A DNA stretch of 64,000 nt, from the NCBI GenBank assembly GCA_017549145.1, contig JAFYVM010000015.1:21488-85487 (forward strand), written 5' to 3'. Source of the stretch: Bacteroidales bacterium. GTDB taxonomy: Bacteria; Bacteroidota; Bacteroidia; Bacteroidales; UBA932. Positions 1 to 64,000 of the stretch are shown in pieces; position 1 is the first letter of the stretch; the number at the start of each line of letters is the position of its first letter. A program made the translations under genes and the position numbers. The notes under the pieces are model-generated. The model had not been told where the DNA came from and did no database searches. It saw nothing but the letters and a program-made list of their open reading frames with translations.

Positions 1-576
1 TTCCATCAAGAACAGAACCTGCAGACAGACGACATCGACTTCCTATGTAAACTGGCAAAACATCTACAGAAGACCCACGGTCTTAAGAAAGAAAACACAT
101 TCCTTACCGGAATGTCAAACGGAGGTGAAATGTGCTACCTTATGGCAGCAGTGAGACCAGATGCCTTCACCGCATATGCCACTATTGCTGGCCTTACCAT
201 GGAGTGGTCATATAAGAAATACACGCCAAAGAAAGCTGTCCCTATAATGGAAGTACATGGAACTGCAGACAAGACATCCCTCTGGGAAGGAGATCCACAG
301 AATGAGGGTAAGTGGGGTGCATACATATCTGTTCCTCTGGCAGTCGGCGCCTGGGCAGCAGAAGCCAAGTGCACATATACAGAAACAACCGAAATGCCTT
401 TAATGCGCAATAAGGTCATTCTTCATCGCCATCTCGGCGGATCACCTGCATGGGAAGGCGGTCCTGCAATTGAAGTACGCCTATATGAAATCATTGGCGG
501 TGCACACTCCTGGGCACTAAAAGACCTCGCCACATGTGACGAGGTCTGGAAATTCTTCAGTATTTATCTGAGATAA
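1..576 (+). CDS. Polyhydroxybutyrate depolymerase-like esterase, C-terminal part
   Basis: The reading frame is open from the first base, so the start lies outside the window; about 191 residues are seen. The nucleophile elbow GMSNGGEM (Ser near visible residue 39), an HGTAD segment (Asp near 90) and GGAHSW (His near 169) give the Ser-Asp-His order of the PHB depolymerase / feruloyl-esterase branch of alpha/beta hydrolases. Such Bacteroidota proteins are usually secreted and cleave ester side groups of plant polymers; the substrate cannot be read here. The stop codon directly abuts the stop of the convergent EF-hand gene with no spacer. A feruloyl or acetyl esterase is as likely as a true PHB depolymerase. 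Confidence 0.75.
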   Translation, partial: FHQEQNLQTDDIDFLCKLAKHLQKTHGLKKENTFLTGMSNGGEMCYLMAAVRPDAFTAYATIAGLTMEWSYKKYTPKKAVPIMEVHGTADKTSLWEGDPQNEGKWGAYISVPLAVGAWAAEAKCTYTETTEMPLMRNKVILHRHLGGSPAWEGGPAIEVRLYEIIGGAHSWALKDLATCDEVWKFFSIYLR

Positions 577-2838
577 TTATTCAGTAACAGGTGTCTCAAC
601 AACAGCTGCAGTATCTACGACTGCAGTGCTGTCACTCTGTGCTACTGTCTCCTCAACCACCTCAACTGGATTGAAGCGCGGGAGTGGTGAACGGAATCCT
701 GCCCAATCAAGAAGATTACCAAGCCAAAGTCCGCCAACGAGAGCTACAAGAACAGAAAGAGTAATAACTACCTTCTTCCAAGGAGCAAGGCCTGCCTTTG
801 CATACGGATCCTTCAACTTAAGCTTCGGATACTTTGCAGCATCTGTCAAAGTCTCACCAAATGGGATGCTGATTCTAGAAGCTGCATTGACTGCCCAACC
901 ATTTGCATTAAGAAGCGGTGCAATGTTACGGCGACGAAGTTTAAGCCATGCCATAATCATTGCAGGGCCGGAGATAAGCAGAAGTACACCAACAAAAGCA
1001 AGAATCAACTGCCACCAAGACAAAGCGAAAATACCCTTTGCCAATGCAGCCAATGCTGTACCGATCATGCCGACAGCCATACCGATGGCAGCAAAGATAC
1101 CGGCAAATTTAGCAATATCAAATGGCTGAGCTGCGGCTGGCTTAGCTGGATCTGCACCAGCTGCAGGAACAGCAGCAGGAGCTGCATTGATCTTTGCTGT
1201 CATATCAGCCATCATCTTTGAATCCTTGTCAGCAGCGCTCTTGCTGATCAGATTCTCTACAGCCTTTGCCATTCTGCGATATGGAGACCAGAACGACTGA
1301 GCAATACTGATTGGGTTCTCTACAATCTTTGTAATTACTGCATCCCACTCAACACCCTCATTATCATAGTAAACAGCATTCTTTCCAACGATAAGGTCAC
1401 CAACCTCACCAACTGTCACAGCAGCAACAATCTGAAGCTTAGCTGGCTTGATAGGAGAAGTACAATCGCAATAAAGCAAGAACATACCACTTGTTGCAGC
1501 AGAAGCATTGTGCTTTGCAGCATCAGCAACCTTCATACAGAAGCGGCACTCTCTCTGGTCGATGATAAGTCTTCCCGACTGGAAAATTGCAGACACCGAC
1601 TTATCCTTATTATAGAAGTCGTGAAGTGTCACAAAATTCTTAAGAAGACGATAGAAATCGCGGAAGATGTAGAGGAATTTCTCTACCATATCAATATTGT
1701 TCGCCTCCTCAGTCAATGTCAGATCCTGAGCGATGATAGCAAGAAGTTCCTCCTTTCTATTGTTCTCAAGATAAGCCTTGCATGTATCCAAGCCCAATGC
1801 CTCAACACTTGCTCCAGCCTTTGCTGCCTTCCATGCTGAATATGCAGCGAACTTAGCTCCGATCTCAGCCCAGTCAGCCTCAGTAAGGGTCTTCTGCTTA
1901 GGAGTCATGACAATAGCCTTCAATGCATCTACCTGTGCAGCCCAAGCTGGATTGATTGCTGAAGTAAGGTCAAGCTCAAGTTTACCAGTCACGCGTGCAA
2001 GAGGATAAGAGCCGATCTCCTCTCCCTTTCCAGAAAGGTTCTCAGCGCTGATTGCCTCAATTCGTGATGTCTGAACATCCAATGCAGCTGTTCCCTCAGG
2101 AGAGAAAGCAGCCAACTTAGAACGCATGAAGAAATCCTTAACCTTAGCGTCCAAAGCATTGTAAAGTTCAATAGCCTTATCTGTATCAGCACCATATGGA
2201 GCCTCAACTACAGCCTCCTGCCAAGCCACATAATCAGCCAATGCCTTATAGAAGGCCTCGATTGACTCTGCATTGATACCCTGTGCCCCACTTCTGTCTG
2301 CAACGCCACCAGTTGCTGCAACAATTGCCGCAATCAGTGCCTTAAGATCTGCGTCTTCAGTAGCAGACTCAGCGATGACGCCGTCACCATTAAAACAAGT
2401 GTGAGCAAAAATTGCAGTCTTGTCGGAAGCATCTGCAATTGAAATGGTCTCCTCGGCCTTACCGAGATTCTTGAGAATCTGAACAGAAGCATCATATAGT
2501 TTCTTTCCAACAGGATTCTCCTGATTGAACTCTACAAGATTGATGTTGTCCTTTCCTTCAAGAATAAGATCAGCATTCTTCACAGCACCTGTGAGCCACT
2601 GAGAAACAGCCACCACATCATTCAATCTGAGTTTGCCATCTCCATCTGTGTCCATATATGATAGACTCTTTTCAGGAATCTCAAGTCCCTTGACCGGGCA
2701 AGACAAAACAGTCCACATCTTTGGATCAAGTTCAGGAAGATGCTTGATATCCTCACCTGATTTAATTCTTACTCTGGTCGTTCCACCTATATTCTCGAAC
2801 TCCCATTTATACTTTGAATTATTTCCTAACAGTGCCAT
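577..2838 (-). CDS. EF-hand membrane protein of unknown function
   Basis: A 753-residue protein that I do not recognise as a named family. Near residues 63-74 it has a textbook calcium loop, DTDGDGKLRLND, with acidic positions 1, 3, 5 and 12 intact. A long mostly helical middle section follows, then an Ala/Pro-rich linker, a hydrophobic block (about 570-632) with likely two or three membrane helices, and one more helix near 685-710. The tail is acidic and Thr/Val-rich. No N-terminal signal peptide is visible, so the large N-terminal part is probably cytoplasmic or exported without cleavage. It lies 26 bases after the M3 peptidase gene on the same strand and is probably co-transcribed with it. 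Confidence 0.7.
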   Translation of the reverse strand: MALLGNNSKYKWEFENIGGTTRVRIKSGEDIKHLPELDPKMWTVLSCPVKGLEIPEKSLSYMDTDGDGKLRLNDVVAVSQWLTGAVKNADLILEGKDNINLVEFNQENPVGKKLYDASVQILKNLGKAEETISIADASDKTAIFAHTCFNGDGVIAESATEDADLKALIAAIVAATGGVADRSGAQGINAESIEAFYKALADYVAWQEAVVEAPYGADTDKAIELYNALDAKVKDFFMRSKLAAFSPEGTAALDVQTSRIEAISAENLSGKGEEIGSYPLARVTGKLELDLTSAINPAWAAQVDALKAIVMTPKQKTLTEADWAEIGAKFAAYSAWKAAKAGASVEALGLDTCKAYLENNRKEELLAIIAQDLTLTEEANNIDMVEKFLYIFRDFYRLLKNFVTLHDFYNKDKSVSAIFQSGRLIIDQRECRFCMKVADAAKHNASAATSGMFLLYCDCTSPIKPAKLQIVAAVTVGEVGDLIVGKNAVYYDNEGVEWDAVITKIVENPISIAQSFWSPYRRMAKAVENLISKSAADKDSKMMADMTAKINAAPAAVPAAGADPAKPAAAQPFDIAKFAGIFAAIGMAVGMIGTALAALAKGIFALSWWQLILAFVGVLLLISGPAMIMAWLKLRRRNIAPLLNANGWAVNAASRISIPFGETLTDAAKYPKLKLKDPYAKAGLAPWKKVVITLSVLVALVGGLWLGNLLDWAGFRSPLPRFNPVEVVEETVAQSDSTAVVDTAAVVETPVTE

Positions 2839-2864
2839 AATCCTATGTATTTATTAAGTTTATA

Positions 2865-4967
2865 TTATTTCTTTACAAGACCGAGCTTCTGCATAAGAGC
2901 CTCTGGCTGAGGATCATGTCCTCTAAAGTTGCGATAAATCACAGCTTCATCCTCCATACCGCCCTTTGAAAGGATATTCTCTCTGAATGACTTGGCCGTC
3001 TCCGGATTGAAGATACCATCCTCCTTGAACTTGGAGAACGCATCAGCCTCAAGAACCTCTGCCCACTTATATGAGTAATATCCTGCAGAATATCCACCTG
3101 AGAAAATGTGTGAGAATGAGTTAGAGAATCCAGTGCCCTCAACAGCTGGCAACACTACATAAGGAGCAAGTGTCTTCTGCTCGAAATCTACTGTAGACAT
3201 CTCTGGGACAGCCTTCAATGTATGCCAGTTCATATCAAGGTAACCGAAATGAAGCTGACGAACCTGACCATAACCAGCAAGATAATTCTTTGCCTTCACG
3301 ATCTTCTCAATCATCTCTGCAGGAATAGGCTCACCAGTCTGATAGTGCTTAGCAAATGACTGAAGATACTCTGGCTCATAACCCCAGTTCTCAAGAATCT
3401 GTGATGGAAGCTCAACAAAGTCACGAGCTACACCTGTACCTGTAAGTGATGGGTAACGTCCCTCTGCAAGGATTCCATGGAGAGCGTGTCCGAACTCATG
3501 AAGGAATGTAATGAACTCATCGTGAGTAATGAGTGAAGGAGTGTCAGCAGTCGGCTTAGTGAAGTTGCAGACAATATTGATGAATGGTCTGTACTCAACA
3601 CCATCTCTGATGCTCTGATCACGGAAACCTGTCATCCATGCACCACCTCTCTTGCTTGCGCGTGGGAAGAAGTCAGCATAGAAAAGTGCCATATACTTGC
3701 CTGTTGCAGCATCTGTAACCTCATATACCTTTACATCCTCATGATATACCGGAACATTGTCAAGTTCCTTGAACTCAAGGCCATAAAGACGATTAGCAAG
3801 GCTGAACACTGCATCAATACAGTTCTCAAGTCTGAAATAAGGCTTAAGTTCCTCAGCATTAAGTGAGTATTCAGCCTCCTTATAACGCTCTGACCAGAAG
3901 TTGAAGTCCCAAGGCATGATTTCCTTACCCTCAAAACCATTCTTCTTAGCATAAGCGTAGACATCTGCCACATCCTTCTTTGCAAACGGGATAGATGGCT
4001 CAAGAAGCTGCATGATGAAATTGTTCACAGTCTCTCTGCTCTTTGCCATTCTCTCCTCAAGAACATAGTCAGCCCAAGTCTCATAACCAAGAATATTAGC
4101 GATCTTGATTCTAAGCTCAGCAATCTTCTTTACAACCTCAGTATTATCGTTCTCACCACCTATAGCTCTTGTGTTATATGCCTTCCACATCTGCTCACGA
4201 AGATTTCTCTTTGTGCTGTACTGCATGAAAGGAACATAGCTAGGAGCCTGAAGAGTGAATGCCCATCCCTCAAGTTCTTTCTCCTTTGCAGTCTCAGCAG
4301 CCATAGCCTTCACAAAGTCTGGAAGACCTGCAAGGTCAGCAGAATCAGTAAGATGCATTGTGTATGCATTTGTTGCAGCAAGAACATTCTTACCGAACTG
4401 GAGTGTTGCCAATGAAAGCTCCTCTGAAAGCTTACCATACTCAGCCTTCTTATCTTCAGGAAGGTTAGCACCACCACGAACGAAGCCCTTGTAGCTGTTC
4501 TCGAGAAGGGTCATCTGATCCTTCTCAAGTCCAAGGCTATCCTTCTTCTCATACACAGCCTTTACTCTCTCGAACAAAGGAGCATTCAAAGAAACATACA
4601 TTGAATACTCAGTCATCTTTGGAGCAATCTCCTCAGCGATAGCCTGCATTTCATCATTTGTATGAGCCTCCATCACATTGTAGAAAACACCTGCAACCTT
4701 GTTGAGAGTCTGACCAGCAAACTCCATTGCCTCAATTGTATTCTCAAATGTAGGTGCCTCCTGATTTGATGTAATTGCATCAATATCAGCCTTTGCCTCA
4801 GCAATAGCTGCCTCGAAAGCCGGCATATAATGCTCTGTCTTGATCTTATCAAACTCCGGTGCCCCGTATGGCGCCTTGGATTCGGTTAAAAACGGATTTT
4901 CCATCTTACAACTTGTAATAGCAGCAAGCATAGCGCCTGCAAGAATTAGTTTTCTTATCATAATCAT
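2865..4967 (-). CDS. dcp: M3 family peptidyl-dipeptidase (Dcp/oligopeptidase A type), lipoprotein
   Basis: A 700-residue zinc metallopeptidase, the usual length for Dcp. HEFGH at about 490-494 gives the zinc ligands and catalytic Glu, and DFVELPSQ near 517-524 gives the third ligand. The N-terminus has a lipobox ending AITSC with Cys20, so the enzyme should be membrane-anchored outside the cytoplasm and trim dipeptides from the C-termini of short peptides. The start overlaps the stop of the upstream zinc-ribbon gene by four bases (ATGA), which suggests translational coupling. A second ATG two codons downstream is an equally good start. With the EF-hand gene it forms a three-gene operon. Confidence 0.9.
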   Translation of the reverse strand: MIMIRKLILAGAMLAAITSCKMENPFLTESKAPYGAPEFDKIKTEHYMPAFEAAIAEAKADIDAITSNQEAPTFENTIEAMEFAGQTLNKVAGVFYNVMEAHTNDEMQAIAEEIAPKMTEYSMYVSLNAPLFERVKAVYEKKDSLGLEKDQMTLLENSYKGFVRGGANLPEDKKAEYGKLSEELSLATLQFGKNVLAATNAYTMHLTDSADLAGLPDFVKAMAAETAKEKELEGWAFTLQAPSYVPFMQYSTKRNLREQMWKAYNTRAIGGENDNTEVVKKIAELRIKIANILGYETWADYVLEERMAKSRETVNNFIMQLLEPSIPFAKKDVADVYAYAKKNGFEGKEIMPWDFNFWSERYKEAEYSLNAEELKPYFRLENCIDAVFSLANRLYGLEFKELDNVPVYHEDVKVYEVTDAATGKYMALFYADFFPRASKRGGAWMTGFRDQSIRDGVEYRPFINIVCNFTKPTADTPSLITHDEFITFLHEFGHALHGILAEGRYPSLTGTGVARDFVELPSQILENWGYEPEYLQSFAKHYQTGEPIPAEMIEKIVKAKNYLAGYGQVRQLHFGYLDMNWHTLKAVPEMSTVDFEQKTLAPYVVLPAVEGTGFSNSFSHIFSGGYSAGYYSYKWAEVLEADAFSKFKEDGIFNPETAKSFRENILSKGGMEDEAVIYRNFRGHDPQPEALMQKLGLVKK

Positions 4968-5374
4968 TTTATGTTTTTTCTAACCTGCAAATTTAACGAA
5001 ATTTTCTTTATACCGGTGACTCTGGTAGGAGTCATTATATATTTTATATCAAAGCATGTATATTCATCATGTTTATTGACCTTCAGATAAGACGTAACTA
5101 CGCCTGGAATAAAGCCTAACCCTTCCAGTTCAAGCAGATCAACACTCTCAACTCCAGACCTTATAAGATTTTCAAGAATATCATAATTTCTCGAAAGCAT
5201 AGACAGTATCCTCCTCTTATAAGTCTTGCTCGACTTTACCTGCTCATGATGATACTTCATCCTACATTCATCACAACAAAACTTCTTATCAGTTCTGCCA
5301 TAACGGATCTTATCTCCACACTCAAGACACACCGGTATCTTTCTATTCGCAATTTTATATTCCATCCTCTGCAT
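4964..5374 (-). CDS. Small zinc-ribbon protein
   Basis: A 136-residue basic protein. CLECG near residue 17 followed by FCCDEC about 16 residues later forms a CxxC...CxxC zinc ribbon like those of the DUF2116-type proteins. The rest is helical and ends in a basic tail, and there is no signal peptide, so it is probably a cytoplasmic nucleic-acid or ribosome-associated protein; the function is unknown. Another ATG four codons in (MEYKIANRK) could be the true start. It is the first gene of the operon with the M3 peptidase and overlaps that gene by four bases. Confidence 0.7.
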   Translation of the reverse strand: MQRMEYKIANRKIPVCLECGDKIRYGRTDKKFCCDECRMKYHHEQVKSSKTYKRRILSMLSRNYDILENLIRSGVESVDLLELEGLGFIPGVVTSYLKVNKHDEYTCFDIKYIMTPTRVTGIKKISLNLQVRKNIK

Positions 5375-5659
5375 ATCAAAGCGACAAATATCCTTAAGCA
5401 GGCAGACAATTCAAACATCAATAAGACGGTTTTTCTTTTTCTTAACACGAATTTTCTTTTTTTTATTTCGTGAGCTGAAGTAAAAAAAATTTAGTCATCG
5501 TCAAAAAAGTTACAAACGAGTAAAAAAAAGAAAAAGATGCTACAGAGCGCCATGAAACAGCATTTTATTCCATCCAATTTGCTTTACTTTGCCCTCAACC
5601 TGCAAAGCGCGCATAAGATGTAGGGAAGAACAAACATTAAATTAAAAGAAGAAAATCTT

Positions 5660-5998
5660 ATGGAACACATCAACAGGATTGAGATCCAAGGACGTGTCGG
5701 AATCGTAAGAACGAACATCGTCAACGACACAATGGTCGCTAACTTTTCTGTAGCGACAGATTTCCTTTACAAAGGAAGAGACGGATCCGGCGTCAACGAA
5801 ACCACCTGGCACAATGTCGTAGCATGGGCGAGTAGGGAGATGCCAGACCTGAGAAGGATTACAAAAGGTACCCCTGTATACGTGATCGGAAGGATGCGAA
5901 GTCAGAAAAGCACATCTACCGATGGAACAGAAAGGTATTTTTATGAAATCATGGCTCAGAAAGTTCAGATTCTAGAATCTGAGCAGCCTGAGTCATAA
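5660..5998 (+). CDS. ssb: Single-stranded DNA-binding protein
   Basis: A 112-residue OB-fold protein. The opening INRIEIQGRVG, the central TTWHNVVAW and the GTPVYVIGRMRSQK strand match SSB. It binds single-stranded DNA during replication and repair. The C-terminus stops soon after the OB fold (ILESEQPES) and lacks the acidic linker and the DIPF/DLPF-like tip that recruits partner proteins in standard SSBs, so it may be a secondary SSB. The leader is purine-rich (agaagaaa just before the ATG) and there is a weak TACTTTG promoter-like box about 70 bases upstream. A hairpin follows the gene. Confidence 0.9.
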   Translation: MEHINRIEIQGRVGIVRTNIVNDTMVANFSVATDFLYKGRDGSGVNETTWHNVVAWASREMPDLRRITKGTPVYVIGRMRSQKSTSTDGTERYFYEIMAQKVQILESEQPES

Positions 5999-6027
5999 TT
6001 ATTTACAAAAACAGAATGTGCGAAAAC

Positions 6028-6054
6028 AGGGTGGAACTCACTATTCCGCCCTGC
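6028..6054 (+). terminator. Hairpin after ssb
   Basis: CAGGGTGGAA and TTCCGCCCTG form a 10-bp stem with one G-T pair and a 7-nt loop, 30 bases after the ssb stop. No T-run follows, so it may be a weak terminator or an mRNA-end stabiliser. Confidence 0.5.
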
Positions 6055-6088
6055 ATATAAAATATCTCGAAAAAATAGCTGTCTGCAG

Positions 6089-6119
6089 TTTGATATTTAG
6101 GCTTTTTGAAGTAAATTTG
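6089..6119 (+). promoter_or_regulatory. Promoter of the pfl operon
   Basis: TTTG at 6089-6092 and TAAATTTG at 6112-6119, separated by 19 bases, match the Bacteroidota -33/-7 consensus exactly. The predicted start is near 6126, giving a leader of about 20 bases before pflB. Confidence 0.75.
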
Positions 6120-6147
6120 CACCCGAAATTTTGATAGAGATATTTAT

Positions 6148-8373
6148 ATGACCGAAAAATTCAAAGACGGCAGATGGAGCCGCAGAATTGATGTTGCAGA
6201 TTTCGTTTACAACAACATCACACCTTACGAGGGAGACGCCTCATTCCTTCAGGGCCCGACAGAGCGCACAAAGAAGCTTTGGGCAAAATGCTGCGAGGCA
6301 CTTGCAGAAGAAAGAGCTAACGGTGGAGTTCGCTCTATTGACGCTCAGACAATTTCAACTATCACTTCTCACGCTGCCGGTTATATCGACAGAGAGAACG
6401 AGATTATCGTAGGTCTTCAGACTGACGAGCTTCTCAGAAGAGCAATCAAGCCTTTCGGTGGTCTTCAGGTTGTAAAGAAGGCTTGCCAGGAGAACGGCAT
6501 CGAGCTCGATCCTAAGGTAGTTGAGATCTTCACACACTACAGAAAGACACACAACGACGGTGTGTTCGACGTATATACCGAGGAAATCCGTAAGTACCGT
6601 TCACTCGGCTTCCTTACAGGTCTTCCAGATAACTACGCACGTGGTCGAATCATCGGTGACTATAGAAGACTTGCTCTTTATGGTATCGACAGACTCATCG
6701 AGGCTAAGAAAGAGGACTTGAGGAACCTTACTGGTTCTATGACACGTTCACGCATCACTCTCCGCGAGGAGGTTGCTGAGCAGATCAAGGCTCTCCAGCA
6801 GATCAAGGTTATGGGTACATACTATGGACTCGACCTCAGCAGACCTGCAACAAACGCTCAGGAGGCAGTACAGTGGCTTTACATGGCATACCTCGCTGCT
6901 GTTAAGGAGCAGGACGGTGCCGCAATGTCACTCGGAAACGTATCATCATTCCTTGATATCTTCATCCAGTACGACCTCGACCACAACATCATCGACGAGA
7001 CATTTGCTCAGGAGCTTATCGACCAGTTCGTAATGAAGCTCAGAATGGTTCGCCACCTTCGTATGAACGCATACAACGAGCTCTTCGCTGGTGACCCTAC
7101 ATGGATCACTGAGGCAATCGGAGGTCGTTTCACAGGCGGAAAGAGCAAGGTAACCAAGACTTCATTCCGTTTCCTTCAGACTCTTTACAACCTCGGACCT
7201 GCACCAGAGCCAAACATGACAGTTCTTTGGCATCCTGAGCTTCCAGAGGGATTCAAGGAGTTCTGCGCTAAGGTTTCTATCGACACTAGCTCAGTTCAGT
7301 ATGAGAACGACTCACTTATGCGTAAGGTAAGAGGCTGCGACGACTACGGTATCGCATGCTGCGTATCTTACCAGGCAATCGGTAAGTCAATCCAGTTCTT
7401 CGGAGCACGTGCTAACCTTGCTAAGGCTCTCCTCCTCGCTCTCAACGGCGGTCGTTGCGAGAACACAGGTACTCTCATGGTAGAGGGAATCAAGCCGCTT
7501 TCTAGCGATGTACTTGACTTCGACGAGGTAATGGCTAACTACAAGAAGGTACTTCACGAGGTTGCTCGCGTTTACAACGATACAATGAACATCATCCACT
7601 TCATGCATGACAAGTATGACTATGAAAGATCACAGATGGCGTTCATCGACACTAACCCTTCAATCAACCTTGCATATGGTGTTGCAGGTCTTTCGATCGT
7701 AGCTGACTCACTTTCAGCAATCAAGTTCGCTAAGGTAACAGCACGCCGCAACGCTGATGGTCTTACTGAGGGCTTCGATATCGAGGGATCATTCCCAATG
7801 TTCGGTAACGATGATGACAACGTTGACGTACTCGCTCGTGACGTCGTTCAGTTCTTCAACACTGAGCTTTGCGCACGCAAGGTATACAAGGATGCAATGC
7901 CTACACTCTCACTCCTTACAATTACTTCAAACGTAATGTACGGTAAGAAGACTGGCGCAACTCCAGACGGAAGAGAGAAGGGAGTAGCTTTCGCACCAGG
8001 TGCCAACCCAATGCACGGTCGTGACACTCACGGAGCTATCGCATCACTTTCATCAGTTGCTAAGCTTGACTACCACGATTCAAAGGACGGTATCTCAAAT
8101 ACATTCTCAATCGTTCCTAAGTCTCTCGGTCCGACATATGAGGACAAGATCGACAACCTCATCACAATGATGGACGGTTACTTCACTAAGGGTGCACATC
8201 ACCTTAACGTGAACGTTCTTAACAAGGAGATGCTTGAGGATGCAATGGAGCACCCTGAGAAGTATCCACAGCTTACAATCCGCGTTTCAGGATACGCTGT
8301 AAACTTCATCAGACTTAGCCGTGAGCATCAGCTTGAGGTAATTTCAAGAACATTCCACGAATCAATCAGATAA
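6148..8373 (+). CDS. pflB: Pyruvate formate-lyase (formate C-acetyltransferase)
   Basis: A 741-residue glycyl-radical enzyme that converts pyruvate and CoA to acetyl-CoA and formate in anaerobic fermentation. The adjacent Cys404-Cys405 pair in the GIACCVS motif is diagnostic of true PFL, as opposed to diol dehydratases or choline lyase. The C-terminal RVSGYAV motif carries the radical Gly, near residue 715. Codon choice is very uniform, as expected for an abundant protein. The stop TAA shares its last base with the ATG of pflA, so the enzyme and its activase are coupled. A consensus promoter lies just upstream. Confidence 0.97.
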
Positions 8374-9098
8374 TGATAAGAGTTCATTCTTACGAATCTA
8401 TGGGAACATACGACGGGCCAGGACTAAGGCTCGTCGTATTTCTTCAAGGATGTCCGTTCCGCTGTCTTTACTGCGCGAACCCGGACACAATACCTGTTGA
8501 TGGAGGCACAGCAACTGAGCCTGAACACATCATCAACATGGCTGTAAGCCAAAAGCCATTCTTCGGTAGAAGAGGAGGAGTCACATTCTCTGGTGGCGAG
8601 CCTACAGCACAGGCAAAAGACCTTATCCCAGTAGTTAAAGGTCTTAAAGAGCAGGGCATCAATGTCTGCATCGACACAAATGGAGGCATCTGGAATCCTG
8701 CAGTTGAAGAGCTACTTAAAGAAATTGACCTGGTTCTTCTTGATGTCAAGCAGATCAACCCTGAAAGACATCTAAGCCTTACAGAAAGAAGCAACGAGCA
8801 GACACTCAAGACTGCTCAGTGGCTTGAGGACAATGGCAAGCCATTCTGGCTAAGATATGTTCTCGTTCCAGGCATCAGTGACTTTGAAGAGGACATCAGA
8901 GCACTTGGAGAGCACTTCAAGTACTTCAAGATGCTTCAGAGAGTTGAAGTTCTTCCTTACCACACCCTCGGAATCCACAAATACGAGACTATGGGTCAGG
9001 AATACAAGCTCAAGGATACAAAGACCAACACTCCTGAGCAGCTTGACAGAGCAATGACTCTCTTCAACGAGTATTTCGATTGCGCAATACTTAACTAA
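8373..9098 (+). CDS. pflA: Pyruvate formate-lyase activating enzyme (radical SAM)
   Basis: A 241-residue radical SAM protein. Cys27, Cys31 and Cys34 in CPFRCLYC bind the 4Fe-4S cluster that cleaves S-adenosylmethionine, and TFSGGEP is the usual SAM-binding strand. It installs the glycyl radical on PFL and needs a low-potential electron donor. The length is normal and no extra ferredoxin insert is present. Its ATG overlaps the pflB stop by one base, and the polyferredoxin gene starts five bases after its own stop. Confidence 0.96.
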   Translation: MIRVHSYESMGTYDGPGLRLVVFLQGCPFRCLYCANPDTIPVDGGTATEPEHIINMAVSQKPFFGRRGGVTFSGGEPTAQAKDLIPVVKGLKEQGINVCIDTNGGIWNPAVEELLKEIDLVLLDVKQINPERHLSLTERSNEQTLKTAQWLEDNGKPFWLRYVLVPGISDFEEDIRALGEHFKYFKMLQRVEVLPYHTLGIHKYETMGQEYKLKDTKTNTPEQLDRAMTLFNEYFDCAILN

Positions 9099-9103
9099 AC
9101 TAT

Positions 9104-10600
9104 ATGCTACGAAAGATTCGAATCAGTTTAGCAGTGTTTGTCTTTATAAGCATTACACTGCTTTTTTTAGATTTCACAGGTACGCTTCACGCATGGCTGG
9201 GATGGATGGCAAAGATACAGTTCCTGCCAGCCATACTCGCATTGAACCTTGGCGTTATTATCCTGTTGACAGTCATTACTCTACTTTTCGGTAGAGTATA
9301 TTGTTCCGTGATTTGTCCTTTGGGAATCATGCAGGACATCATCTCATGGATTCACGGCAAGACCAAAAAGAAAAACAGATTCCGCTTCAAGTACTCCCCT
9401 GCTAAAAAGTGGCTTAGATACCTTTTATTGGGAGCATTTGTACCTGTACTCGCTCTTGGAGCAAATGCTGTTGCCCTGCTGATTGCACCTTACAGCACAT
9501 TCGGCAGAATAGCAACCAATCTCTTCTCGCCAATCTATCGACTCTGCAATAATGGACTTGCATGGATTGCCGAGAGAGTTGACAGCTATATGTTCTATAG
9601 TACTGAGGTATGGGTTGGAAGCATCTCTTCTTTGGTTGTAGCAGCTGTAACGTTTGTCATAATCTTCATCCTGGCGTGGAAAAATGGAAGAACCTGGTGT
9701 AATACAATCTGCCCTGTAGGAACATTGCTAGGAGTTCTATCACGATTCAGCCTGCTTGCTCCTGTAATCGACAAAGAGAAGTGCAGAAAATGCGGGCTCT
9801 GTGAAAAACAGTGTAAGGCATCATGTATAAATTCTACTGAAGAGGAAATCGATTATAGCAGATGCGTAGCATGTATGAACTGTATTGACTCTTGTAAGGA
9901 GGGGGCTGTTAAATTTGGGGTGAGAAAGAGATTCTTCGCTAGCGCTCAGAATGACAAGGAGAACCAGAATGACAAGGGACGCAGAGCATTTATCACGTCA
10001 GGAGCACTCCTTGTAGGAGCTGCCGCAAAGGCACAGGTGGAAAGTAAGGTGGACGGAGGTCTTGCAGAAGTAAGTTATGCCACAAAACCTGAAAGGAAAC
10101 TCCCTATGGTACCTGCCGGTTCTGTGAGCTTGAGAAACTTTGAGAATCACTGTGTCGCATGCCAGCTTTGCATCAATGCATGCCCTAACAATGTTCTCAG
10201 ACCATCATCATCACTGCACAACTTTATGCAGCCGGAGATGAACTATGACAAGGGCTATTGCAGACCAGAATGTAACATCTGTTCTCAGATCTGCCCTGCC
10301 GGAGCAATCCGCCCGATCAGCATTGAAGAGAAAACAGCCATTCAGATTGGTATCGCAGTAATTAACCTTGACAACTGCGTTGTAAATACAAATAAAGTAA
10401 ATTGTGGAAACTGTGCGCGCCACTGCCCTGCTGAGGCAATTACAATGGTGCCGCAGGACCCATCCAACGAGAATTCTCGTAAGATACCAGCGGTAAACGA
10501 GCAGAAGTGTATCGGATGTGGAGCATGTGAAAACTTGTGTCCGGCAAGACCATTCACTGCAATTCATGTAGAAGGAATCGAAGTACATAAGACCAGGTAA
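9104..10600 (+). CDS. NapH/NapG-like membrane polyferredoxin
   Basis: A 498-residue fusion. The N-terminal half has about four membrane helices and two CxxxCP motifs (CSVICP, CNTICP), as in NapH/CcoG-type proteins. It is followed by clusters CRKCGLCEKQC and CVACMNCIDSC. After a linker comes a Tat-like GRRAFITSGALLVGAAA segment, then NapG-like clusters CVACQLCINAC, CRPECNICSQIC, CGNCARHC and CIGCGACENLC. It probably passes electrons through several 4Fe-4S centres at the membrane; the partner is unknown, though the operon suggests PFL activation or the reductase that follows. The linker (residues about 276-291) is encoded by an in-frame copy of the palindromic repeat found in the lysine operon. 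Confidence 0.85.
   Translation: MLRKIRISLAVFVFISITLLFLDFTGTLHAWLGWMAKIQFLPAILALNLGVIILLTVITLLFGRVYCSVICPLGIMQDIISWIHGKTKKKNRFRFKYSPAKKWLRYLLLGAFVPVLALGANAVALLIAPYSTFGRIATNLFSPIYRLCNNGLAWIAERVDSYMFYSTEVWVGSISSLVVAAVTFVIIFILAWKNGRTWCNTICPVGTLLGVLSRFSLLAPVIDKEKCRKCGLCEKQCKASCINSTEEEIDYSRCVACMNCIDSCKEGAVKFGVRKRFFASAQNDKENQNDKGRRAFITSGALLVGAAAKAQVESKVDGGLAEVSYATKPERKLPMVPAGSVSLRNFENHCVACQLCINACPNNVLRPSSSLHNFMQPEMNYDKGYCRPECNICSQICPAGAIRPISIEEKTAIQIGIAVINLDNCVVNTNKVNCGNCARHCPAEAITMVPQDPSNENSRKIPAVNEQKCIGCGACENLCPARPFTAIHVEGIEVHKTR
9929..9976 (+). repeat. Palindromic repeat family 1, in-frame copy inside the polyferredoxin gene
   Basis: A diverged 30-nt copy (agattcttcgctagcgctca, then gaatgacaag) at 9929-9958 is followed by a partial second copy, accagaatgacaag, at 9963-9976. 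The same full-plus-partial layout occurs between dapA and dapB. It encodes part of RFFASAQNDKENQNDKG. Confidence 0.7.
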
Positions 10601-10603
10601 GCT

Positions 10604-11959
10604 ATGAAAAAGATCGATAGAAGAGAATTCCTCAAAAGAGGAGGTGCAGCAGCCGCTGCTGTTTCAGGGATGGGCTTACTCACCAGCTGCAACAATAACA
10701 AGGGCGTTGCAGAATCAGACAATGGCCCAAAGGGTGAAATGACATATCGCACCAATCAAGGAAGCGGAGATAAAGTCAGCATCCTGGGATATGGTTGTAT
10801 GAGATGGCCAATGATTAAGGACGAAAATGGGAAAGACATCGTAGATCAAGAAGCAGTAAACAGGCTTGTTGACTATGCTATTGCCAACGGGGTCAATTTC
10901 TTTGACTCTGCTCCAGTATATCTCCAGGGACAGAGTGAGAAAGCCACTGGTATCGCTCTCAGCCGCTACCCTCGTGAAAACTACTTCATCTCAACCAAGC
11001 TCTCGAATCATCGTGGAGAATATACAAAAGAAGAAGGTATCCAAATGTACAGGAACTCACTGAAGGCATTTCAAACAGATTATCTTGATTACTACCTTCT
11101 TCATAGCATCAAGAATCTCGACGTATTCAACAAGAGATTCAAGAACAATGGCCTGATTGATTTCCTCGTAGAAGAGCGCAAGGCCGGCAGGATCCGCAAC
11201 CTTGGTTTCTCATTCCATGGAAGCAAGGAAGGCTTCGACGAGCTGCTTGCCCTACATGAAACCTATCATTGGGACTTCGTTCTGATTCAGCTTAACTACC
11301 TCGATTGGAATCATGCAGGAAGCCGAAATACAAATGCTTCATATCTGCAGGCAGAGCTAGACAAAAGAGGCATTCCATCCCTCGTGATGGAGCCACTTCT
11401 TGGCGGCAGATTGGCAAATGTTCCAGATCATATTGCAGAAAGGCTTAAGACACGCAATCCGCAAGGCAGTATCGCATCTTGGGCCTTCCGTTTTGCTGGT
11501 TCGCAGCCAGGTGTATTGAGCGTACTTAGCGGAATGACATACATGGAACACCTCCAAGATAATATCAAGACCTTCTCCCCTCTCCAAAGTCTGACAGAGG
11601 ATGAATTTGACTTCCTTGAAAAGACAGCAGATCTGCTCAGTTCATACCCTACCGTACCATGTAATGACTGTAAATATTGTATGCCATGTCCATACGGCTT
11701 GGACATCCCTGCAATCCTCCTTCATTACAACAAATGTGTGAACGAAGGAATGATTACTTCTGGAAAGGAGGACAGCAATTATGCTAAAGCCAGACGTGCT
11801 TACCTGATCAGCTATGACAGAGCAGTCCCAGACCTACGTCAGGCAGACAGATGTATCGGCTGTAGAAAATGTATAAAACACTGTCCACAGCACATTAATA
11901 TCCCGCAGGAGATTCACCGCATAAGTGAATACATCGAGAACTTGAGACGAAACAAATAG
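10604..11959 (+). CDS. Aldo/keto reductase with C-terminal ferredoxin clusters, Tat-exported
   Basis: A 451-residue protein. The N-terminus RREFLKRGGAAAAA is a Tat signal, and LLTSC follows as a possible lipobox, so it may be an exported, lipid-anchored enzyme. Residues about 45-370 form an aldo/keto-reductase barrel (GYGCMRWP start, NFFDSAPVY active-site strand). The tail holds CNDCKYCMPCPYGLDIP and CIGCRKCIKHCP, two 4Fe-4S sites. The family reduces carbonyls with electrons from ferredoxin-like centres; the substrate is unknown. It is the last gene of the pfl operon, three bases after the polyferredoxin, which may be its electron donor. A strong hairpin follows. Confidence 0.88.
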   Translation: MKKIDRREFLKRGGAAAAAVSGMGLLTSCNNNKGVAESDNGPKGEMTYRTNQGSGDKVSILGYGCMRWPMIKDENGKDIVDQEAVNRLVDYAIANGVNFFDSAPVYLQGQSEKATGIALSRYPRENYFISTKLSNHRGEYTKEEGIQMYRNSLKAFQTDYLDYYLLHSIKNLDVFNKRFKNNGLIDFLVEERKAGRIRNLGFSFHGSKEGFDELLALHETYHWDFVLIQLNYLDWNHAGSRNTNASYLQAELDKRGIPSLVMEPLLGGRLANVPDHIAERLKTRNPQGSIASWAFRFAGSQPGVLSVLSGMTYMEHLQDNIKTFSPLQSLTEDEFDFLEKTADLLSSYPTVPCNDCKYCMPCPYGLDIPAILLHYNKCVNEGMITSGKEDSNYAKARRAYLISYDRAVPDLRQADRCIGCRKCIKHCPQHINIPQEIHRISEYIENLRRNK

Positions 11960-11967
11960 CTATAAAC

Positions 11968-12001
11968 AAAGAATGCAGATCAGTACTGATCTGCATTCTT
12001 T
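11968..12001. terminator. Bidirectional terminator
   Basis: A perfect 34-nt palindrome (AAAGAATGCAGATCAGT and its complement, centre AGTACT) between convergent genes, with A- and T-rich flanks. It can end both the pfl operon and the minus-strand lipoprotein operon. Confidence 0.85.
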
Positions 12002-12019
12002 ATATTATATCTGTTCCTA

Positions 12020-12478
12020 TTATAGGAATGGTAGATACTCTTCAGCTACAGAAGACTTAAGCGGCTCTGTATGATGCTGTCTGACTGTGAAAGGTATGTT
12101 CTTTCTTGTGTATGTAAGAGACTTATCCTCTCCGACATAATTCATGACAAGATTATCACCATTTACCTGTGCCTGATAGCTATATTTCCAAGCTGTCTTA
12201 TCAGAATATACACCAGTAAGGTTTACTCCGTCATAAGTGTAAGTACCAGTATAATGTCTGAAAGCACCGTCACCAATCTTCTGGAAAAGATCGAAGGTAT
12301 TGTCAGTCTTGAAAGCAAGATAAACCTCAAGAGAAACGTTTGCCTCAGTTCCCTGCCAATACCACTCACCCGAAATCTTCTCAAGATTCTTGTCTGTCTT
12401 AGTACAAGAAGCGAGACCAAGAGCAACGAAAGTTGCAAAAATCAAATTTGATATAAATTTCTTCATAGTATTCATCAT
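12020..12478 (-). CDS. Small lipoprotein, lipocalin-like
   Basis: About 152 residues; the lipobox is LGLASC. After the anchor, SGEWYWQGTEANVSLEVYLAFK and repeated beta-strand patterns (TYTYDGVNLTG, YSYQAQVNGDNLVMNY) suggest a small lipocalin-like beta-barrel of the kind common in Bacteroidota; no ligand can be named. ATGs at 12478, 12475 and 12466 are possible starts, and MKKFISN at 12466 gives the cleanest signal peptide. It directly follows the subtilisin-like gene and is the last gene of that operon. Confidence 0.7.
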   Translation of the reverse strand: MMNTMKKFISNLIFATFVALGLASCTKTDKNLEKISGEWYWQGTEANVSLEVYLAFKTDNTFDLFQKIGDGAFRHYTGTYTYDGVNLTGVYSDKTAWKYSYQAQVNGDNLVMNYVGEDKSLTYTRKNIPFTVRQHHTEPLKSSVAEEYLPFL

Positions 12479-12479
12479 T

Positions 12480-14474
12480 TTACAACCATCCGCCATTCTT
12501 TGCTACTGCAACCTCACGTGAAAGGACTGAGATTTCCTTTGTGAACGCAGATCCACCCATATCATTCTTGTTACCAAGAACATCGCCACCAGCGATAGCC
12601 TTGACAACAACCTTAGCAGATCCAACCTTTGTACACTCGATATTCAACTTACCATTCTTGACCTCTGGTGTTCCAACAACTCCCAAAGCCTCGCGAGCCT
12701 CATCACTGAGCTCAACTGAGAGGTATGTAAGGTTAGCAGCCGCACCACCGAAATACTCACCAAGAGCAAGCTTAGAAAGTTCACCAGTCTTAGCAACAAG
12801 TGTAGGTGTTCCTTCAATCTGCATGAAGAGTCTCCAAGTGTCAATTGCACCTGTACCCATTGCCTGCCAGTATTTAGTCAAATCGAAATCAATTCCGTTT
12901 GATTTCTTCTTTGAAGTCTCGATATAGTAGTCAATATTGTTTACAGATGAATAGATCATTGAAAGGAACTCATCGTATGTATATTCCTTACCAAGTTTCT
13001 TTGCATACGCAAGACCGAGAGCAACAACACCAGAAACGTGTGGACAAGCCATTGATGTTCCCTGCATGTAACCGTAATCGGTATCATAAGCTGAGCAATC
13101 ACTAGGTACAGTAGAAAGGATAGTAGCTCTATCAGACTCTGCTGTCATATTGATTGTGATATCTCCGCCTGGCGCTGAGATATTTGTTCCTGGACCATAG
13201 TTGGTATAAACCGCAGGAAGATAGTCAGGACCAAATGCAGACACACCAATCACCTCTCTGTGAGCTGCAGGGTATCCAGCCAAATGATAGCCATCATTAC
13301 CAGTTGCGAAGATTGCAAAGTTGCGATTAACTGGTGAATATGCCTGACGGTAGTTGATGAAGTAATCAAGTCCAGCCTTCTCAACATTGTAAGTCAACTC
13401 GAATACGTAATCCGATGTAACATTACCTCCAGGAAGACCGAATGAGCACTGGATAATACATGCACCATTGTTTGCGGCATACTCATAAGCCTTTGCTCGT
13501 GCTGCGATAGTAGCAGAAGAGTTTCCAGAGAACACCTGGCAAGACATCATCTTGATACCATCTCCATTACCAGATCCACCAGCAACACCACCTACTCCAA
13601 GGCCATTATTGTTAACTGCAGCAACAGTACCGGCAACGTGTGTACCATGTCCCTTGTCACCATCCTCACTCCAGCTGATTTCCTTCGGATAGTCAGTTGT
13701 GCTAAGGAAGTTCCATCCATGGATATCGTCTACATAACCATTGTTATCATCATCGATGCCGTTTCCAGGGATCTCATCCTCATTAACCCACATGTTGTCA
13801 ATGAGGTCAGGGTGATTATACTTTACACCCTCGTCGCAAATGGCAACGATGATATCAGGGTCACCTGCACAAAGTCTCCAGGCATCCTTTACATTGATAT
13901 CAGCACCCGGACGTGATGTCTCAGCCACACTAAGGTCGCAGTTGTTGATATAATGCCACTGATCTGAAAGAAGAGGATCGTTGAAAGGAACATTGAAATC
14001 ACCAAATCCCTTAGGAGTGTAATGATATGAAGTACCTTCGCTTACAAAGTTTCTATAAACCTTTGTATTGAACTGAACATAGCTTACTGACTTAAGCTCA
14101 ACAAACTTCTGAGCCATAGCCTGTGGATTCTTTGGAGCATCGAAAGAAGCGAGATACCATCTATGAAGACCCTTCGAACGTGCAAGCTCGTTATCAGAAA
14201 CGAAGATTCTCTCAAAGCTGACAGCTCCCACCTCTTCACACAAAGCAGCAAGAGCCTCATCAGTTCCTCCCTGCGCAAGAGTCTGAGCGACAGATTCCTC
14301 CAAGACAATAATGAGCGAGTTCTCGTCTGCCTCCTCAGGATTATTTACAACTTTTGTCGCATAGGCTGTCTTCGCCTCTTCCTGCGCACCTGTCAACAAG
14401 CTCTCGCTAGATCTTGAGCAAGCAGAAAAGAGTACTGCGGCAGCAAACAATGCACTGACAATTTTTCTGATCAT
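12480..14474 (-). CDS. Subtilisin-like serine protease (S8), lipoprotein
   Basis: A 664-residue lipoprotein (lipobox LFSAC, Cys19). Residues about 45-145 look like an I9-type propeptide. The catalytic residues are Asp214 in VAICDEGVKYNHPD, His276 in GHGTHVAG and Ser474 in GTSMACPHVSG, with oxyanion Asn393 in ATGND. The usual DTG after the Asp strand is DEG here, but the Asp is intact. An Asp-rich GNGIDDDNNGYVDD stretch may bind calcium. The C-terminal 130 residues form an Ig-like domain. Probably it is cell-surface exposed and cuts proteins so that the linked SusC/SusD pair can import peptides. It sits between a large surface lipoprotein and a lipocalin-like lipoprotein. Confidence 0.93.
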   Translation of the reverse strand: MIRKIVSALFAAAVLFSACSRSSESLLTGAQEEAKTAYATKVVNNPEEADENSLIIVLEESVAQTLAQGGTDEALAALCEEVGAVSFERIFVSDNELARSKGLHRWYLASFDAPKNPQAMAQKFVELKSVSYVQFNTKVYRNFVSEGTSYHYTPKGFGDFNVPFNDPLLSDQWHYINNCDLSVAETSRPGADINVKDAWRLCAGDPDIIVAICDEGVKYNHPDLIDNMWVNEDEIPGNGIDDDNNGYVDDIHGWNFLSTTDYPKEISWSEDGDKGHGTHVAGTVAAVNNNGLGVGGVAGGSGNGDGIKMMSCQVFSGNSSATIAARAKAYEYAANNGACIIQCSFGLPGGNVTSDYVFELTYNVEKAGLDYFINYRQAYSPVNRNFAIFATGNDGYHLAGYPAAHREVIGVSAFGPDYLPAVYTNYGPGTNISAPGGDITINMTAESDRATILSTVPSDCSAYDTDYGYMQGTSMACPHVSGVVALGLAYAKKLGKEYTYDEFLSMIYSSVNNIDYYIETSKKKSNGIDFDLTKYWQAMGTGAIDTWRLFMQIEGTPTLVAKTGELSKLALGEYFGGAAANLTYLSVELSDEAREALGVVGTPEVKNGKLNIECTKVGSAKVVVKAIAGGDVLGNKNDMGGSAFTKEISVLSREVAVAKNGGWL

Positions 14475-14496
14475 ATCTTTTACTTTTACTTAATTC

Positions 14497-16950
14497 TTAG
14501 TTTACAGACTCTGCGTTGTATGAAGCAGCCTTAAGTGTGAAATCAGATGTCACCTGAAGATTGCTCATATCAAGATAGTTCTTATAGTACTTTCCTGAAC
14601 GGATCTGATCTATAGCAGATCTGATGAATCCGTCAAATGTCTCGACGCTGTTAATCGGACCGCGAACGATCAAATTGCTGAACTGAGCCATCTGAGACAT
14701 TGAAACTGTTTCATCCTTTTCCTCTGCCTCAGGGAGAAGAGTACCATTCTTAGCGATGAGCTCATCATCAATATCAGGTCTGATAAGAAGCATCTCTGTC
14801 ACGATCTCCAAAAGACCCGAGTAAACAGTGTGGTTCATATCTGAGTAAGCGATAAGTGCAAATCCATCACAAACCTCACCATACTGAGCGAACTGACCAG
14901 AGTCAACGATTGCCAAAATACCGTCAGCAACAAAGCCACCCATAAGACCGATCATTCCACCATAAGCTGAACCAGTCTGAGTGTACATGAGAGCCTGAGG
15001 ATAGTAGAATGCGCCCTCATAAACGAAATGCTCGAATACCTGATCATAGTTGTATAGGAAACCGTCAAGATAGATGAATGTCAAGCGGTCATCCTTCATA
15101 TTGAAGTTCTTACGTGCATTCGGGAACAAGCCCTCGATTGTAGCGTAAGTATAACCTGTCATGTCACCTGATCCCACATATACACTTGCATCACCAAGAT
15201 ACTCTCTTGAATATCTGCCAGCCTCGATACCATAGTAACGATAGTTGCCGTAATATCCGTCCTGATTTGCAGGGATAAGGTCAGTGTTGATATCACCAAG
15301 ATCATAATGTGCAAGTCTTGGATCCCACTTACCATCAGTAGTAGCATTTGCTACAAAGAGTTTCTCACGGTAGCCATTATATGCCTCAACTACAAGTACA
15401 TACTCTGTTCCAGGTACAAGGTATCCCTGCTTGAGAGAAAGACCAGTACCGTTAACCAAGTCAAGGTATGATTTGCTGAACTGTGTTCCTCTGATCTCAT
15501 TGATCAAAGAAAGTGAGTCACGGTCCCACTGGCTCTTCTCATAGATACCTGCGTGGAGACGCTGAATGTTCTTACCATTGATATAGAGCTCAAGAGAGTT
15601 CTTTGCAGTAAGTCCCTCCTGTGCATATTTATCTGAAACTGTAAGTCCACAAGTAACGATCACCTGCTTTGCATCAGTCATGGCATCAGCTGCGCTCAAA
15701 TAACCGAATGCGATGTTTGCTGAACTCTTGATATTACCAGATGCATCCAAAGCGATAGCAACAACAGAGTACATTCCAGTCTTTTCGAAAGAGAAGTCAT
15801 AAGTAGCCTCCTTCTTAACCTTTGTAATCTCCGCATCAGCGGTGCCCGCAAGCATCTGCTGAGCCATCTCTGCCGCAGCTGTCTCAGTAAGAGTACCCTC
15901 GTAAGTAGCCATCCAGACCTGAGATACATCCTTACCGAAGTCAACCTTTACAGGAAGTTTTCCGTTCTCGTCAGAAACACCGGCTGTAAGCTCAACATGG
16001 TAATCCTTCGCACTATAACCCGGAAGGATGATACGATGCTTTCCAGTAGCATTTGCAGAATACCATCCGAGCATCTCGAGCTTCATCTGAAGTGCGCCTG
16101 AAGGGAACTCAATGACACCCTCTCTCAATGTACCGTAGACTGAAGAGATTGATGCTCCGAAATCAGCAGCATTCTCAGTTACATACGATCCGATAGAGAT
16201 CTCACCATAATCAGAATGGAGGATAAGTCCGCACTTGAATGTAGGAATCCAAACCTTATCAGGATCTGTAGCGTTGATATACATATATGACTGATATACA
16301 CAGTTAGATGACATGTTGCCACCAAAGAGTGCAGACATATAGTTTGCGCCATATACATCAAAGATACGATAGTATCCAGGCATATCATCTCTCTCCTGAA
16401 TCTGAACATTGCACTCAGCATTTGCATCAGAGACAGAGAACCAGTCCTGGAACACAGCATCACGATACTTACCTGTTGTCTCACCGTTAGGTCCCAACAA
16501 TGTGTTCCACTTGATCATTGTCACACTGAAACGAAGTGAAGAAGAGTTCTGTGAATACTTGGAAACGAACTCATCGCCATCGATCTGAAGCGTACACTCG
16601 TATGTCTTACCCAACTCGATAGAAGGGAAATACACCTGAAGTTCAGCAACCGGCTCTTCATCCTTGAAGTGAATCTCAGTAACCGAGAATACCTGAGCAG
16701 TGTCAACAATCTTTACAGGCACATGAAGTTCACCATCAGTGTTAGTACGTCTTACAGTATAAGTCAACACCCTTGAATCAGTTGGCTCGATCTGAAGATC
16801 ACCTGTAGCATTCTGAGATGGGAAATACACACCATAACAATTTTCATGATCCGGCTCACCAGGCTGATACTTGAGCTCCTCCTGGCAGGAAATTGCCGAA
16901 AGCGCGAAAATCGCAGAAATAAAATATGCAATATATCTATTCATCTTCAT
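14497..16950 (-). CDS. Large surface lipoprotein of unknown fold
   Basis: An 817-residue lipoprotein (lipobox AISCQEE) that I cannot assign to a family with certainty. The N-terminal 150 residues are beta-rich with a Tyr-Thr-Val pattern like the Ig-like domains at the base of SusE/SusF-type lipoproteins. The rest has many aromatic beta-strand segments (YGNYRYYGIEAG, YVGSGDMTGY). The position right after a SusD gene is that of accessory surface-binding lipoproteins. It may bind peptide or protein ligand, since the next gene is a protease. It begins 12 bases after the SusD stop. Confidence 0.65.
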   Translation of the reverse strand: MKMNRYIAYFISAIFALSAISCQEELKYQPGEPDHENCYGVYFPSQNATGDLQIEPTDSRVLTYTVRRTNTDGELHVPVKIVDTAQVFSVTEIHFKDEEPVAELQVYFPSIELGKTYECTLQIDGDEFVSKYSQNSSSLRFSVTMIKWNTLLGPNGETTGKYRDAVFQDWFSVSDANAECNVQIQERDDMPGYYRIFDVYGANYMSALFGGNMSSNCVYQSYMYINATDPDKVWIPTFKCGLILHSDYGEISIGSYVTENAADFGASISSVYGTLREGVIEFPSGALQMKLEMLGWYSANATGKHRIILPGYSAKDYHVELTAGVSDENGKLPVKVDFGKDVSQVWMATYEGTLTETAAAEMAQQMLAGTADAEITKVKKEATYDFSFEKTGMYSVVAIALDASGNIKSSANIAFGYLSAADAMTDAKQVIVTCGLTVSDKYAQEGLTAKNSLELYINGKNIQRLHAGIYEKSQWDRDSLSLINEIRGTQFSKSYLDLVNGTGLSLKQGYLVPGTEYVLVVEAYNGYREKLFVANATTDGKWDPRLAHYDLGDINTDLIPANQDGYYGNYRYYGIEAGRYSREYLGDASVYVGSGDMTGYTYATIEGLFPNARKNFNMKDDRLTFIYLDGFLYNYDQVFEHFVYEGAFYYPQALMYTQTGSAYGGMIGLMGGFVADGILAIVDSGQFAQYGEVCDGFALIAYSDMNHTVYSGLLEIVTEMLLIRPDIDDELIAKNGTLLPEAEEKDETVSMSQMAQFSNLIVRGPINSVETFDGFIRSAIDQIRSGKYYKNYLDMSNLQVTSDFTLKAASYNAESVN

Positions 16951-16961
16951 CGGTAGTTTTC

Positions 16962-18680
16962 TTATTTATCCTCAGCCATCGGAATCTTGCTCGATGGATC
17001 AGGGTTGTTGTTTGAATCCTTGATTGCAGTGTTTGACTGGAACTCTGCACGTGTAATCACGATATTCCACTGAGGAGATCTTCCGTCGGTAGCTGCAAGA
17101 CGGAATACTGATGGATGGTTAGAGCCTGCAAATGCACGGTTGATACCGACATTCAGACGCTTGTAGTCGAAGAGGAGGATACCCTCACCCCAGAATTCGA
17201 TACGTTTCTGAAGCATGTATTCCTTCTTGAAATCCTCCCAGCTCTGCGGGTTCTTGTCATAAGACTTGTAACGATAAGTCTTCACGAAGTCCTTAAGAAG
17301 CTGAATACCCTTATTAAGATCGAGGTTAGCCTGTGCCTCCATTTCAATGAAGTACATCTCCTCGATACGCATCAAGCAATAGTCTCCAGCATTTCCGATA
17401 TTGAAGTCATTACACTCACCCTGAGCAGGACGGAACTTAAGCGCTACGTATGGCTTAGCCGCCTGACCACCTGAAAGGAATCCAGCCTTGTCAGATGCTG
17501 TACCGGCAAACTTATATGCGTAGTAGTTCTCCTTCTGTGGGTCAAGCCATGAGTGCTTACGCCAGTCAGCGTCAGGAATCATATCATAAAGAGAGCTGCT
17601 CACACCGAACTGTGCATATCTGGCATATCCCCAAGCAGCCTCAGCTGACATGTGAGAAATGAAAGAAAGGAGGTTGTTCAAGCTCTCAGCAGAAACGCTG
17701 ATACCCCAGATCCATGCATTGTTTGAAGCGGCGCTGTTGAATCCTGTAGTAGGATCCTCCCACTGAGCCTGAGTAAGTGGAGTCTTACCACTCTCATCAA
17801 TAACCTTACGAGCATACTCTGCAGCCTTTCTGTAAGCCTCTTCCTGAGTAAGTGGAAGAACTGATGGATTAGGGTTGCCGTTATACTCCTTATATGCAGC
17901 GCCAAGCTCAAGATAAGCACGAGCATAAGTACCGTAGATTGACATCATTGTAGGAGCGTTAAAGCTGTTCTTTGACTTATCCAAAAGATCCTCAGCCTTT
18001 GCAAGGTCGTCAAAGATAAACTTATACATTGTCTCTCGGTCTACACGATCATTGTTCTTTGTATCATCGATTGTAGTATTCTCATCTACGATAGGAACAG
18101 TGAGATGTCTAAGGTGGCTTACATCAGTGTACTTGTTAAGCTTTGGCTCAAACAATCTTGCAAGATCGAGATAGAACCATGCTCTATAAGCGTAAGCCTG
18201 ACCAAGGATGTGACGAAGTTCAGTCATCTCCTTCTCGTCTGTACTACCCTCCTCGACCGCAGGCTTGATTGACGCGATAACGTCATTAGCAAGACGGATC
18301 AAAGTATAGTAATAATCCCAGAAATATGCGCAATAGGTATAATCTGCACCCTGAGCCATATTCATATCGTATGCATAGAAACGATTGTAATATGGGTTGT
18401 CTGCCATTGTAGCGATATCCTCAAGCATGTGCTCAAGACGGAGGTGAACTCCCGGCATACCGAAGTCAGTGTGATCACCATAAGAACCAGCGTAACCGGC
18501 AGCTCCTGAAGCATACAAAGTAGCAGGAATTGAGTTGATCATTGACATCAGCGCAGACTTTGAAGCAGACACCTGCTCCTGTGTAACCGAGCCTCCTACA
18601 GGCACAGTCTCCTGAATGCAGGATACTGACACAGCAACTGCTGCAACAGATAAAATGATATTATGTAGTATTCTTTTCAT
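16962..18680 (-). CDS. SusD/RagB family lipoprotein, pair 1
   Basis: About 572 residues, lipobox VSVSC. The helical TPR-like core typical of SusD includes AYAYRAWFYLDLARLF, followed by MRIEEMYFIEMEAQA and the late RIEFWGEGILLFDYKR motif. It caps the SusC barrel outside the cell and delivers ligand. ATG at 18680 (MKRIL) gives the natural signal peptide; an upstream ATG at 18689 is less likely. It closely resembles SusD pair 2 along its whole length. It starts 12 bases after the SusC stop. Confidence 0.95.
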   Translation of the reverse strand: MKRILHNIILSVAAVAVSVSCIQETVPVGGSVTQEQVSASKSALMSMINSIPATLYASGAAGYAGSYGDHTDFGMPGVHLRLEHMLEDIATMADNPYYNRFYAYDMNMAQGADYTYCAYFWDYYYTLIRLANDVIASIKPAVEEGSTDEKEMTELRHILGQAYAYRAWFYLDLARLFEPKLNKYTDVSHLRHLTVPIVDENTTIDDTKNNDRVDRETMYKFIFDDLAKAEDLLDKSKNSFNAPTMMSIYGTYARAYLELGAAYKEYNGNPNPSVLPLTQEEAYRKAAEYARKVIDESGKTPLTQAQWEDPTTGFNSAASNNAWIWGISVSAESLNNLLSFISHMSAEAAWGYARYAQFGVSSSLYDMIPDADWRKHSWLDPQKENYYAYKFAGTASDKAGFLSGGQAAKPYVALKFRPAQGECNDFNIGNAGDYCLMRIEEMYFIEMEAQANLDLNKGIQLLKDFVKTYRYKSYDKNPQSWEDFKKEYMLQKRIEFWGEGILLFDYKRLNVGINRAFAGSNHPSVFRLAATDGRSPQWNIVITRAEFQSNTAIKDSNNNPDPSSKIPMAEDK

Positions 18681-18692
18681 ATCAACCATATC

Positions 18693-21600
18693 TTAGAACA
18701 TGAAATTCAATCCGGCAGAAATTGTACGAACCGGAGAATAAGCCTCGTGGTTAGTTCCTCCAGAGAAGCTTGAACGTGGATCGAATCCGTGGCGGCGTGA
18801 CCAATACTTGATGTTATCACAAGCCATATATACTCTCACCTTGTCAACCTTCATCTTCTGTGTATACTTCGACGGGATAGTGTATCCGATCTGAGCGTTC
18901 TGGAAGTTGAGGTAACTTGCATCCACAAGGAATCTGTCAGAACTTCCGTTGATGCTAAGGTCAGTATCATTGTAGAAGAAACGAGGAAGCTCAGCATCCT
19001 TGTTCTCAGGAGTCCAAGACTTCAAGACATCCACATGGAAGTTGTTACCTACTGTACCACCTGGAGCATTCAGGAATGTTGCATAACCTGAGTCGTATGA
19101 AAGACCACCGATAGAGTATGTGAACGATGTAGAGATATCCACTCCGTAGAATGAGAACGACATTCCGAATCCTCCGTAAAGCTTCGGTGTAGGATCGTCA
19201 CAAAGGTAGTCTGTAGCCTCTGAGTAATCTGTAGTAACTGTCTTACCAAGGATAGTCTCACCATTGTCGTCTGTAGTGACTACGTCCTTATAGTAAAGTG
19301 GAAGACCTGTCTCTCTATCTACACCAGCATACTTAGGCATGTAGAATGTATTGAGCGGAAGTCCCTCTCCGACGAACTTGTTGCCTGAAGCATATCCTCT
19401 GTAGCCCTCGATCTCACGGTTCTGGTGAGTATCAGGAAGCATAATCACCTTGTTTGTGTAGTGAGTGAAGTTAAGATATGCATCCCAACGGAAATTCTTC
19501 TTATCCATGACCGCACCGTTTACAGCGAACTCGATACCTGAGTTTCTCATGTCACCGATATTGTCATAATATCCGCTGAAACCATATGAGATAGGAATAG
19601 TAACGAAGTAAAGCATGTCTGAAGTCAGACGGTAGAAGTACTCAACTGAACCTGATAGACGTCCTCTGAAGAGGTCAAAGTCAAATCCGGCATTGAAGTT
19701 AGTATTGGTTTCCCAAGTGATATCAGGGTTACCGATAGATCCTCTCTTGATACCGATTTCTCCATCACTGTTTGTAATTGCATACATATCAGTGTAAAGC
19801 ATGTCGGAGATGTTATCGTTACCTTGTGAACCGATAGAAGCCTTAAGCTTGAGCATATCCACCCAACGAAGGTTGAACCAAGACTCTGAGTTGATGAGCC
19901 AACCTCCACCGAGTGACCAGAAGTTACCCCATCTGTTATCCGGGTGGAATCTTGAAGATGCATCGCGACGGAATGATGCACTGGCGAAAATCTTGTTCTG
20001 ATAATCGTACTGAGCTCTTACAAAGTATCCCTCATTGTTGTACGATCCGAAACCTGAACTTGCAGACTGCATATCAATGACAGCACCGCCGAGCTCTGTA
20101 TTGTTCAATGAGAACATCTTACTCTTCGACGCACCCAGGCTCACGCTTGTAGACTTGTACCACTCATGTCCGAGAAGGACGCTCACATGATGCTTGAAGT
20201 TGAAGGTCCTATCCCAGTTGAGGAGCTGCTGGAGGTTGAGGTAGAATGAGCGGCCGTGGCTCTTTCCGATGATACCGCCGTTTGCAGCGAACTGTCCATA
20301 GTACATATTGTTGATAGTGGTTCCACGAGTCTCATCCACACCGATACCGGCATTGAATGTGAAGGTGAAATCCTTCAGGAACTTGAGCTCGAGATAACCG
20401 GTACCATTAATCGCATTACCCTCTGAATTGTTTGTATCGAGTGTTACGGTTCTAAGGGCGTTCATGTTACCATTGATAGGACGAGACAGACCGGCGTTCA
20501 TACCATCACCGAAGTCATACATCTCGTAACCGTTAGCATCGATCTTGATGCTACCGTCAGCATTTCTTACATATACCGGATAGATTGGAGCGATAGATGT
20601 AGCATAGCTGAAGATATTTCCTGAAGCATCACCGTTACCGTTATTCCAGTTGAAGTTTGTATAACCGGCATTCATACCGATCTTGAGCCACTCCTTAGCC
20701 TGATAGTCAGTACGGATACGTGCAGTGTAACGTGTCATATCCTCACCATCGATGATACCCTTGTTGTTCAAGTAACCGAATGAAGCAAAGATCTGTGCAT
20801 TTCCAGTAGTTCCGGCAACGCTCACGTTATACTCCTGACGAAGTGACTGCTTGTAAGCCTCATTCATCCAATCATCTGGCTGAAGAAGGAACTTCTCACC
20901 CTTGTAGTTTACGATACGTCCAGGAGTTGCATTCGGATTGAGCTTACCGTTTGTACCGATAAGATTCTGTCCTGCAGGCACGTTGAAAGTAAGGTAACCA
21001 AGTCCACCGTCAGCGGCTGATCCGGTAAGATTTGTTGCTGCCTTAAGATTAGCCTCCTCTGGAGTCATACCCTGCTCGTAGCAGTAGTAGTTGTAGAGAG
21101 CGTTATAATGTGTCTCATAGTAAAGACCTGGATCTGTGATATAATCATAGCTCTCCAAAGCCTTTGTGTTAAGACCCCACTTTGCATCAACATTGATCTT
21201 AGCCTCGCCGAGTTTCGCCTTCTTTGTTGTGATCATGATGACACCGTTGGCACCACGAGCACCATAGAGAGCATTCGAAGCAGCATCCTTGAGGACTGTC
21301 ATCGACTCGATATCGGCAGAGTTAAGGTTATTCATATCACCTGAATAAGGAACACCATCCACAACATAGAGAGGAGCTGTTCCGGCAGTGATTGAACTGA
21401 TACCACGGATCATAATCGAAGGAGAACTTCCGAGAGATCCGGAAGATGTAGTCATCTGCACACCGGCAACCATACCCTCGAGAGCTCTGGTCACATCTGA
21501 AGACTGAGTCTTCTGGATGTCATCAGACTTGATGACAGTTGCAGAACCGGTAAATGACTCCTTTGTTGCAGTACCGAAGGCCACAACAATGGTCTCTTCA

Positions 21601-21905
21601 ATCATTTCAGTGTCAGCACCCATCATCACATCGTGCTGTGACTGCCCTGCCACAGGCACTTCCACATCCTTGTAACCGATAGACGAGAAAATCAGCACGC
21701 CATCAGCAGGAACACTGATCGAATACACTCCGTCTGCATCCGTCATTCCTCCTGTTGCAGTGCCCTTGATCTGGATTGCAGCAAACGGAACAGGCTCGCC
21801 CGTCGAAGAATCCTTCACAGTACCGGTAACCGTCAAGTTCTGAGCAAAGGCCAGACTAGACACCAAGGTTGCCAACACTACAAGAAAAAATCTTATTTTT
21901 TTCAT
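18693..21905 (-). CDS. SusC/RagA family TonB-dependent importer, pair 1
   Basis: About 1070 residues from ATG 21905 (MKKIRFFLVV); the longer frame upstream would add 26 residues before the signal peptide and is rejected. The order is signal peptide, carboxypeptidase-like regulatory domain (TGTVKDSSTGEPVPFAAI), then plug with ALEGMVAGVQ and the family mark LYGARGANGVIMITT, then a 22-strand barrel. There is no STN domain, so no direct anti-sigma signalling is expected. With SusD it forms the energised importer of this operon, which also encodes the S8 protease; RagAB-type relatives import oligopeptides, which fits. It is closely related to pair 2. Confidence 0.96.
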   Translation of the reverse strand: MKKIRFFLVVLATLVSSLAFAQNLTVTGTVKDSSTGEPVPFAAIQIKGTATGGMTDADGVYSISVPADGVLIFSSIGYKDVEVPVAGQSQHDVMMGADTEMIEETIVVAFGTATKESFTGSATVIKSDDIQKTQSSDVTRALEGMVAGVQMTTSSGSLGSSPSIMIRGISSITAGTAPLYVVDGVPYSGDMNNLNSADIESMTVLKDAASNALYGARGANGVIMITTKKAKLGEAKINVDAKWGLNTKALESYDYITDPGLYYETHYNALYNYYCYEQGMTPEEANLKAATNLTGSAADGGLGYLTFNVPAGQNLIGTNGKLNPNATPGRIVNYKGEKFLLQPDDWMNEAYKQSLRQEYNVSVAGTTGNAQIFASFGYLNNKGIIDGEDMTRYTARIRTDYQAKEWLKIGMNAGYTNFNWNNGNGDASGNIFSYATSIAPIYPVYVRNADGSIKIDANGYEMYDFGDGMNAGLSRPINGNMNALRTVTLDTNNSEGNAINGTGYLELKFLKDFTFTFNAGIGVDETRGTTINNMYYGQFAANGGIIGKSHGRSFYLNLQQLLNWDRTFNFKHHVSVLLGHEWYKSTSVSLGASKSKMFSLNNTELGGAVIDMQSASSGFGSYNNEGYFVRAQYDYQNKIFASASFRRDASSRFHPDNRWGNFWSLGGGWLINSESWFNLRWVDMLKLKASIGSQGNDNISDMLYTDMYAITNSDGEIGIKRGSIGNPDITWETNTNFNAGFDFDLFRGRLSGSVEYFYRLTSDMLYFVTIPISYGFSGYYDNIGDMRNSGIEFAVNGAVMDKKNFRWDAYLNFTHYTNKVIMLPDTHQNREIEGYRGYASGNKFVGEGLPLNTFYMPKYAGVDRETGLPLYYKDVVTTDDNGETILGKTVTTDYSEATDYLCDDPTPKLYGGFGMSFSFYGVDISTSFTYSIGGLSYDSGYATFLNAPGGTVGNNFHVDVLKSWTPENKDAELPRFFYNDTDLSINGSSDRFLVDASYLNFQNAQIGYTIPSKYTQKMKVDKVRVYMACDNIKYWSRRHGFDPRSSFSGGTNHEAYSPVRTISAGLNFMF

Positions 21906-22048
21906 TTGGTTGTTTATAATTGTTAATAATATCTTAGTTCTTAGGCTACATTTTACCACATAGGCATCCCACAATATGCACATACAACCCCCTGAGTATC
22001 AAGGAGATATATGCGCATAAGCCCCTCATTATGAGGGTATTGGGGAAA

Positions 22049-22056
22049 CAAAGATA
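22049..22056 (-). promoter_or_regulatory. Promoter -7 box of the SusC pair 1 operon
   Basis: On the minus strand this reads TATCTTTG, an exact TAnnTTTG box. No TTTG is found at the -33 distance. The predicted leader is about 137 bases and holds short GA-rich/CT-rich hairpins (CCCTCATTATGAGGG), which might control expression. Confidence 0.45.
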
Positions 22057-22116
22057 CATTTTTCTCGCGAGAATTCCTCGGTTTTCAGGCAATTTCTGCG
22101 AGGCTGAGAACTGCAT

Positions 22117-23799
22117 TTATTGATTCGTCCAAAGTGTCAACAGACCAGATGGATCCGGGTTGTTTGTCGAGCTACCTATCGCCGAGTTATATTGGAACTC
22201 CGCATTTGTTATGACAATGTTCCATTGAGGTGAGCGCCCCTCACAGTTCAGAGCATAAATGGCAGATTCATTCGTACCGGGATAACCTCTGGTAATACCT
22301 TTACCAAGTCTCTTATAATCAAAGAGAAGCACGCCTTCACCCCAGAACTCGACTCTCTTCTGGAAAAGCATCTCATCCAGGAAAGAATCCAAGTCATCTA
22401 CCCCACAGAGATAACTGCCATCCAGGATTCTCATATCCATAAAATCCTCAAGCAGTCCCTTTGCTGCGCCCAAGTCAGAATGTGCCACTGCCTCCATCTC
22501 CACAAACAGCATCTCCTCAACGCGCATTAGCGGATGGTCTGCACAGTTACCGACAGCATAATCACTACATTCACCCTGATAAGGTCGGAATTTGATATTC
22601 TGATAAGCCACGGCAGCTGGATTTGAATCCGTACCACCCAGGAAATTGGATTTATCTATATCATTACCGGAAAATTTATATGAATACGGCATCCCTGCAG
22701 AAGGGTTTTGCACATATGCCGGGTCCAACCATGAATGCTTTCTGAAATCTGAATCAGGGATTGCATCATAGAGCTTTCTGCTGGCACAAATCTGAGAAAG
22801 AGGAGCATAGCCCCAGGTACCCTCAGACGAGATATGAGCAGTATAAGTCACAATATTTATGGTATTCTCACTCGAAGTCGTCAATCCCCAGATCCACGAA
22901 TTTGAGGTAGCGCCATTGTTGAATCCGTTTACAGGATCCTCCCACTGTTCCTGAGTCAAAGGCGTCTTACCGCTTGCTGTAACAGCCATTCGTGCATACC
23001 TTGCGGCCTCAGCAAAAGCCATATCCGCATCCTCGCCTCCCCAATACCCCATCTCCAGATAAGCTCTTGCAAACAGACCATACACAGCGGCTAAAGTCGG
23101 CAAGGTATAAGCTGTGACCGACGGAGACAGATAGGCCTGAGCCATAGCAAGATCTGAGAGTATGAAGGAGTACATATCAGTTCGCAGAGCTCGTGGATTA
23201 TCCTTCGCCTGCTGCTCGGTAGTCGCCTCCTTGACTATCGGCACTGTGAGCCCTGCAATTGTGCTTACATCAGTATAATCATTCTCCTTGGGTTCATACA
23301 GGCGCGCCAGGTCCAGATAGCACATTGCCCTGTAAGCATACGCCTGACCTAGAATCTGCAATGCATCCTCTTGAGCAGTCTGAGGGTCAACTAACGAAAT
23401 TATGTCATTCGCCATACGGATCCACTTATAATAGCACTGCCAGAAATATGCACAATAAATATATCTCTCGCCCTGACTTCGATTCAAGACATACGGGTAG
23501 AAACGATTATAATAAGGATTATCACCTGAGGTAACCATATCTTCCAGCATGAAATCTGTCTTCAGATGAATCGCGCCGATACCAAAGTCCGTATGATCAC
23601 CATACGATGAAGACGAAGCCCAGCCAAGCACATTAGAGGTCATCATCGAAGCCGGTATTGCATTGGCAATAGCTTGTAGAGCGGTTTCCGACTGCGAAAC
23701 CTGTTCTTGAGTCTGCACACTTCCTTGAGGGAAGGTATCCTTGATGCAGCTCGAAAGCAAAAGAGCTGCAACAATGACAGTTATATATATCGTTCTCAT
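22117..23799 (-). CDS. SusD/RagB family lipoprotein, pair 2
   Basis: A 560-residue lipoprotein (lipobox LLSSC). It shares with pair 1 the segments GDHTDFGI, DNPYYNRFYPY, AYAYRAMCYLDLARLYEP, GQAYAYR and RVEFWGEGVLLFDYKRL, which shows a duplicated origin. It is expected to form the lid of the SusC pair 2 barrel. It follows that gene after ten bases, and no other gene follows it, so pair 2 is a bare two-gene operon unless it is transcribed on into pair 1. Confidence 0.95.
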   Translation of the reverse strand: MRTIYITVIVAALLLSSCIKDTFPQGSVQTQEQVSQSETALQAIANAIPASMMTSNVLGWASSSSYGDHTDFGIGAIHLKTDFMLEDMVTSGDNPYYNRFYPYVLNRSQGERYIYCAYFWQCYYKWIRMANDIISLVDPQTAQEDALQILGQAYAYRAMCYLDLARLYEPKENDYTDVSTIAGLTVPIVKEATTEQQAKDNPRALRTDMYSFILSDLAMAQAYLSPSVTAYTLPTLAAVYGLFARAYLEMGYWGGEDADMAFAEAARYARMAVTASGKTPLTQEQWEDPVNGFNNGATSNSWIWGLTTSSENTINIVTYTAHISSEGTWGYAPLSQICASRKLYDAIPDSDFRKHSWLDPAYVQNPSAGMPYSYKFSGNDIDKSNFLGGTDSNPAAVAYQNIKFRPYQGECSDYAVGNCADHPLMRVEEMLFVEMEAVAHSDLGAAKGLLEDFMDMRILDGSYLCGVDDLDSFLDEMLFQKRVEFWGEGVLLFDYKRLGKGITRGYPGTNESAIYALNCEGRSPQWNIVITNAEFQYNSAIGSSTNNPDPSGLLTLWTNQ

Positions 23800-23809
23800 A
23801 ATGAACCAT

Positions 23810-26800
23810 TTAGAAAGTAATATTTATTCCTCCGGAAAGTGTCCTTACTGGAGAATTTACAGCATAATTCGTCGTTCCGTTAAAGCTGTATCTAGGGTCT
23901 AGTCCCTTCCTCGCGGACACATAAAAGATGTTATCGCAAAGAAGATAGAGTCTAAGGCGGCTCAGCTTAAGTTTATCTGTCACCTTCTGTGGGAAAGTGT
24001 ATCCGATCTGGGCACTCTGGAAATTTAGATAACTGCCATCTGTCAGGAATCTGTCAGACTGAGCGGATATATTCTCATCAAGATATTGAAAACGTGGAAC
24101 AGAGGTATTCTGATTTGTTGAAGACCAGGCATTCAGCATATCAACATGTATATTTGAGCCTGTAGAAGTACCCGGAGGAGTCATCACAGCAGCATAACCG
24201 GAATCATACACCAGCCCCCCGACAGAATAAGAAAATTGCGCTGAAATATCCACTCCATAGAACGACAGAGAGGTACCGAAACCGCCATAAATCAGAGGTG
24301 TCGGATCTCCGCAGAGATAATCTGTAGCCTCGGAATAAGCAGTTGTAGTGACAGTAGCCCCATTCTCCTCCTTATACCACATAGGAAGGCCTGTATCGGC
24401 CTCTACTCCCGCATATCTAGGCATATAGAATGTATATATCGGCAGTCCTTCGCCATAGTATCGGCCACCGCTCTGATAACCGGCATAGCCATCTACCTCC
24501 ATCTTCTTATGCTCATCCGGAAGCATTGTGATCTTATTGGTATAATGTGTCAGATTCGCATTAACTCCCCACTGAACATCTTTTGTCTTTACTGGAAAAG
24601 CATTCAGGCTAACCTCAATACCAGAATTCCGCATATCACCGATATTGTCATAGTAACCACTATAGCCCAACGACAACGGAACGTTGAAGAAGAACAGCAT
24701 ATCAGAAGTCTTCCTATAGAAATATTCCACCGATCCAGCCAGTCGACCAGCCAAGAGGTCAAAATCAACTCCAAGATTAAAGTTCAGATTTGTCTCCCAG
24801 GTAATGTCCGGATTACCCTTTGAGCGAAATGCCACAGCTACATTTCCCTCATTATTCGAGATCTCGTATGTATCCGTATACAGATAATCCGGAATACCAT
24901 CATTACCCTGAGAGCCCACAGAAGCCTTCAGCTTGAGCATATCGACCCATGAAGCCTCGAACCATGGTTCACGATCAATAAGCCATCCTGCGCCAGCAGA
25001 CCAGAAGTTTCCCCAGCGGTGATCCTTATGAAATCTTGACGAAGCATCTCGTCTGAATGATCCGCTCACAAACACCTTGTCTGCATAATCATACTGGGCA
25101 CGTATGAAATATCCCTCATTATTGTACTCAGAAAGCGAAGAGGAAGCCTGCTGGCCATCAATCACAGCTCCACCCAGTTCAAGATTCACATCTGAAAACA
25201 TCTTGGTCTTATAACCTGAGACCGAGGTCGAATTCCTGTTATAAGTCTCATGGCCAATCAGCAGATCCAGATTATGCACGCCAGCGAAAGTCCTGTTATA
25301 TGAAAGCAGCTGCTGGAGATTCACATAAAACTGCCTCTCATGCTCTTTGTACAAGGTTCCTCCATTTGTTGCAAACTGACCATAGTACATATTATTCATA
25401 CTCGTATGGCGCACCCCATCAACTCCGACACCTGCATTCAGCACAAACTTGAAATTCTTAAGAAACCTCACCTCAGTAAAGGCAGTGGCAGTAAAAGCAT
25501 TGCCATCAGAACTATTCTTATCCAAAGTCACCAACCTGAGAGCATTAGCATTAGGCGCTTTAGGACGCACCATTCCGGCATTCTTTCCATCGCCGAAATC
25601 ATACATCTGCAATCCTCTCTCATCCCGCATTATATTTCCATTAGCATCTCGGATATAAACAGGATAGATCGGAGCCATTGACGCTGCAAATCCGAACACA
25701 TTTCCAACCGAGCCGGCACTTCCCTCCTCGCTATTTCCATTATTGTAATTATAGTTGGTGTAGGAAACGTTTGCACCAAGCTTCAGCCACTCTTTCGCCT
25801 GAAAATCTGCCTTTAAACGAGCCGTATAGCGATACATGTCAGCGTCTGAGATAATGCCCTTATTATTCAGGTATCCGAACGAAGCTAAAAATGACGCCTT
25901 ATCAACCCCTCCGGCGACACTTACATTGTACTCCTGCCTGAGCGACTGACGATATGCCTCTGACATCCAATCATCTGGAGTAACCAGATAATCCTTGCCG
26001 TTATAATTGACAACATTTCCCAGAGTTGCATCAGGATTTACCCTTCCGTCAGGACCTATGAAAGACTCACCATCAGGAATTCTGAACACCTGATAGCCCA
26101 AGCCTCCATCACGCACCGGACCAGCAACACGGACTGACGCCAAATCATACGCATCCTGCGGAGAAAGCCCCTGCTTATTGACATAATAATTATACAAGGC
26201 CTTATAATGCATCTCATAATATTGAGCAGGATCAGAAATCACCTCATAATTCTGCAAAGCCTTCGTATTCCATCCCCATTTTGCATCCAGGCTGACGGTC
26301 GCTCCACTTCCTCGTGCTCTTTTTGTCGTAATCATTATAACGCCATTGGCACCTCGGGCGCCATACAAGGCATTAGAAGCGGCATCCTTAAGCACAGTCA
26401 TTGACTCAATGTCTGCAGGATTCAGATTATTAAGATCTCCTGAGTATGGGACTCCGTCCACCACATAAAGAGGTTCCTTATCAACCGAACTGGAGATAGT
26501 ACCAATTCCTCTGATTCGAATGGAAGGTGACGAATCCAGACTGCCACTGGATGTACTCATCTGCACACCGGCAACAACGCCTTCAAGAGCTCTGGTAACA
26601 TCCGAAGACTGCACTCTGGCGATATCTGACTCTCCGACCACTGCAGCCGAACCTGTAAACGACTCCTTAGTCGAAGTTCCGAATGCCACTACAATCGTTT
26701 CCTGCAGCATCTCGGTGTCTGGGGACAGACTCACAGAAAGAAAAGAACGGTTATCAACCGGAATCTCCTTCTCAACATATCCGATACATGTAAACACCAG

Positions 26801-27010
26801 CACGCCATCACCAGGTGCCATAATAGAATAATGCCCCTGATCATCAGCACTTGCTCCCTTCATGGTTCCCTTTACATGAACCGAAACAAAAGGAATTGCC
26901 GAACCATCAGAGGCATCTGAAACATTGCCGGTCACATTAATGTCCTGACCATAGGCCACAACAGACAACAGAACCGACAAAGCAGCAAACAAAATTCTGC
27001 CCGTTTTCAT
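23810..27010 (-). CDS. SusC/RagA family TonB-dependent importer, pair 2
   Basis: A 1066-residue importer with signal peptide, regulatory beta-sandwich domain (VTGNVSDASDGSAIPF), plug with ALEGVVAGVQ and LYGARGANGVIMITT, and barrel. It matches SusC pair 1 almost segment by segment (FGTSTKESFTGSAAVV, LNNKGII, MYRYTARL), so the two SusC/SusD pairs are tandem paralogs. The gap to the upstream DUF4302 gene is 115 bases and holds a terminator but no clear TAnnTTTG box, so I could not place its promoter. Confidence 0.95.
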   Translation of the reverse strand: MKTGRILFAALSVLLSVVAYGQDINVTGNVSDASDGSAIPFVSVHVKGTMKGASADDQGHYSIMAPGDGVLVFTCIGYVEKEIPVDNRSFLSVSLSPDTEMLQETIVVAFGTSTKESFTGSAAVVGESDIARVQSSDVTRALEGVVAGVQMSTSSGSLDSSPSIRIRGIGTISSSVDKEPLYVVDGVPYSGDLNNLNPADIESMTVLKDAASNALYGARGANGVIMITTKRARGSGATVSLDAKWGWNTKALQNYEVISDPAQYYEMHYKALYNYYVNKQGLSPQDAYDLASVRVAGPVRDGGLGYQVFRIPDGESFIGPDGRVNPDATLGNVVNYNGKDYLVTPDDWMSEAYRQSLRQEYNVSVAGGVDKASFLASFGYLNNKGIISDADMYRYTARLKADFQAKEWLKLGANVSYTNYNYNNGNSEEGSAGSVGNVFGFAASMAPIYPVYIRDANGNIMRDERGLQMYDFGDGKNAGMVRPKAPNANALRLVTLDKNSSDGNAFTATAFTEVRFLKNFKFVLNAGVGVDGVRHTSMNNMYYGQFATNGGTLYKEHERQFYVNLQQLLSYNRTFAGVHNLDLLIGHETYNRNSTSVSGYKTKMFSDVNLELGGAVIDGQQASSSLSEYNNEGYFIRAQYDYADKVFVSGSFRRDASSRFHKDHRWGNFWSAGAGWLIDREPWFEASWVDMLKLKASVGSQGNDGIPDYLYTDTYEISNNEGNVAVAFRSKGNPDITWETNLNFNLGVDFDLLAGRLAGSVEYFYRKTSDMLFFFNVPLSLGYSGYYDNIGDMRNSGIEVSLNAFPVKTKDVQWGVNANLTHYTNKITMLPDEHKKMEVDGYAGYQSGGRYYGEGLPIYTFYMPRYAGVEADTGLPMWYKEENGATVTTTAYSEATDYLCGDPTPLIYGGFGTSLSFYGVDISAQFSYSVGGLVYDSGYAAVMTPPGTSTGSNIHVDMLNAWSSTNQNTSVPRFQYLDENISAQSDRFLTDGSYLNFQSAQIGYTFPQKVTDKLKLSRLRLYLLCDNIFYVSARKGLDPRYSFNGTTNYAVNSPVRTLSGGINITF

Positions 27011-27068
27011 AAACGTTTCCTTTAACCATTAATAATTAATCACTACCGGAAACGCGCAAAAACAAAAT

Positions 27069-27095
27069 CCGCACCTCTTCGATGAAGAGATGCGG
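27069..27095 (-). terminator. Terminator after the DUF4302 gene
   Basis: CCGCA-CTCTTC and GAAGAG-TGCGG form an 11-bp stem with one mismatch and a 3-nt loop. On the minus strand it is followed by ATTTTGTTTTTG, as in an intrinsic terminator. Confidence 0.75.
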
Positions 27096-27125
27096 AAATT
27101 GAAATATTATCTAAGTATTATATTC

Positions 27126-28484
27126 TTAGTTATTGAAAGGATACAATGTCTGAGTTGGGATCAACTTGATTGTATTGTTAGGATTAGCATCCTCTGTAAG
27201 GACGAGGTATGAAGGATTCTTAGGATTATCCGCAGTAATTGTAAATATTCTAGGTGAGCTATATCCCAATACATTAAGGAGGTATGAGAATTTAGCATTG
27301 TTGTGATACCAAACGCCATCACCGCCACCGTCCATTGCAAACTGCATAGCAATCTTATCGTCTCCTGAAAGCTGGTAAGCCATATAGAGACCACCCTTAT
27401 AGTTTGCAGAACCTGTTGTAGTATAGAAGTTGAATCCCCATTTACCATACAATGAGCTACCCAAATAAGCTACAAGAAGCTGCTCTCCGATTCCAGCGAG
27501 GGCTGTCTTAACTGGATCCCAGTATGTCTTACCAAAGCTACCGAGATTGCTGTAAGTGAAGTACCAATCCTGAAGAACAAGCATCTGATTAAGCGGCGGA
27601 ATTACCTGGCTGATAACAACCTTACCATCCTCAGTTGAAAGTGTACCGTTCTCAGCGTTGTAAACAAGGCTATTGTAAGTTACACCATCAATTACAACTG
27701 GAGTGTAGAAATCAACACCGTCTGGAGTGTAGCAGAAAGCTGTAGCGCCCTCGAATGTCTCTGTAATAGGCTCTACAACCTCGCCCTCACCTTCTGCAGG
27801 GACCTCACCCTCTGCAGGGACTTCACCTTCAACCGGAGCCTGACCTACTACTACAGTGTATGCATACTCGAAACGATTGTTGCTAAGAGAGCACTCACCC
27901 TCAATCTCACCAATAGTCATCTTATATGCAGGAGCCTTCATGCCAGCCTGTACTGCGTTACATGCAGCAAGGTATGTTGCTGGGTCACCAGTGAATTTAA
28001 CAAGCTTAAGGGCATTACCTGATCTTCTACCTTTCAAGTAAATCTCAGAAGCATCATCATTCTTACCTACAAGACGGAACTCGTAGTCACCATGAAGAGC
28101 CTCGTAATCGCTTACGTTAGGAGTAGCGAAATAGTGAAGGTACTCATTGTATGTATCGAATGCGAGAACCGGACCATCATCTGGAGTCATCTTGTAAAGA
28201 GTAGTTATAGACTTAGTCACATCATCAGCAAGCTGGAACCATGCTGTTACGTCGTCCTGAGTGAACTTCAAAACGTAAGCATATCCACCATAAGACTGCT
28301 CTTCCTCTGCATAATACTGAAGAAGCCATCCCTCTTCATTTGATGAGAGAATAGAACGATACTCCTCAAGATAAGCATCCATTCTCTCTGCTGGAGTCTT
28401 GTCAAAGATCTCCTTCTCTTCCATAAGACATGACGTAAACGCCAAGCTCATGACAGCAAGCAGGATTAAATATATCTTTTTCAT
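27126..28484 (-). CDS. DUF4302-type surface lipoprotein
   Basis: A 452-residue lipoprotein (lipobox AFTSC). The N-terminal RMDAYLEEYRSILSSNEEGW and the YGGYAYVLKF segment match what I recall of the DUF4302 family, which is regularly encoded in SusC/SusD operons beside Mx1 metallopeptidases. Near the middle there is a low-complexity acidic linker of repeated GEVPAE units, encoded by tandem 18-base repeats around 27785-27835; it could be a flexible spacer and may vary in copy number. The function is unknown. It is the last gene of the SusC pair 3 operon, ahead of a terminator. Confidence 0.75.
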   Translation of the reverse strand: MKKIYLILLAVMSLAFTSCLMEEKEIFDKTPAERMDAYLEEYRSILSSNEEGWLLQYYAEEEQSYGGYAYVLKFTQDDVTAWFQLADDVTKSITTLYKMTPDDGPVLAFDTYNEYLHYFATPNVSDYEALHGDYEFRLVGKNDDASEIYLKGRRSGNALKLVKFTGDPATYLAACNAVQAGMKAPAYKMTIGEIEGECSLSNNRFEYAYTVVVGQAPVEGEVPAEGEVPAEGEGEVVEPITETFEGATAFCYTPDGVDFYTPVVIDGVTYNSLVYNAENGTLSTEDGKVVISQVIPPLNQMLVLQDWYFTYSNLGSFGKTYWDPVKTALAGIGEQLLVAYLGSSLYGKWGFNFYTTTGSANYKGGLYMAYQLSGDDKIAMQFAMDGGGDGVWYHNNAKFSYLLNVLGYSSPRIFTITADNPKNPSYLVLTEDANPNNTIKLIPTQTLYPFNN

Positions 28485-28498
28485 AATCTTTCTCCGTT

Positions 28499-29374
28499 TT
28501 AGTTAAGGGTTTCCAAATCAAGTGTGGTAATCTGTGCCTGACGTGCCTGGATATTGTCTCTAAGCTCGTTAAGATCGATGTTCCAAGATGTAAGCATATA
28601 GTTGTATACAATCTCGAACTTTGCATTGATCTTGTCAGCACCTGCACCTGCATTCTTAATAACGTTTGCCCAGTACTCTGGAGTATTGGTAACGTAGATT
28701 GAAAGAAGCTCTACGAAGTCCTCACCAGCCTCTGATGAAGCATAAGCGCTGATAAATCCATTCTGCTGAGCCTCAGCGTCATTCTCCCATGCATCGCTCC
28801 AAGTGTCTGTTACATAATCAGGACCAGAAATTGCGTTGAAGTCTGTTGAATAAGGCTTAGTCTGGTTCAAGATATGTGCAAACTCATGGTGCATAGTCTT
28901 GAAGTAGTATTCGTTGAGGTAATCAGGATCAATACGCATTTCATTAACGAAATACATTGTAATCTTAAGACCACCCTCAGCTGTACCGAGGACAAATGTT
29001 CCGTTGTTACGGTATGCACCAGAACCTACAAGGTGGATCATCTTAGGATAGTAGCTCTTGATGAACTCCTTGCTGCCAGTGATATCATCATAAGGCTCGA
29101 AGCAAAGGAACTTCATAAGCTTAGCCATCTTGATTGAGTTCTCATATGTTGCAGGAACAAGCCAGTAGTTAAAATCAGACTCGTTCTTCTCCATACGATA
29201 CTTGAACATAATGTTATATGGCTCGATGTAGTTAGTTACTAGCCACTGATCGAACTCGTTCTGGTTAACTTTTGAATCAAGAATCTGACTATCTGGATCC
29301 AATGGCTTCTCCTGACAAGACGCCGCAAGTACTGCCAAAGCAGCAATTGCCAAATATTTTATATACTTTTTCAT
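28499..29374 (-). CDS. Zinc metallopeptidase lipoprotein (Peptidase_Mx1 type)
   Basis: A 291-residue lipoprotein (lipobox LAASC, Cys20). HEFAH at residues 163-167 gives the HExxH zinc site, preceded by YYFKTMH and followed by ILNQTKPYS, as in the putative zinc-binding metallopeptidases of SusC/SusD operons (Mx1). It is likely a surface protease that feeds the cognate importer. It lies between SusD pair 3 and the DUF4302 gene, a recurrent gene order in this phylum. The third zinc ligand is not certain from the sequence alone. Confidence 0.85.
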   Translation of the reverse strand: MKKYIKYLAIAALAVLAASCQEKPLDPDSQILDSKVNQNEFDQWLVTNYIEPYNIMFKYRMEKNESDFNYWLVPATYENSIKMAKLMKFLCFEPYDDITGSKEFIKSYYPKMIHLVGSGAYRNNGTFVLGTAEGGLKITMYFVNEMRIDPDYLNEYYFKTMHHEFAHILNQTKPYSTDFNAISGPDYVTDTWSDAWENDAEAQQNGFISAYASSEAGEDFVELLSIYVTNTPEYWANVIKNAGAGADKINAKFEIVYNYMLTSWNIDLNELRDNIQARQAQITTLDLETLN

Positions 29375-29397
29375 ATAAATTCAATTTAACTGGTCCA

Positions 29398-31002
29398 TTA
29401 TCTAGGGTTAGGTTTAAGACCTGCTGTGATCACATCCTTAGGAAGCTGAAGAGCGCGTCTTTCGTCGTCCTTAGTAAGTCTGTCTGTAGTCTCAAGTACC
29501 GCAAGAGTAGTTCCAAGAACACGTCTTGTGATTTCAATACCATAACGCTTAACGTCAAACCATCTCATACCCATCATATAGAACTCAACACGACGGATGT
29601 AAAGGATTGCGTGAAGATAAGCCTCAAGGTCGCTACCCTCTTCTACTGTAAGGAGAACTGGATTAAGTCTCTTCTTAGGTGTAGGAGCGTCATCCGCATA
29701 GTACTCCATGCCAGCTACCCAAGCCTTAATTGACTCATCAGAAAGAACTGGTGTTGAACATCTAGCAGGATTAAGAGTGTTGGCAGTCCAAAGGTTCATA
29801 TCTGCAAGAGCAAGCTCAAACTGTCCAGTCAAGATGTAAGCCTCTGCTCTGTTAAGAAGTGCCTCCTCTGCAGTAAGAGCAGCATAAAGCGTTCTAGCAT
29901 ATCCGATCTGTGCAACTGGGTCAGTATACTCAAACAAGTAGTTGAGACGTGGGAAGATAGTCTTATCAAAACCTGTTGCTACGTAAACGTAAGGTGTAAG
30001 CTTATACATGTTACCATAAGTGTAGCTACCTGTTGCTGGAGCATATGCACCCCATGGAGCCTGGTTAAGAAGCTCAGTCTGCATCAACATGTTACCTGAA
30101 GAGATTCTAGCCTCAACCATATATGGTCCGAAAACAACACCAAGATAAGAATAAGCAGTCTGAAGAAGGAAGTTATTCTTTGCTGCAGTGCTATTGTACT
30201 GAGGTCCTACAACCTTAAGATCCTTTGGATATGCCTTAAGTGTCTCATAGTCTCTGAGGAGCTCATTTGGAGCTGAACCCAAAGCCTTAGATGCACACTC
30301 AATACACTTGTCCCACTTACCATAGTTAAGGTAGAAACGTGAAGCGAATGTATAAGCAGCCTTCTCATTGAAGTGATACTTAGGAACGCTGTAGAATGCA
30401 TCGCTTACAAGAGGAAGTCCTCTTTCAAGGTCTTTCTCGATAAGCTCATAAACCTTAGCAACTGTTCCACGCTGATACTTAGGATTAAGCTGAGTCTCTG
30501 GTCCCTCCATATAAGGAATACCAAGGTCTGTTTCTGCAGTTGCAGGGTTGTACGCTTTACAGAATACACTTGCAAGGATATAGTGATTGTAAGCACGGCA
30601 AAGGAGAGCCTCACCAAGAGAAGCCTTAAGCATAGGTGTATCTGCACCCATCTCCTCAATAGCTACGATAGCCTGGTTAGCATTTGTGATAGCACCGTAA
30701 AGTGCACCCCATACAGACTTTGGATCCTCATTATCACTCTCTGTAACCTCTTCCCACTTATACATCTGAGAGTATACTCTCTCTGAATAAGGAGATGCCT
30801 TGAATTCATCCACGTTATCAGATGACATCTCAGTAAGCATGATATATGCATTCTCTGGATATGCACTTACAAGAAGCTTCTCCACCTTTTCCTCGGTGTC
30901 GACCTCAGCTCGATTGTCAGGCATAACATCCAGCCACTTGTTGCAGGATGTCAGCGCAAACGCGAGCGACAGCATCGAAAGGGTTATATTTTTAATTTTC
31001 AT
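29398..31002 (-). CDS. SusD/RagB family lipoprotein, pair 3
   Basis: About 534 residues from ATG 31002 (MKIKNITLSM); the upstream ATG at 31032 would add a hydrophilic extension overlapping the SusC end and is rejected. The lipobox is ALTSC. SusD marks include EALLCRAYNHYILASVFCKAY, ALTAEEALLNRAEAYILT and YIRRVEFYMMGMRWFDVKRYG. It is only distantly related to the SusD proteins of pairs 1 and 2. It starts 19 bases after the SusC stop. Confidence 0.94.
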   Translation of the reverse strand: MKIKNITLSMLSLAFALTSCNKWLDVMPDNRAEVDTEEKVEKLLVSAYPENAYIMLTEMSSDNVDEFKASPYSERVYSQMYKWEEVTESDNEDPKSVWGALYGAITNANQAIVAIEEMGADTPMLKASLGEALLCRAYNHYILASVFCKAYNPATAETDLGIPYMEGPETQLNPKYQRGTVAKVYELIEKDLERGLPLVSDAFYSVPKYHFNEKAAYTFASRFYLNYGKWDKCIECASKALGSAPNELLRDYETLKAYPKDLKVVGPQYNSTAAKNNFLLQTAYSYLGVVFGPYMVEARISSGNMLMQTELLNQAPWGAYAPATGSYTYGNMYKLTPYVYVATGFDKTIFPRLNYLFEYTDPVAQIGYARTLYAALTAEEALLNRAEAYILTGQFELALADMNLWTANTLNPARCSTPVLSDESIKAWVAGMEYYADDAPTPKKRLNPVLLTVEEGSDLEAYLHAILYIRRVEFYMMGMRWFDVKRYGIEITRRVLGTTLAVLETTDRLTKDDERRALQLPKDVITAGLKPNPR

Positions 31003-31021
31003 AATCTCTAGTTTTAAAGGT

Positions 31022-34000
31022 TTACAAACCAATTCTCAATGTAACTGTGAACTGCTTAGGAAGCGGAGTAGCAACACCACCAGTGTTGAAGAACTCTGGA
31101 TCCTGTCCGTTCAACTTCTTGTCAGCGTAAAGAAGAGCAAGGTTAGTTCCCTGAACTTTGAGAGAGAGGGAGTTCATCTTCATAGCCTTAACCCACTTCT
31201 GAGGGAAGTCGTAGCTAAGTGAAACCTCTTTCAAACGGATGAAGTCACCCTTTGCAATACGTGCTGTAGAGTAGTTGTAAGCATTGTATGCGTATGAGAG
31301 GTTACCATCAAGATAGTTCTGCATTCTTGAAGAAATTACAGGAATGTCTGTGTACTTCTCGTCTCCTGGAACTACCCAACGGTTCTTGAACTCCTTAGGC
31401 ATTGCAGTAAGGTCGCTGTAAGAGCTCTTGAACACTGGATCCATACGTACGATGTTACCGAATGAATAAGTAAGGAATACGTTAAGTTTGAATCCGTAGA
31501 ATGAGAATGTGTTACCGAATGAACCGAAGTCAGTTGGGTCTGCTGAACCTGAATACTCGAGGAAGTCGATATTGTCACGTTCCTGGAAGTAGATACCAGT
31601 TGTAGTTACGTTTCCACTCTGATCAAGGAATGTAGGAATACCCTCTTCGTTCAAGCCCTTGAAAGGAATTGAGAAGATTGAACGTACTGGATAACCCTGG
31701 AGTGCGAAACCTGTACCTGCTACGAGGTCAATTACGCGCTGCTGGTTCTCGAGTGAAGTAACCTTATTCTGTGCGTGTGAATAAATGAAGTCAGTAGTCC
31801 ACTTGAAGTTCTTCTTGTTGATGTTCACAGTAGAGAGTGTAAGCTCAACTCCTGAAGACTCCATTGATGCAACGTTACCAAGCTTAGTAACCTGACCACC
31901 GATACCCTGAGTAGTAACAGGACCGATGAGGTCGTAGTTGTTACGCTTGTACCAGTCAGCCTCGATGTTAAGTCTGTTATCGAAGAGACCGATTGCAGCA
32001 CCGATGTTAAGCTCGTGCTTCTTCTCGTAAGTAAGCTCACCATTCTCGAGGTCAGAAACGTAGAGTGCTGACTCACCATCACCTGCGTTTGGACGCCATG
32101 GGTTAGTTGATCTGATGACAACGCGTGAGTTAGTTACGCTAGCTGGACCACGGTCAGCTGTAAGTGAGTAAGATGCCTTAAGTGAAAGGTGTGAAACTGT
32201 TGGCCATGCATCCTTCATCCACTCTTCCTCGTGAATGTTCCATGCACCTGAAACGTTCCATGTAGGGAGCCAACGAGCTGAAGTAGTCTTACCGAGGCGG
32301 TTTGTACCCTCGTAACGGATAGTACCGTTGATTGTATAACGTCCCTTATATGAATAAGTACCGTTTGCAAAGAAAGCGACACTACGTGTCAATGCGTTAA
32401 GCATAGAGTAATACTGAGTATTCTCCTCAGCACCCTTCTTGAACACCTCGTAAGCATAACGAGGAACCTCACCCATAGCGTACTGGAGACCCCAACCACG
32501 GAACCAAGTCTGACGACGCTGTACCTGATTAAGCTCCATACCACCGAAGATGTTCATGATGTGACCACCAGTGAATTCCTTGTTGTACTGACCTGTAGCA
32601 CGGAAGTCATAAGAAAGCATGCTGAAGTCAGTTCTCTCGTAGATACCTCCGTCAGGAAGCACTGTGATTGGAACTGCGTAAGGATTATCAGGATCAGTAT
32701 AAAGGAATGGGTTGTTATCACGGATTGTTGTAGTTGGCATTGCTCTATAAGCCATAGCCTGGTTAGAGTAATCTGTGATAGTGTGCTGCTGAGCAGTAGA
32801 AGAATACTTCACAGAACCGAGAGCTGAGAACTCAAGACCAGCGATTGGCTTAAGCTTGAACTCGCCCTGGAACTTAAGGTCAACTACGTCAAAGTCCATG
32901 TAGTTGTTCTCAAGCTCGTGCATGATGTTGAAGTCTGTGTAGTTTCTCTTGTAGAACTCGTTAGGATCGAGTACACGTGAAGTGTTCAACGCATAAGAGT
33001 ATGGGTTGATATCGAAGTCACGAGTAACCTCACCACGTACAACGTCAGTACCAGAAGCAAGTGTTCCTGGAGCTTTCTGCTTACGATATGATGCACTAGC
33101 GATCATATTGAAAGAAAGTCTCTTAAAGATGTTGTAGTTTGCATTGAGGTTTGCAGTATAACGATTTACACCGCTCTGCTTAGCCCAACCTGGATCGAGC
33201 ATTGCTGAGATTGATGCATAGTACTGCGACTTGTCATTACCTGAAGAAAGGCTGACAGAGTGGTTCTGTGAAAGAGCGTTGCTGAAGAGCAAGTCAAACC
33301 AGTCTGTGTTACGGTACTCAGCCTCACGGAGGTAAGCATTACGAGCTGCCTCAGTGTTAGCAAGCTGACCAGAAGTGATAAGATTGTACATCTTACCATA
33401 GACACCGCTCTGGCTTGAGTTAGGAACGCTTGAATAGTTAAGCCATCCCTTCTGCTCGAGCTCACGATAGATACTCATCTGCTCCTGTGAGTTCATGATG
33501 TTGAACTGGCCGTAAGAAGGAACAAGACGTGTTGTGAACTCACCTGTATAGCTGATACGGCTGCGGCCTGCTGAACCCTTCTTAGTAGTTACAACGATCA
33601 CACCGGCCATCGCGCGCGCACCATATATAGATGTTGCAGAACCGTCCTTGAGAATCTGGAAGCTCTCGATGTCATCAGAGTTCAAACCAGCAATTGCAGA
33701 AGAGATCAAAGTTGTTGCGTCTCCAGAAGAAAGCTGGTCTGCGTCAACCTCGACAACGTCCTCCATAATTACACCGTCAACGACCCAAAGTGGCTTAGAG
33801 CTACCGTAGATAGACGTAGCACCACGAACGCGGATCTTAGGTGCGGTACCGAATGTACCAGATACGTTCTGAACAGAGACTCCTGATGCACGACCCTCGA
33901 GGGCACGGCTAATTTCAGGAACACCGTCCAATTTTGCTTTGTCACCTTCTACCTTAGCTGTCGAACCAGTAAATAGACGTTTGTCCATTTTCTGCATACC

Positions 34001-34330
34001 TGTTACGACTACACCTTCAAGATAGGTGGCATCCTCTTTCATCACAATGTGAAGAGGTTCAGTCGACACCTTTGCGGAAGCAGTGCTCATACCGAGGAAG
34101 GTTACAATAATCTCCTTCGCATCAGCTGGAACAGCCTTGATTCCGAATTTACCCTCTGCATCGGTGATAGTACCGATGGTAGTTCCATTGACAAGCACGT
34201 AGGCTCCTGCTACGGGCTGTCCGTCGCTCTCAGCCACAACCTTACCTGTTACAGTAATAGTATTCTGAGCAAGAGCGAAGCCGATACTCGCAAAGAGTAG
34301 GGCGACCATCAACAATAAGTTTCTTTTCAT
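31022..34330 (-). CDS. SusC/RagA family TonB-dependent importer, pair 3
   Basis: A 1102-residue importer. The order is signal peptide (AQNTITVTGKVV), regulatory domain, plug with ALEGRASGVSVQ and the family mark SIYGARAMAGVIVVTTKKG, and barrel ending VTLRIGL. It belongs to a different subgroup from pairs 1 and 2. It is the first gene of a four-gene operon with SusD, the Mx1 peptidase and the DUF4302 protein, so the cargo is probably peptide-derived. A full consensus promoter lies about 100 bases upstream. Confidence 0.96.
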   Translation of the reverse strand: MKRNLLLMVALLFASIGFALAQNTITVTGKVVAESDGQPVAGAYVLVNGTTIGTITDAEGKFGIKAVPADAKEIIVTFLGMSTASAKVSTEPLHIVMKEDATYLEGVVVTGMQKMDKRLFTGSTAKVEGDKAKLDGVPEISRALEGRASGVSVQNVSGTFGTAPKIRVRGATSIYGSSKPLWVVDGVIMEDVVEVDADQLSSGDATTLISSAIAGLNSDDIESFQILKDGSATSIYGARAMAGVIVVTTKKGSAGRSRISYTGEFTTRLVPSYGQFNIMNSQEQMSIYRELEQKGWLNYSSVPNSSQSGVYGKMYNLITSGQLANTEAARNAYLREAEYRNTDWFDLLFSNALSQNHSVSLSSGNDKSQYYASISAMLDPGWAKQSGVNRYTANLNANYNIFKRLSFNMIASASYRKQKAPGTLASGTDVVRGEVTRDFDINPYSYALNTSRVLDPNEFYKRNYTDFNIMHELENNYMDFDVVDLKFQGEFKLKPIAGLEFSALGSVKYSSTAQQHTITDYSNQAMAYRAMPTTTIRDNNPFLYTDPDNPYAVPITVLPDGGIYERTDFSMLSYDFRATGQYNKEFTGGHIMNIFGGMELNQVQRRQTWFRGWGLQYAMGEVPRYAYEVFKKGAEENTQYYSMLNALTRSVAFFANGTYSYKGRYTINGTIRYEGTNRLGKTTSARWLPTWNVSGAWNIHEEEWMKDAWPTVSHLSLKASYSLTADRGPASVTNSRVVIRSTNPWRPNAGDGESALYVSDLENGELTYEKKHELNIGAAIGLFDNRLNIEADWYKRNNYDLIGPVTTQGIGGQVTKLGNVASMESSGVELTLSTVNINKKNFKWTTDFIYSHAQNKVTSLENQQRVIDLVAGTGFALQGYPVRSIFSIPFKGLNEEGIPTFLDQSGNVTTTGIYFQERDNIDFLEYSGSADPTDFGSFGNTFSFYGFKLNVFLTYSFGNIVRMDPVFKSSYSDLTAMPKEFKNRWVVPGDEKYTDIPVISSRMQNYLDGNLSYAYNAYNYSTARIAKGDFIRLKEVSLSYDFPQKWVKAMKMNSLSLKVQGTNLALLYADKKLNGQDPEFFNTGGVATPLPKQFTVTLRIGL

Positions 34331-34711
34331 AGTGTTGATTTTAGTTGTTAAACATAGAATTTTTAGGGTAGTAAACTTACACTACACTTCTTTTGTACCC
34401 CGAAAACGACCGTTTTCATAAGCGACAAAGCACAAACTTAGCACTTAAAAATTAAAAATCCAAACATTCTCAAATATTGCGCAGATTACACACATCAAGC
34501 GTTTTTGTTGTTTTGATTGATTTTTTCTATCTCTTTACAGAATTCAACTTACAATTTATAAGTACTCCAAAAAGAAAAGTTCCTTTTTGCAAGAAAAAAT
34601 CATTTTGAAATATTTTTCGACATTTTTATTCTTGTCTCTAAAATCAGCTAAGAAAACGACAATAACCATCATTTTACCTGAAAATTACTATCTTAGCAAA
34701 AAATACAAGAT
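34331..34711. other. Intergenic stretch between divergent SusC pair 3 and yhhN-like gene
   Basis: 381 bases, AT-rich. It holds the minus-strand SusC promoter (34433-34464) and an imperfect TATCTTAG box near 34690 in front of the plus-strand gene. A short inverted pair, AAAACGACCGTTTT (34403-34416), lies between the promoter and SusC in the leader. I see no gene here. Confidence 0.6.
34433..34464 (-). promoter_or_regulatory. Promoter of the SusC pair 3 operon
   Basis: On the minus strand TTTG (34464-34461), 20 bases, then TAAGTTTG (34440-34433), an exact match to the Bacteroidota promoter. The predicted leader is about 95 bases. Confidence 0.75.
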
Positions 34712-35401
34712 ATGGCAGCTTTTCGACTTAAAGAACTGTACATCAGACCCGCAGCTCTGATATCAACCGGAATCTTCTTCGCATTGGTGGCAATATTTTT
34801 TCTACCAATCAACATCCCACACAAACTTGCATTCCCCGTTTTCACTCTCTTCGTTGCAGGACTTTGGCTGCTCCCATGGCAAATGTGCCTGGCGATGCTA
34901 TGCTCAGCTTTAGGCGACTACATGGGATCATGTGGTAATTTTATCGGCCAGATGGGATTCTTCGCACTCGCACACATCTGGATAATCTCTTATTTTATTA
35001 AAAGATATAAGGAAAGAGTCGAACCGGACAGAAAACTCACAGCAAAAGCCAAGGGATATCTGACAATGGTCATATTCTGCACCATTGCGCTTCTTGTCAC
35101 AGCCTTTACAGTAATTCTTCCTGGAGCACCTCAAGGAATTGAAAAAATCGGAGCAAGCTGCTATGCCGTAATCATCAGCACGATGTTATTATCAGGACTT
35201 CTGCAGAGGAGCAGTCTCTACGCACTTGGAGCCGTGCTTTTTGTATTCTCAGACTTTATATTGGCATGGAACAGATTCGTCGAGCCTGTACCATATCGAA
35301 ATTATCTCGTATTAGGGACATACTATCTGGCTCAATGGCTCCTCTTCATCAGATCCACTAAATACAGAATAAAATCCCCTATCCGTCTAATGAGGTTTTA
35401 A
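34712..35401 (+). CDS. YhhN-family membrane protein (lysoplasmalogenase-like)
   Basis: A 229-residue protein with about eight predicted helices. The spaced motifs CSALGDYMG, IGQMGFFALAH, GAVLFVFSDFILAWNRF and TYYLAQW are those of the YhhN/TMEM86 family, whose characterised members cleave the vinyl-ether bond of lysoplasmalogens. Plasmalogens occur in anaerobes, so the role is plausible but not shown. The gene stands alone between a divergent SusC operon and a convergent tRNA gene; a shared hairpin ends both. Confidence 0.85.
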   Translation: MAAFRLKELYIRPAALISTGIFFALVAIFFLPINIPHKLAFPVFTLFVAGLWLLPWQMCLAMLCSALGDYMGSCGNFIGQMGFFALAHIWIISYFIKRYKERVEPDRKLTAKAKGYLTMVIFCTIALLVTAFTVILPGAPQGIEKIGASCYAVIISTMLLSGLLQRSSLYALGAVLFVFSDFILAWNRFVEPVPYRNYLVLGTYYLAQWLLFIRSTKYRIKSPIRLMRF

Positions 35402-35415
35402 GTTGAGAAAAAGAA

Positions 35416-35443
35416 AAAGGCCTGATCGATTGATCAGGCCTTT
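35416..35443. terminator. Bidirectional terminator between yhhN-like gene and tRNA-Leu
   Basis: AAGGCCTGATC and GATCAGGCCTT form an 11-bp stem with the loop GATT. On the minus strand it is followed by a T-rich run (TTTTTCTTTTTCTC), so it serves tRNA-Leu best. Confidence 0.85.
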
Positions 35444-35444
35444 G

Positions 35445-35527
35445 TGCGGTGGGCGAGACTCGAACTCGCACAGGATTACTCCCACTACCCCCTCAAAGTA
35501 GCGTGTCTACCATTTCACCACCACCGC
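35445..35527 (-). tRNA. tRNA-Leu (anticodon GAG)
   Basis: The minus strand folds into a class II tRNA. The acceptor GCGGTGG pairs with CCACCGC, the anticodon stem is CTACT/GGTAG with loop TTGAGGG (anticodon GAG), a long variable arm is present, and the T arm is GCGAG-TTCGAGT-CTCGC. The discriminator is A and no CCA is encoded. It reads CUC/CUU codons. Confidence 0.95.
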
Positions 35528-35543
35528 TTTTGAATTGGGACTG

Positions 35544-35574
35544 CAAATATACGCGCTTTTTTTATATCTGCAAA
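35544..35574 (-). promoter_or_regulatory. Promoter of tRNA-Leu
   Basis: On the minus strand TTTG (35574-35571), 19 bases, then TATATTTG (35551-35544), an exact consensus ending about 17 bases before the tRNA. Confidence 0.75.
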
Positions 35575-35608
35575 ACTTTTTGAATATTTTTTTTGAAATT
35601 TTATCCAA

Positions 35609-36067
35609 TTATTCAATTTTCTTCCAATATATTGACTGAGAAAAGCACAATAAAGTACCTTTTACTCTCAACCTACCGTCTTCTACAAACTCACATTGAA
35701 CACTCGCTCTAAATCCACGAGTCGGATCATAAACCTTTGTTCCTCCCCACTTCTGCTTATCAGGATTATAGACAAGACCTTTAATGATTATAATCTTGTC
35801 ACACTCGACATTGCGAAGTGACTCATCTGGATTCTGTTCATCCAATCTGACATTACCATTCGCGTCCAGACGGTTCTCCACCCAACAGACTTGAGCCGTA
35901 TAAGTACCGTCTGGATTTTTATAGACAGATACTTTTGTCGCCTCCCCATGGTGGTTTACCTCATAGATTCCTATTATATTATCAGCAAGTGAATTCAAGT
36001 CCGTCTGTGCACAGACCGGAACGCACGCTGCAATCAAGCTAAAAACTATGATAATCAGCCTTTTCAT
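35609..36067 (-). CDS. DUF2147 secreted protein
   Basis: About 152 residues with a cleavable signal peptide (ending VCAQTD). The segments IIGIYEV, KVSVYKNPDGTYTAQVCWVE, GLVYNPDKQKWGGTKVYDPTRGF and LRVKGTLLCFSQSIYWKK match the DUF2147 family, small periplasmic or secreted beta proteins of unknown role. ATG at 36067 (MKRLIII) is chosen over 36073 because it starts the basic n-region directly. Its promoter box overlaps the region of the divergent rpsP promoter. Confidence 0.88.
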   Translation of the reverse strand: MKRLIIIVFSLIAACVPVCAQTDLNSLADNIIGIYEVNHHGEATKVSVYKNPDGTYTAQVCWVENRLDANGNVRLDEQNPDESLRNVECDKIIIIKGLVYNPDKQKWGGTKVYDPTRGFRASVQCEFVEDGRLRVKGTLLCFSQSIYWKKIE

Positions 36068-36093
36068 TTCCAATATATTTTTGTGTGCGGTTG

Positions 36094-36101
36094 CAAATAT
36101 A
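36094..36101 (-). promoter_or_regulatory. Promoter -7 box of the DUF2147 gene
   Basis: On the minus strand it reads TATATTTG, an exact TAnnTTTG box, with a predicted leader of about 20 bases. No TTTG was found at the -33 distance. Confidence 0.5.
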
Positions 36102-36113
36102 AGAATTATTTCG

Positions 36114-36121
36114 TACTTTTG
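36114..36121 (+). promoter_or_regulatory. Promoter -7 box of rpsP-rimM
   Basis: TACTTTTG with a near -33 GTTG 20 bases upstream (36090-36093). The leader begins inside a hairpin, TTTTCCT-CGGGT-AGGAAAA (36127-36145), which could act on the mRNA. Confidence 0.6.
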
Positions 36122-36184
36122 CGCGCTTTTCCTCGGGTAGGAAAACGCAGGTGTAATTTATTAACTACTTAAAACAGATTCACA

Positions 36185-36724
36185 ATGGCTGTTAAAATTC
36201 GTCTTCAGCGCCACGGAAAGAAGAATTTCGCATTCTTCCACATTGTTGTGGCTGATTCACGCGCACCACGCGATGGTCGTTTCATTGAGCAGATCGGCTC
36301 TTACAATCCAAACACAAATCCTGCAACAATCGTTCTCAACCACGAGCGCGCACTTGCATGGGTTAACGTAGGTGCTCAGCCTACCCTTACTGCAAAGCGT
36401 ATCCTCTCTTACGAGGGCATTCTCCTTGCAAAGCACCTCCAGGATGGTGTTAAGAAGGGTGCTCTTACTCAGGAGCAGGCAGACGCTAAGCTTGCTGCTT
36501 GGAAGTCAGAGAAGGCTGCAAAGATCAACGCAAAGAAAGAAGGTCTTAGCAAGGACGCTGCTGCTGCACGCAAGGCTGCTGCAGAGGCTGAGGCTAAGGT
36601 AAACCAGGAGAGAGTTGAGGCTATCGCTAAGAGACAGGCTGAGGCTGCTGAGGCTGCACGCGCGGCTGCAGAAGCTGCTGCAGCAGAGGCTGCTGCTGAA
36701 ACTGAGGAGACTCCAGCTGAGTAA
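36185..36724 (+). CDS. rpsP: Ribosomal protein S16 with long Ala/Glu/Lys-rich tail
   Basis: Residues 1-80 are standard S16 ([36 protein letters not shown], shown in part: IRLQRHGKK and [12 protein letters not shown]). The protein continues to 179 residues with a Lys/Ala/Glu-rich, probably coiled or disordered tail ending TEETPAE. Such tails are usual in S16 of Bacteroidota. It helps assemble the 30S subunit. rimM follows after four bases, the classic order for S16 and its assembly factor. Confidence 0.97.
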
Positions 36725-36728
36725 TCCT

Positions 36729-37259
36729 ATGCAGCAGATAGCTCAGGTTCTGAAATCTAACGGTACCGACGGGGAGCTTGTAATGAGTTTCCGTTCGATC
36801 GCTCCTGAGGATATCAACCTACAGGAACCGGTGTTCATCGTTTTCGATGGACTACCGGTTCCTTTTTTTATTGAATCTTTTACCAAACGCGGCAATTCTA
36901 AGGCTCTTGTACGCCTCACAGGCATTCATTGCCAGGAAGATGTAGATGAAATTTCAGGAAAAGCCGTATATATTGAAGAAGGTGACGAGCAGGAAATGTC
37001 TCTTGAAGAAGACGGATTCGCTGCACTTGTCGGATGGATGCTCCTAACCCCATCTGGCGCCTCAAGTAACTCACCGGAAGACATGGAGCTGATAGAAGTC
37101 GGCGAAATCACAGACTTCATAGAAATCCCAAACAATCCTTGCATAGAGGTAGAAACAGAAAATGGAGCAGTAATGATACCGCTCCATGAAGATTTGATTC
37201 TTTCTATTGATCCGGAGTATCAGGAAATCATCATGCAGGTTCCTGAAGGCCTCCTTTAA
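36729..37259 (+). CDS. rimM: 16S rRNA processing protein RimM
   Basis: 176 residues from ATG 36729 (MQQIAQVLKSNGTDGELVMS). The N-terminal RimM domain has the GTDGELV loop and PVFIVFDGLPVPFFIESF, and a PRC-barrel follows with GEITDFIEIPNNPCIEV and VMIPLHEDLILSID. It binds S19 and matures the 30S head. The open frame extends 38 codons upstream inside rpsP, but that part is Leu/Arg-rich shadow sequence. The stop overlaps the stop of the convergent lipoprotein gene. Confidence 0.93.
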   Translation: MQQIAQVLKSNGTDGELVMSFRSIAPEDINLQEPVFIVFDGLPVPFFIESFTKRGNSKALVRLTGIHCQEDVDEISGKAVYIEEGDEQEMSLEEDGFAALVGWMLLTPSGASSNSPEDMELIEVGEITDFIEIPNNPCIEVETENGAVMIPLHEDLILSIDPEYQEIIMQVPEGLL

Positions 37260-38026
37260 TATTCAATTGCGATATCCGCAATTACATTATCAAGACAGAA
37301 ATACTGAGAAACACTCTTGGTTGATACCAACGCGAAGTTAATCTTATCAATCGACGCAAGTGCACCAAGGTCAAAGTTTGTCCATTTTGATACAATGGAA
37401 TCCTTTGGCTGTCCTGACTTATCGTTCTGAGTATAATCCGCCAAGTTGATCTCAGCTTTTCCTGTCATCTGACCGCCCTTATAACCGGTTGCAACCAATG
37501 TAAGCTTATCACCACGCTGGAATGTTGCAGCAATTTCCTCTGCAACTTTAGCAGTATTTGTTACCTGGCACATTTTCATCGTACAAGTTCCTGATGTCGG
37601 CAATAAGAATTCAATGTCATAAGTTGGTCTCTGAGAGCTCATATAGTACACCATATAAGTGTTTACTCCCTTAATTGAATGAGCACGCCAAGTCATGTCA
37701 AGATTCAGTACCTCAGGCTGAGTCTCTGTACCCTCCTCTTTTGGTTCTGGATCATAAACTCCCTCCAGAGCAGAAATACGGAATCCTCCTTTATACTCAT
37801 AAGTTGAGGCATCAATATTATGGCAGAATGCCAGATAATTATATCCGATGGCATACCCTTTTTCTGCATAATATGTACTGTCTGCTCTCAAAGTCAAATC
37901 TGATCCATACTCAAAGTTTGCTACCAAAGTATAATTCTCTGAGCTAGTGAAATCAAAACAAGAAGTAAGGGCAAACGCAATCACTGCCATGCCCATGAAT
38001 CGTTTAAGTGATTTTAATACTTTCAT
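37256..38026 (-). CDS. DUF4465-like lipoprotein
   Basis: A 256-residue lipoprotein (lipobox ALTSC). Beta-rich with YAIGYNYLAFCHNID near the N-terminus and YFCLDNVIAD at the end, a pattern I associate with DUF4465 surface proteins; the family call is tentative. It is the last gene after the lysine operon on the same strand, 22 bases from dapF, though its role has no obvious link to lysine. Confidence 0.6.
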   Translation of the reverse strand: MKVLKSLKRFMGMAVIAFALTSCFDFTSSENYTLVANFEYGSDLTLRADSTYYAEKGYAIGYNYLAFCHNIDASTYEYKGGFRISALEGVYDPEPKEEGTETQPEVLNLDMTWRAHSIKGVNTYMVYYMSSQRPTYDIEFLLPTSGTCTMKMCQVTNTAKVAEEIAATFQRGDKLTLVATGYKGGQMTGKAEINLADYTQNDKSGQPKDSIVSKWTNFDLGALASIDKINFALVSTKSVSQYFCLDNVIADIAIEY

Positions 38027-38048
38027 TTTTATCTATTTTGTTCTAATC

Positions 38049-38915
38049 TTATAAAATAATTTCTGCAACATACGTAGCTGGACCGGTAAGCCAGACATCC
38101 TGAGCCACGCATCCATGTGATGATGGGATAAAATCAACTGCCAGCTTATCTCTTTTCGCCATCACATCATATCGTACTCTGCCGTCTTCTTCAGCTGACG
38201 GTTTCACACTCGTTATATAAGAAGCGATACAAGAAGCCACGATACCTGTTCCACAGGCAAAAGTCTCATCCTCAACTCCTTTCTCGTAGGTTCTCACATT
38301 TACAACTCCCTCTACCGGTTCAACGTAATTAACATTTGCCCCGACAGGCTTCAGTTCCTCAGCATTCCATCTGATATCTCTGCCCTCGCCTACTATATCG
38401 TACTCTTTCAAGTTCTCTACAAAACGCACATAATGTCTTGTGCCTGTATCAAGGAAGAGTCCTTTTGATGGAGCAGTAGGACCAGTCAAGGCATCATATG
38501 ATGAATATTCTGCAACATCCTTCATTTTCAGGCGTACAACCTTTACTTTCTCATCAGAGCTGAGAATCTGCGCTGAGTGAGGACCATCTGCTGCAATAAA
38601 CTCAAAATCAACAATACCACAATCCGCTGCGAAGGCCACAATGCATCGTCCTCCATTACCGCACATCATCCCGCCTGAACCATCAGAGTTGAAATATGTC
38701 ATCTTGAAATCATAGCCTTCTGGAGCTGAATCAAGAAGCATAAGGCCATCGGAACCAATACCGTAGCGTCGATCACACAGATCTTCGATTCTATATGTCG
38801 ACTCAACGCCTTTTTCTGCCACATACAAAACGCCCCCTCTCTCTCTGATTGCTCCATTTCTATTATCTGCAATCAGAAAGTCGTTTCCTGCGCCTTGATA
38901 TTTATATAGTTTCAT
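38049..38915 (-). CDS. dapF: Diaminopimelate epimerase
   Basis: A 288-residue epimerase that converts LL- to meso-diaminopimelate. The two catalytic cysteines are Cys85 in MMCGNGGRC and Cys221 in FACGTGIVAS; the opening YQGAGNDF is also typical. It is the last enzyme step encoded in the operon; meso-DAP feeds both lysine and peptidoglycan. A palindromic repeat fills much of the 49-base gap to the aminotransferase gene. Confidence 0.96.
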   Translation of the reverse strand: MKLYKYQGAGNDFLIADNRNGAIRERGGVLYVAEKGVESTYRIEDLCDRRYGIGSDGLMLLDSAPEGYDFKMTYFNSDGSGGMMCGNGGRCIVAFAADCGIVDFEFIAADGPHSAQILSSDEKVKVVRLKMKDVAEYSSYDALTGPTAPSKGLFLDTGTRHYVRFVENLKEYDIVGEGRDIRWNAEELKPVGANVNYVEPVEGVVNVRTYEKGVEDETFACGTGIVASCIASYITSVKPSAEEDGRVRYDVMAKRDKLAVDFIPSSHGCVAQDVWLTGPATYVAEIIL

Positions 38916-38930
38916 AAACTTTCTTTTTTA

Positions 38931-38958
38931 AGATCCTTCGCTTCGCTCAAGATGACAG
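38931..38958 (+). repeat. Palindromic repeat family 1, dapF/aminotransferase junction
   Basis: agatccttcgcttcgctcaa followed by gatgacag, 28 nt, one base different from the copy at the dapA/dapB junction. Confidence 0.85.
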
Positions 38959-38964
38959 CGTGAA

Positions 38965-40149
38965 CTAAAGTTCGGTTTGGAGGATTTCTGCGAGGAGCTT
39001 GATACCTGCACGGATCTTTTCTTCTGTCATGAACGAGAAATTCAAGCGCATCGTATTCTTTCCATTTCCATCCGGATGGAAGAACTCTCCTGCAACATAG
39101 GCCACACCTGCATCAAGAGATTTATCATAGAACTTCACTGCCTCAAAACCCTCTGGCATCGTCAAGAATAGGAAGAGACCTCCCTCCGGATGCGTCCATT
39201 TCACTCCCTGAGGCATATGCTCATTCAAAAGCGACAGCAACAGATCTCTTTTTCCCTTATAAAGAGCCACAGATTTCTTCAGATTCTCGTCAAGTCTTCC
39301 ACTTGAAAGGAACTCGGCTGCCACATACTGATCAAGGATAGGCGGGCAAAGATCCAAAGACTGCTTGCATACATAGATCTTATCCAAGATATCCGGATGT
39401 GCAATAGCCCAACCTAATCTGAAACCTGGGGCAAAAATCTTTGAGAATGATCCAAGGTGAATAACATGATCCGGGCTGAGCGAATACATTGTAGGAATGT
39501 GCTCACCTTCATATCTTAGTTCACGATATGGGCTATCCTCAACAATAAGAAAATCATATTTCTCTGCTAATGCAACAAGCATCTTACGTTCCTCAAGAGT
39601 CAAAGATTCTCCAGAAGGATTCTGGAAATCCGGGATCATATACAGGAACTTTATCTTTTTGCCATCCTCTGACACCTGAGCGATCATCTGCTCATAGGCC
39701 GCCTGAAATTCTTCTATATTATCATTGTGCGCAACTCCTCTGATATCAGCGCGATATGAGCGGAATGACTGAAGAGCACCCAAGTAAGACGGGCTTGAAG
39801 TAAGAATTACATCGCCAGGATTGACGAGTACTCTCGTACACACGTCAATTCCCTGCTGAGAAGAAGATGTGATCTGCACACGCTCCACTGGCACACCATA
39901 GCGCTTAGCAACAGCATCTCGCAACTCCGGAACGCCCTGAGTCGCTCCATACTGAAATGCCTTAGCACCATACTTTGCAATCACCTCTGCGATTGTCTGC
40001 TGGATGGCTTCCAATGGAAAAGTATCCGCAGAAGGATAGCCCCCTGCGAATGAGTAAATTGCATTAAGGTCCACTCTCTTAAAGATCTCCCTCACAGGAG
40101 ACCTGAAGAAAGAGCCCACATCTTCTGAAAATTTCTCTGTATATTTCAT
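38965..40149 (-). CDS. PLP-dependent aminotransferase of the lysine operon
   Basis: A 394-residue class I/II aminotransferase. SFSKIFAPGFRLGW holds the PLP lysine (Lys237), with PDFQNPSG and FLIVEDSPYRELR in the expected places. The sequence is closest in style to LysN/2-aminoadipate and MocR-type transferases. Since it sits between dapD and dapF, it probably does the N-succinyl-diaminopimelate aminotransferase step (DapC role); that is an inference from context, and another amino-acid substrate is possible. Confidence 0.85.
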   Translation of the reverse strand: MKYTEKFSEDVGSFFRSPVREIFKRVDLNAIYSFAGGYPSADTFPLEAIQQTIAEVIAKYGAKAFQYGATQGVPELRDAVAKRYGVPVERVQITSSSQQGIDVCTRVLVNPGDVILTSSPSYLGALQSFRSYRADIRGVAHNDNIEEFQAAYEQMIAQVSEDGKKIKFLYMIPDFQNPSGESLTLEERKMLVALAEKYDFLIVEDSPYRELRYEGEHIPTMYSLSPDHVIHLGSFSKIFAPGFRLGWAIAHPDILDKIYVCKQSLDLCPPILDQYVAAEFLSSGRLDENLKKSVALYKGKRDLLLSLLNEHMPQGVKWTHPEGGLFLFLTMPEGFEAVKFYDKSLDAGVAYVAGEFFHPDGNGKNTMRLNFSFMTEEKIRAGIKLLAEILQTEL

Positions 40150-40155
40150 TGTATA

Positions 40156-40224
40156 AGATTCTTCACTCCACTTCGTTTCGTTCAGAATGACAGTTATGTC
40201 ATCCTGAGCGACAGCGAAGGATCT
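40156..40224. repeat. Palindromic repeat family 1, inverted pair between aminotransferase and dapD
   Basis: Two copies face each other: a diverged, longer copy at 40156-40193 and a reverse copy at 40197-40224, with 3 bases between them. Together they can form one long hairpin, and the second copy ends directly against the dapD stop codon. Confidence 0.85.
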
Positions 40225-40995
40225 TTATCGAAGCATATCCTCCAAAGTAATCGAGCCAGAAGTCTTCGCATCGCGATACTTCACGATAACCGGGCAGTAA
40301 AGGTGAATTCCCTGCTCTGCACCTGGGCCCTTGCTTACTGGACGGCTACCAGCTACAACTACTGCTCCCTCAGGAACAACGATCTGTCCGTTCTCGTTTG
40401 CACGGATATATTCTCCAGTTGTTGCATCAAAGATAGCTGTTGAAGCATTGATAATAACGCCTGTGCCGATTACTGCGTTCTGCTTGACAATTGTACCCTC
40501 ATAGATACCACAGTTTCCACCGATGAAAACATTGTCCTCAATGATAACAGGAAGGGCACCTACTGGCTCCAACACTCCACCAAGCTGCGATGCTGCAGAA
40601 AGGTGAACATGCTTTCCTACCTGTGCACATGAACCTACGAGCGCATGTGAGTCAATCATTGTTCCCTCATCCACGTATGCACCAATATTCACATACGCTG
40701 GCGGCATCATAATTACCGACGGTGCTAGATATGCGCCTGTACGGACGCTGCTTCCACCTGGAACGATACGCACGCCATTCTCTGCTGTGAACTTTCTTGT
40801 AGGGATGGTATCCTTATCAAAGAATGAGAACTGTCCCTGAGTCATATCTGTAAGTTTACCAAGACGGAATCCGCTCAAGATAACCTCCTTAACCCATGAG
40901 TTTACCTGCCACTCTCCATTCACCTTCTCGGCAACTCTAACCTTGCCACTTTCCAAATCAGCAATTGTCTGCTGAAATCTTTCCATATCTGTCAT
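40225..40995 (-). CDS. dapD: Tetrahydrodipicolinate N-succinyltransferase
   Basis: A 256-residue left-handed beta-helix enzyme. The hallmark [16 protein letters not shown], followed by [13 protein letters not shown] and [12 protein letters not shown], is DapD and not the acetyltransferase DapH. It transfers succinate from succinyl-CoA to tetrahydrodipicolinate, so the operon uses the succinylase branch. It starts ten bases after the dapA stop. Confidence 0.95.
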
Positions 40996-41005
40996 AATCT
41001 ATCTT

Positions 41006-41902
41006 TTATAGCAATCCAAGTTCCTTGATTGTTCCGAGCATCTGGTCGTATGCTCCCTGGCTTGCAGGAACAAGAGGAAGTCTGCACTCATTCTGGATGA
41101 ATCCCATTGCAGAAAGAGCTGCCTTTGTCGGGATCGGGTTGCTCTCAATAAAGCAATCTCTGAAAAGAGGAGTAAGAGTATCGTGGAGCTTCTGAGCCTC
41201 CTCTGTCTTACCCTCGAGCATTGCGTGAGTGAGCTCTACTACCATTGAAGGCACAATGTTAGACGCAACACTGATTACGCCCTCTGCACCATTCTGCATA
41301 AGATCAAGAGTCTCATCATCATTTCCACTCAACACCACAAAACCCTCTGGACGATTCTTGAGAATCTCAAGAATCTGCTCTCTCTTGCTTGAAGCCTCCT
41401 TCACAGCAACGATATTATCAATCTGAGCAAGTCTGAGAGTTGTCTCTGCTGTCATATTGCTACCTGTTCTGCCTGGTACATTGTAAAGTACGATTGGCTT
41501 AGTGGTAGCTGCTGCAACAGCCTTATAGTACTGATACATTCCCTCCTGAGGTGGCTTGTTGTAGTAAGGAACTACCACAAGGAAATAATCCACACCATGC
41601 GGCTCAAGAAGCTGAATGTTTGCAATAGTCTGCTCAAGGCAGTTTGTACCTACTCCTGCCATGACAGGAAGACCATTTGAATGCTCCTTTGCAATCTGAA
41701 GTACACGGATCTTCTCGTCATCAGTAAGACAAGGAGTCTCACCAGTTGTTCCAAGTGGCACGAGGAAGTCTATTCCTCCTGCGACCTGACGATCGACCAA
41801 TGCTGCAAATGCATCATAGTCAACTGCTCCATTCTTGAATGGAGTAATTAGCGCGGTACCGCAACCTTTTAACATTTTCATATTCTGGTTTTTTAATTTC
41901 AT
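41006..41902 (-). CDS. dapA: 4-hydroxy-tetrahydrodipicolinate synthase
   Basis: A 298-residue TIM-barrel aldolase. The Schiff-base lysine is Lys168 in VAVKEASS, the catalytic Tyr140 sits in VLYNVPGRT, and GTTGETPCL is the pyruvate site. It condenses pyruvate with aspartate semialdehyde. Several ATGs are near the N-terminus (residues 1, 8, 10); MLKGCG is the conserved beginning, so the true start may be up to nine codons in. Repeat copies fill the 57-base gap to dapB. Confidence 0.95.
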   Translation of the reverse strand: MKLKNQNMKMLKGCGTALITPFKNGAVDYDAFAALVDRQVAGGIDFLVPLGTTGETPCLTDDEKIRVLQIAKEHSNGLPVMAGVGTNCLEQTIANIQLLEPHGVDYFLVVVPYYNKPPQEGMYQYYKAVAAATTKPIVLYNVPGRTGSNMTAETTLRLAQIDNIVAVKEASSKREQILEILKNRPEGFVVLSGNDDETLDLMQNGAEGVISVASNIVPSMVVELTHAMLEGKTEEAQKLHDTLTPLFRDCFIESNPIPTKAALSAMGFIQNECRLPLVPASQGAYDQMLGTIKELGLL

Positions 41903-41911
41903 TTTTAATAT

Positions 41912-41959
41912 AGATCCTTCGCTTCGCTCAGGATGACAGACTGAAACTCAGGATGACAG
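41912..41959 (+). repeat. Palindromic repeat family 1, dapA/dapB junction
   Basis: A full copy at 41912-41939 (agatccttcgcttcgctcag, then gatgacag) and a partial copy at 41946-41959 that ends directly at the dapB stop codon. Confidence 0.85.
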
Positions 41960-42628
41960 TTATTCAAAGAAAAGGTCTTTGAATTCGTGTACACCAGTCA
42001 GACCATCTGTTCTGAGCGCCGCCTCTACTGCACCTGCAGCAAAGCCTTCACGAGAAAACGCCTCATGTGAGATGGTAATTCTGTCATTCACACCCTCAAA
42101 TCCGATTGTATGGATTCCTGGAATCTCACCACAGCGTACTGACTGAATATCAGTCTTTACATTCATGTTAGCATCTACGATATCTGCCAATGAGCGAGCT
42201 GTTCCGCTTGGAGCATCAAGTTTGTGGCAATGGTGCATCTCCACCATATATGGGCTGTATCCGCCAAACTCATTGAGAAGTTTAGTAATGTAATCTGTTA
42301 CTGCAAAGAACACATTCACACCCACTGAGAAGTTTGTAGCCCAAATCATTGGAGTGCCACATTTCTCGAAATATGCAATAACCTCCTCACGAATATCTGC
42401 CCAGCCTGTTGTACCTACAACTACTGCCTTGAAATTCTCTGCAAGGAACTTATAATTCTCTCTGAAAGCAGCTGGAGTTGTAAAATCAATACATACACAC
42501 TCCTTTGCCAAAGCCGGATCTGTTTCAGTCACAGCCTCGCTCCAGCCAGCATATTCAAGTCCACGGGACTGGATGATCTTCTCGATCATCTTACCCATTT
42601 TTCCGTATCCGCTGATGAATAATTTCAT
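41960..42628 (-). CDS. dapB: 4-hydroxy-tetrahydrodipicolinate reductase
   Basis: A 222-residue NAD(P)H-dependent reductase. GYGKMG (7-12) is the nucleotide-binding loop, and EMHHCHKLDAPSGTA (from Glu130) is the substrate-binding signature with the catalytic His and Lys. The length suits the short Bacteroidota DapB form. It reduces the DapA product to tetrahydrodipicolinate and lies 25 bases after lysC. Confidence 0.95.
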   Translation of the reverse strand: MKLFISGYGKMGKMIEKIIQSRGLEYAGWSEAVTETDPALAKECVCIDFTTPAAFRENYKFLAENFKAVVVGTTGWADIREEVIAYFEKCGTPMIWATNFSVGVNVFFAVTDYITKLLNEFGGYSPYMVEMHHCHKLDAPSGTARSLADIVDANMNVKTDIQSVRCGEIPGIHTIGFEGVNDRITISHEAFSREGFAAGAVEAALRTDGLTGVHEFKDLFFE

Positions 42629-42653
42629 ATAATTTCTTTTTTACAGATTCTAA

Positions 42654-44027
42654 TTAAAACGTTTCAAGTTCCTCAGGGTTATCAAAAAGGTGATCGTGAA
42701 GGTCCTGAACAACCTCTGCAAGTTCCTCTCTATCAACAACAAAGCTGATATTTACGAACGACGCACCCTGTGAAATCATATATACGTTTGTCTTCTTCAA
42801 TGGAGTAAAAGTCTTCTTGAGCATACCATTAAGACGAACGATATTCTTTCCGATTACAGAAATCTGTGACTTATCATCATCCACGATAACATCAGCAAAC
42901 TCAGAAAGCTGTTTGATTACCGGATCAATCTTCTCACTTGCATCAACAGTTACAGAGATATTTGCCTCAGAAGTACTGATCAAATCCACAGACACCTTGC
43001 TCTCACTGAAAATCTCGAACACTCTTCTCAAGAAGCCCGATGTATTGATCATTCTGGTAGAGAAGATGTTGATTACCTTGATATTCTCCTTGAATGACAC
43101 TGATTTAACTCCATCCTCGATAAGCTCGTTGCGAAGAATCGCTGTTCCCTTACCTGAAGGGTTCATCGAGTTAAGCACATAAAGCGGGATATTCTTCTTC
43201 ACAGCAGGCTCGATAGTCAAAGGATGAAGCACCTTTGCTCCAAAGTGAGCCATCTCTGCAGCCTCCTCGAATGAGATCTTCTCAAGATACTTTGTATTCT
43301 TTACCTTACGAGGGTCAGCTGTCAAGACTCCATCAACATCAGTCCATATCTCGATGCGCTCCGCGTCAATTGCCATACCGATAAGTGATGCAGAATAGTC
43401 TGAACCACCGCGTCCAAGAACTGTTGGCTTTCCTTCCTCAGTAACACCGACAAATCCCTGCATGATAATGGCATCCATCCCCTCGTATGCCTCTGCAACC
43501 AAGCCAGGAGCACGTTCAGAAATTGCCGCCACATTTGGCTCTGCCTTGAGATAAGACTTATTGGTAACCATCATTGTGCGAGAGTCCACCCACTTGGTCC
43601 TGATTCCCTTAGCATTCATCGCATACGCAATGATTGTAGAAGACAGATACTCTCCAGTAGAGATAATGATAGCCTTATTCTTATCTGAGAGTTCACCGAG
43701 CGAGCATACTGCCATAGCAATCTTATCAAGTCCATCGCAAAGTTCATTAACCTTTGCAACTGCCTCATCCTTGAGCATGCTCTGTGCGAGAAGCTCCTCA
43801 GTAAGATCTACGTGACGCTTACGAAGCTGCGCCAAAAGATCTGTAGTAGTAGCTACATCATTTGCTGCTGCTGCATCAGAGATTGCATATAGCAAGTCTG
43901 TAATCTTCGAAAGGGCCGACACTACCACAACCGGCTTCTGGTCAAGCTTTCCTCCAATGATAAAAATCGTTCTTGTGATGGCCTCAAAATTTGCGACGGA
44001 TGTTCCGCCAAACTTCATCACTATCAT
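42654..44027 (-). CDS. lysC: Aspartate kinase
   Basis: A 457-residue monofunctional aspartokinase. KFGGTSVAN at the N-terminus is the kinase signature, with GRGGSDYSA and WTDVDGVLTADPR in the kinase domain, and two ACT domains in the C-terminal third (VSVDLISTSEANISV). The ACT domains usually confer feedback inhibition by lysine or threonine. No homoserine dehydrogenase is fused. It commits aspartate to the lysine route and lies 13 bases after the M20 gene. Confidence 0.95.
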   Translation of the reverse strand: MIVMKFGGTSVANFEAITRTIFIIGGKLDQKPVVVVSALSKITDLLYAISDAAAANDVATTTDLLAQLRKRHVDLTEELLAQSMLKDEAVAKVNELCDGLDKIAMAVCSLGELSDKNKAIIISTGEYLSSTIIAYAMNAKGIRTKWVDSRTMMVTNKSYLKAEPNVAAISERAPGLVAEAYEGMDAIIMQGFVGVTEEGKPTVLGRGGSDYSASLIGMAIDAERIEIWTDVDGVLTADPRKVKNTKYLEKISFEEAAEMAHFGAKVLHPLTIEPAVKKNIPLYVLNSMNPSGKGTAILRNELIEDGVKSVSFKENIKVINIFSTRMINTSGFLRRVFEIFSESKVSVDLISTSEANISVTVDASEKIDPVIKQLSEFADVIVDDDKSQISVIGKNIVRLNGMLKKTFTPLKKTNVYMISQGASFVNISFVVDREELAEVVQDLHDHLFDNPEELETF

Positions 44028-44040
44028 AGTATCTATCTTT

Positions 44041-45156
44041 TTAATTAATTATCAATCTATTATATATCTCAACATAGTTACCCACAGCAGTCCTAAGATC
44101 AGCAAGGGTAATATATTCTTCAGGTCTATGTGCAACCAGAATCGATCCCGGTCCACAGAGAATCTTATGCTTAAAGTTGCTTAGCTGAGGTGCATCGCTT
44201 CCGAACGATACCGGCTTGGTCTCAAATCCTGGCAGTACCTCGAAACGGGTTGGAGCATCTCCACCGAATGCTTTCACTGTCATTGCTCTCTGCCACTGTG
44301 CGACATCTTTTGCCACGATATCCGATCCATCCTGCACTCTTGGTCTTCCAAATCTAAGTTTTGCCTCTGGACCAGCCATATTCTTCATCACATTGCAGAC
44401 CATCTCATCTGACTCGAAAGTAGTGCGGAAATATACTCTACATGTGAGTTTTTCGCTAAGAATATTCTGTGGATTGTCGCTAACCAGCTTACCAACGTTG
44501 AATGTAGTATCTCCGAGCAGTTCATCCTTAGGGAATCTGATGCTACGAAGAGCATTCATAAAGTCGTTGAAGAGTTCAACTGCACTCACTCCATTCTCAG
44601 GATATCCGGAATGAAAAGCCTTGCCCTCAAATGTCACCTCAAAAGACTTTGTTCCCTTTGCAGCAGTCGCCATACAATTGTCTGTAGGCTCGCCTACCAC
44701 AAGCCACTCTGCTCCAGAATGCTGATCACGGAAAGCCTTTGCCCCAAAGGATCCTGTCTCCTCTCCTGCAAGAAGCAGAAGGCCAAAATCTGTACATCCT
44801 TTCGCCTCAAGCTCCTTGCAAGCCTCCCACATTGCGAAGAGCTGCCCCTTTGCGTCGCATGTTCCGCGACCGTGGATGACAAGTTCTTGGGTAGAAGATC
44901 CTTCGCTTCGCTCAGGATGACAGACTGACTCGGAGTAAGGAGCGATATATGGAGGGACTGTGTCAAGATGGGTACAGAAAATGAGTTTTGGAGAGCCCCA
45001 AGATACAAGGAGATTCTTTGTACCATCTCCAACCTCAAAAAGCTCTACCTTACGACCCGGTGCCGCAAACTCAACTGACAACATATCAGCAAGTTCACCT
45101 TCCTTACCGGAGGTCGAATCAACACTCAAAATCCTATTAAAAAAGTCAATATCCAT
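44041..45156 (-). CDS. M20 family deacylase (DapE/ArgE type) with in-frame repeat insertion
   Basis: About 371 residues from ATG 45156 (MDIDFFNRIL). The longer frame starts at 45198, upstream of the predicted transcription start, and is rejected. Metal and catalytic motifs are HLDTVPPY, GRGTCDAKGQ, LLAGEETGSFG and VVGEPTD, all intact. At the head of the lysine operon its likely job is N-succinyl-LL-diaminopimelate desuccinylation (DapE role); N-acetylornithine deacetylase is the main alternative. Between HLDTVPPY and the GRGTCD strand it carries CHPERSEGSS, encoded by a palindromic repeat inserted in frame. Confidence 0.88.
   Translation of the reverse strand: MDIDFFNRILSVDSTSGKEGELADMLSVEFAAPGRKVELFEVGDGTKNLLVSWGSPKLIFCTHLDTVPPYIAPYSESVCHPERSEGSSTQELVIHGRGTCDAKGQLFAMWEACKELEAKGCTDFGLLLLAGEETGSFGAKAFRDQHSGAEWLVVGEPTDNCMATAAKGTKSFEVTFEGKAFHSGYPENGVSAVELFNDFMNALRSIRFPKDELLGDTTFNVGKLVSDNPQNILSEKLTCRVYFRTTFESDEMVCNVMKNMAGPEAKLRFGRPRVQDGSDIVAKDVAQWQRAMTVKAFGGDAPTRFEVLPGFETKPVSFGSDAPQLSNFKHKILCGPGSILVAHRPEEYITLADLRTAVGNYVEIYNRLIIN
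44896..44923 (+). repeat. Palindromic repeat family 1, in-frame copy inside the M20 gene
   Basis: agatccttcgcttcgctcag followed by gatgacag, identical over 28 nt to the copy at the dapA/dapB junction. It is translated on the minus strand as CHPERSEGSS. Confidence 0.9.
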
Positions 45157-45195
45157 AAAACAATTTGCAGAGAACACGCAATAACGCATTCTCTG

Positions 45196-45203
45196 CAAAT
45201 ATA
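45196..45203 (-). promoter_or_regulatory. Promoter -7 box of the lysine operon
   Basis: On the minus strand it reads TATATTTG. The predicted start near 45189 gives a leader of about 33 bases to ATG 45156 and excludes the ATG at 45198. Confidence 0.55.
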
Positions 45204-45210
45204 CACAAAA

Positions 45211-47409
45211 TTACAATATGGTATATCGCTGATCGTTGAATATCACCGAATGTTTTCCTGCCCTAAACCATTTATCGACATCCTTATAAACGAAGTGAGC
45301 CTTAGATCCCTTAGGTACAGAGACAACAAACTTTATTGTCTTACCATTCTGCTTGTGGCTATATGAAACCTCGCCTCTTACTGTTGGGAACGACAATGAG
45401 ACTTCACCCAATCCCGCAGGCTGAGGTCTTACCTCAAAAATCTTATATCCCGGTTCAATCGGCTTTATACCACATAGCTCTGCACCGATAACCGTAATAG
45501 TTCCACCACTCCAAGCATGATTGGTCGTACCACCACCATATTTTGCACTTCCGATCTCCCATCCTTCAAACAAGGTTGTATAATCCGGATGATTCACCAT
45601 CTGGCCAAAGCGCTTATAGCATCTTTCCAGAGCATACTCACCCTCGCCCATCTTGAATAGAGCCTCCATCACATACTTTTCAAAATATGGGCTGGCATGT
45701 TCGGTTTTCTTAAGCAGTTCCAGGATCTGAGGATATTTATCCTGTCCAGCAATGCCTGCAAGCATTGCGAGCGCATTGACGCGATCATCGGTAAGCTTTT
45801 TATAAGCAGGATGCCTATACTCCGTACCTGTCCAGCATGCATTGAAGCCTTCGGCTACCTTCGCCATTGTCGCGCGGTAGGCCTCAGCCTCCTCATCATA
45901 GCCCAAAGCATCTGCCATAGAAGCGGCACTCTCAAGCGCAAGATAGTGCCAACCAGCCTGAATCAGAGCCTTATCCTGATTGTCACCCCAGTCACCCCAT
46001 GACCAGCCGCCTTTTCTATGAATGGTCAGTCCTGTCGAGTCTGTTTCCCAGACAGCAAGATATCTCTTGACAGCAGGATAAGCATTACGAATAGTTTCAA
46101 TGTCCCCTGTATTCATGTAGTAGGTCCAGAAACCGTATCTACCCACTGATGCCAGCATCTGTCCTGGAAGCTCTCTACTAAAAACACCTGGGATCGGAGA
46201 ATGAAGTGTACCATTATCGGCCTGATGAGCACAGAGTTCATTAATAGCCTTTCTCATCAGTGCATGAGTGGAAGTCGAATAACTGTAGAAGCACTCTCCC
46301 ATCAGCACGACAACATCTCCCCACCACTGGGCTCTCTCTCGGTCTGGGCAATCGAAGAAGGTATCTCTCATGTTCACGTAAAGAGTGCGCATTGCCTTTT
46401 CCCAGAACAAGTCATAGAATGGATCAGAGCAACTGAATCTGCCTCCAAGTTCAGCATCATAGCCTGTCTCACGGTAGCTGATCTCCTGCACCTGAACATT
46501 CTCAGGGGCAATGACTATTATTTCCTGACCACTCATCCAGCCTAATGACTCATACGTCTGCTCACCCTTGCTGGCAATATACTCAGCACGAATGCAATGA
46601 GCTCCTCCGGCCTCGGAATGATCAGTCTGAATATGTACTAAACTTCCTCCTAGCGAATCAAAAATCTTTATGATCGGTGTCATCTGCATATTGTAAGGAA
46701 GTTGGAGAATAGTTGTGTCTCCTCTACGAATCATCTCACCTGTCTTGATTCCAAAATCCTTCCACATAGGAATAGGCCTTGGGAGCATCTTTCCCCAAGG
46801 AGCATCGCCCCATGTGCCATATTCTACAGCATTCTGCATCTGAGGTTCAGATACTGTAGAATTGTATCTGATATTGGGTTCAGAAAGCCTGTAATTTGGC
46901 TTTGGATTCTCTGTATCACAGTATTCCGGACGGATGCAACACTGCCATGTAGAGTCACTGGCGATATCAAGTCCATTATTCTCAAGAGAAAAAATCATAC
47001 CCGCCTTTCCAGAGCTCAAATGCGAAAAACCATTCTTACCGAAGTACCACAAAAGGACTTCTATGGTATTCACACCTTTCTGAAGATACTCAGCAACATC
47101 AATCTCATCATAGTAGCCAGCTCCTGGCTCCGGTCCTCTCTTAAGACCTCCCTCAAAGACTACCTCCTTACCATTGATCTTAAGCCAATATTTACTATCA
47201 GCACCAATTCTAGCAATAGCCTGCGACGGAGTTTTAGACAGATTGACTGTCTTTACAAATGTCATCCATGTATTAGGGGCAGAATCTGAATCCGGCGATA
47301 GGACAGAAATCCATCTTGCTCTACTGAAGTTCTGATCAAAGGCAAATGATTCTATTGCGCAAAAAGCAAAAATGATAGATAGAAAGAGTAAATAAATTAC
47401 TTTTTTCAT
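45211..47409 (-). CDS. GH78-like alpha-L-rhamnosidase, secreted
   Basis: About 732 residues from ATG 47409 (MKKVIYLLFL), with a signal peptide. An N-terminal jelly-roll (WLKINGKEVVFEGG) is followed by a second beta domain, then an (alpha/alpha)6 barrel with FFDCPDRERAQWWGD and GGGTTNHAWSGG, the places of the catalytic acids in GH78. A C-terminal beta domain follows (RGEVSYSHKQNGK). It should release rhamnose or a related sugar from plant polymers. The gene stands alone between the lysine operon and the mobile element, with its own promoter. Confidence 0.82.
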   Translation of the reverse strand: MKKVIYLLFLSIIFAFCAIESFAFDQNFSRARWISVLSPDSDSAPNTWMTFVKTVNLSKTPSQAIARIGADSKYWLKINGKEVVFEGGLKRGPEPGAGYYDEIDVAEYLQKGVNTIEVLLWYFGKNGFSHLSSGKAGMIFSLENNGLDIASDSTWQCCIRPEYCDTENPKPNYRLSEPNIRYNSTVSEPQMQNAVEYGTWGDAPWGKMLPRPIPMWKDFGIKTGEMIRRGDTTILQLPYNMQMTPIIKIFDSLGGSLVHIQTDHSEAGGAHCIRAEYIASKGEQTYESLGWMSGQEIIVIAPENVQVQEISYRETGYDAELGGRFSCSDPFYDLFWEKAMRTLYVNMRDTFFDCPDRERAQWWGDVVVLMGECFYSYSTSTHALMRKAINELCAHQADNGTLHSPIPGVFSRELPGQMLASVGRYGFWTYYMNTGDIETIRNAYPAVKRYLAVWETDSTGLTIHRKGGWSWGDWGDNQDKALIQAGWHYLALESAASMADALGYDEEAEAYRATMAKVAEGFNACWTGTEYRHPAYKKLTDDRVNALAMLAGIAGQDKYPQILELLKKTEHASPYFEKYVMEALFKMGEGEYALERCYKRFGQMVNHPDYTTLFEGWEIGSAKYGGGTTNHAWSGGTITVIGAELCGIKPIEPGYKIFEVRPQPAGLGEVSLSFPTVRGEVSYSHKQNGKTIKFVVSVPKGSKAHFVYKDVDKWFRAGKHSVIFNDQRYTIL

Positions 47410-47459
47410 AAAAGATGCTCGTTTTGTATGAAACAAATGATTGATGTCTGATCTAAGAG

Positions 47460-47467
47460 CAAATATA
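47460..47467 (-). promoter_or_regulatory. Promoter -7 box of the GH78-like gene
   Basis: On the minus strand it reads TATATTTG, with a leader of about 44 bases to ATG 47409. No clear -33 TTTG. Confidence 0.5.
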
Positions 47468-47484
47468 CATATTCATAAAGAAAA

Positions 47485-47514
47485 AACCCACTCAGATGGA
47501 AATCTGAATGGGTT
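47485..47514 (-). terminator. Terminator of the split tRNA gene
   Basis: On the minus strand AACCCA-TCAGAT pairs around the loop TTCC with one mismatch and is followed by a run of T. It lies directly after the CCA end of the tRNA fragment, so it is the original tRNA terminator. Confidence 0.8.
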
Positions 47515-47537
47515 GGTGGAGATAGTCGGAGTCGAAC
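47514..47537 (-). tRNA. 3' fragment of a tRNA gene (attachment site)
   Basis: The minus strand reads GTTCGACT-CCGAC-TATCTCC-A-CCA, that is T loop, 3' T stem, 3' acceptor strand, discriminator A and encoded CCA. The expected 5' T-stem strand GTCGG is absent upstream (AGACG instead), and no tRNA body is present. The intact gene should have begun GGAGATA; its identity cannot be read (Ser or another class is possible). The break lies at the T loop, the usual crossover site of tRNA-targeting integrases. Confidence 0.75.
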
Positions 47538-47564
47538 GTCTATTTTTTAGAGTTTTCCAGAGTA

Positions 47565-47603
47565 TTGTATATGCTTAATACACAACGATATAAGTATATA
47601 CAA
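47565..47603. repeat. Inverted repeat next to the integrase promoter
   Basis: TTGTATATGCTTA (47565-47577) and TAAGTATATACAA (47591-47603) match at 12 of 13 positions as an inverted pair. A related GATATACTTGCATAT follows at 47612. They lie between the attachment site and the integrase, where arm-type recombinase sites or an operator would be expected. Confidence 0.6.
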
Positions 47604-47641
47604 TCTAACCCGATATACTTGCATATTTCAAAATCTGTTTG

Positions 47642-47649
47642 TAAATTTG
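47642..47649 (+). promoter_or_regulatory. Promoter -7 box of the integrase gene
   Basis: TAAATTTG, an exact TAnnTTTG box, with a near -33 CTTG 20 bases upstream. The predicted leader is about 18 bases before ATG 47674. Confidence 0.55.
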
Positions 47650-47673
47650 TTTGTACTTTTAATACAAACAGGT

Positions 47674-49005
47674 ATGCCAGTTAAATTTTATCTACACCCA
47701 AAAGTAAATAAAAAAGGAGAAGCCCCTATAACAATCTCCATAAATATTCGTCAAACAAGGCTCCTTACGACCCTTGGATATAGTGTTGACCCTGCCGCAT
47801 GGGAAGAATCCGGACAGGTCAAAGTACGCTATACAAACTCCAAAGGCATACCTTCCCGCAAGATCAATAATCGTATTATGAAAATCAAACTGCATTTTTC
47901 AGAATATGAGAATGATCTTAAAGTTCGCCCTACACTTGACGAAATCAAAGAACAACTTGCAACAGCCATCTCCCTAGGCGATGATCTCACGCCTACCGAG
48001 GTAGCAGAAGAGGCTCCGGTAAAACTCATCTATGAATTCTTTGATCAATTTGTAAAAGAAGAGAGCGTGCTTAATCAGTGGGCTGCAGCCACCCTCAAGA
48101 ACTGGCATACCTTCAAGATTCATCTGGAATCGTTCGGCAAGAAACTCGAGTTCCGTGATTTCAACGAAAAAGGACTCAGCCGTTTCATTATGCACTTGAG
48201 AAAAGTCTGCAAGATGGAAGAAAAGACTGTCCAGAAGCATTACAACAATTTCAAGTGGTTCCTGAACTGGGCTATCCGCAAGGGTTACTGTCAGGAGGAA
48301 GCAGTCAACAAATACCGTCCGAAGTTCAAAGTCCTTGACAAACCTGTAATCTTCCTCACCAAAGAAGAACTGCTCAAACTCTACACCTACGAGATTCCGA
48401 AGAACGGAACCAAGGTCAAGCTGTATGATGCCAACGGAGAAGAATACGAAAAGACAGTCCAGGAAGCCGGTGCTCTCGCCAAAACCCGAGACCTCTTCTG
48501 TTTCTGTGCCTTCACCTCGCTCAGATACTCCGATATGGCAGCCCTCAAGAGAACCGACATCGACGGAGATAAAATCTACATCACAACTCAGAAAACCAAC
48601 GACCGTCTTCCTATAGACCTCAGCAAAAACGCAAAGGCAATACTTGATAAATACAAAGACGAGCAGTTCCCGTTCGGACTTGCCCTGCCGGTAATCTCAA
48701 ATCAGAAGATGAACCACTATCTCAAGGATCTTGGCGAACTCTGCGGATTCACCACTCCGATAACCATCGTATGTTACAGAGCCGGTCAGCGAGTTGAAGA
48801 AACATATCCGAAATACTCCCTCATCGGAACACACGCAGCAAGAAGAACATTCATATGCTTCGCCCTCTCGAACGGTGTGCCACCTCAGGTAGTAATGAAA
48901 TGGACCGGCCACTCAGACTACAAGGCGATGCGTCCCTACATTGATATCGCAGAAAAGACCAAAGCCGATGCCATGAAACTCATCGACAACGCTTGGGGAA
49001 TGTAG
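47674..49005 (+). CDS. Tyrosine recombinase (site-specific integrase)
   Basis: 443 residues from ATG 47674 (MPVKFYLHPK); the earlier ATG at 47647 lies before the predicted transcription start. The N-terminal arm-binding domain (KGEAPITISINI) and a SAM-like core-binding domain (about 115-215) precede the catalytic domain with Arg284 (TSLRYSD), His387 and Arg390 (THAARRTF), His413 (WTGHSD) and Tyr422 (RPYIDI). All catalytic positions are intact. It is the Bacteroidetes phage/transposon integrase type and probably targets the tRNA T loop about 135 bases away. Confidence 0.95.
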   Translation: MPVKFYLHPKVNKKGEAPITISINIRQTRLLTTLGYSVDPAAWEESGQVKVRYTNSKGIPSRKINNRIMKIKLHFSEYENDLKVRPTLDEIKEQLATAISLGDDLTPTEVAEEAPVKLIYEFFDQFVKEESVLNQWAAATLKNWHTFKIHLESFGKKLEFRDFNEKGLSRFIMHLRKVCKMEEKTVQKHYNNFKWFLNWAIRKGYCQEEAVNKYRPKFKVLDKPVIFLTKEELLKLYTYEIPKNGTKVKLYDANGEEYEKTVQEAGALAKTRDLFCFCAFTSLRYSDMAALKRTDIDGDKIYITTQKTNDRLPIDLSKNAKAILDKYKDEQFPFGLALPVISNQKMNHYLKDLGELCGFTTPITIVCYRAGQRVEETYPKYSLIGTHAARRTFICFALSNGVPPQVVMKWTGHSDYKAMRPYIDIAEKTKADAMKLIDNAWGM

Positions 49006-49073
49006 CCTATATATATTAAGGTATAAGGCGAGGAAAATTTAAATATCAGTTTCTTCACTTTATCAAAATCCGT

Positions 49074-49081
49074 TATATTTG
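49074..49081 (+). promoter_or_regulatory. Promoter -7 box of the AlbA-type gene
   Basis: TATATTTG, an exact TAnnTTTG box, about 30 bases before ATG 49112. No -33 TTTG. Confidence 0.5.
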
Positions 49082-49111
49082 TAAAGAAACATAATACCAA
49101 AGGAAAGTACA

Positions 49112-50578
49112 ATGACTATCGAAGACATTTTATCTCGTGAGGAGGGACAGACATTTGATCGTAAGAGCGTACGAATCAAGCCAAAGGATCTGGCAGTTAC
49201 TATGATTGCATTTGCCAATGCGGATGGTGGCGATTTGGTAGTAGGTATCACTGATGGCAAGAGGGAGATTGAAGGAGTTGATGGAGATGAGAAGATCCTT
49301 AATGACATTCGTCGCACTCCATTTGATTTCTGTGCGCCATCAGTAAATGCTCAAATTGAGATGGTTCCTTGCGTAGATAGAACAGGTAAAGACAATCATG
49401 TGCTAGTATTCCATATTGAACCGAGCTTGAGAGTTTATGCCAATCAGGCTGATGAGGTGTTTCTTCGGGTGGGAGACAAATCAAAGAAGTTGTCATTCGA
49501 CGAACGCTTCCAACTTATGAACGACAAAGGACAATCTTGTTACGAAGAGACAGCTGTTTACAGTGCCGGATTGGAAGATCTGGACATGACTCTCGTTGAT
49601 GACTATTGCCAGAAATCAGGATATGGCAAGTCCTCTATGGAGTTCCTGACTGAAAATCACGGATATGTTGTTGAGAAAAACGGCAAGTTACATCCAACAG
49701 TTGTCTCGCTTCTTTTGTTCGGTAAGAAGCCGCAAGATTTCCTGCCAAGGGCAAGCGTGCGTTTTATCCGTTATGAGGGAACAGAGGAGAAGACTGGAAC
49801 AGAGATGAATGTCATCAAGGATGTGATATTTGAAGGTCCAGTGCGTGAGCAGATAGATAAGTCTGTCGCATTCCTGGCAACTCAGATTAAGGAAAGGACT
49901 TATCTCGGAGCCGATGGCAAGTTTGTCACAGAGGTTGAATATCCTGAGTTTGTAAGACAGGAGATGATAGTGAATGCTTGTTGCCATAGAGACCTGAGTA
50001 TCACTGGAACAGACATTCAGGTTAAGCTCTTTGATGACAGGCTTGTTGTAGAGAGCCCCGGAAATCTCCCTGGACTTGTCCGCCCGGACAATATCCGCCA
50101 CACGCACTTCTCTCGTAATCCTAGACTTGCACGCTATCTGAAGACATATAAATATGTAAAGGAGTTTGGAGAAGGTGTAGATCGTATGTGTTGAGAGATG
50201 GAAGCTGATGGATTGCTTCCTATCAAGTATTATAAGAACGATTTTATCCTTCGGGCAGTGGCCTGGAGCAAGAATGCGAAAGATGCCGGTAGCGATAAAG
50301 TAGCGATAAGTAGCGATAAAGTAGCGATAAGTAGCGATAAAGTAGCGATAAAATGGAGTGATGTAAAGGAGAAATGCTCACCAAATACAATTAAGATTTT
50401 AGAGCACTTGGCTCATAATGGATCAATATCAAATGCTGTTGCACGTGAGATCACCGGACTCTCATCACCAGGAGCACGAAAGATTCTAAGCCACCTTGCA
50501 GAAAACAAGATCGTAAGTCCTGAAGGAGATAAAAAATCGCGTGTATATCATTTGATGGTAGAATTTATATTCGACTAA
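49112..50578 (+). pseudogene. AlbA_2/Schlafen-type putative transcriptional regulator, interrupted by an in-frame TGA
   Basis: The frame is continuous from 49112 to 50578 except for one TGA at 50192-50194, after GEGVDRMC. The following residues EMEADGLLP continue the family sequence without any gap, and Arg (CGA) is the expected residue, so one C-to-T change explains the stop. Residues 1-120 are the AlbA_2 (divergent AAA-4) domain with GQTFDRKS, and residues about 250-375 the C-terminal ATPase-like domain ending GEGVDRM. The last part (50198-50578) contains a 21-base tandem repeat and a winged-helix domain (TIKILEHLAHNGSISN). An ATG right after the stop might allow the C-terminal part to be made separately. 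Confidence 0.85.
50291..50350 (+). repeat. 21-base tandem repeat in the linker of the AlbA-type gene
   Basis: The unit AGCGATAAAGTAGCGATAAG plus T occurs at 50291-50311 and 50312-50332 and 18 bases of it at 50333-50350. It encodes repeated SDKVAIS and stays in frame. Confidence 0.95.
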
Positions 50579-51166
50579 AATCCTGAACATTCATAGTAAG
50601 AATCCCCGGCAGCCGCTGGGGATTTTCACGTCTCTCATGATATCGTAAACGGTGTTTACGAATTTCCGCAACATCGCTGCGGAAGTCTTATCCTCTGAAA
50701 TCCGGTCAACACCGTTGACCAAAATCAAAAACATTCCTCCGGACCCCACAAATTCGTCCCATCCTGATTTCTTTGCCTTATCCTCATGCGTGGTAATGCT
50801 CGCAGCATTTAAGAAGGTCTTGCACTCAGCAAAGACAAAGGTGAAGTCATATGCCCGGCAACAGAAGGACAAGAAGAAACTGCAGGAAAGGTTGAATGAA
50901 TGGATTAAAGAGTTCGAAAACGAGCAATAAAGACCCTCGTTGTAGAGCTTGTCTGTCAGTTCTTGCAATTTGTTCTGCATATTGCGTAAAGTATTCAATT
51001 TTAGTGCATTACTAAGGTCATAAAATTACCTCCCAAAGGCTCATTTTCCCTGTTTTTGAAGTGATTTGAAGAATCTTTCAGAACATTTTGAAAAATTATT
51101 TCACTGACACACTGCAACTTACGCAGTGCGTATCTAATGTCTATAGTTAAAGTCGTGCTTTTTTTG
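50579..51166. other. Region without a convincing gene between AlbA-type gene and unknown protein
   Basis: A minus-strand open frame (50591-50998, 135 residues) begins MNTLRNMQNKLQELTDKL. Residues 7-23 resemble the start of Bacteroidota V-type ATPase subunit E, but the rest does not continue that family. Its latter half (DKAKKSGWDEFVGSGGMF) looks protein-like yet I cannot name it. A plus-strand frame (50652-50930) overlaps it with a Lys-rich end, KKLQERLNEWIKEFENEQ. The two cannot both be real. I read the region as gene debris. Confidence 0.35.
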
Positions 51167-51174
51167 TAAATTTG
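51167..51174 (+). promoter_or_regulatory. Promoter -7 box before the unknown 317-residue protein
   Basis: TAAATTTG, an exact TAnnTTTG box; the predicted start near 51181 leaves a leader of about 38 bases to ATG 51219. No -33 TTTG. Confidence 0.5.
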
Positions 51175-51218
51175 GTTTAAAGTGATTGTTTTGTATATCA
51201 ATTTTTAACCAATTTTTT

Positions 51219-52172
51219 ATGCCATTACAGGCCTTCATATCAGCTTATGCAAGCAAAGAGGCGCAGACTCTTTGCCGTGATATGGCTGTCGCTGATGGCA
51301 ATCTCTCCCTTGATCACATAACGACAACATCTAGTGATGCGATACGTCATATCGTCAATTACACCCATGAAGAATCACATATCTCTTTTACTAGGTGGGA
51401 TGATTTAGCAAGATATCTATACGATAAGATTCGTGAATGCAAAAAAGATCAGTTGCAAATTAAAAATGTCGTTACTCAAATTTATATGCAAGTAAAAACA
51501 GTTGCCGCTTACTTTCATAATCTTTCCCATACTGACACAAATCAAGAAAAGATAAACCAATACTTCAACTGCATAATTACAACACTTAAATATGCTCATC
51601 ATGTATTAGAGGCTTTAGGATATAAACATACTGAAGATTTTGGAGTAATGAATCACAAGTGGAACAAACCATGTTTTCATGCTATCGCAGAAATCGGTCT
51701 GGCATTGGAACGTTTGGGGAATATCATTCAAGCATGCTTATATCAGAATGGCATCTCAACAACGATATTCGACTATCAACAGATGTGCGATGTAGTTCTA
51801 GTGGAATCTATTACAGCAGAATCAATCGCAGAATCCATGGACTGGACAACCACTCTAGCTCAATCATATATGGACGAAACTAACATCAGGAAGAAAATCG
51901 TACCATTTAATACCATTCCGGAAATCAAGCAAGCAATCAAGGATAACATTATCAGCGAGAAAGGAGTACTCCTCGTATCCAACCGTGCATTCGTTATGTA
52001 CTGTTATGATCATCGTTTCTTCCTGCCACTCAACAAGAAAGACTGGAAAAGCATCGACTGTCTCCTCACTTCAAAAGAAGGAAAAATCCTTACATCAAGC
52101 ACTCTATCCAAAGTTGCTCATCAACTTCAGAAAGACGGCTTTTTTGATGAAAAAGTCCGATACGGGAAATAA
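51219..52172 (+). CDS. Unknown cytoplasmic protein
   Basis: 317 residues from ATG 51219 (MPLQAFISAY), preferred to ATG 51186, which lies about at the predicted transcription start. I do not recognise the family. No signal peptide or membrane helix is visible. The N-terminal two thirds are helical and rich in Tyr, His and Asn (KTVAAYFHNLSHTDTNQ). The last 60 residues (LLTSKEGKILTSSTLSKVAHQLQ) look like a small alpha/beta or winged-helix module. It sits between a regulator and the DUF3853/excisionase genes of the element, so a role in element control is possible but not shown. Confidence 0.6.
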   Translation: MPLQAFISAYASKEAQTLCRDMAVADGNLSLDHITTTSSDAIRHIVNYTHEESHISFTRWDDLARYLYDKIRECKKDQLQIKNVVTQIYMQVKTVAAYFHNLSHTDTNQEKINQYFNCIITTLKYAHHVLEALGYKHTEDFGVMNHKWNKPCFHAIAEIGLALERLGNIIQACLYQNGISTTIFDYQQMCDVVLVESITAESIAESMDWTTTLAQSYMDETNIRKKIVPFNTIPEIKQAIKDNIISEKGVLLVSNRAFVMYCYDHRFFLPLNKKDWKSIDCLLTSKEGKILTSSTLSKVAHQLQKDGFFDEKVRYGK

Positions 52173-52372
52173 ATCACACAAATCTACCATCTCTAACTCA
52201 GCACCATTGGAACACCACCAATGGTGCTGATGGTATGAATCCCCATAGACTCTACCTTACTTTGCCAGTACGATACGAACAGGCGAAGTGGTATCACCTG
52301 TCCGGAAGTCGCCCGACCAGTAAGAATGCTTACCACCATTCAAACTGGTCATTATTCCAAAATGAGATTACA

Positions 52373-52681
52373 ATGATTGGATTTGACGACTCAATGCCTA
52401 TCGGAGCGATGACGATAGGCGATCTTAAGGTTCTGATGCAGGAGATTCTTGAGACTGCTGCCGGTCAGAATGTCAGCAAGCATGGGAGTGGTGCTCCTAA
52501 GCGTTATGTGTATGGTATCAAGGGTATAGAGGAACTGTTCGGATGTTCGCATGCCACTGCTCAGCATTATAAGGACAATGTTATTAAGGAGGCTGTTACG
52601 CAGAATGGGCGTAAGATTATCGTGGATGTGGAGTATGCTATTGAACTTTTCGGTAGGAGGAATGGTCATGGACAGAAATAA
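52373..52681 (+). CDS. DUF3853 family protein
   Basis: 102 residues from ATG 52373 (MIGFDDSMPIG). The core KRYVYGIKGIEELFGCSHATAQHYKD is a helix-turn-helix-like segment found in DUF3853 proteins of Bacteroidota mobile elements, always near primase genes. It probably binds DNA. The frame is open upstream to 52235, but that stretch does not look like family sequence. It overlaps the next gene by 14 bases. Confidence 0.8.
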   Translation: MIGFDDSMPIGAMTIGDLKVLMQEILETAAGQNVSKHGSGAPKRYVYGIKGIEELFGCSHATAQHYKDNVIKEAVTQNGRKIIVDVEYAIELFGRRNGHGQK

Positions 52682-52895
52682 GCCGAACATTGATCTTGAA
52701 AACCTTCTGGATGGGCAGGATATCATGCAGATGCTGCATGTCAGTCCTCGCACTCTTCAAACTTTACGTAGCAATGGTACTATTCCATATACTCGCATCG
52801 GTCGCAAGATTTATTATCTGAGGGAGGATATTGAGAGGATTCTTCGGAATAACTACATCATGACAAAAATTGAGGATCGCTATGGGAAAGAATAA
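52668..52895 (+). CDS. Helix-turn-helix, excisionase-like protein
   Basis: 75 residues from ATG 52668. An AGGAGG ribosome-binding site seven bases upstream (52655-52660), rare in this phylum, sets the start. GQDIMQMLHVSPRTLQTLRSNG plus IPYTRIGRKIYYLREDIERIL (given as two parts) is the MerR/excisionase-type winged helix. Such proteins bend DNA during excision or regulate the element. It overlaps DUF3853 before it and the VirE-N gene after it, so the three are translated as a coupled set. Confidence 0.85.
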   Translation: MDRNKPNIDLENLLDGQDIMQMLHVSPRTLQTLRSNGTIPYTRIGRKIYYLREDIERILRNNYIMTKIEDRYGKE

Positions 52896-53769
52896 TCTTA
52901 CGAAACAGGCGATTTTGTCAAAGACTTCGTATGGTTTGAATATTTATGCTCATATCTTGAGACAATTCTTTCCTGAGGATGAAGTTCTTATAAAGGTTGT
53001 TGGAAGGGACTGCGACGTTTGTCGCAATCCCTTCGATAACGGCAAAAGGACTTTGAAGATATGGATCGAGAAGAAGGAGCCAGGAAAGGTGATATCACCG
53101 GAGTGGGCTTGTCATCAGGATTTGTCGGAGACTGTTTCTGACGGAGATTGTTTTGATTTTGCCAGAAGGCATTATCGACTTGATGGCCAGTCTCTTTATC
53201 GGAGAATTTCTGATGATCTGTTTCTCGGGCTTGGCGATGTTCGCTTTACATTCTTCAAACATCCGATTACGAATACGGTTCCACATAAGGATATAACTCT
53301 TGCTGATGCGTATAATTATATCTCGAGGCCTTATGCAAAGGATAGGACAGAGAAGTTACGGTCATTATCAGATGTGAAGAGAGCGAGGAGTTATAAAGCT
53401 GCAAACTTTGACTATTGTACTTTCTCTGGTACGTTCGGCAGTAGAAGCGACAAGGCATTGATTGACCATAGCGGATACTTATGCATTGACTTTGACCATC
53501 TCACAGATGTAAATGCTACATTCCAGATGCTGCTGGAGGATAGGTGCTTTGCTACTGAATTGCTTTTTCGCAGCCCTTCCGGCGATGGACTGAAATGGAT
53601 TATAAGCATCAATACAGCCGAGATTTCACATGCGGAATACTTCAATGCAGTCGCTAATTATCTGAGGCAGACATATGGGCTTGAGGCGGATAAATCTGGA
53701 AAGGATGTGTCGCGTGCTTGTTTTCTTCCCTATGATCCGGAGGCATATATAAATCCTAAAAATCTATAG
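52882..53769 (+). CDS. VirE N-terminal domain protein (BT4734 type), primase part
   Basis: 295 residues from ATG 52882 (MGKNNLTKQ). The second half, with YLCIDFDHLTDV and LLFRSPSGDGLKWIISI, is the archaeo-eukaryotic-primase-like core of the VirE_N/BT4734 family; the paired acidic residues DFD are in place. The N-terminal 110 residues contain CDVCRNPF and ECHQDLSE-like segments of an upstream domain. It likely primes replication of the element together with the next gene, which starts five bases later. Confidence 0.8.
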   Translation: MGKNNLTKQAILSKTSYGLNIYAHILRQFFPEDEVLIKVVGRDCDVCRNPFDNGKRTLKIWIEKKEPGKVISPEWACHQDLSETVSDGDCFDFARRHYRLDGQSLYRRISDDLFLGLGDVRFTFFKHPITNTVPHKDITLADAYNYISRPYAKDRTEKLRSLSDVKRARSYKAANFDYCTFSGTFGSRSDKALIDHSGYLCIDFDHLTDVNATFQMLLEDRCFATELLFRSPSGDGLKWIISINTAEISHAEYFNAVANYLRQTYGLEADKSGKDVSRACFLPYDPEAYINPKNL

Positions 53770-53774
53770 AAATC

Positions 53775-55583
53775 ATGAATACTGAGAATACTTTTAATCC
53801 ACATGAGTGGCTGGAAATTAAGGGCACAGAGTCCGAACATCCAGCTCCGGCTATTGTTTCCAGCACCGGCAGAGATGCTTCTGATATTGAAACGATAACT
53901 TCACGAATTGAGGAGTCGCGTGTAGATATAACTTCGAGTTATGCTGACTGGCGAGATCTTGGCTTTGCTCTCAGTGATGCCCTTGGAGAGGCTGGACGTG
54001 ATTATTTTCATCGTCTGAGTCGGTTCCATCCGGAATATAATGCTGTCGAGGCTGATAAGCAATATGACCGCTGTCTCAAAGCTGGCGGACATGGAATCAC
54101 CATCAAGACCTTTTTTCAGTTGGCTAAGGCACACGGAATAAGTTTGGTTACGCGGACTATGCCTGTTCGGGAGCGGGCTTCCTATACCTCAGTTCGTCCT
54201 GCTGAGGGAATTGAGGTATCTGAGGGGATGAGGGAGATGCCCGATCAGGTCGGTCATGACGACAGTCTTCCGACTTTTACACCGCAGATTCACAAAAACC
54301 TCCCGGACTTTCTTCGTAAGATTATTGATGTTGCAGACTCGCCGGAGGACGGCGATATCCTTCTCCTCGGCACACTCACCGTCCTCTCTGCCTGTCTCCC
54401 TCAGATTGAAGGCATATACAACAGACGCCCAGTAAGCCCCAACCTCTTCCTCTTCGTCACAGCAAGAGCATCATCCGGCAAAGGACGCCTCACTCTCTGT
54501 CGTTACCTGATTGAGCCGATTCATGAACGCCTACGCGAAATCAATGAGGCTGAGATGATGGAATATAAGCAGAAGATGCAGGTATATAATGCCAGCAAAA
54601 ACAAAGGCTCTATGGCGAAGCCGGAGCAGCCACCTCTGCGTATGCTTTTCATTCCTGCCAACTCCTCAGCCACCGCAGTTTATCAGGTACTGGGAGAGAA
54701 CGACGGCCAGGGAATTATGTTCGAGACAGAGGGTGACACGCTTGCAAATACATTCGCCTCAGATTATGGTAACTATTCTGATGGATTCCGCAAGGCGTTC
54801 CACCATGAGGCTATATCGTACGTCAGAAGAAAGGACCGTGAGTATGTAAATCTGAAACACCCTAAACTATCGGCCCTGCTGACAGGTACTCCGAAACAGG
54901 TGTCATCGTTGATTACCGATGCTGAGAATGGTCTATTCTCCCGTTTCATTTTCTATTACCTCAGCACGAAGGTAATGTGGCAGAATGTTTTTGAGCAGTC
55001 GGGAGACCGTACTCTAGATGATCAGTTTCGTGCTTTTGGAGAAGAGTTTCATGATTTCCATACTTTGCTCGCAGATTATGGAAAGGTCCGTTTCCATTTG
55101 ACTTGTGAGCAGCAGAGACGGTTCAATGCTTTCTTTGAGCGAACACAGGTGCAGTATGTAGATGAGTTTGGCGAGGATATTATTGCTTCCGTGCGTCGTC
55201 TTGGGCTTATCACTTATCGCATTGCAATGATTATGAGTGCGCTTCGTATCATGGAAGATGGTTGTTTTGAGGATAATATCATTTGCAGGGATGTTGATTT
55301 TGAGACTGCTTTGATTATTTCAGATGCACTGCTACATCATACGACAAAGATATTTGAGGAGTTGCCGAGACTTGCAGCATCTGCTTCTTCTGCTGCTGGT
55401 CAGAAGACTATTCGTCGCCAGCTGTTCCTGGATAAACTGCCGGAGTCGTTTACGCGGAAGGAATTTATTGACATATCGGCTTTATTGGGAATTCCGCTGA
55501 AGACGGCTGAGAGGCATATTTCCCAGTGGTGCAAAGATGGACTTATAGAACGCATAGAACAAGGAAAGTACCTCAAACGCTAA
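53775..55583 (+). CDS. PriCT_2 and DUF3987 replication protein (helicase-like)
   Basis: A 602-residue protein. Residues about 45-120 are a PriCT_2 primase-associated domain (DWRDLGFALSDALG, KQYDRCLKAGG). Residues about 175-560 are DUF3987, with the Walker-A-like TARASSGKGRLTL near 230 and a later TGTPKQVSSLI. The end is a winged helix (TAERHISQWCKDGLIERIEQG). With the VirE-N protein it forms a split primase-helicase used by Bacteroidota islands. Residues 154-162 (EMPDQVGHD) are encoded by an in-frame copy of repeat family 2. Confidence 0.85.
   Translation: MNTENTFNPHEWLEIKGTESEHPAPAIVSSTGRDASDIETITSRIEESRVDITSSYADWRDLGFALSDALGEAGRDYFHRLSRFHPEYNAVEADKQYDRCLKAGGHGITIKTFFQLAKAHGISLVTRTMPVRERASYTSVRPAEGIEVSEGMREMPDQVGHDDSLPTFTPQIHKNLPDFLRKIIDVADSPEDGDILLLGTLTVLSACLPQIEGIYNRRPVSPNLFLFVTARASSGKGRLTLCRYLIEPIHERLREINEAEMMEYKQKMQVYNASKNKGSMAKPEQPPLRMLFIPANSSATAVYQVLGENDGQGIMFETEGDTLANTFASDYGNYSDGFRKAFHHEAISYVRRKDREYVNLKHPKLSALLTGTPKQVSSLITDAENGLFSRFIFYYLSTKVMWQNVFEQSGDRTLDDQFRAFGEEFHDFHTLLADYGKVRFHLTCEQQRRFNAFFERTQVQYVDEFGEDIIASVRRLGLITYRIAMIMSALRIMEDGCFEDNIICRDVDFETALIISDALLHHTTKIFEELPRLAASASSAAGQKTIRRQLFLDKLPESFTRKEFIDISALLGIPLKTAERHISQWCKDGLIERIEQGKYLKR
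54235..54261 (+). repeat. Palindromic repeat family 2, in-frame copy inside the DUF3987 gene
   Basis: agatgcccgatcaggtcggt followed by catgacg, 27 nt. The arms ATGcCCGA and TCGGtCAT can pair. It matches the reverse copy at 55610-55637 at about 24 of 27 positions. Confidence 0.85.
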
Positions 55584-55588
55584 TGTCC

Positions 55589-55664
55589 CCGTCATGCCCG
55601 GCTACTTTACCGTCATGGCCGACTTGATCGGCCATCTGTCATGCCCGGCTCCGACCGAGCATCT
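55589..55664. repeat. Palindromic repeat family 2, cluster after the DUF3987 gene
   Basis: A half copy (ccgtcatgcccggc, 55589-55602), a full reverse copy (55610-55637, stem ATGGCCGA/TCGGCCAT) and another reverse copy (55638-55664) follow the stop codon directly. Confidence 0.8.
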
Positions 55665-55669
55665 CCCTC

Positions 55670-55716
55670 ATTCCCTCACTAACCTCAATTCCCTCAATGG
55701 GGTGGAGTGAGGGAAT
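55670..55716 (+). terminator. Inverted repeat ending the replication module
   Basis: ATTCCCTCACT (55670-55680) and AGTGAGGGAAT (55706-55716) are perfect 11-base partners with a 25-base loop. No T-run follows, so it may end or stabilise the primase mRNA. Confidence 0.5.
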
Positions 55717-55786
55717 AGTTGAAATAGCGCTTCCTGTATTCTAATATAAATTTGAAGTTATAATATGTAATTTGAAAATTCTTTAC

Positions 55787-55794
55787 TACTTTTG
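55787..55794 (+). promoter_or_regulatory. Promoter -7 box of the structured RNA
   Basis: TACTTTTG, an exact TAnnTTTG box; the only nearby TTTG (55771) is too close for a standard -33. The predicted start is near 55800, exactly at the first hairpin. Confidence 0.6.
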
Positions 55795-55798
55795 CGTA

Positions 55799-55997
55799 GC
55801 TGTTGAGAAAGACAGCAATACATACAGAAAGCGTTTAGCTGTATTCCGTTAGAATGAATCTGGACAATTCAAGTAACACAGGAATGAAGTTAGCGTTTAC
55901 ACTGGCTATAATCTGAGCGTTCTGCTCATGCTATAGCGGAAGTGTGAGCTATAAATGTTCTTCATCCGTGTTACAGGCTGTCCAGAGCCCATTCTAA
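55799..55997 (+). ncRNA. Candidate structured RNA or leader with a 149-nt extended hairpin
   Basis: GCTGT/ACAGC (55799-55816) forms a small 5' hairpin. A long hairpin follows, from 55849 to 55997, with TTAGAATG/CATTCTAA (8 bp), TCTGGACA/TGTCCAGA (8 bp), GTAACAC-GG-ATGAAG against CTTCATCCGTGTTAC (15 bp, two bulged A), ACACT/AGTGT, GCTATA/TATAGC and apical TGAGC-GTTCT-GCTCA. No open reading frame fits. It could be a free small RNA, since a near-promoter TTACTTTTTG lies at 56067-56076 before the operon, or the leader of the cargo operon. Bacteroidales-1-type or 6S-like RNAs are possible relatives; a DNA hairpin for replication is another reading. Confidence 0.65.
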
Positions 55998-56114
55998 GGA
56001 TTAAGACTAGAAGAGCTCGCACTTTCTTTTATTAACCAACAATCCGTCTTCGAGCTTCACGGTAATTACTTTTTGCATGACTAATTATTCATGTTTAACT
56101 TAATATTTCTACGT

Positions 56115-56816
56115 ATGAAAAAGTATTTACTAATTCTAGTTGGAGCTTTAATGCTCGTAAGTTGCGGAACTACCAAGTATGTTCCGACTCAGAATGCATC
56201 GACAAAGTATAAAGTCGGTGATGTGTATAATCAGAACGGTCTGAAAGGAATTGTCGTAGCTGTCGATGCAAGTGGTCAGCATGGTACAATCATGTCTCTG
56301 GAGAGTTCAAATGCGAAATGGTGTGCTAATAAAGATTTGAAATTTGAAACGAGCGCTTTTTACGAGGATGACGGTCAGAAAAACATGGAGGTTATATCAA
56401 AGTATGTAGAGAATAATAGTGTTTCTTGGAGCGATTTTCCATTGTTCAGTTGGGCGAAGTCTTTAGGTGATGGATGGTATATTCCTGCTAAAGAGGAAGC
56501 ACTCGCTATATGGAAAAACATTAACGGTGGTTCTAATACATATAATAAAAGAACATGTATAGCTTTTGATAAAAGCCAAAGAGCATATGGTGGATCTCCC
56601 CTTGTCGATACGCGTTTCTATTTAGGAAATAAACAACCATATTGGTGGTTTACTTCTACTGAGGCAGACGGTGGTAATGCCCTTGTTGTTCAATTCGGAA
56701 ATGATTTGAAATCACAGCTGATTGTAGGCTTCCATGCTACATTTAAAGCATTTCCTGTTTATAAAAACCCTGGCATCATGTCCTTGTACCGTTCTCGTGC
56801 AGTTCATAAATTCTAA
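56115..56816 (+). CDS. Cargo gene 1: DUF1566/Lcl-C-like lipoprotein
   Basis: 233 residues from ATG 56115 (MKKYLLILVG), lipobox LVSCG. The earlier ATG at 56091 would put eight residues ahead of the signal peptide. The segments KYKVGDVYNQNGLKGIVVAV, SWAKSLGDGWYIPAKEE and YWWFTSTEADGG are typical of DUF1566/Lcl C-terminal-like domains, beta-rich modules of secreted adhesive or surface proteins. It is a paralog of the next gene. It opens a ten-gene array whose spacers are at most 53 bases. Confidence 0.75.
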   Translation: MKKYLLILVGALMLVSCGTTKYVPTQNASTKYKVGDVYNQNGLKGIVVAVDASGQHGTIMSLESSNAKWCANKDLKFETSAFYEDDGQKNMEVISKYVENNSVSWSDFPLFSWAKSLGDGWYIPAKEEALAIWKNINGGSNTYNKRTCIAFDKSQRAYGGSPLVDTRFYLGNKQPYWWFTSTEADGGNALVVQFGNDLKSQLIVGFHATFKAFPVYKNPGIMSLYRSRAVHKF

Positions 56817-56818
56817 AT

Positions 56819-57514
56819 ATGAAAATCTTTAAAAGAACCATATTGAGTGCTGTGTGCTGCATTATTTCTATTGCAGCACACGCGCAGTTCGATGATGTGC
56901 GAAAAGGTGACATCATCGATATAAACGGAGTAAAGGCCTTGGTTTTTCAGGTGGATGATGAAGGACATGGTACAGCAATGACTGTAAAAGCATTGCGTGG
57001 AAAGAAAAATGCGTGGTGTACTAATGTGAAATTATTGAAAAGTTTAGGGGAAACGTTATCTCCTGATGGAATGCAGAATACGGAGATGGTGTATGAGTAT
57101 ATCAATTCTTCTGGTTTCAGTATTTCCCAATTTCCGGCTTTTGAATGGTGCAAGAAGTTAGGTTCTGGCTGGTATATACCATCTCGAGAGGAAATGGAAG
57201 TATTCGTGAATTACTATTTAGGAAATGAGCAGGAGTTTGATTGGGAAAGTGAGGAGGAATTTGATGTTGACTCAGAATCTGTAACTCCTAAGAAAATAAA
57301 CGAGAAACTGATTGAAGCTGGAGGCGTCCCATTTTTAGGCAACGCTATTCCTGGGTCAGGTTTAGCTATCGGTGTATATACGTCCTCTAAAACTGATGAC
57401 AACAAAGTGTTTATCTATCAATATAACACACAGAAAAACACCTTTCGTTTCAAAGGAGTACCAACCAATATGATAGATACATATGCAATTGGAAGAGCAT
57501 TTTATAAATTTTAG
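56819..57514 (+). CDS. Cargo gene 2: secreted DUF1566-like protein
   Basis: 231 residues with a cleavable signal peptide (ending IAAHAQFDD). RKGDIIDINGVKALVFQVDD, AWCTNVKLL and LGSGWYIPSREEMEVF align with cargo gene 1 over most of the length, so the two arose by duplication; this copy lost or never had the lipid anchor. It has an acidic insertion (WESEEEFDVDSES) near residue 143. It starts two bases after gene 1. Confidence 0.75.
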   Translation: MKIFKRTILSAVCCIISIAAHAQFDDVRKGDIIDINGVKALVFQVDDEGHGTAMTVKALRGKKNAWCTNVKLLKSLGETLSPDGMQNTEMVYEYINSSGFSISQFPAFEWCKKLGSGWYIPSREEMEVFVNYYLGNEQEFDWESEEEFDVDSESVTPKKINEKLIEAGGVPFLGNAIPGSGLAIGVYTSSKTDDNKVFIYQYNTQKNTFRFKGVPTNMIDTYAIGRAFYKF

Positions 57515-57517
57515 TAT

Positions 57518-58747
57518 ATGAAACGGATTATACTGTTAATAACAATCCTCATCCCTTTCTATGCTTCATATGCTCAAGATATGAAGTATAGAAGGAGTTC
57601 CATGTACTCAATTCTAATTAGACACCCTGAGAAAGAATTTGGAAAAGATATTGATACCGTATTCAGACTAATGCCATTGCCCGACAAGTTTGACAATCAC
57701 AATCTTAAAGTTCGTGCCATTAATGCAGGTGTTTATGAAAAGAATAATCAGACTGAAGAAGAAAACACCTGCAAGATGATAGAAACCTTTTTGACAAAAA
57801 ATGATATTGCAAAAAGATTAGTGGCAAAATGGTTTAACAGAAAGTCTGGACGTGGTAAAGATGGGACTTTTGATATGAACCTTATTATTGAAAGAGGTTT
57901 ATATGATGCAAGTTACTTTGATGCACAAATAGCAGAAATGTCCACTAGAGGACAAAGTATGTTAGCAGATGCGGGTGAAGAGTTGATAGGTAATACATAT
58001 GTGCTGTTCAACGATATTAAATATATTGATAAGGAGGAAGAGTCGGGACTTGCTGCAACTGGTTTATTGATTGCAGGTCAAATCGCATCACAATTTACGG
58101 GTGGACTGGCAAATCTTATTATTACCTATGTAACGGATGCTGCGGTAAATATTACAGATAAGATTGCCGGTTTTAGAGTAGTTGTAACTTCATACCTTTA
58201 TCGTTTGAATTGGAACGAAGAAATAGCAAACACATTCTATTCAGAATATTATATATCTTCTCCAAATCCTGACAGAAAAGCAGCTTTTGACTCTATAGAT
58301 GGATTATTCTCATTAACATATTTGGGTTGTCAAAAAAGTGTAAGTGAAAAGACTGGATTAGAGGGTGTACATGATAAGAATGATATGATCAGGAAAGTTT
58401 GTACACGTGCCATAGATAAGAATGTAGCCCTCCTTCAAAAAAAATACGAAGAATTCAAAGTAAAGACTCCACTTTATACCACTGAACCTTTGGCTGCTAA
58501 AATAGGTCTTAAAGAAGATATTACAATCGATTCACGTTTTGAGGTTCTAGAGATGGTAGAAAAAGAGGATGGAAGAACCGAATATAAACGCGTTGGTGTA
58601 ATCAAACCTATAAAAGGACGTATCTGGGACAATCGTTTTATGGCAGAATTTGAGGACGAGAATAAAGGAGCAGATTTGAATGCCACTGAGTTTGAGGTTG
58701 TGAATGGATCCGGTTTTTATCCTGGAATGTTAATTAGAGAAATATAG
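57518..58747 (+). CDS. Cargo gene 3: secreted protein of unknown family
   Basis: 409 residues, signal peptide ending ASYAQDM. I do not recognise the family. The first half is helical (TCKMIETFLTKNDIAKRLVAKWF). Around residues 185-215 a Gly/Ala-rich hydrophobic stretch (GLAATGLLIAGQIASQF) could enter a membrane or bury in a complex. The last 80 residues are beta-rich with Asp/Glu/Lys (VLEMVEKEDGRTEYKRVGVI). It is the largest product of the operon. Confidence 0.65.
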   Translation: MKRIILLITILIPFYASYAQDMKYRRSSMYSILIRHPEKEFGKDIDTVFRLMPLPDKFDNHNLKVRAINAGVYEKNNQTEEENTCKMIETFLTKNDIAKRLVAKWFNRKSGRGKDGTFDMNLIIERGLYDASYFDAQIAEMSTRGQSMLADAGEELIGNTYVLFNDIKYIDKEEESGLAATGLLIAGQIASQFTGGLANLIITYVTDAAVNITDKIAGFRVVVTSYLYRLNWNEEIANTFYSEYYISSPNPDRKAAFDSIDGLFSLTYLGCQKSVSEKTGLEGVHDKNDMIRKVCTRAIDKNVALLQKKYEEFKVKTPLYTTEPLAAKIGLKEDITIDSRFEVLEMVEKEDGRTEYKRVGVIKPIKGRIWDNRFMAEFEDENKGADLNATEFEVVNGSGFYPGMLIREI

Positions 58748-58753
58748 AAGCCT

Positions 58754-59260
58754 ATGAAAACACTTGTTAAACTGGCATTGTTATGCCTGAGTGCAATTAC
58801 CTTGGTTTCATGCGGTGCGCAAAGAATGGTCAGCACTCAGACAGCATCCAATAACAGCACATTTGAATGTGTTGGATTAACAGATAAGGGAGAATGTATA
58901 GTTTCAGCGACAGGAACAGGCGCTAATACTTCTTCCATTTCATCAGTTGTGCTAAAGAATGCAATATATGCTTTACTATTTGATGGGATCAAGGGTAATG
59001 AGGAGAATAGGATCAAAGACTTGCCTCCTATGATTGCAGATAAGAATACTTTCGATACTAAAACAGAGTATTTCACTCCGTTCTTTTCTACAAATGGCAA
59101 GTATCTTCAATTTATCAAGCCGATGCCGGCAGCTCTGCCAAAGACAATCAGGACGAAATCAGGATATAAGGTTACTACAACATATCTTATAGATAAAAAT
59201 GCTTTAAGAAAGGAACTTGAAGCAAATGGTATTATTAAATCACTTTCAAATATTTTGTAA
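58754..59260 (+). CDS. Cargo gene 4: LPP20-like lipoprotein
   Basis: 168 residues, lipobox TLVSCG. Residues 45-85 (CIVSATGTGANTSSISSVVL, then KNAIYALLFDG) have the small-residue turn and long helix of LPP20/FlgO-like domains, the family related to outer-membrane assembly proteins. The C-terminus ends LEANGIIKSL. It is a clear paralog of the next protein. The TAA stop overlaps the next ATG by one base. Confidence 0.65.
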   Translation: MKTLVKLALLCLSAITLVSCGAQRMVSTQTASNNSTFECVGLTDKGECIVSATGTGANTSSISSVVLKNAIYALLFDGIKGNEENRIKDLPPMIADKNTFDTKTEYFTPFFSTNGKYLQFIKPMPAALPKTIRTKSGYKVTTTYLIDKNALRKELEANGIIKSLSNIL

Positions 59261-59724
59261 TGAGACACAATTGGATGTTATTCACTGTACTGACAGTGAT
59301 TCTTAACTTTTTTGCCATTGATGCACATTCGCAATCGTATGAAATCGAATGTCTTAATGTTGAGCAGGACGGCTCTCAGACTCTAAGAGTATGGGGCGAA
59401 GGTCGTAATAAGGTTGATGCTGTAGAGCAAGCAAAAAAGAATGCGGTTAACGAGATACTCTTTCATGGTGTTCTCAAAGGTAACAAAGGGTATAACCAAA
59501 GACCCATAGTCACAGTTGTCAATGCTCGCGAAAGATATCAGGAGTACTTTGATTCTTTCTTTATGGATAAAGGCGAATACACAAATTATGTGAGTATGAA
59601 AGACCGGCGAATCGGATCAACAGTTAAAATACCTGGTACAACTCAGGTACGATGCTGCATAACGGTTCGCGTTTTATGCCCTCAATTGAGAGCAAAGTTA
59701 AAAGCAGATGGTATAATCAAATAA
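59260..59724 (+). CDS. Cargo gene 5: secreted LPP20-like protein
   Basis: 154 residues, signal peptide ending AHSQSYE. TLRVWGEGRNKVDAVEQAKK followed by NAVNEILFHGVLKG is the LPP20-like motif. The middle YQEYFDSFFMDKGEY aligns with EYFTPFFSTNGKY of gene 4, and the end LKADGIIK with its LEANGIIK. So genes 4 and 5 form a lipoprotein/soluble pair, like genes 1 and 2. Confidence 0.65.
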   Translation: MRHNWMLFTVLTVILNFFAIDAHSQSYEIECLNVEQDGSQTLRVWGEGRNKVDAVEQAKKNAVNEILFHGVLKGNKGYNQRPIVTVVNARERYQEYFDSFFMDKGEYTNYVSMKDRRIGSTVKIPGTTQVRCCITVRVLCPQLRAKLKADGIIK

Positions 59725-59737
59725 TATTCAACAATCT

Positions 59738-60685
59738 ATGAAAAGGTTTTTATTTACAATACTTCTTTGCTTAGTCGCCATTACACTATGGGGACAGGCA
59801 AAAAAACCGACTATTATGGTGGTGCCAAGCGATGTCTGGTGCGTACAAAACAATTACACTAACACCTATGATAACCAGGGAATAAGCCAAATTGTTCCTG
59901 ATTATACTAAGGCATTGCAGACTGATGCAAATCTTTTACTGGCGATTGCAAAAATCAATACAATGATGGCAGACAGAGGATTCCCATTGAAAGATTTACA
60001 GGCTGTAACAAAGTCTATTGCTCAGCAGAATGCAGAAGACAATATGATTCAAAGTAAAACTTCTGGAGCATCATTGGCAGAAAGTCCGATAGACCGCTTA
60101 AGGAGAGTTGCAAAAGCAGATATCATTATGCAATTAACCTACACCATTAACCAGATGGGGCCCAAATACTCTCTTACATATAATCTTCAGGGTTTGGACT
60201 CATATACAAACAAGCAGATTGCCGGTGCACAAGGAACAGGAAAACATACATTTTCCGCTGAACTTCCCATCCTTCTTGAAGAGGCAGTGCTCTCAAATAT
60301 GGATGAATTCTGTACTCAACTGATGACATACTTCGAGGATATTAATGAAAATGGTCGCGAAGTAGCAGTTGACATCAGAGTCTTTGACAATGGAAGCGGC
60401 TTGGATCTGGAGTCTGAATTCAATGATATGGAACTTTCTGAGATAATAGATGATTGGATGTCGGACAATACAGTAAATCATGTATTCAACAAGTCTGATG
60501 CAAGTGAGACTTTCATTCAGTACGAACAGGTTCGTATTCCTCTTTATAAAGAGAACGGCAATCAGATGGACACAGAATCGTTTGTCAGAGGTTTGAGAAC
60601 ATATCTCCGTAAGCAATACCAGATTGAAAGCAAGGTAATGGCAAGGGGACTCGGCAGATGTATACTTGTAATCGGTGAAAAATAA
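59738..60685 (+). CDS. Cargo gene 6: DUF6175-type secreted protein
   Basis: 315 residues, signal peptide ending LWGQAKK. KPTIMVVPSDVWCVQNNY, the helix MADRGFPLKDLQAVTKSI and ADIIMQLTYTINQMGPKYSL resemble what I recall of DUF6175, and loosely the CsgG/LpoB fold, in which IxVxP strands, a helix and a beta-meander follow in this order. The C-terminal 110 residues form a second alpha/beta domain ending GRCILVIGEK. The family name is a recollection, not a search result. Confidence 0.6.
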   Translation: MKRFLFTILLCLVAITLWGQAKKPTIMVVPSDVWCVQNNYTNTYDNQGISQIVPDYTKALQTDANLLLAIAKINTMMADRGFPLKDLQAVTKSIAQQNAEDNMIQSKTSGASLAESPIDRLRRVAKADIIMQLTYTINQMGPKYSLTYNLQGLDSYTNKQIAGAQGTGKHTFSAELPILLEEAVLSNMDEFCTQLMTYFEDINENGREVAVDIRVFDNGSGLDLESEFNDMELSEIIDDWMSDNTVNHVFNKSDASETFIQYEQVRIPLYKENGNQMDTESFVRGLRTYLRKQYQIESKVMARGLGRCILVIGEK

Positions 60686-60701
60686 CAAAACTTTAATGTT
60701 T

Positions 60702-61652
60702 ATGAAGAAAAATCTGATAATAGGAATTTGTAGCCTGGTAGCAATAGCGGCATCAACATCATCTTATGCCCAGACCGAAGAGGCGGCAACTATACCTTTA
60801 ACTGTAATTGCAGCTAAGCAACAGTCTGTTCCTGAAACAGCAATGACCTATCTCAATAACAAATTGATGCAGGTTGTTACTAAAAATGGATTGGGAACAA
60901 CTGATTACAATTCACGTTTTGTAATAACTGCTTCTATTATTCCTGTAACTATGGACATTGTCCCTGGCCCACCACGTCAGTTTTCTGAAAGTATTGACAT
61001 TACTTTCTACATCGTAGATAATATCGACCAGAAAATATATTCCTCAGCCACGGTTTCAGCAAAAGCAGTCGAGGCTTCAGAAGAAAAAGCTCTAATCAAA
61101 GCGATTCGTTCCATAAATGTCGGATCGTCCCAAATTGCTGAGTTTGTCAATAACGGTAGAGAAAAGATCATAGCATACTATGAATCTCAGTGCGACAATA
61201 TAATTGCAAAAGCTAAATCACTGGCATCTCAAAACATGTATGAGGCAGCATTGTTTGAACTGAATTCTATACCATCATGCTGTACTGAAGCTTATAAAAA
61301 GAGCTCAAAAGTAGCAGAAGGTATTTTTGATACATATGTTGACTACTGGGGAAATGTATGCCTATCAAAAGCCAGAAACTTGTGGATGGCTGAGCCTAAT
61401 GCCCAGGGGGCAAAGAAGGCCGGAGAGTATTTATGTCAAATACTACCATACTCCAAGAGTTACTCAAATGCGGAAAAATTATATCAGGAAATTAAGAATG
61501 AAGTTAAAGAAGATCTTGATTTCGAAATAAAAGTATATGACGATATAATAGGTCTAGAAGTGGCGAAAGTCAATGCATGGAAGGAAATCGGTGTCGCATT
61601 TGGAAAAGGACAACAGCCAGTGGATACCAATGTCACTTGGTTGGTTAAATAA
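60702..61652 (+). CDS. Cargo gene 7: secreted protein with CsgG-like part and helical repeats
   Basis: 316 residues from ATG 60702 (MKKNLIIGI), 16 bases after gene 6; the ATG at 60675 overlaps gene 6 and lacks a proper signal. The signal peptide ends SSYAQTEE. Residues about 30-150 (SRFVITASIIPVTMDIVPG, FYIVDNIDQKIYSSATVSAK) look like the beta half of a CsgG-type domain. From 165 onward helical pairs (AKSLASQNMYEAALFELNSI) suggest TPR-like repeats. Function unknown. Confidence 0.65.
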   Translation: MKKNLIIGICSLVAIAASTSSYAQTEEAATIPLTVIAAKQQSVPETAMTYLNNKLMQVVTKNGLGTTDYNSRFVITASIIPVTMDIVPGPPRQFSESIDITFYIVDNIDQKIYSSATVSAKAVEASEEKALIKAIRSINVGSSQIAEFVNNGREKIIAYYESQCDNIIAKAKSLASQNMYEAALFELNSIPSCCTEAYKKSSKVAEGIFDTYVDYWGNVCLSKARNLWMAEPNAQGAKKAGEYLCQILPYSKSYSNAEKLYQEIKNEVKEDLDFEIKVYDDIIGLEVAKVNAWKEIGVAFGKGQQPVDTNVTWLVK

Positions 61653-61689
61653 GATTAAACAACAAGCATAAATTTTTAAATCAAGACTC

Positions 61690-62010
61690 ATGAAAAAAAT
61701 ATTAACGTATTTTGCCGGTGTACTGCTGGCTATAGTTGCATTCTCATCATGTACTAAAGATGAAGCCTATTGGAAAGTAGAAACAAGTTCTATAGAGTAC
61801 GATGACTACTCGGATTATTCACGATTTGTCAGTGAAATTGATGCCTTGGATGACGGAGTGACATGGACTGTTTCTCAGGTTGAACGAGAAGTAAATTCAA
61901 TCGTCAAGAAATATGATGGTGATTTAGGCTGTACTGTATATTTAAAAACAGGTTCTTCAATGTCTGGTCCGTGGACCACTAAGAAGACTTGGACAATGAG
62001 ATTGAGATAG
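61690..62010 (+). CDS. Cargo gene 8: small lipoprotein
   Basis: 106 residues, lipobox FSSC. An acidic Asp/Tyr-rich start (SIEYDDYSDYSRF) leads to a domain VSQVEREVNSIVKKYDGDLG and WTMRLR. The same small helix-plus-strand unit recurs in cargo gene 10. Family unknown. Confidence 0.65.
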   Translation: MKKILTYFAGVLLAIVAFSSCTKDEAYWKVETSSIEYDDYSDYSRFVSEIDALDDGVTWTVSQVEREVNSIVKKYDGDLGCTVYLKTGSSMSGPWTTKKTWTMRLR

Positions 62011-62063
62011 TTTAACTTCGGGGATGGCAGATTATTTAGTCATCCCCGCAACATAAAATTAAG

Positions 62064-62456
62064 ATGAAGAAATTTTTATTATTGCTTGCCAGCATTATTG
62101 TGATTTGTTCTTGTGACAAAGAAAAAATAGACCCATCATTAGTGAACGTTGAGATTGAGCTTACATGCATTGATGAAGAGCCAGCATATGGTGGGGAGAC
62201 CAAGCATACAATTTTATGTACGGGAAAAATCGGTGGTTTTACGGGAGAAGCCAGAATAAGTATTGGAAGCAGTTCTCCGTGGACAGGAGCAAACACTAAA
62301 ACTGTATCAGTAGCAGGAGAGAATACATCATTTTCGTATACTTTTCATGTCACAGAGGATGATGACTATACAAATAAGCCAATAACCTTTGATATTACAG
62401 TAAGTGGGCCTCAGTATCAAGAACTATTTAGGTCTTCTGTGGTAGTATACCTTTAA
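62064..62456 (+). CDS. Cargo gene 9: small beta-sandwich lipoprotein
   Basis: 130 residues, lipobox VICSC. The mature part (VEIELTCIDEEPAYGGETKH, GKIGGFTGEARISIGSSSPW) has the alternating pattern of an Ig-like beta sandwich. I do not recognise the family. It lies 53 bases after gene 8, and the spacer contains a short hairpin (GGGGATG...CATCCCC, about 62020-62047). Confidence 0.65.
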   Translation: MKKFLLLLASIIVICSCDKEKIDPSLVNVEIELTCIDEEPAYGGETKHTILCTGKIGGFTGEARISIGSSSPWTGANTKTVSVAGENTSFSYTFHVTEDDDYTNKPITFDITVSGPQYQELFRSSVVVYL

Positions 62457-62482
62457 GTTTTACTATGTCTTGAAATACCATT

Positions 62483-63307
62483 ATGAAGAAAGGGTTATTT
62501 GTAAGAAGCGTAAAATTTTGCATTATATCCGTTCTGTTGTGGTCTGTTATATCTTGTGAGGAAGATAGCCAGTACGCAACAGGTGAGACTTATTATAAAT
62601 ATGAAAATTTAGAGAATATAGAGTATATAAGTATTACACCATATGGGGAAGGAACAATTGAAAGTTTTTTGAAGGAGCTTACTTACATAATGAATAATTT
62701 TGATGGTACTCTATTTTCTCAAAATGAACTTGTTTCAGAGATTCAGGAGGTGGTTGAACGCTATGATGATGGTCTTATTAGTGGCTCTTTCAACTTGATG
62801 AAATCCAATAAAGGACCTAATGGAAAATTTAAAGTTGCAGAATCGTTTACCCTTAGTTATAGTGATGAATATGATTATCTCTTTAATCTTGATATATCAA
62901 AAGTGTATGGTAGTTGGTTTGAGAGCTCTAAAATATATTATGACCTAAAGGGTAATATCACAGATGAGTTTTATAATTCCATGACAGATGATTATTACTA
63001 TGGAGTCCTAACCCTTAAATCAGATATCATATATGATGGCATCGGAAATTCATTCCCTTACCAAGTACTATATGTGGATAAAGTTTATAGCAAGGGTAAT
63101 AAACCTACTGTATCGAAAAAAGCTACATGGTGGTTTGATGAAAGAGGAATTAATGCTGGTGCTTGGGTGGATGGCGATATCTATTATGGAGTACAAGGAG
63201 AAATAATTTCACTTGACAGCAATACAATGCGCATAAAGTATACAGCTTCGGATTATATATATGTGTCTACTCTAAAAAGAGTAAGCGAACCGAAGCATAA
63301 TTTATAG
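62483..63307 (+). CDS. Cargo gene 10: lipoprotein related to gene 8
   Basis: 274 residues, lipobox VISCEED. Residues about 60-130 (FDGTLFSQNELVSEIQEVVE, RYDDGLISGSFNL, FTLSYSDEYDY) repeat the pattern of gene 8, followed by an extra beta-rich domain of about 140 residues with many Tyr/Asp/Gly (YGVLTLKSDIIYDGIGNSF). It is visibly AT-richer than the chromosome part and is the last gene of the array. Confidence 0.65.
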   Translation: MKKGLFVRSVKFCIISVLLWSVISCEEDSQYATGETYYKYENLENIEYISITPYGEGTIESFLKELTYIMNNFDGTLFSQNELVSEIQEVVERYDDGLISGSFNLMKSNKGPNGKFKVAESFTLSYSDEYDYLFNLDISKVYGSWFESSKIYYDLKGNITDEFYNSMTDDYYYGVLTLKSDIIYDGIGNSFPYQVLYVDKVYSKGNKPTVSKKATWWFDERGINAGAWVDGDIYYGVQGEIISLDSNTMRIKYTASDYIYVSTLKRVSEPKHNL

Positions 63308-64000
63308 CAAAAAAACATAGACTTGCCCTCAAAGACGGTCCTCAGGTGCAAGGGCGGCGACCTCAGTGCAGTAGTAGATAGTACAAGTCGCCGCCCTCAA
63401 ACGTTTTCCTGTTTACATATAGGGCGGTAGTCGCACACTGCCACCAGTGACCCCAGCATTTCAAATGAACGGCAGTGCTAAAATTCAGCATTCTATTATT
63501 CCCCGTTTCGCGGAAATATGGGGCTCTACGTTCATAAGTATCTGTGCAATGGCGCTCAATCCAGCAGTCGACCACCCCTGTAAGGCAGTGCGTTCATCAG
63601 TGAATTACGCGGGGAACCGAAGAAATTACACCAGGCAGAGCCTGACACAACTTCTCCGGCACGGTTTATAAGCACCTCTGATGCGGATAAACCGCCTCAG
63701 AAGCGCGATAAAGCCCGGTCAAGACTTCAGTCAGAAGACTTGCCCTAATGGGCATAAGGAATCAGAAGATTGTCATTCTGCCTCCGTTCCGCTCCGCTGC
63801 ACTCCATCAGAACGTCAATCCTCTTCCCGTCAACAATATCCCCGCCTTCGGCCAGGATATAGAAAGGAAAAGCGGTCTGGAGACTTTCGCCTTTCTCCTC
63901 CGGCAAATCTTGCGAACTCCGCGATTTTGCCTACGGACAAAATCTCTACGTTCTTTATGCAAAATTTCCTCCCCCAAAAGCCAAAAGACTCCAGCTTGTA
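63308..64000. other. Non-coding region with inverted repeats at the window end
   Basis: About 690 bases without a convincing gene; the two short open frames (63363-63575 minus, 63447-63671 plus) overlap repeats and look random. It holds a perfect 11-bp hairpin, AGGGCGGCGAC (63351-63361) with GTCGCCGCCCT (63387-63397), and a smaller TGCCC-TAAT-GGGCA hairpin (63741-63754). ACTTGCCCT is a direct repeat at 63321 and 63738, and a GATTTTG/CAAAATC inverted pair lies near 63920. The sequence is GC-richer than the cargo operon. A transfer origin or an inter-module spacer would fit. Confidence 0.5.

Follow-up and report, generated by a model that had tools for sequence, protein, structure and literature searches.

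Genes 3 to 7 of the ten-gene run studied here are a conserved set found in many Bacteroidales, while the ten genes together are not one conserved unit. The run occupies positions 56115-63307 of the window, by which we mean the whole stretch of 64,000 nucleotides of Bacteroidales DNA that was analyzed, and its genes 3 to 7 are probably an operon, conserved in Bacteroidales, whose CsgG-superfamily-like products would make up an envelope assembly. Our survey sample consisted of 82 loci carrying gene 6, a DUF6175 gene, the window included. Gene 7 was present in 72/82 of these loci, the family of genes 4 and 5 in 73/82, gene 3 in 55/82, and a CsgG/LpoB-like gene, here called X, in 14/82. Gene 3 and X were never found together (0/82), and 13 loci had neither; because gene 6 is flanked by 5 kb or more on each side in seven of these 13, the core set is not always complete. 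Successive family genes were no more than 150 bases apart in 244 of 272 pairs, with a median of 23 bases, and in 17 loci the gene 4/5 family was fused to gene 6, with four inferred changes on a quick tree. On the gene 6 tree, the state of having gene 3 or X changed once, and the loci with X formed a single clade (SH-aLRT 99). Alignments A1-A4 include only some of the family members, and A10 leaves out the X protein of locus L155, which is near that of L153.

All ten open reading frames lie on the plus strand, and the gaps between them measure 2, 3, 6, -1, 13, 10, 37, 53, and 26 bases with gene 7 starting at ATG 60696, so that the ORF list and the recomputed gaps agree with the co-directed genes and spacers of -1 to 53 bases reported in the initial sequence-only reading. 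Its statement that all ten products are exported was also borne out by our analysis, which by self-made crude rules, and not SignalP, found lipoboxes in genes 1, 4, 8, 9, and 10 and ordinary signals in genes 2, 3, 5, 6, and 7, exactly the division into five and five that had been claimed. Among the 39 other selected ORFs in the window that reach at least 100 amino acids, 17 carry a signal by the same crude rule, and from this rate the chance of ten signals in ten is approximately 2.5e-4 under independent draws. On the minus strand of the same window, however, 11 consecutive genes between 12020 and 34330 all carry a signal; exported genes thus cluster, and an all-exported run is not rare in this window. 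When each of the ten proteins was searched against profiles, as had been proposed, Pfam, NCBIfam, and PADLOC returned DUF6175, for gene 6, as the only confident name. A known defense system was considered and rejected, as PADLOC gave one weak row only, gene 6 against Mem_03 at 0.0012. A sigma-70 scan was at chance level (31 sites, compared to 26.6 in shuffled sequence), and the TTTG/TAnnTTTG pattern had zero matches between 55583 and 56115.

Within the core, gene 6 (59738-60685; all genes described here are on the plus strand) encodes a secreted protein that belongs to DUF6175 (PF19672) by a full-length Pfam match (E 1.4e-118; 395.8 bits against a cut-off of 23; residues 22-313 on profile positions 1-293). 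Of the 295 Bacteroidales genomes sampled, 67 carry this family; Pfam assigns it no function, and its name was not found in the literature that we searched. Gene 4 (58754-59260) is a lipoprotein gene in which GAQR follows the cysteine, that is, no surface-type signal, and gene 5 (59260-59724) is its secreted paralogue. For these two proteins, no supported kin were identified, and they gave neither a Pfam LPP20 match nor profile similarity; an apparent link to the LPP20-like family f5 (probability 93.6) was a signal-peptide effect in untrimmed profiles, and fell to 17.7 upon trimming, with shuffles reaching up to 18.0. Gene 3 (57518-58747) and gene 7 (60696-61652, with an alternative start at 60675) are both secreted, and resemble X in a C-terminal stretch and in the N-terminal part, respectively. 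Among the relatives of gene 7, ARM_TT21 was matched in 7 of 29 members (best 4.1e-7) and some members have TPR/ARM matches, which are absent from the window's own gene 7 protein.

The resemblance of genes 3, 6, and 7 to CsgG-like proteins runs through X. Of the 14 X members, 13 were scanned with Pfam, and LpoB was matched in six (best 2.1e-8), CsgG in four (1.9e-6), FlgT_C in three (0.0056), LptE in two (8.7e-6), and FlgT_M in one. After signals were trimmed, hhalign scores against X were 35.6 for gene 6, 36.2 for gene 7, and 43.1 for gene 3, with probabilities of 42, 47, and 73 (72.6), and these values replaced the untrimmed ones for genes 6 and 7 (94.8 and 95.4), which were set aside. In the controls against X, 12 shuffles each scored at most 18.0, reversed profiles at most 17.7, and 19 unrelated families at most 23.0; for gene 3, the 12 shuffles reached at most 16.2, and the reversed profile 17.7. 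Against an independent CsgG set, on the other hand, genes 6, 7, and 3 scored 26.7, 17.2, and 24.0 (probabilities 5.9, 0.4, and 2.2), and the shuffle maxima of 16.9, 18.6, and 17.7 were exceeded by genes 6 and 3 and not by gene 7. Scores within the core were also low (17.8 for gene 7 with gene 6, 25.0 for gene 3 with gene 6, and 14.8 for gene 3 with gene 7), and it is based on these two sets of low scores that we see X as the intermediate. With earlier, smaller profiles, genes 3, 6, and 7 never exceeded a probability of 24 against CsgG or X. The core may be likened to CsgG/LpoB/TolB-N-like envelope proteins in that X, which joins it in 14 loci without gene 3, matches LpoB and CsgG and is resembled by genes 3, 6, and 7. 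It differs from them in that no window protein has a Pfam CsgG or LpoB match, and a separate CsgG set shows little or no similarity. Pfam CsgG was not found over the cut-off in genes 3, 6, and 7 or their relatives, one of 35 DUF6175 members being at 0.066, and in profile searches of the PDB no hit fell below E 0.14.

If they are an operon for such an assembly, genes 3 to 7 may specify a ring or scaffold beneath the outer membrane. The gene 4 product would be lipid-anchored at the periplasmic face of the outer membrane, those of genes 5, 6, 7, and 3 would be exported to the periplasm and join it in an oligomeric ring or scaffold, and the C-terminal, TPR-like part of gene 7 might offer a docking surface. 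This model takes from the sequence the linkage of the core, the fusion of gene 4/5 to gene 6 in relatives, the export signals, and the profile similarity of genes 3, 6, and 7 to X, while a shared fold, an oligomer, its location, and its function are what we infer. Placement of DUF6175, a common envelope locus, in a conserved operon of exported proteins, next to CsgG-like partners and with a fusion that recurs, would provide a first testable idea on its function.

LPP20-type genes on the same strand occur at 29/82 loci, in line with an envelope assembly, with none at the window, and the Pfam LPP20 profile was matched at 4e-10 in locus L159 and, below the cut-off, at 1.2e-4 in L074. FlgP, a component of the Vibrio H-ring, is LPP20-like. 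The core might be read as a non-flagellar counterpart of that H-ring, a ring beneath the outer membrane that would encircle some exported structure, and the small, co-directed exported set seen here, the LPP20-type neighbors, the FlgO matches in 2 of 35 DUF6175 members (best 0.0026), and the FlgT_C and FlgT_M matches of X would all be in line with it. The H-ring is described as made up of periplasmic FlgT together with two outer-membrane lipoproteins, FlgO and FlgP (PMC7990780). However, FlgO and FlgT are matched only weakly; DUF5376 (0.018) and Ntox4 (0.02) are almost as good in single DUF6175 members, and X is better matched by LpoB and CsgG. Furthermore, window proteins have no flagellar match in Pfam or NCBIfam, and neither FlgO nor FlgT exceeded the cut-off in window proteins or core relatives, X members reaching 0.0056 at best, and we consider this reading unlikely. 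A broader speculation, equally doubtful, is that Bacteroidales possess a ring related to that of FlgO/FlgP/FlgT yet independent of a flagellum, which several CsgG-like proteins and lipoproteins would form at the outer membrane for some exported structure, the window copy being one beside an integrase module and with surface lipoproteins of its own. The LpoB and LptE matches of X could instead suggest that the core aids peptidoglycan synthesis or outer-membrane assembly without forming any ring, and a second copy of the core in the same genome does adjoin RodA, PBP, and MreC genes. This neighborhood, however, was seen in one genome only, a DAHP synthase/chorismate mutase gene adjoins the core in L003 and L004, and neighbors differ at other loci, which makes such a role improbable in our opinion.

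The sequence-only reading had also proposed one multi-protein envelope or surface assembly for all ten genes. That remains the best reading for genes 3 to 7, which occur together across Bacteroidales, and does not extend to genes 1, 2, 8, 9, and 10, which were in 0/81 other gene 6 loci; it is because these five fail the co-occurrence test, contrary to the expectation of ten genes in the same order elsewhere, that we reject the ten as one unit. Gene 1 (56115-56816), a lipoprotein gene with GTTK after the cysteine, was found at the window only among 90 loci scanned, and is a paralogue (E 2e-24 to 8e-24) of the secreted gene 2 (56819-57514). Relatives of gene 2 were found in 12 of 295 genomes, its own included, and in the three that were scanned Lcl_C was over the cut-off in one long relative (7.9e-9), below it in another (0.023), and absent from the third. 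The small lipoprotein of gene 8 (61690-62010) has C-TKDE as its start, which is surface-export-like; gene 9 (62064-62456), also a small lipoprotein, had no relatives outside its own genome among 149 genomes searched; and gene 10 (62483-63307), a lipoprotein with the acid-rich start C-EEDS, had relatives in 3 of 198 genomes, its own included. Some of these five are probably surface lipoproteins, and we regard the group as additions of the window copy, which may be accessories of the assembly or simply lie next to it. That all ten genes make a single envelope or surface machine and travel as the cargo of an island could be argued from the unbroken run of close, exported genes, from the integrase module and tRNA-Ala remnant upstream, and from the low G+C of all ten (0.371 overall, compared to 0.443 in the part of the window upstream of them, to position 56114). 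Their absence from the other loci argues against it, as do the genomes with DUF6175 plus a relative of gene 2, 8, or 10 (G021 and G185; G126), where that relative and the DUF6175 gene are on different contigs, and we find such a machine hard to credit.

For the window copy of the core, island cargo is nonetheless plausible, based on the integrase module, the tRNA-Ala remnant, and the low G+C, and the right end of the element would then lie beyond the contig end. The module (47647-55583, plus strand) is directly upstream of the ten genes and encodes an integrase, AlbA/Schlafen, a winged HTH protein, a DUF6270-like protein (below the cut-off), DUF3853, and BT4734-like and DUF3987/PriCT_2 proteins. 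Beside the integrase is a remnant of a tRNA-Ala 3' end (47515-47537), the likely left attachment site, which was observed on one side only, with no second copy in the window, whose end is the contig end (C9). Gene 1 is separated from the module by a structured RNA found genus-wide (alignment A9, without L239), and the element may therefore also end before gene 1. The second copy in this genome is among core chromosomal genes with a G+C of 0.432, which fits its surroundings (0.449). For the core in general, we saw no sign that it is usually carried as cargo: window-like integrases were found at 3/81 other loci, in fetched flanks only, where other integrase types would be missed. No gene 6 relatives were found in viral contigs by a pattern-based scan, or in plasmids; there was one unannotated 9-kb 'Bacteriophage sp.' contig. 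An empty site was sought solely by way of the neighboring rhamnosidase, and none was defined, because relatives of this enzyme in the genus have at most 53% identity. An intact tRNA-Ala is present in contig C39.

The run of ten genes at 56115-63307 (+ strand) contains a conserved core, genes 3 to 7 (57518-61652), that recurs at many loci in the company of other neighbours. In a first comparison with the ORFs of 43 other loci, relatives of genes 3-7 were present in many of them and relatives of genes 1, 2, 8, 9, and 10 in none. Once the neighbourhoods of the remaining DUF6175 matches were included and all loci were searched with profiles iterated once, gene 6 was found at 82 of the 90 loci scanned, which are not all independent, given that several genomes contribute two and that L190 and L191 are two fragments of a single genome, each at a contig end. 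With the count restricted to genes co-directed with gene 6, gene 4/5 (the family to which window genes 4 and 5 both belong) accompanied it, separate or fused, at 73 of these 82 loci, gene 7 at 72, gene 3 at 55, and X, a CsgG/LpoB-like gene, at 14. Gene 3 and X never occurred together (0/82), and 13 loci had neither; at seven of these, gene 6 is flanked by 5 kb or more in each direction, so that they are real gaps or undetected relatives, and the other six lie near contig or stretch ends. The commonest orders, at nine loci each, were g45 g45 g6 g7 g3 and g3 g45 g45 g6 g7, the latter being that of the window. The expectation that all ten genes would co-occur elsewhere did not hold, as genes 1, 2, 8, 9, and 10 were found at none of the 81 other core loci. 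A direct search of the 90 loci placed genes 1, 2, and 9 nowhere outside the window, and matched genes 8 and 10 to one further ORF, in a stretch without gene 6 (L193). Whole-genome searches, which took in genes 2, 8, 9, and 10, found relatives in 12/295, 3/149, 1/149, and 3/198 genomes, respectively, our own included. Besides our own, DUF6175 was also present in G021 and G185 (gene 2 relatives) and in G126 (relatives of genes 8 and 10), in each case on a different contig from the relative. Because so few relative-bearing genomes also carry DUF6175, this co-occurrence test is weak in power, and the 81 other core loci are therefore the test that counts. One small lipoprotein encoded in G126 is matched by gene 8 as well as by gene 10, and direct comparison of the two genes gave no match.

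Gene 6 is the only gene of the run named by Pfam (DUF6175, PF19672; E 1.4e-118), and NCBIfam and PADLOC scans of the ten genes returned no confident name. DUF6175 was detected in 67 of 295 Bacteroidales genomes (66 above cut-off) and in none of 14 control genomes; a literature search covering few subscription journals retrieved no paper containing DUF6175, and none joining LPP20, CsgG, and Bacteroid-. A common type of fold unites LpoB, CsgG, FlgT, and TolB-N. The 13 X members scanned matched LpoB (six), CsgG (four), FlgT_C (three), and LptE (two). In signal-trimmed profile comparisons against X, gene 3 scored 43.1 (probability 73), gene 7 36.2 (47), and gene 6 35.6 (42), whereas the highest control scores were 18.0 among 12 shuffles of each pair, 17.7 for reversed profiles, and 23.0 for 19 unrelated families; the same families reached at most 17.4 against gene 6, 19.2 against gene 7, and 17.7 against gene 3. 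The profile link for these three genes runs through X, because their scores were 26.7 (gene 6), 17.2 (gene 7), and 24.0 (gene 3) against an independent CsgG protein set, and 14.8 to 25.0 against one another. Among second matches of DUF6175 members, FlgO had the lowest E-value (2/35, best 0.0026), and other weak ones start at 0.018. ARM_TT21 was matched by 7 of 29 gene 7 relatives (best 4.1e-7) and not by the window's own gene 7, and profile comparisons yielded no supported relative for gene 4/5. We favour the view that the core products would form a ring or scaffold of several subunits, located in the periplasm or at the outer membrane. CsgG-like assemblies and, as described in PMC7990780 and PMC6375700, the Vibrio H-ring are models for how the core may work, and not families to which it belongs.

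Gene 4/5 and gene 6 form a single ORF at 17 of the 82 loci, and inspection by eye shows something like the beginning of gene 4/5 in two additional ORFs, one in L165 and one in L186. A quick tree was built from 79 gene 6 sequences; long branches meet in it, and its deep order is unsure. It requires four changes for the fused state, with those two ORFs counted as unfused, and one for the gene 3-or-X state. The 14 X-bearing rows and L185, which has neither X nor gene 3, formed one clade (SH-aLRT 99). Measured along the branches, the closest sequences to the window's gene 6 are those of L062-L064, L003, and L088; these share a weakly supported group (84) with L004, L049, and the second copy carried by the same genome (L048).

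As the sequence-only reading had described, ORF calling confirmed ten co-directed, tightly spaced genes, and our crude in-house rules, applied alike to control ORFs, regained its five lipoproteins and five ordinary signals. The all-exported run is thus real, but it is not by itself exceptional, because 17 of 39 other selected window ORFs of at least 100 aa also bear a signal, 11 of them consecutively (12020-34330, - strand). Placement of the lipoproteins can be predicted from the residues following the cysteine. Those of gene 8 (TKDE, after a predicted lipidated Cys) fit the C-X-K-(D/E)2 surface signal of Capnocytophaga, as given in PMC5080379. Those of gene 10 (EEDS) are acid-rich, as in the proposed Bacteroides form, and the fit of gene 9 (DKEK) is less clear. 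The corresponding residues are GTTK in gene 1 and GAQR in gene 4. The in-house rule found a lipobox in 19 of 76 stand-alone gene 4/5 proteins, and 17 of these 19 have no acidic residue in the four post-Cys positions.

Upstream of the ten genes lie integrase and replication-type genes (47647-55583, +), adjoined by a tRNA-Ala 3' remnant (47515-47537) that has the same end, with one mismatch, as an intact tRNA-Ala on contig C39. This module, the remnant, and the low G+C of the ten genes (0.371 vs 0.443 for the window before them) speak for their acquisition; the second core copy (0.432 vs 0.449 around it) lies on C17 among genes for an amino-acid kinase (UMP-kinase-like), ribosome-recycling factor, LpxK, RodA, PBP, and MreC. 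The window, which ends at the contig end, yielded only this one copy of the remnant. The element could, however, end before gene 1, because a genus-wide structured RNA (55816-56037, +) lies between module and gene 1. Its z-score was -5.6 (55795-56030), Rfam gave no match at E up to 5, and BLAST matched 55740-56110 in 16 of 101 genus genomes, our own included, with G307 matching only outside the RNA and G351 twice. Both-sided changes affect 21 of 49 predicted pairs among 14 aligned copies. Its rod shape reminds us of 6S RNA, for which we take it to be a candidate only. Within the module, an HTH gene contains three exact 21-base tandem copies (50289-50351).

At seven other loci (L057, L059, L066, L071, L075, L078, and L177) the core is preceded, on its own strand, by an ExbB-ExbD-ExbD set, and in six of them an alkaline-phosphatase-like gene stands in between (Pfam names taken from L078). 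In L062-L064 and L084 a WG-repeat-type gene is found within the core, and such a gene adjoins the core in L088 (MT836698.1), a 9-kb unverified record from human faeces labelled Bacteriophage sp. that carries core genes 3-7 and is probably a mislabelled bacterial contig.
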